Made by a program: the position numbers and the translations under genes | In this document: piece after piece, positions 1 to 16,437 of the stretch | Layout of the letters: each line of letters opens with the position of its first letter | Numbering within the stretch: position 1 is the first letter of the stretch | Notes under the pieces: generated by a model | Seen by the model: only the letters and a program-made list of their open reading frames with translations | Database searches by the model: none | Told to the model about the DNA's origin: nothing | Origin: an uncultured Porphyromonas sp. | GTDB lineage: Bacteria; Bacteroidota; Bacteroidia; Bacteroidales; Porphyromonadaceae | Direction: 5' to 3' | DNA: 16,437 nt | Assembly: GCA_945867245.1 (NCBI GenBank) | Contig: CAMBHQ010000006.1 | Coordinates: 1 to 16,437, forward strand

Positions 1-267
1 GGGGTCTGAGGTCTGAGGGAAGGCATAGAGCTTGGCTTTTCCGAAGACGATAATAGCCCTATCCTGTTGCTCATTGAAGACATTGCTTGTCTTAGCCGTC
101 TCCATGCCTGTAGCGGCTACACGTACGAAGCCGTACTGAGAGACGTCAATAGGGCGTAGCGTAGGGTTGTAAATCTCGATAAGACCAGCACGCTGAGCGA
201 CGCTTGGCTCCTGTAGCTCTGAGTAGCGCTCTGTGATGATGAGGTCAGAGTCCATCACGGGTAGCAT
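1..267 (-). CDS. Partial lamin-tail-like (LTD) domain protein, N-terminal part, runs off left edge
   Basis: An open frame runs from an in-frame TAA at 346-348 down to base 1 without a stop. I take the ATG at 265-267 as the start; an ATG at 253-255 and a TTG at 298-300 are alternatives. The 89 visible codons include a stretch reading AGLIEIYNPTLRPIDVSQYG, preceded by DLIITERYS. This resembles the start of lamin-tail/LTD or DUF4876-type domains of secreted Bacteroidota proteins (a 'LxISE... EIYNPT...IDLSxY' pattern). No signal peptide is visible after any candidate start, which is odd for that family. The last visible codons lie in a doubled GTCTGAG word, the kind of short repeat seen in intergenic DNA here. 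It may therefore be a gene fragment, or a gene whose 5' end was replaced. No TAnnTTTG promoter is visible upstream. The domain call is moderate; the function is unknown. Confidence 0.5.
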   Translation of the reverse strand, partial: MLPVMDSDLIITERYSELQEPSVAQRAGLIEIYNPTLRPIDVSQYGFVRVAATGMETAKTSNVFNEQQDRAIIVFGKAKLYAFPQTSDP

Positions 268-614
268 CAGATAGGCACGTCCTCTCTGATTTTCTCTCAA
301 TATGCTATATGCTGTGTGTCCTTTATTCTGTGAATTGTTCTTGCGTTAAGTGTGTGCGCTATTTTTTGCCTATGGATTGTCTGTGTAAATATTCGGATAG
401 TCGTTGTGTTTTTTCTAATATCCAAAGGCTATAGAGACTATGGGAGGGCCTAGACTACTGAGCTATTCTGCTCTAGACTTTTATTGTGTGGGCATGCTGC
501 TCTAGTGTATCTAGCATGCCGAGCAAGACTAGATGGCTATCGAGGAGACTGAGGGCGTTCTGAGGGAGGGGGCGTTGATCGTGCCGTGGTGATGTGTCCG
601 CTAGAAACGAAAAA
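268..614. other. Intergenic stretch without a recognisable gene
   Basis: I find no convincing coding frame in about 350 bases. Frames are short and codon choice does not resemble the neighbours. The stretch holds one inverted repeat (491-520, listed separately). The stretch 536-600 is G-rich on the plus strand. There is no clear Bacteroidota promoter for the minus-strand frame at its left end: the nearest candidate, at 423-431, has one base too many between TA and TTTG. Confidence 0.6.
491..520. repeat. Inverted repeat / possible hairpin
   Basis: GGCATGCT at 491-498 is the exact reverse complement of AGCATGCC at 513-520, with a 14-base loop. No T-tract follows on either strand, so it is not a convincing terminator. 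It could be a protein-binding or RNA structure; role unknown. Confidence 0.5.
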
Positions 615-620
615 TGCCCG

Positions 621-712
621 CCTATTAGGCGAGCATTTGGCGACCTATTAGGCGGGCAAGTGGCCGCCTATTAGGCGGACGATCGTCGATCTACTAGGTG
701 GCCGATCGGTGG
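621..712. repeat. Tandem array of four 23-bp units with a conserved near-palindromic core
   Basis: The 11-base core CCTATTAGGCG begins at 621, 644 and 667, and a degenerate copy (TCTACTAGGTG) begins at 690. The spacing is exactly 23 bp each time. The remaining 12 bases of each unit vary. The core is nearly palindromic (CGCCTATTAGGCG), so each unit can also fold. Units 1 and 2 form a longer hairpin: TGCCCGCCTA at 615-624 pairs with TAGGCGGGCA at 649-658. From memory, Porphyromonas gingivalis carries MITEs called BrickBuilt with 23-nt tandem units. Period and host fit, but sequence identity was not checked. Confidence 0.8.
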
Positions 713-720
713 GTTTTATA

Positions 721-811
721 GTGGTCGGTGGTCGGTATGCAGTGGCTAGTATGCAGTGGCTAGTATGCAGTGGCTAGTATGCAGTGGCTAGTATGCAGTG
801 TTCGGTGGCTG
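721..811 (+). repeat. Heptanucleotide tandem array, 13 units in phase
   Basis: Thirteen consecutive 7-base units with no phase slip, all beginning GT: variants GTGGTCG (twice), GTATGCA (five times), GTGGCTA (four times), then GTGTTCG and GTGGCTG. The alternation of GTATGCA and GTGGCTA gives an apparent 14-bp repeat over 735-797. The same heptads in inverted orientation form the array at 1028-1097. It is non-coding in appearance. Confidence 0.85.
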
Positions 812-893
812 GCGCACGCTAGGTCTAGTGTCCCTAGTAGCCCTAGGCCCACTAGAATACTAGTACTAGTATGGCGGGCTTAAGCCCGCCATA
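803..893. repeat. Long direct repeat, copy 1, ending in a perfect palindrome
   Basis: This 91-bp segment is repeated at 913-1022. The two are identical apart from an 18-bp insertion and one extra G in the second copy. The copy is rich in CTAG and contains ACTAGTACTAGT at 858-869 apart from one base. It ends in a perfect 24-bp palindrome at 870-893 (inner half TGGCGGGCTT, then AAGCCCGCCA). The palindrome could form a strong hairpin on either strand. Confidence 0.85.
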
Positions 894-912
894 CCAAGAA
901 CTGCCCCCTGGG

Positions 913-1022
913 CGGTGGCTGGCGCACGCTAGGTCTAGTCTGGCTAGTATCACTAGTGTCCCTAGTAGCCCTAGGCCCACTAGGAATACTAGTACTAGTG
1001 TGGCGGGCTTAAGCCCGCCATA
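913..1022. repeat. Long direct repeat, copy 2, with 18-bp insertion
   Basis: Second copy of the 803-893 element. After the shared GGTCTAGT it carries 18 extra bases (starting CTGGCTAGT) that are themselves CTAG-rich, then returns to the same sequence. The palindrome TGGCGGGCTT/AAGCCCGCCA at 1001-1020 is intact. Together with the inverted heptad arrays on both sides (721-811 and 1028-1097), the two copies make a symmetrical block of about 375 bp that looks like a miniature element or a repeat accretion. No transposase is present. Confidence 0.85.
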
Positions 1023-1027
1023 GCAAG

Positions 1028-1097
1028 CACCGACCACCGCCCACTGCCTACTAGCCACTAGCCACTGCCCACTGATCACTAGCCACTGCTCACTACC
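1028..1097 (-). repeat. Heptanucleotide tandem array, 10 units, overlapping the stop codon of the next gene
   Basis: Ten uninterrupted 7-base units on the plus strand, mostly CACTAGC, CACTGCC, CACTGCT or close variants (first two CACCGAC and CACCGCC). These are the complement of the GTGGCTA heptads at 721-811. The last unit, CACTACC at 1091-1097, contains the TAG stop (1093-1095) and final Trp codon of the DUF6122 gene. In the transcript, the array therefore starts in the stop codon. Confidence 0.85.
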
Positions 1098-1428
1098 ACA
1101 GCATCCCATCCTGCCAGTCGGTGAGCATGTGCCAGCTGAGACCGACAGCGACGGCCCGCCACCACCATGCGAGGCCGAGGCGCTCGTAAGGGACGAAGCA
1201 GGCCACTACATACAAGGCTATCATCGGATACGTGTGTAGGGGATGGAAGCCTATGCTCATCCTATTGGGGTCGAAGATAGGCGTCGCCAGTAGATGGTCC
1301 AGGTCCACGAGCATCGTTAGGAGCATCACGATATAGGCTGTGCGCATACGATGACGCCCCCATAGGATTCGCCCCCATAGGAGCGGTACTATCAGATGGC
1401 ATCCGTAGTGGACTAGGGTTTGGAGCAT
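1093..1428 (-). CDS. DUF6122 family small integral membrane protein
   Basis: A 111-aa hydrophobic protein. The first residues (MLQTLVHYGCH) and a block near residues 40-70 (MLVDLDHLLATPIFDPNR followed by SIGFHPLHTYP) match what I remember of DUF6122, a Bacteroidota family sometimes labelled putative metal-dependent hydrolase. Conserved residues are His and Asp (HY..H, DLDHLL, FHPLH, HMLTD), consistent with a membrane-bound metal site, but no activity is established. About three or four membrane segments are likely. It starts 15 bp after the HAD-thioesterase stop, probably in the same transcript. A run of seven C's in mRNA sense (1431-1437 on the plus strand as G's) occupies the usual ribosome-binding position. 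The stop codon TAG lies inside a heptanucleotide repeat. Confidence 0.85.
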   Translation of the reverse strand: MLQTLVHYGCHLIVPLLWGRILWGRHRMRTAYIVMLLTMLVDLDHLLATPIFDPNRMSIGFHPLHTYPMIALYVVACFVPYERLGLAWWWRAVAVGLSWHMLTDWQDGMLW

Positions 1429-1443
1429 ACGGGGGGGCGTGGC

Positions 1444-2682
1444 TTAGCGCTTTTTGATGATGCTATTGAGGACACGTGCCGTGTGGATGAGCTTGCCCGA
1501 GCGCTGTGAGTAGACCTCGACGCTCCAGACGTGCGTGCTACGGCCCTGATGCATGATGCTGGCCTTGCCGACCATCACATCGCCTGCCATAGCACTGGCT
1601 ACGTGGTTGCCACTGACCTGAGCGCCGACCTGCATCTCGCCCTCCTCGAGGAGCATCACCGAGCCGAGTCCGGCCAGAGTCTCGGCGAAGGCGAGGTTCG
1701 CCCCGCCGTGGATGATACCTAGGGGCTGTGCTGTGCGCTGGTCCACGGGCATTGTCCCCTCGACGTAGCCCTTGGCGAGGTCTGTGCAGAGGATGCCGAG
1801 GTTCTCCATCAGCGTGCCAGGGAATAGTGCATTGACCTGCTCGACGGTGTAGGGGGCTTCCTCTCGGGCATCGAAGACGTGCTTGCGCAGTAGATGCGCT
1901 ACGCCGTCCTCGTCGTTGCTCTTGGTGACGTAGTCGGCACAGCTCTTGATGGCTTCGCGGGCGTTGCTCATAGCCACTCCGAGGCCTGCGAATTGTATCA
2001 TCTCGAGGTCGTTGTAGCTATCGCCCACGGCTATCAGTTCGCTGCGGTCGTAGTCGAGTCGCTCGAGGAGGCGCTGTAGGGCTACGCCCTTATTGATGCC
2101 TGTGGGGACGAGCTCTAGGAAGGCGGGGTCGCTGGTGAAGGCATCCACACGTCCGGCGAAGCGCTGTCGAGCGATGGGTACGAGGGCTTCGATGGCCTTG
2201 GGGTCTCCGACGATAAGGCACTTGGGCAGGCCACTAGGCACTTCGTCGACGAAGCTCTGTACCCTGCGTGCGGGCATTATGGTGAGGGCCATCTCCTTGT
2301 GTACGAATGGGTCGTCGGGGTCCTCGGTGAGAATCTCTCTGTCTGTATAGGTGAGGATATTGAGCTTGTGCTCTCGTGCTAGGTCGTAGAGTTCGGGAAT
2401 GATTTCCTCGGGGAGGGTATTACGGCTGATGGCTGTGTTCATAGCCCGAGCATTGTAGACGAGTCCGCCGTTGTAAGGGAGGACATATCCGCTGTATTTG
2501 GCGAGCTCTAGGGCCTCGGCCAGATGTAGTAGCCCAGGTGTAGGGCGCCCCGAGGCAATGATGACACGCATGCCGTAATCACGCTGGGCACGTATGAGGG
2601 CCTCGCGAACGCCCTCGGTAAGCTGTAGTTGGCTATTGACGAGCGTGCCGTCTACGTCAAGAGCGATAATCTTGTATTTCAT
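1444..2682 (-). CDS. Cof-type HAD phosphatase fused to a MenI-like hotdog thioesterase
   Basis: A two-domain protein of 412 aa. Residues 1-270 are a Cof/YidA-type HAD phosphatase: motif I DVDGT with D9 and D11, motif II S44 in IIASGR, motif III K198, motif IV GDSYND with D221 and D225. The cap region lies between motifs II and III. Residues about 280-412 are a PaaI/YdiI-like hotdog thioesterase: it has EGTMPVDQRTAQPLGIIHGG with H325, then E334 in FAET, where E. coli MenI (YdiI) has its catalytic Glu, and HVASAMAGDVMVGKA. Such thioesterases release 1,4-dihydroxy-2-naphthoate from its CoA ester in menaquinone synthesis. The joining of the two activities in one chain is the notable point. The HAD substrate cannot be read from sequence. 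Located 40 bp after the nicotinamidase-like gene and 15 bp before DUF6122, likely one operon. Both halves look intact. Confidence 0.9.
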   Translation of the reverse strand: MKYKIIALDVDGTLVNSQLQLTEGVREALIRAQRDYGMRVIIASGRPTPGLLHLAEALELAKYSGYVLPYNGGLVYNARAMNTAISRNTLPEEIIPELYDLAREHKLNILTYTDREILTEDPDDPFVHKEMALTIMPARRVQSFVDEVPSGLPKCLIVGDPKAIEALVPIARQRFAGRVDAFTSDPAFLELVPTGINKGVALQRLLERLDYDRSELIAVGDSYNDLEMIQFAGLGVAMSNAREAIKSCADYVTKSNDEDGVAHLLRKHVFDAREEAPYTVEQVNALFPGTLMENLGILCTDLAKGYVEGTMPVDQRTAQPLGIIHGGANLAFAETLAGLGSVMLLEEGEMQVGAQVSGNHVASAMAGDVMVGKASIMHQGRSTHVWSVEVYSQRSGKLIHTARVLNSIIKKR

Positions 2683-2722
2683 ATATGATATAAGCGCAGA
2701 GCGGGGAGATTTGTTTGTCAGC

Positions 2723-3229
2723 CTAGGGCTTGTTTATCCACGCGATACCCTCCTCGAGCCGTTGGATGCGTTCGCGGGGGATGGCGACGAGGAGGTCAGC
2801 CTCACTGGTGGCGACGCAGTAGTCGCCCGCTAGTCCTGCTAGGTAGATGCGCTCGGCAGCGAGGAGTGGCTCGGGGATGTCTTGGGCGAAGGCGCTGTAG
2901 GCGTCGCGCTCGGCTGTCGTGGCCTTCTCTAGGAGGCAGAGCCCTTTGCCCTGTGCGTGTAGCTGTGCCACGGCTAGGGCTATGGCCGGCTCTAGGGCTG
3001 CGCCCACGGTATAGCGGACGCAGTGCGGAGGCCAGGGCCCGCCCTGCTGAACGAAGCTACAATGGTCTAGGGGGTGCTGGTCCATGGTGATATAGATAGC
3101 GTCGTACTCGTCCTTGTGGTCGAGCATCCATTGGGCTAGCCACTGCATCGCCTGGCTCGCCTCTGGCACGGCTAGACTACCGCTAACGAAGTCTACCTGC
3201 GGGTCGATAATTAATAGGATGTTACTCAT
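2723..3229 (-). CDS. pncA: Nicotinamidase / isochorismatase-family hydrolase (PncA-like)
   Basis: A 168-aa protein matching nicotinamidase, which converts nicotinamide to nicotinic acid and ammonia for NAD salvage in the cytoplasm. The catalytic triad is D9 (IDPQVDF), K102 (LEKATTAERDAYSAF) and C138 (LAGDYCVATS). The metal ligands are D50 and H52 (MDQHP) and H69 (WPPHC). The KxTxxxxDAYSAF context is typical of PncA rather than other cysteine hydrolases. It is shorter than E. coli PncA (about 213 aa), mainly at the C terminus. I place the start at ATG 3229, because the frame upstream of it runs through the tRNA gene and its terminator and has no protein-like character. The promoter box ends only 7 bases before this ATG, suggesting a leaderless or nearly leaderless mRNA. 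It heads a probable operon with the HAD-thioesterase and DUF6122. Confidence 0.85.
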   Translation of the reverse strand: MSNILLIIDPQVDFVSGSLAVPEASQAMQWLAQWMLDHKDEYDAIYITMDQHPLDHCSFVQQGGPWPPHCVRYTVGAALEPAIALAVAQLHAQGKGLCLLEKATTAERDAYSAFAQDIPEPLLAAERIYLAGLAGDYCVATSEADLLVAIPRERIQRLEEGIAWINKP

Positions 3230-3236
3230 AGTAGTG

Positions 3237-3244
3237 CAAAGGTA
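3237..3244 (-). promoter_or_regulatory. Bacteroidota -7 promoter box for the pncA-like operon
   Basis: The minus strand reads TACCTTTG, an exact match to TAnnTTTG. No TTG is found about 20 bp upstream, so only the -7 element is clear. The box ends 7 bases before the ATG. The 21 bases at 3237-3257 recur exactly at 4670-4690 before the amidase gene. Confidence 0.6.
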
Positions 3245-3258
3245 GTGATAATAGTGGG

Positions 3259-3288
3259 GCGGGCAGAGCCCGCAGTGGTCAGTGGCCA
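3259..3288. repeat. Palindrome plus two heptad repeat units
   Basis: GCGGGC at 3259-3264 and GCCCGC at 3268-3273 form a hairpin with a 3-base loop, echoing the GGCGGGC/GCCCGCC palindromes at 870-893 and 1001-1020. It is followed in phase by GTGGTCA (3275-3281) and GTGGCCA (3282-3288), members of the heptanucleotide family. It lies between the tRNA terminator and the pncA-like promoter. Confidence 0.6.
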
Positions 3289-3326
3289 CAAAACAAAGAA
3301 GCGAGCACCGTGTGGTACTCGCTTCT
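3286..3326 (-). terminator. Rho-independent terminator of the tRNA-Val gene
   Basis: On the minus strand AGAAGCGAG pairs with CTCGCTTCT, extended after one mismatch by ACC/GGT (3297-3326). It is followed by TTTGTTTTGTG (3286-3296). It begins only 4 bases past the 3' end of the tRNA. Confidence 0.8.
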
Positions 3327-3330
3327 CGGG

Positions 3331-3405
3331 TGGGCCCAATAGGATTCGAACCTATGACCCCCTGCTTGTAAGGCAGGTGCTCTAAACCAGCTGAGCTATA
3401 GGCCC
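3331..3405 (-). tRNA. tRNA-Val (anticodon TAC)
   Basis: Reading the minus strand, all four arms fold. The acceptor GGGCCTA pairs with TGGGCCC (one G-U); the D arm is GCTC/GAGC; the anticodon stem CCTGC/GCAGG encloses loop CTTACAA, giving anticodon TAC (reads GUA, valine). The T arm ATAGG/CCTAT encloses TTCGAAT, and the discriminator base is A. The length is 75 nt. The next bases are CCC, so the CCA tail is not encoded. It has its own promoter and terminator. Confidence 0.95.
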
Positions 3406-3424
3406 CTTTCGTTCTTTTGCACTG

Positions 3425-3455
3425 CAAAGGTAATACAAGTATTTGACATACGCAA
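3425..3455 (-). promoter_or_regulatory. Bacteroidota promoter of tRNA-Val
   Basis: The minus strand carries TTG at 3453-3455, then exactly 20 bases, then TACCTTTG at 3425-3432. This fits both elements of the Bacteroidota -33/-7 promoter. The mature tRNA begins 20 bases downstream of the box. Confidence 0.8.
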
Positions 3456-3471
3456 GCATTCGGAGCAAAGT

Positions 3472-3500
3472 TTTTAAGGGCGAGCCTAGGCTTATTCGCC
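3472..3500 (-). terminator. Probable terminator of the amidase gene
   Basis: On the minus strand GGCGA and TCGCC (3479-3500) enclose a second stem AGCC/GGCT, followed by a short A/T-rich run (TTAAAAAC, 3472-3478). It abuts the amidase stop codon and sits just upstream of the tRNA promoter, separating the two units. Confidence 0.5.
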
Positions 3501-4633
3501 TAAGACACTCTGCCCGAGCGCTTACCGCCTACGTATTCGATGATAAAACAATCCTTGTAATACTTGCTTACCTTACGTCTTAGGCTACGTGCCTCGGCTA
3601 AGTCCTTCGTTCCCCCGACCATGTAGACCCATACCTTGCCTAGGCGCTCACGGCGTACAGGCATACCCAGACGGGCGAAGCGTCGGTCCTGTGTGTCGAT
3701 ACGCTCGGTATCCGTCGTAATCTGCACGCGGTAGAGGCTCTTGCCTCGGGCTTGTCGCTCGCTGGTTGCGCCCTTGCGCCCCGAGGCTTGACTACTCCTC
3801 GTACTGCTGTCGTCTAGCTCCTCGGCCGTCTCTCGGCTCTCCTGACTAGCCTCGCGCCCCTCGACATCGCGCCCGAGGTAGAACTTGCTGAAGGCACGTG
3901 CCAGCGCCTCTGCTATCTCGCTCTGCCCGCTGCTACTGCCCATATACTCGGCATCACGTCTATTGCTGATGAAGCCTATCTCGGTGAGGATGCTGGGCAT
4001 AGCGCTCTGGCTCAGCACCCAGAAGGCATCCTGACGTACGCCACGACTACGGAGGCCCTTGCGCTTGTACTGCGCCTCTACGAAGGTCGCCATATCAATG
4101 CTGCGCTGTAGGTAAGCCTCCTGCATCACATCAAACATGATATAGCTCTCGGCGCTGCTGGGGTCGAAGCCCTTGTATATGGTCTGGTAGTTGTCCTCGA
4201 GGAGCATCGCCTTATTCTCGCGCATGGCTACGCTGAGGTTGTTGCTCTGCTTGCTAAGCCCGAGTACGTAGGTCTCGGTACCCGAGGCGCTACCACTGCT
4301 ACCGGTGCTGTTGGCGTGAATGCTGATGAAGAGCGAGGCCTTGTGCCTATTGGCGAAGTCGGCACGCGCCTGCAGACCTACGAAGACGTCCCGCTCTCGG
4401 GTGTAGAGGACACGCACGTTGGGGTGCTCGTCCTTAATGCGCTGGCCGAGCTTCTTGGCAATAGCTAGGACGACGTCCTTCTCTCGGTATCCGTGTCCGA
4501 TGGCGCCAGGGTCCTTGCCCCCGTGCCCAGGGTCTATCACTACGGTGAAGCGCCCACCACGGGCGTACAGCTCGTGGCTCAGGCCAAGGCACAGCAAGAG
4601 CATCACGAGTCGGAATATGGTCTGTCGTATCAT
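3500..4633 (-). CDS. N-acetylmuramoyl-L-alanine amidase with C-terminal SPOR domain
   Basis: A 377-aa exported zinc amidase of the AmiA/B/C (Amidase_3) family. It cleaves the bond between N-acetylmuramic acid and the stem peptide during cell separation. A hydrophobic signal segment covers residues about 6-24. The zinc and catalytic residues are all present: H37 in DPGHGG, E51 in REKD, H106 in SIHAN and E218 in LTEIGFISN. After the catalytic domain (to about residue 235) comes a Ser/Glu/Arg-rich linker, then a SPOR-type domain (about 300-377, starting SLYRVQITTD). SPOR domains bind stripped septal glycan, suggesting division-site action. I prefer ATG 4633; a GTG at 4636 would add one residue. 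A promoter box lies 36 bases upstream, and a hairpin terminator follows the TAG stop. It appears to be a single-gene unit. Confidence 0.92.
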   Translation of the reverse strand: MIRQTIFRLVMLLLCLGLSHELYARGGRFTVVIDPGHGGKDPGAIGHGYREKDVVLAIAKKLGQRIKDEHPNVRVLYTRERDVFVGLQARADFANRHKASLFISIHANSTGSSGSASGTETYVLGLSKQSNNLSVAMRENKAMLLEDNYQTIYKGFDPSSAESYIMFDVMQEAYLQRSIDMATFVEAQYKRKGLRSRGVRQDAFWVLSQSAMPSILTEIGFISNRRDAEYMGSSSGQSEIAEALARAFSKFYLGRDVEGREASQESRETAEELDDSSTRSSQASGRKGATSERQARGKSLYRVQITTDTERIDTQDRRFARLGMPVRRERLGKVWVYMVGGTKDLAEARSLRRKVSKYYKDCFIIEYVGGKRSGRVS

Positions 4634-4669
4634 CACAGGTATATATCTACAGCATCTATTTAGTCCCTA

Positions 4670-4677
4670 CAAAGGTA
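4670..4677 (-). promoter_or_regulatory. Bacteroidota -7 promoter box for the amidase gene
   Basis: The minus strand reads TACCTTTG, exact for TAnnTTTG, leaving an untranslated leader of about 30 bases before the start. No TTG lies about 20 bp upstream. The 21-bp sequence including this box (4670-4690) is identical to 3237-3257. Confidence 0.6.
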
Positions 4678-4686
4678 GTGATAATA

Positions 4687-4707
4687 GTGGTCAGTGGCTA
4701 GTGGTCG
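4687..4707 (+). repeat. Heptanucleotide repeat, 3 units
   Basis: GTGGTCA, GTGGCTA and GTGGTCG run in phase. This is the same family as 721-811, here lying directly upstream of the amidase promoter box and next to the hairpin at 4718-4762. Confidence 0.7.
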
Positions 4708-4717
4708 GGGTATAGAT

Positions 4718-4762
4718 AATGGGCAGTGATTAGTGAGCGCAAGCCACTAATCACTGCCCATT
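4718..4762 (-). terminator. Long perfect hairpin between the lipoprotein and amidase genes
   Basis: 18 bases at 4718-4735 (starting AATGGGCAGTGATT) are exactly reverse-complementary to 4745-4762, with a 9-base loop. It starts 23 bases beyond the lipoprotein stop and is probably its 3' end structure, although the T-tract is weak. Both arms are made of the heptad words CACTAAT and CACTGCC. Confidence 0.6.
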
Positions 4763-4785
4763 AGGCCATTGTTTGTTAGTAAAGT

Positions 4786-6582
4786 CTACTCAGGCAAACT
4801 AGACCATACTACGTTGTAGCCAAAGTCCTGAGCACCAAATTTCGTTGCACCCTCATTACTAAATCTACCTGAATAGCCACCAGCGTAGATTGTATATATG
4901 AGTCGGCCGGCATAACTGCGTCCCTTACCTAGGGTGATGGTCTGCTTGCGTGTCTGCCTCGTAGGCTCGTCGTAGCGGGGCAGATAGGCTATGAACTTCA
5001 GGGTATAGGGGAGGTCCCATTTGGGTTGGGGTAATTGAGGATGTTCGAATTTCTCCCAAGCGAGCTTATTGCCACGTACGCGGTAGAGCTTAATAGAGTC
5101 TAGCTTACGATACAGGGTCGTTGCAGGCTCCTTGGCGTCGAGAAGCTCCTTTAGGTCATTCGTCCATAGTCCTACGGCCAGTACCTTTTTCGGTGCTTTG
5201 TCCCAAGGGGCGACGGTCGTGCTTGTTTGGGATTCATCACCTGTGGTAGGGAGTGTGGGGTCTAAGGGTTTTACGGGGAACTCACTGATGGGGCGCTCCT
5301 CAGTCCAGTAGCAACCTTTCGTCCCAGGATACTTTGGGTCTTGGCCGACATCATCGTAGTCTTTGTCCACCGTTAGGTAGGTGTCGAAGGAGGTCTCTAG
5401 CTCAAACTGAGCACTGGTACTGCTACCTTCCTCCGAAGCGACCCACAGGTTGAGGATGCCCTGCTTGGCGTTGGCTGCAGCTACAGCCGCAGAGGGTTGC
5501 TCTAGCGTGTTGTATCGTGTGCCCTTGGGCTCTATGGTCGGTATCTCTATGTCGTGCGTCTTCGTCGCTACGAAGGGGATACCCTCTTTAGCGAAGTCGA
5601 AGTAGCCGTCTTTGACCCCTCTCAGCACTCCGCCAATAGGCTCCAGATAAGCTCTGTTCCCAGTGATGCGCTTAGCCTCGGCGAGGAGAGCCTGACGGTC
5701 TGCCTCTAGCTGCTGAGGATTGTAGTAGGGATACGTTGGGTCGGTATAGCGTGAGTATATGCCTAGCGCGGGTTCCCCTGGATCTAGCTTCTTGGTGGCG
5801 GCTGTCAGTAGGTTGTAGTCCGTATCGATATAGCTGATTAGGCGTAATACAGAGCCACGTGGACTGAAGGTCCCAGTAGAGACTATCCCCTTGTAGGGGG
5901 TAGCGGAGCCTGGATTGTTTTTGCTGACAGAGATACGTAGCTTATCGAAGGTGTACACCGCTGGTATCTGCTCTATCCCCTGCTGCTGTGCGTACTCGCT
6001 CTTGAGGTAGTCTTTGTGGTCCGAGGCGCGCTCTGGGGTAGTGATGCTCAGGCGTAGCGTCTCGGGGTCGAAGGTAAACGTTTGTCCTGCAGCACCGCTT
6101 TTGCCGAATAGGAGTCCTGATAGGTATATATCGTTGTTGGCGAGCAGGGCCTCGTCGAGGATGCGTATGTTTTGCTTATTAATGCGCAGGCGGTACCTAG
6201 CAGGTGCGCCAGGGTTACTGCCGGTCTGGTCGCTCACGACAGTCCACTTTAGCTGTCCTACATAGAGGGGCTTGGTCTGGCTTGCAGAGCGTACTATGGT
6301 CCATATACTCAGCTCACTACCTATCTGTAGGCGCAGGCGGAAGGCCCCATTCTGGCTGTAGGGCGAGGCATCGGCTGTGTTGGCTCCTACGAGGTCCCAG
6401 CTAAGGGCGCGTGGGCTTTCGCCTGCATTTAGTGTTAGTTCGCCCTCTAGGGAGAGGTTACCGCTACCGCTGTACTGCTCCTGTGTGGGCTGTATGAGGC
6501 TGTCTTTCTCTTGGCTACAGGCACCTAGTACCATGGCGGCGCCTAGCATCATAGCGTATAGTCCGAGGCTAAATCTTTTCAT
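4786..6582 (-). CDS. Large secreted lipoprotein of unknown function
   Basis: A 598-aa protein with a clear lipoprotein signal: a charged start MKRF, a hydrophobic core, and lipobox LGAC with Cys22. The residues after Cys (SQEKD) are acidic/charged, which in Bacteroidota can act as a surface-export signal; surface display is inference. The first 180 residues (a short hydrophobic strand pattern, then SLEGELTLNAGESPRALSW) and the regularly beta-rich C-terminal part (YAGRLIYTIYAGGYSGRFS) are compatible with fimbrillin-like or other beta-sandwich surface proteins. I recognise no definite domain. A proline/threonine-rich segment lies around 430-460. The gene begins 24 bp after a 56-aa gene and is probably cotranscribed from the promoter at 6823-6830. 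It ends with TAG followed by a long hairpin. Confidence 0.85.
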   Translation of the reverse strand: MKRFSLGLYAMMLGAAMVLGACSQEKDSLIQPTQEQYSGSGNLSLEGELTLNAGESPRALSWDLVGANTADASPYSQNGAFRLRLQIGSELSIWTIVRSASQTKPLYVGQLKWTVVSDQTGSNPGAPARYRLRINKQNIRILDEALLANNDIYLSGLLFGKSGAAGQTFTFDPETLRLSITTPERASDHKDYLKSEYAQQQGIEQIPAVYTFDKLRISVSKNNPGSATPYKGIVSTGTFSPRGSVLRLISYIDTDYNLLTAATKKLDPGEPALGIYSRYTDPTYPYYNPQQLEADRQALLAEAKRITGNRAYLEPIGGVLRGVKDGYFDFAKEGIPFVATKTHDIEIPTIEPKGTRYNTLEQPSAAVAAANAKQGILNLWVASEEGSSTSAQFELETSFDTYLTVDKDYDDVGQDPKYPGTKGCYWTEERPISEFPVKPLDPTLPTTGDESQTSTTVAPWDKAPKKVLAVGLWTNDLKELLDAKEPATTLYRKLDSIKLYRVRGNKLAWEKFEHPQLPQPKWDLPYTLKFIAYLPRYDEPTRQTRKQTITLGKGRSYAGRLIYTIYAGGYSGRFSNEGATKFGAQDFGYNVVWSSLPE

Positions 6583-6606
6583 CTTCTTTGGCTTGTCTAG
6601 GCATGT

Positions 6607-6777
6607 TTAGTATCCATTACCGAGGAATCCTTCGTCGGTGTAGTCTTCTATTGAGAGGTCGTAGTCCCATTGCGAGCTTAGCTCGAGGGAGGTTGATCTT
6701 AATAGTGATAGCTGGGTGGTCATCGTAAAGGCCTCTATGCGGGGCGCTGTGTAGTTTGTTTTGCTTACTTGTTGCAT
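6607..6777 (-). CDS. Short 56-aa protein upstream of the lipoprotein
   Basis: ATG at 6775-6777 to TAA at 6607-6609 encodes 56 aa. The pattern KTNYTAPRIEAFTM, then TQLSLLRSTSLEL, then an acidic/aromatic Gly-rich tail DYTDEGFLGNGY, matches a type of short protein often seen in Porphyromonas and Bacteroides just ahead of surface lipoprotein genes (typically 'YxxPxIExxxLxxxxxL' and a polar tail). There is no signal peptide and no known activity. The case for reality is the promoter box TATCTTTG 46 bases upstream, the typical family pattern, and the 24-bp spacing to the lipoprotein gene. It could be a regulatory leader peptide or a secreted short protein; both are inference. Confidence 0.7.
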   Translation of the reverse strand: MQQVSKTNYTAPRIEAFTMTTQLSLLRSTSLELSSQWDYDLSIEDYTDEGFLGNGY

Positions 6778-6822
6778 GCGTTGCTACAATATATAGAGTG
6801 CGACTTATTGAGTATTTCTCTG

Positions 6823-6830
6823 CAAAGATA
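6823..6830 (-). promoter_or_regulatory. Bacteroidota -7 promoter box for the 56-aa / lipoprotein operon
   Basis: The minus strand reads TATCTTTG, matching TAnnTTTG, 45 bases before the 56-aa gene. No TTG occurs at the expected -33 position. A run of eight C's on this strand (6854-6861) begins 23 bases upstream of the box. Confidence 0.6.
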
Positions 6831-6853
6831 TAAAATATGTATTAATTGTAGGC

Positions 6854-6861
6854 GGGGGGGG
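6854..6861. repeat. Homopolymer of eight G (C on minus strand) beside a promoter
   Basis: Eight consecutive G's, with two more G's just before after one C. Lying about 23-31 bases upstream of the -7 box of a surface-lipoprotein operon, the tract is where the -33 element would be. Length change by slippage could alter promoter strength. Confidence 0.6.
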
Positions 6862-6947
6862 TAAAATATTGTAACAAGCCAAACTGAATAGGTAGGCCGT
6901 GTGCTATCTCTCTAGAGAGCGATTTAGGGCTCGGATATCTAGAAACA

Positions 6948-6975
6948 GATAAGGGGCGCCTTTGCGCCCCTTATC
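6948..6975 (-). terminator. Terminator hairpin after the DUF2807 gene
   Basis: A perfect 12-bp stem, GATAAGGGGCGC (6948-6959) with its complement at 6964-6975, and a 4-base loop. It lies 40 bases past the DUF2807 stop. On the minus strand it is followed by TGTTTCTAG, a weak T-run. It could work in both directions. Confidence 0.75.
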
Positions 6976-7015
6976 CGAACGATATTATATGCTTGCTAGA
7001 CGCTACTACGTAGCC

Positions 7016-7846
7016 TCAATAAGTCTTAATGGATACGGCTCCCTCACTCTTTTGGGAGGTAACACGTGATGCCTTGCTGTGCTTGAGCTTAGCAGCCCCC
7101 GAGAGCTCGTAGACGAGCTCCGCAACAGGGCCGACTGTGGCCGAAACTGCGCCTTCGCCTTTGATGAAAGCATAGCGTCCGCTTAGCTCCTTGGCCTCTA
7201 GGCTGCCAGCGCCCGACATATTTACCCGTAGGCTATCCACTGTACCACGGAGGAGAAACTTGCTAGCACCCTCGCCCTCTAGGTCTAGGCTGCGCAGGCT
7301 ATCAAGCTCGCAGAGCTCGGTATAGCTGGCGTCCTCTAGGTCTAACGAGAGCATTTGCTGTCCTGCGAACTTGTGCATACGTAGAGAGAGCGCTCTCTCG
7401 CTATGGATATGGGTAATGGGCTGTGTACTCTGTAGTACGAAGCGCAGGCGAGGACTGCCCTTGACGAAACGACCTGAGTAATTGATGTGCAGCGTGCCCC
7501 CTCGGACTTCGGCCGAGAGCTGCTCTAGAGCTGAGCTGTCTAGATACTCTACTCGGAGTGTGTTTTGCGCTCCTTGCTCGACGATAAGGGCGCTGGGGCA
7601 GTTGCTCTCGATGTGCGTAAAGGAGGACGCTAGGGCGAACTCTTTGCTCAAGACGCTATCGCCCGAGAATGCCTCCAGAAAGCCTGCCCCGACCCCTTGG
7701 CCATCGTTATCCAGACTGATACCGTTCTCCTCGATATTAGTTACGAGTTTGGCAATGCTATCGCCACTGCAGCCACTACAGCTCACGCAGCTAAGGCACA
7801 GTGCTCCACAGATGAGCCCGAGAAGTGTGTGTAATGCTTTGTTCAT
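7016..7846 (-). CDS. DUF2807 (head-GIN domain) secreted protein, likely lipoprotein
   Basis: A 276-aa protein. The N terminus has a hydrophobic signal (about residues 5-19) followed by a Cys-rich stretch LSCVSCSGCSGDS, with lipidation possible at Cys20 or Cys23. From about residue 72 it shows the head-GIN/DUF2807 pattern: FTHIESNCPSALIVEQG, then an LRVEY strand, a RGGTLHINYSG strand, and repeating short beta strands with Gly/Ala/Ser turns (MSGAGSLEAKELSG, IKGEGAVSATVG, ELSGAAKLKH). This right-handed beta-solenoid-like family was named as a putative autotransporter adhesin head, but its function in Bacteroidota is not established. The stop is TGA, the only one in the window. It has its own promoter box (7888-7895) and a strong terminator hairpin, so it is probably monocistronic. 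Confidence 0.88.
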   Translation of the reverse strand: MNKALHTLLGLICGALCLSCVSCSGCSGDSIAKLVTNIEENGISLDNDGQGVGAGFLEAFSGDSVLSKEFALASSFTHIESNCPSALIVEQGAQNTLRVEYLDSSALEQLSAEVRGGTLHINYSGRFVKGSPRLRFVLQSTQPITHIHSERALSLRMHKFAGQQMLSLDLEDASYTELCELDSLRSLDLEGEGASKFLLRGTVDSLRVNMSGAGSLEAKELSGRYAFIKGEGAVSATVGPVAELVYELSGAAKLKHSKASRVTSQKSEGAVSIKTY

Positions 7847-7887
7847 AATGAATGATTGTATTGTATGATTAATCTAATATGCAGTAA

Positions 7888-7895
7888 CAAAGTTA
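7888..7895 (-). promoter_or_regulatory. Probable -7 promoter box for the DUF2807 gene
   Basis: The minus strand reads TAACTTTG, matching TAnnTTTG, 41 bases before the ATG. No -33 TTG is seen at normal spacing. Confidence 0.5.
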
Positions 7896-7954
7896 GAGAA
7901 TTATATCCATCTACTCTAGTCCTAGATAAGGGGGGATTCTAGCCCCAGCAGCCC

Positions 7955-7986
7955 CACCGCCCACTAGCCACTGCCCACTGCTCACT

Positions 7987-7989
<3 letters not shown>
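7955..7989 (-). repeat. Heptanucleotide array, 5 units, starting in the metH stop codon
   Basis: Plus-strand units CACCGCC, CACTAGC, CACTGCC, CACTGCT and CACTCTA run in phase. The last contains the metH TAG stop (7987-7989). The end CACTGCTCACT is the same as at the DUF6122 stop (1084-1094). A hairpin GGGG/CCCC (7932-7946) follows further downstream in metH sense. Confidence 0.8.
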
Positions 7990-11679
<3,690 letters not shown>

Positions 11680-11980
11680 TATATATATGCTCGTATTAAC
11701 CTGTGCTTATCCAGCCCGAGGGTCGGATAATCTGGGGACAAAGGTCGCAACTTATGTCCGAGTAGGCAAACATTCGGCTTAAATCAGAAAAGTATTCTAT
11801 GGATGCCTGCACGGGAGGCTTAGGCCGTATAGATTGTTCGGATAATCCTCTTTGTACAGGAAACGGCTCGATGTCTAGGCTCTAGGCCGAAGCATATGGG
11901 CTAGTTCTCGCCAAGACTGGCATTAAACCTAAGGGATATTGGGGTATCTAACCTTAATGCATTTAGTTATCACATAATAT
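11680..11980. other. Divergent intergenic region between metH and the efflux operon
   Basis: About 300 bases without a coding frame of interest. It holds the metH promoter. For the efflux operon I find only poor plus-strand candidates: TTG at 11939-11941 followed by weak TAnnTTTG-like sites near 11958-11971. The word GATTATCCGA occurs twice on the minus strand (about 11722-11731 and 11823-11832), so a shared operator is possible but unproven. No regulator gene is adjacent. Confidence 0.6.
11739..11770 (-). promoter_or_regulatory. Probable metH promoter
   Basis: The minus strand has TTTG at 11767-11770, exactly 20 bases, then GACCTTTG at 11739-11746. This is one mismatch to TAnnTTTG with ideal spacing. 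Transcription would start about 55 bases before the ATG. Confidence 0.65.
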
Positions 11981-13114
11981 ATGACAAGAAAAGGTATTGT
12001 AAGAATCTTCGCTGCGCTATCCGCCCTCGCTCTAGTAGCTTGCTCGGGTAGCGACGGCAAGCAAGGCGCAGGGATGGCACAGGCTGGCCCTGCGGAGTAT
12101 AAGCTACTGACAGTACAGACAGGAGACACTGAGCTCGTCAAGCGTTATACCGCTAGCATCAGAGGACAACAGGATGTAGATATCTACCCACAGGTCAGTG
12201 GGGCGCTCACGCGCGTCCTCGTAAGCGAGGGCCAGCAGGTGCGCCGTGGTCAGGCCCTCTTCATCGTGGACCAAGTGCCCTATCAGGCAGCATTAGCACA
12301 GGCCACGGCTAGTGTGCAGTCGGCCGAGGCAGCCCTAGCCACGGCACGTCTCAACCATCAGGCCAAAGAGCGCCTCTATGCCGAGCGCATCATCAGCGAG
12401 GTAGAGCTCTCGCTCAGCCGTAATAGCCTCAGCACCGCTCAGGCAGCAGTGGCACAGGCCAAGGCCGCCCAGCTGAGCGCCCGCAACAACCTCTCCTATA
12501 CCACAGTCGTAAGCCCTGCCGATGGCGTGGTGGGTACCCTGCCTTATCGTCAGGGTACGCTCGTATCGCCTAGCTTGCCGAGCCCACTTACCACGGTATC
12601 GGATAGCCGTGAGATGTATGTTTACTTCTCCCTGAGCGAGAAGCAGCTACTAGCCCTATCCCGCGAGTATGGTAGCCTCGATGCGGCTGTAGCCTCTATG
12701 GGTGCTGCCCGCCTAGAGCTCAGCGATGGTAGCGAGTACAACCACCCAGGCAAGGTAGAGAGCGTGAGCGGTGTGGTAGATGCCAGCACGGGCGCTGCTA
12801 GCCTCAGGGCTAAGTTCCCCAACCCCGACGGCATACTACGCAGTGGCTCTACGGGTAATGTATTGCTGGGCTCTGTACAGAAGGGCGTAATCGTCATCCC
12901 ACAGGGCGCTGCCGTACGCATACAGGACAAGGTACTGGTGTACAAGGTCGTCGATGGCAAGGCCGTATCTACTGTGGTAACGGTAGAGGATGGTGCTAGC
13001 CCCAGCGAATATATCGTGCGTAGTGGGCTCTCAGCAGGTGATGTTATCATTGCCGAGGGCGCAGGTCTAGTGCGCGAGGGCACAGAGGTATCTACGCCTA
13101 AATCTAAGTCTTAG
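11981..13114 (+). CDS. RND efflux membrane-fusion (periplasmic adaptor) lipoprotein
   Basis: A 377-aa AcrA/MexA-family adaptor that links the inner-membrane pump to the outer-membrane channel. The signal peptide ends in lipobox LVAC with Cys21, so it is lipid-anchored. The lipoyl half-motifs are seen in the biotinyl-lipoyl-like stretch (SGALTRVLVSEGQQVRRGQALFIVD is split here as SGALTRVLVSEG, about residues 72-83, and GQALFIVD). These flank an Ala-rich alpha-hairpin (about 95-170, with LAQATASVQSAEAALATA). Then come a beta-barrel (about 190-290) and a membrane-proximal domain (about 300-370, LRSGSTGNVLLG, GLSAGDVIIAEG). The 3-bp gap to the pump gene and the overlap beyond show an operon. No regulator gene (such as TetR/AcrR type) is adjacent in the window. 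Confidence 0.95.
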   Translation: MTRKGIVRIFAALSALALVACSGSDGKQGAGMAQAGPAEYKLLTVQTGDTELVKRYTASIRGQQDVDIYPQVSGALTRVLVSEGQQVRRGQALFIVDQVPYQAALAQATASVQSAEAALATARLNHQAKERLYAERIISEVELSLSRNSLSTAQAAVAQAKAAQLSARNNLSYTTVVSPADGVVGTLPYRQGTLVSPSLPSPLTTVSDSREMYVYFSLSEKQLLALSREYGSLDAAVASMGAARLELSDGSEYNHPGKVESVSGVVDASTGAASLRAKFPNPDGILRSGSTGNVLLGSVQKGVIVIPQGAAVRIQDKVLVYKVVDGKAVSTVVTVEDGASPSEYIVRSGLSAGDVIIAEGAGLVREGTEVSTPKSKS

Positions 13115-13117
13115 CCC

Positions 13118-16100
13118 ATGAAAGGAAACATCTTCATTAAACGCCCCGTACTGGCCATATCGGTATCTATATTGATTATGGTAGTGGGGCTTATATCGCT
13201 CTTTACTCTACCGGTGGAGCAGTATCCGGATATCGCTCCGCCCACTATTAGTGTGAGCGCCAGCTATCCTGGTGCCGATGCCGATGCTGTACTCAATAGC
13301 GTCGTGATGCCCCTCGAGGAGGCAATCAACGGAGTAGAGACTATGATTTACATGACGAGCTCGTCCTCAAACAACGGGACGGCTACGATTACAGTCTACT
13401 TCAAGCAAGGTACCAATGCGGATATGGCCGCGGTGAACGTGCAGAATCGAGTCTCGCGCGCCCAAGCCCTGCTCCCCGCAGAGGTAACCCAGATAGGTGT
13501 GTCTGTCGTCAAGGGTCAGGCAGGCTTCCTACAGGTGAGTGGCCTCAAGAGTACCGACGGACGCTACGACGCTCTATTCCTAGCCAATTACCTTAATATC
13601 AATATTATCCCCGAGCTACAGCGTATCGAGGGGGTAGGTAATGTGCAGCCCTTCGGTAACGCCTACAGCATGCGTATATGGCTAAAGCCAGACCTGATGG
13701 CGCAGTACAAGCTCGTGCCTAGCGACGTGTCGGCAGCACTGGCCCAGCAGAATATCGTGGCCTCGGCCGGTGCTCTGGGGATGGATAGCGAGGCGACATT
13801 CCAATATACGCTCAAGTATAAGGGCCGTCTAACGGACGTCAAGCAGTACGAAGATATCGTCCTGCGTGCCCTGCCCGATGGCAATGTGCTACGTCTGAGA
13901 GACGTGGCGACGATAGAGATTGGCGCTGCCTCCTATGGCTTCAATGGCTTCATCGATGGTAAGCCTGGGGCCAACTGCATGGTCTCTCAGGTGGCTGGTG
14001 CCAATGCCACGGACGTAAACAACAAGATTACGGCCAAGTTAGAGGAGCTAAGTAAAAACTTGCCCGCAGGCGTAGAGATGGTAACGACACATAATACCAA
14101 TGACTTCCTCTATGCCTCTATCTATTCGGTGGTAGAGACTCTGGTCATCGCTATTCTGCTGGTTATTCTGGTGGTGTACTTCTTCCTACAGGACTTCAAG
14201 GCCACTATCATCCCCTCGATTTCGATTATCGTATCGCTGGTAGGGACCTTCTTCTGTCTGGCTGCCGCAGGCTTTAGTATCAACATCCTGACGCTCTTTG
14301 CGCTCGTGCTGGCTATCGGTACGGTGGTGGACGATGCTATCGTCGTGGTGGAGGCCGTACAGGCTAAGTTTGAGGTGGGCTACAAGTCCGCCTACCTAGC
14401 TACCAAGGATGCTATGGGCGACATCACGATGGCTATCATCTCGTGTACGCTCGTCTTTATGGCGGTGTTTATTCCGGTAACGTTCATGGGGGGCACCTCT
14501 GGGGTGTTTTACACTCAGTTTGGCGTTACCATTGCTACGTCTGTAGGTCTGTCGATGATCTCGGCCCTCACGCTCTGCCCTGCCCTCTGCGCCATCATGA
14601 TGCGCCCCGAGGATATGGAGAAGGCCGAGGGCTCTATCGGGGCCCGTGTACGCAAGGCCTATGAAGTGTCTTATAATGCTATCCTCGGCAAGTACAAGCG
14701 TGGCATAGGGGCGCTCATCGGGCGCAAGCCTCTAGTATGGGGCGCTCTGGGCTTGAGTACGATAGCGCTCGTCTATCTGATGGCGACGACCAAGACCGGT
14801 CTAGTGCCACAGGAGGACCAAGGTATGCTGATGGTGAACGTCAGCGCTCAGCCAGGTAGCACCCTCAGCGAGACCGCCAAGATTATGACCGAGGTGGACA
14901 GCCTAATCCGTGCTATCCCCGAGGTTAAGCACGTGTGCCGTATCGATGGCTTCGGGCTCATATCGGGTCAGGGTCCCTCCAATGGTACTTTCTTCATCCG
15001 CCTACAGGACTGGGGCGACCGCCCCGCTGCCGAGCAGGCCTCGACAGCCGTAATAGGCCGTATCATGGCTGCTACTAGCCATATCCGTGGGGCACGTGTC
15101 TTTGCCCTAGAGCCTGGTATGATACCGGGCTATGGTATGGGGAACGCTATTGATATGAGCATACAAGACCGCAATGGGGTGGATATGGGTACCTTCTATC
15201 AGACGACGATGCAGTTCGTGGGCGCACTCAATGCACGGCCCGAGATAGCCGTCGCCTACAGCAGCTACGCCATCAACTTCCCGCAGTATCGTGTGGATAT
15301 AGATGCGGCTCAGGCTATGCGCGCAGGCATCCAGCCCCGCGAAATCCTCTCGACGCTCGGGGCCTACCTCGGGGGCTCGTACGCTAGCAACTACAACCAG
15401 TACGGCAAGGTGCTACGTGTGATGACCCAGGCCTCTGCAGGCGACCGCATCGACGAGGCTGCACTCAATAATATATACGTGCGTAATGGCAACGAAATGG
15501 CCCCTATCGGTCAGTTCGTGCGCCTAGAGCGTATCTCTGGCCCCGAGCAGATGGAGCGCTTCAACCTTTTCGGCTCTATCTCGGCCAATGTAACGCCTGC
15601 CGAAGGCTATTCGACGGGTGAGGCCATGCAGGCCATTAGTGAGGTAGCCGCTCAGACGCTGCCCACGGGCTATAGCTACGAATATGGTGGTATCTCGCGT
15701 GAGGAGAGCCAGCAGGGGGGCAGCCGTACAGCCTTTATCTACGGCCTCTGTATCCTGCTGATATACCTTATCCTGGCCTCGCTCTATGAGAGCTGGCTGG
15801 TGCCCTTGGCGGTAATCTTCTCGGTGCCCTTCGGCATTATGGGTAGCTTCCTCTTCGCTCGTCTGTGGGGCTTCGAGAATAATATCTACCTCCAGACAGG
15901 TGTGATTATGCTCATCGGTCTACTGGCCAAGACGGCTATCCTTATCACCGAGTATGCCTCGGAGCGTCGTCGCCAGGGCCTCGGTATCGTGGAGTCGGCC
16001 CGTGCGGCTGCCGAGGAGCGACTACGCCCTATTCTGATGACCGTAGCGACGATGATTATCGGGATGCTCCCGCTGATGTTTGCCTCGGGTGCAGGGGCCA

Positions 16101-16324
16101 ACGGCAATAAGTCGCTCGCCACGGGCGTGGTGGGCGGTATGCTCATCGGGACGCTGGCGCTCCTATTCGTAGTGCCTGTGTTCTTCATTATCTTCCAGTA
16201 CCTACAGGAGCGCTTCGTCCGTACGCCAGAGCAACACGAGCTTAGCCCACAGATACAAGCCGAGCACGAACGAATGCTCGCCGAGCGCAGCGCCTTCAAT
16301 ACCCAGTCTATAGACCATGAATAA
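13118..16324 (+). CDS. RND multidrug efflux permease, HAE1 (AcrB/MexB) family
   Basis: A 1068-aa inner-membrane pump, slightly longer than AcrB (1049). It uses the proton gradient to move hydrophobic substrates into the outer-membrane channel. The first membrane segment (about residues 9-30) follows IFIKRPVLA. Proton-relay residues are conserved: D405 and D406 in GTVVDDAIVVVE (AcrB D407/D408) and K938 in GLLAKTAILITE (AcrB K940). The two large periplasmic loops are present, with PVEQYPDIAPP just after the first helix. The second half (from about residue 540) repeats the fold with a membrane cluster at about 880-1030. It starts 3 bp after the adaptor stop, and the next gene begins inside its last codons. 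Substrates cannot be deduced; an antibiotic or bile-type range is only an inference. Confidence 0.97.
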   Translation: MKGNIFIKRPVLAISVSILIMVVGLISLFTLPVEQYPDIAPPTISVSASYPGADADAVLNSVVMPLEEAINGVETMIYMTSSSSNNGTATITVYFKQGTNADMAAVNVQNRVSRAQALLPAEVTQIGVSVVKGQAGFLQVSGLKSTDGRYDALFLANYLNINIIPELQRIEGVGNVQPFGNAYSMRIWLKPDLMAQYKLVPSDVSAALAQQNIVASAGALGMDSEATFQYTLKYKGRLTDVKQYEDIVLRALPDGNVLRLRDVATIEIGAASYGFNGFIDGKPGANCMVSQVAGANATDVNNKITAKLEELSKNLPAGVEMVTTHNTNDFLYASIYSVVETLVIAILLVILVVYFFLQDFKATIIPSISIIVSLVGTFFCLAAAGFSINILTLFALVLAIGTVVDDAIVVVEAVQAKFEVGYKSAYLATKDAMGDITMAIISCTLVFMAVFIPVTFMGGTSGVFYTQFGVTIATSVGLSMISALTLCPALCAIMMRPEDMEKAEGSIGARVRKAYEVSYNAILGKYKRGIGALIGRKPLVWGALGLSTIALVYLMATTKTGLVPQEDQGMLMVNVSAQPGSTLSETAKIMTEVDSLIRAIPEVKHVCRIDGFGLISGQGPSNGTFFIRLQDWGDRPAAEQASTAVIGRIMAATSHIRGARVFALEPGMIPGYGMGNAIDMSIQDRNGVDMGTFYQTTMQFVGALNARPEIAVAYSSYAINFPQYRVDIDAAQAMRAGIQPREILSTLGAYLGGSYASNYNQYGKVLRVMTQASAGDRIDEAALNNIYVRNGNEMAPIGQFVRLERISGPEQMERFNLFGSISANVTPAEGYSTGEAMQAISEVAAQTLPTGYSYEYGGISREESQQGGSRTAFIYGLCILLIYLILASLYESWLVPLAVIFSVPFGIMGSFLFARLWGFENNIYLQTGVIMLIGLLAKTAILITEYASERRRQGLGIVESARAAAEERLRPILMTVATMIIGMLPLMFASGAGANGNKSLATGVVGGMLIGTLALLFVVPVFFIIFQYLQERFVRTPEQHELSPQIQAEHERMLAERSAFNTQSIDHE

Positions 16325-16437
16325 GATTATATCTACAGCCCTAGCAGCCCTCGCTCTGAGTGGCTGCGGGCTATATAGCAAATACGAGCGCCCTCAGGAC
16401 CTGCCGACAGACGCTCTATATACCGAGCAGACGAGGG
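16317..16437 (+). CDS. Outer-membrane efflux lipoprotein (OprM/NodT family), 5' end only
   Basis: ATG at 16317 overlaps the pump gene's last codons by 8 bp (its stop is 16322-16324) and stays open to the right edge, 40 codons. The start is a lipoprotein signal, MNKIISTALAALALSGC with lipobox LSGC and Cys16, followed by GLYSKYERPQDLPTDALY. The CGLYSKYERP stretch is typical of the N terminus of TolC-like outer-membrane factors of Bacteroidota RND operons. This is the expected third part of the pump. Only the N terminus is seen, so the channel domain is inferred from context. Confidence 0.85.
   Translation, partial: MNKIISTALAALALSGCGLYSKYERPQDLPTDALYTEQTR

Follow-up and report, generated by a model that had tools for sequence, protein, structure and literature searches.

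The cyanobacterial STRR sequences, reported by Mazel et al. in 1990, are said to consist of 7-bp tandem units. Heterogeneous, dispersed heptads of the GGGAATC / GGGGA(C/T)T type are described for Xanthomonas and Nostoc, mostly in intergenic regions and near the end of the upstream ORF; convergent pairs, with the two arrays on opposite strands, number 70 and 75 in two Xanthomonas genomes, the repeats are read as G-quadruplexes, and in two species copies flanked by the same genes vary in length and sequence (Rehm et al. 2015, PMC4692102). According to the same source, heptamer repeats are over-represented in bacteria for no accepted reason. The TAACTGA repeats of Beggiatoaceae, Cyanobacteria and five Bacteroidetes are intergenic direct heptads, sometimes mixed with others; in the BOGUAY genome they lie mostly just upstream of start codons, in 169 direct sets and one indirect set (MacGregor 2015, PMC4679880). 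GTAG-tagged REPs, which are RAYT-linked palindromes of 20–40 bp reported from >80 species in 8 phyla, form HH and TT dimers with the tag outermost in HH, are often found beside the 3' ends of ORFs, and have termini that often give a TAG stop (Di Nocera et al. 2013, PMC3733652). Finally, the BrickBuilt MITE of P. gingivalis is composed of 23-nt tandem units, a leader, a tail and IS5-like terminal repeats (Klein et al. 2015, PMC4596501). Our literature searches, which named the genus or phylum only in small part, listed no paper on heptads in Porphyromonas. As to the statement of the initial annotation that no description was known in this kind of bacterium, heptad arrays are on record for other Bacteroidetes (TAACTGA; PMC4679880) and convergent heptad pairs for Xanthomonas (PMC4692102).

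The window analysed here is a stretch of 16,437 nt from a draft genome of an uncultured Porphyromonas sp. It contains 8 matches of the pattern GTGRNNRGTGRNNRGTGR against an expected mean of 0.01, a number reached in 0/200 shuffles, so that the heptad arrays first noticed from the sequence alone are real. An array at 721-811 is absent from these 8 matches because of its GTATGCA units (5 of 13) and is called a 14-bp tandem by TRF; its 13 in-phase heptads on the + strand were nonetheless as annotated. Where GT alone had been taken as fixed, the constant part proved to be mostly GTGR, with tails drawn from a small set (the six commonest units in paired arms are GTGGTCA, GTGGCTA, GTGATCA, GTGGTCG, GTGGGCA and GTATGCA). 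The annotation also overlooked that the arrays are oppositely oriented arms. The likeness to STRR, compared here by period alone, is borne out by the 7-bp tandem repeats. With the Xanthomonas type these arrays share heterogeneous 7-bp units, a mostly intergenic location and convergent pairs, but the unit is GGGAATC there and GTGR..R here, and G-tracts of at least three per unit are not found throughout: the commonest units have GG only, while GTGGGCA and GTGGGCG (46 units) have GGG. TAACTGA repeats differ in their unit and, in the BOGUAY genome, in lying mostly upstream of start codons and in forming almost only direct sets.

Four elements were delimited in the window. Element A (719..1099, inverted repeat I1) is a composite heptad palindrome, of which 721-811 and 1031-1093 are the two arms; the left arm carries its 13 heptads on the GTGG strand. 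The core (808..1022; direct repeats D3/D7, inverted repeat I11) contains a GCTGGCGCACGC module as well as CTAG nonamer tracts, and the palindrome GGCGGGCTTAAGCCCGCC occurs in it twice (873-890 and 1002-1019). The right arm (1031..1093, minus strand) has 9 heptads; the array was correctly recognized, its annotated extent of 10 units at 1028-1097 having included partial units. The DUF6122 gene ends in a TAG stop codon (1093..1095, minus strand) whose G is also part of the first unit of this arm, so that the codon and the outermost heptad of A have one base in common. A long hairpin is predicted for A on both strands (z = −13.4 and −11.3 versus dinucleotide shuffles). Element B (4687..4763) consists of the three + strand heptads already annotated at 4687-4707 and a short heptad hairpin at about 4717-4763; the stop codon of ORF 4786-6582 is 22 nt away, and the element has fold z-scores of −6.2 (+) and −8.5 (−). 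Element C is a single arm of five heptads, as counted before, but its position is 7951..7985 on the minus strand instead of 7955-7989; it begins 1 nt past the TAG stop codon of metH (7987..7989, minus strand), and neither a partner arm nor a hairpin was found for it (fold z = +1.4 and +1.6). Element D (3259..3288, + strand) is a remnant in which a GCGGGCAGAGCCCGC hairpin module (3259-3273) is followed by two heptads, GTGGTCA GTGGCCA (3275-3288), as annotated; hairpin modules of this kind are present on 7/10 other array-bearing contigs. The claim that all sites are intergenic is nearly right, the exceptions being the one-base overlap of the right arm of A with a stop codon and the end of C at 1 nt from another.

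In the whole 1.37-Mb draft, 77 + 57 = 134 three-unit matches were found against 0 + 1 for the reversed pattern. This agrees with a dispersed heptad family between genes, often at gene ends, and excludes the outcome that the initial annotation regarded as refuting, namely arrays at the window sites alone. Many intergenic gaps of this bacterium contain mirror-image heptad arrays; paired clusters are between 67 and 426 bp long, and core modules recur across different elements. A scan of 25 congeners gave 0–2 matches in each. Upstream of the amidase gene, the site of element B has 4 GTGR dimers in the source genome (p 0.037), and no GTGR dimer was found there in any of 24 congeners, one of which gave a lag-7 p of 0.037. 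For metH there was no full-length match in 25 congeners, and a plasmid search with window positions 700-1100 returned no match. The distribution of arrays is uneven: 12 other contigs (148 kb) lack three-unit arrays and have one dimer, in C17. Since arrays are absent from these and dense on others, the draft may combine two close organisms; one 23-bp repeat type, found on 4/12 array-free and 8/11 array contigs, argues for a single species. A small contig, L077, contains a heptad element together with a terminase-like gene.

Most arrays are arms of palindromes in which a GTGG array is followed by a core and a CCAC array, and the complete element was shown to comprise a GTGR array and an inverted array separated by a variable core, with the GTG strand outermost on both sides. 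For arrays of at least three units with neighbours within 200 bp, the source-genome contigs gave 29 +-, 1 -+, 8 ++ and 4 -- pairs, and other phyla gave 16, 0, 4 and 4, respectively. The corresponding counts were 66, 0, 26 and 15 in viral loci and, at gaps of up to 150 in stretches picked around +- matches, 27, 0, 2 and 4 in genome G329. The sole -+ pair of the source genome is the gap separating two adjacent elements in L040. Genome-wide, the +- pattern had 101 + 123 matches in G329 and the reversed control 0 + 0. It occurs in 15 of 395 Bacteroidota genomes (including the source genome), the reversed control in 2, where the matches look like same-direction runs; GTGA..TCAC was found in 29/395 and TCAC..GTGA in 0/395. 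Polarity at three or more units is nearly absolute; when two-unit arrays are admitted, -+ accounts for 4/72 neighbour pairs in the source genome and 2/51 in other phyla.

When inverted pairs were sought without regard to unit sequence, 49 were G-first and none C-first outside viral records, in the source-genome, G329 and other-phyla sets and two G021 contigs, which were preselected by GTG-type queries, and in G001 and G025 stretches, which were not. In viral records the ratio was 78 to 6; three of the six C-first cases are copies of a single AGT-first element with balanced G and C, one has a single common word, and two (L373 and L374) are real exceptions with other units. Precedence of the G-rich strand in every heptad family was rejected. 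The idea that stops confined to the outer strand explain the polarity holds for the listed G329 units and fails in the source genome, whose units hold stops on the other strand too (TGACCAC, TAGCCAC, TGATCAC); GGGAATC, without a stop codon on either strand, also counts against it. Exact arm complementarity is not a general rule either: the arm-to-arm unit match in the source genome is 0.588 versus 0.633 for swapped arms (994/1000 permutations reach the observed value), whereas it exceeds that of swapped arms in G329 (2/1000 permutations) and other phyla (0/1000).

These regularities bear on the view that the arrays are ordinary microsatellites, produced by 7-bp polymerase slippage and tolerated in spacers with neither role nor mobility. 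Such a view could draw on the bacterial heptamer excess, for which a polymerase-footprint explanation has been proposed (PMC4692102), and on the varying unit counts at the same sites among related species. Slippage, suggested also in the initial annotation, agrees with unit turnover; alone it yields neither one-polarity inverted pairs nor stop-codon anchoring, and we consider simple microsatellites very unlikely.

Stop anchoring was defined as an element edge at most 15 nt from the codon, overlaps included. Such edges were found at 31/33 stops and 3/25 starts in G329, at 45/56 and 19/54 in viral loci, and at 11/15 and 4/9 in other phyla. In the source genome the values are 16/37 and 5/41, the remaining 21/37 stop flanks being farther away. 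In G329, 15 overlaps are at −18, −11 or −4, so that the stop coincides with the TGA of unit three, two or one, respectively. Elements thus tend towards stop codons, and a heptad often provides the stop. The likeness to GTAG REPs lies in palindromic structure, an outermost tag, a position next to ORF 3' ends and stop supply, the last two being clear in G329 and viral loci. The differences are arms made of heptad arrays, an almost exclusive outward-tag arrangement and no need for RAYTs; instead of a GTAG (or CGTC) tag on a 20–40 bp palindrome, the arms open with GTGR arrays. The 39 source-genome elements lie between tandem (25), convergent (6) and divergent (8) genes, against a background of 40, 10 and 11, with neither enrichment between convergent nor depletion between divergent genes. 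In viral record L371 an element lies between tail genes, and an element in a viral record separates a tail gene from a tape-measure gene, both on one strand. A few elements adjoin TAnnTTTG motifs, which we take to be promoter-like.

Strongly folding hairpins predicted at gene ends could be intrinsic transcription terminators. However, the T run that follows the GC-rich hairpin of a terminator was not found: of the 14-nt flanks beyond the last heptad, 1/52 in the source genome and 3/54 in G329 contain TTTT, and the flank T fraction is 0.24 and 0.30, respectively, versus 0.23 and 0.27 in the same sequences as a whole, a count that looked directly outside the heptads and ignored hairpin modules farther out. 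Elements between divergent genes (8/39) and between the same-strand tail and tape-measure genes also speak against termination, which we regard as highly improbable.

The reading we prefer, and to which we give about an even chance, is that the tandem-heptad arrays form the arms of REP-like palindromes at gene ends, which act on mRNA or translation. Seven hand-picked paired elements of the source genome have fold z-scores from −3.9 to −13.4, and folding prediction gives the elements examined long, imperfect hairpins whichever strand is taken. Transcribed behind a stop codon, an element would constitute a stop-plus-stem-loop unit in the mRNA, for which E. coli REPs within 15 nt of a stop provide a precedent (PMC12306157). 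By analogy with these, the hairpin might slow terminating ribosomes, shield 3' ends or limit read-through. Units could turn over via 7-bp slippage and exchange among dispersed copies, selection presumably keeping the inverted pair and not a particular sequence. A DNA cruciform fits the anatomy equally well.

In one other genus, four orthologous sites were compared across four related species; lag-7 periodicity had p ≤ 0.02 in 15/15 testable segments, against 6/334 control tiles. By eye, the units are of GTGATGC types in some species and of GTAGTGC/GTATTTC types in others; unit counts also differ, and fold z-scores range from +0.8 to −5.1. These sites were shown to retain the heptad design while units get replaced. 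In the g109 stretches, lag 7 was not the top lag over the few spacers left by simple ORF calls. Such replacement is relevant to the possibility that the arrays are DNA-level landing sites for a heptad-reading protein that needs convergent orientation, in chromosome folding, replication or promoter control. The fixed orientation, kept although exact arm matching is not conserved in the source genome, and the few elements beside promoter-like motifs would suit such a protein; units that differ between species, even between orthologous sites, are hard to reconcile with a conserved binder, and we judge this very unlikely.

Heptads, convergent pairs and stop proximity were already known piecemeal. 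The cross-phylum polarity rule and unit replacement look new; for the Xanthomonas type, the consulted parts of PMC4692102 make no mention of stop-codon supply, of such a rule or of replacement. With the same layout in unrelated bacteria and in virus records, this looks like a general but barely described gene-end punctuation. More tentatively, and with somewhat less than even confidence, we suggest that heptad palindromes are a bacteria-wide class of gene punctuation of chromosomes and phages, in which hosts retain the stop site, the step of 7 nt and the polarity, with the GTG/AGT strand outermost, while exchanging units; if so, there must be some shared process by which 7-nt units are installed and renewed directionally. 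Templated or fold-back synthesis from one strand would be a candidate, comparable to the one-strand renewal of telomere repeats. Near-absolute polarity, the lean towards stops and unit replacement at fixed sites raise a testable question: what sees the design and not the sequence? Should ribosomes or mRNA ends be the target of the hairpins, these would represent an unrecorded post-transcriptional device common to many bacteria, unrelated to each other, and to phages; otherwise, repeats may be written by a process that works on one strand.

A less probable but still credible alternative is that the elements are selfish and dispersed, REP/BIME- or MITE-like and without host function, an enzyme inserting heptad-ended hairpins at gene ends because they are harmless there, and unit changes being drift. 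Expansion is indeed genome-specific (134 matches versus 0–2 per congener), core modules are reused, elements occur with the terminase-like gene of L077 and between the tail genes of L371, and REPs show equal placement (PMC3733652). However, no Y1 transposase (PF01797) was found in the source genome (G000), which is 54.6% complete, or in G232, G236, G365, G381 and G337, five carriers with a listed completeness of 99%, and PF01797 is present in 15/20 genomes with a pair match versus 14/20 without; a RAYT/REP transposase as a requirement was rejected on these grounds. Orthologous sites, moreover, are filled in four species despite differing units. A MITE with target duplication is unsupported: no flush 4–6 bp direct repeats were found in 26 source-genome and 27 G329 paired elements, and 3-bp ones were found in 0 and 2, respectively. 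BrickBuilt resembles the elements as an intergenic tandem-repeat element with inverted ends and differs in its body of 23-nt units, the arms here having period 7. The source genome does have 23-bp palindromic repeats; those at 612-703 of the window are separate from the heptads, and the 23-bp type recurs elsewhere in the genome.

The heptad arrays that the initial annotation had placed in the window were borne out by direct reading to within a few bases, and a strict three-unit pattern gave 8 matches there against 0.01 expected. In the draft genome to which the window belongs (G000; 1.37 Mb, 54.6% complete, the one draft analysed for this organism, with the window as its contig C6), a whole-draft pattern scan found 77 + 57 matches to GTGGNNNGTGGNNNGTGG and 0 + 1 to its reversed form; 25 other genomes of the genus had 0 to 2 pattern matches apiece, family-like ones being confined to G021 and G025. 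A stricter pattern was present in only 1 of 38 genomes of the taxonomic family, namely G000 (18 + 10 matches; reversed control, 3 + 0). The distribution of arrays across G000 contigs is bimodal: they are dense on some, and none of three units occurs on 12 (C2, C8, C9 and C12–C20; 148 kb together). The draft may be mixed, or else the distribution may be regional. In the intergenic sequence of the array-bearing contigs, self-matching is highest at lags of 7, 14 and 21 bases; this was not so for that of the 12 array-free contigs.

Across 11 array-bearing sources (the window and loci L035–L044), 44 array clusters were found, many of them consisting of opposed arms that flank a core and the rest of single arms. 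The core modules are few in kind: GCTGGCGCACGC, a GCGGGC-AGA-GCCCGC hairpin, a GGCGGGCTTAAGCCCGCC palindrome and runs of CTAG-headed nonamers; 23-bp palindromic repeats lie near some cores. A composite element at 719–1099 of the window has its arms at 721–811 and 1031–1093, and nonamer runs at 818–867 and 928–990 form the core between them. The nonamer core is also seen in the congener G021 (L334, 2851–3902), even where the arms differ. Seven hand-picked paired elements of G000 were predicted to fold better than shuffled sequences on both strands (z from −3.9 to −13.4); for the lone arm next to metH no such advantage over shuffles was predicted.

Neighbouring G000 arrays of at least three units and at most 200 bp apart (25 sources) were mostly arranged with the GTG strand outermost on both sides: 29 pairs were outward, 1 reverse and 12 in the same direction (8 ++ and 4 −−). 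The lone reverse case is the gap separating two adjacent elements (L040); with two-unit arrays admitted, the counts were 35 outward and 4 reverse. Scanning a named genome collection with the GTGG pattern (about 0.1 match expected by chance over the collection, by our own estimate) gave at least 119 stretches, the phyla among the matches listed being, as judged from record titles, Planctomycetes, Chloroflexi, Acidobacteria, Cyanobacteria, Bacteroidetes, Firmicutes, Proteobacteria and others. The 80 stretches analysed, for which this pattern was the selection criterion, held 16 outward and 0 reverse pairs (29 and 2 with two-unit arrays). Viral contigs from IMG/VR, which may include host DNA and were selected by the same pattern, gave 109 stretches, with 66 outward and 0 reverse pairs in the 80 analysed. 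In Bacteroidota, 15 of 395 genomes (G000 among them) carry the outward design and 2 the reverse (G278 and G387), G278 carrying both. The 7 reverse matches listed are read as same-direction runs of ACTGAGG-type heptads rather than opposed arms, clearly so for the 4 on G278 contig C92. A second unit type, GTGA..TCAC, occurs in 29 of the 395 genomes, against 0 for TCAC..GTGA, with 123 + 101 matches in G329 alone; a direct check of six genomes confirmed it, the reversed control being 0 in all six. When inverted pairs were scored without regard to unit sequence, 49 were G-first against 0 outside viral records, and 78 against 6 in viral loci, two of these 6 being real exceptions. Heptads were described earlier in Xanthomonas and Nostoc (close to the upstream ORF, with 70 and 75 convergent pairs in two Xanthomonas genomes; PMC4692102) and as TAACTGA repeats (PMC4679880), as was the BrickBuilt element (PMC4596501); in the available parts of a mainly open-access literature, no statement of a cross-phylum polarity rule was found.

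The position of the elements was scored against gene flanks taken from simple ORF calls, an element edge within 15 nt, overlaps included, counting as near. In G329, whose stretches were selected for the presence of paired elements, 31/33 stop flanks were near an element versus 3/25 start flanks; the figures were 16/37 versus 5/41 for G000, 45/56 versus 19/54 for viral loci and 11/15 versus 4/9 for other phyla. In fifteen G329 stop flanks the overlap with the array falls precisely at −18, −11 or −4, so that the TGA within GTGA coincides with the stop codon. In the window, the G of the DUF6122 stop is common to the array and the metH stop lies 1 nt from one. In viral locus L371 an element is flanked by a tail gene and by the ATG of a tape-measure gene, the array starting with the TAG of the former, and on a small G000 contig (L077) an array follows the TAG of a terminase-like gene. 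The latter (1696–3801) resembles a terminase large subunit, and heptad arrays lie between the genes of this contig. REPs, short gene-end palindromes, are reported to supply TAG stops (PMC3733652); heptads as a source of stop codons were not found described in those mainly open-access sources, as far as available.

Unit sequence turns over. Within the genus of the window, G001, G025 and G021 have AGAGATT-like units. In another genus (g109), four species are colinear over some 10 kb, at 73–90% identity; at four spacers G232 has, by eye, GTGATGC-type pairs, and at some of these G184 and G365 have GTAGTGC/GTATTTC types. Lag-7 periodicity (P ≤ 0.02) was found in 15/15 testable segments, a sixteenth (519 bases) being left out, versus 6/334 control tiles; the test is not independent for G232, since the four sites were picked for its pairs. 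Predicted folding at these orthologous sites is uneven (z from +0.8 to −5.1), and at site 3 G184 retains one arm only. Upstream of the amidase gene, the only site testable in the genus of the window, a GTGR dimer was found in 0 of 24 congeners, all of them distant relatives at this locus (42–59% protein identity). Unit replacement at orthologous heptad sites was not found described in the accessible, mainly open-access texts.

Anatomy, position, polarity and turnover are matters of observation; as to mode of action, we infer that hairpins 3′ of stop codons would work at the level of translation or mRNA. Two points favour this reading: position and design persist through changes of sequence, and E. 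coli REPs lying no more than 15 nt from a stop are reported to stall ribosomes and lower translation (PMC12306157). Action as intrinsic terminators is counted against by the absence of T tracts. Mobilisation by RAYT, the Y1_Tnp transposase of REPs, is likewise counted against: Y1_Tnp is present in 15/20 genomes with a pair match versus 14/20 without, and five near-complete carrier genomes lack it. The units listed for G329 have stop codons on the outer strand only, and polarity would be useful there; unlike these, units of G000 have them on both strands. Arm-to-arm unit matching in G000 is below that of swapped arms, a possible sign that perfect palindromes are avoided, as proposed for REP heterodimers (PMC3733652); in G329 and other phyla the opposite was found.

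Other features of the draft were also recorded. Tandem 23-bp palindromic repeats of the CCTA..TAGGCGG type occur on array-bearing and array-free contigs alike (window 612–703; L035, L037, L039–L042, L044; L065, L067, L068, L076), and other 22/23-bp palindromic repeats are found in stretches from most of eleven congeners examined. Contig C17, from the array-free set, is outlying in composition. A repeat some 150 bp long (L066, 5849–6001) is dispersed, with copies on several other G000 contigs; weaker relatives occur elsewhere in the genus. A full-length match to the metH-like gene (window 7987–11679) was found in 0 of the 25 congeners; eight of them gave short B12-domain matches only. At 1444–2682 of the window a HAD-type hydrolase and a 4HBT thioesterase domain are fused in one ORF, and tandem genes for an HlyD-type adaptor and an AcrB-type efflux pump occupy 11981–16324.
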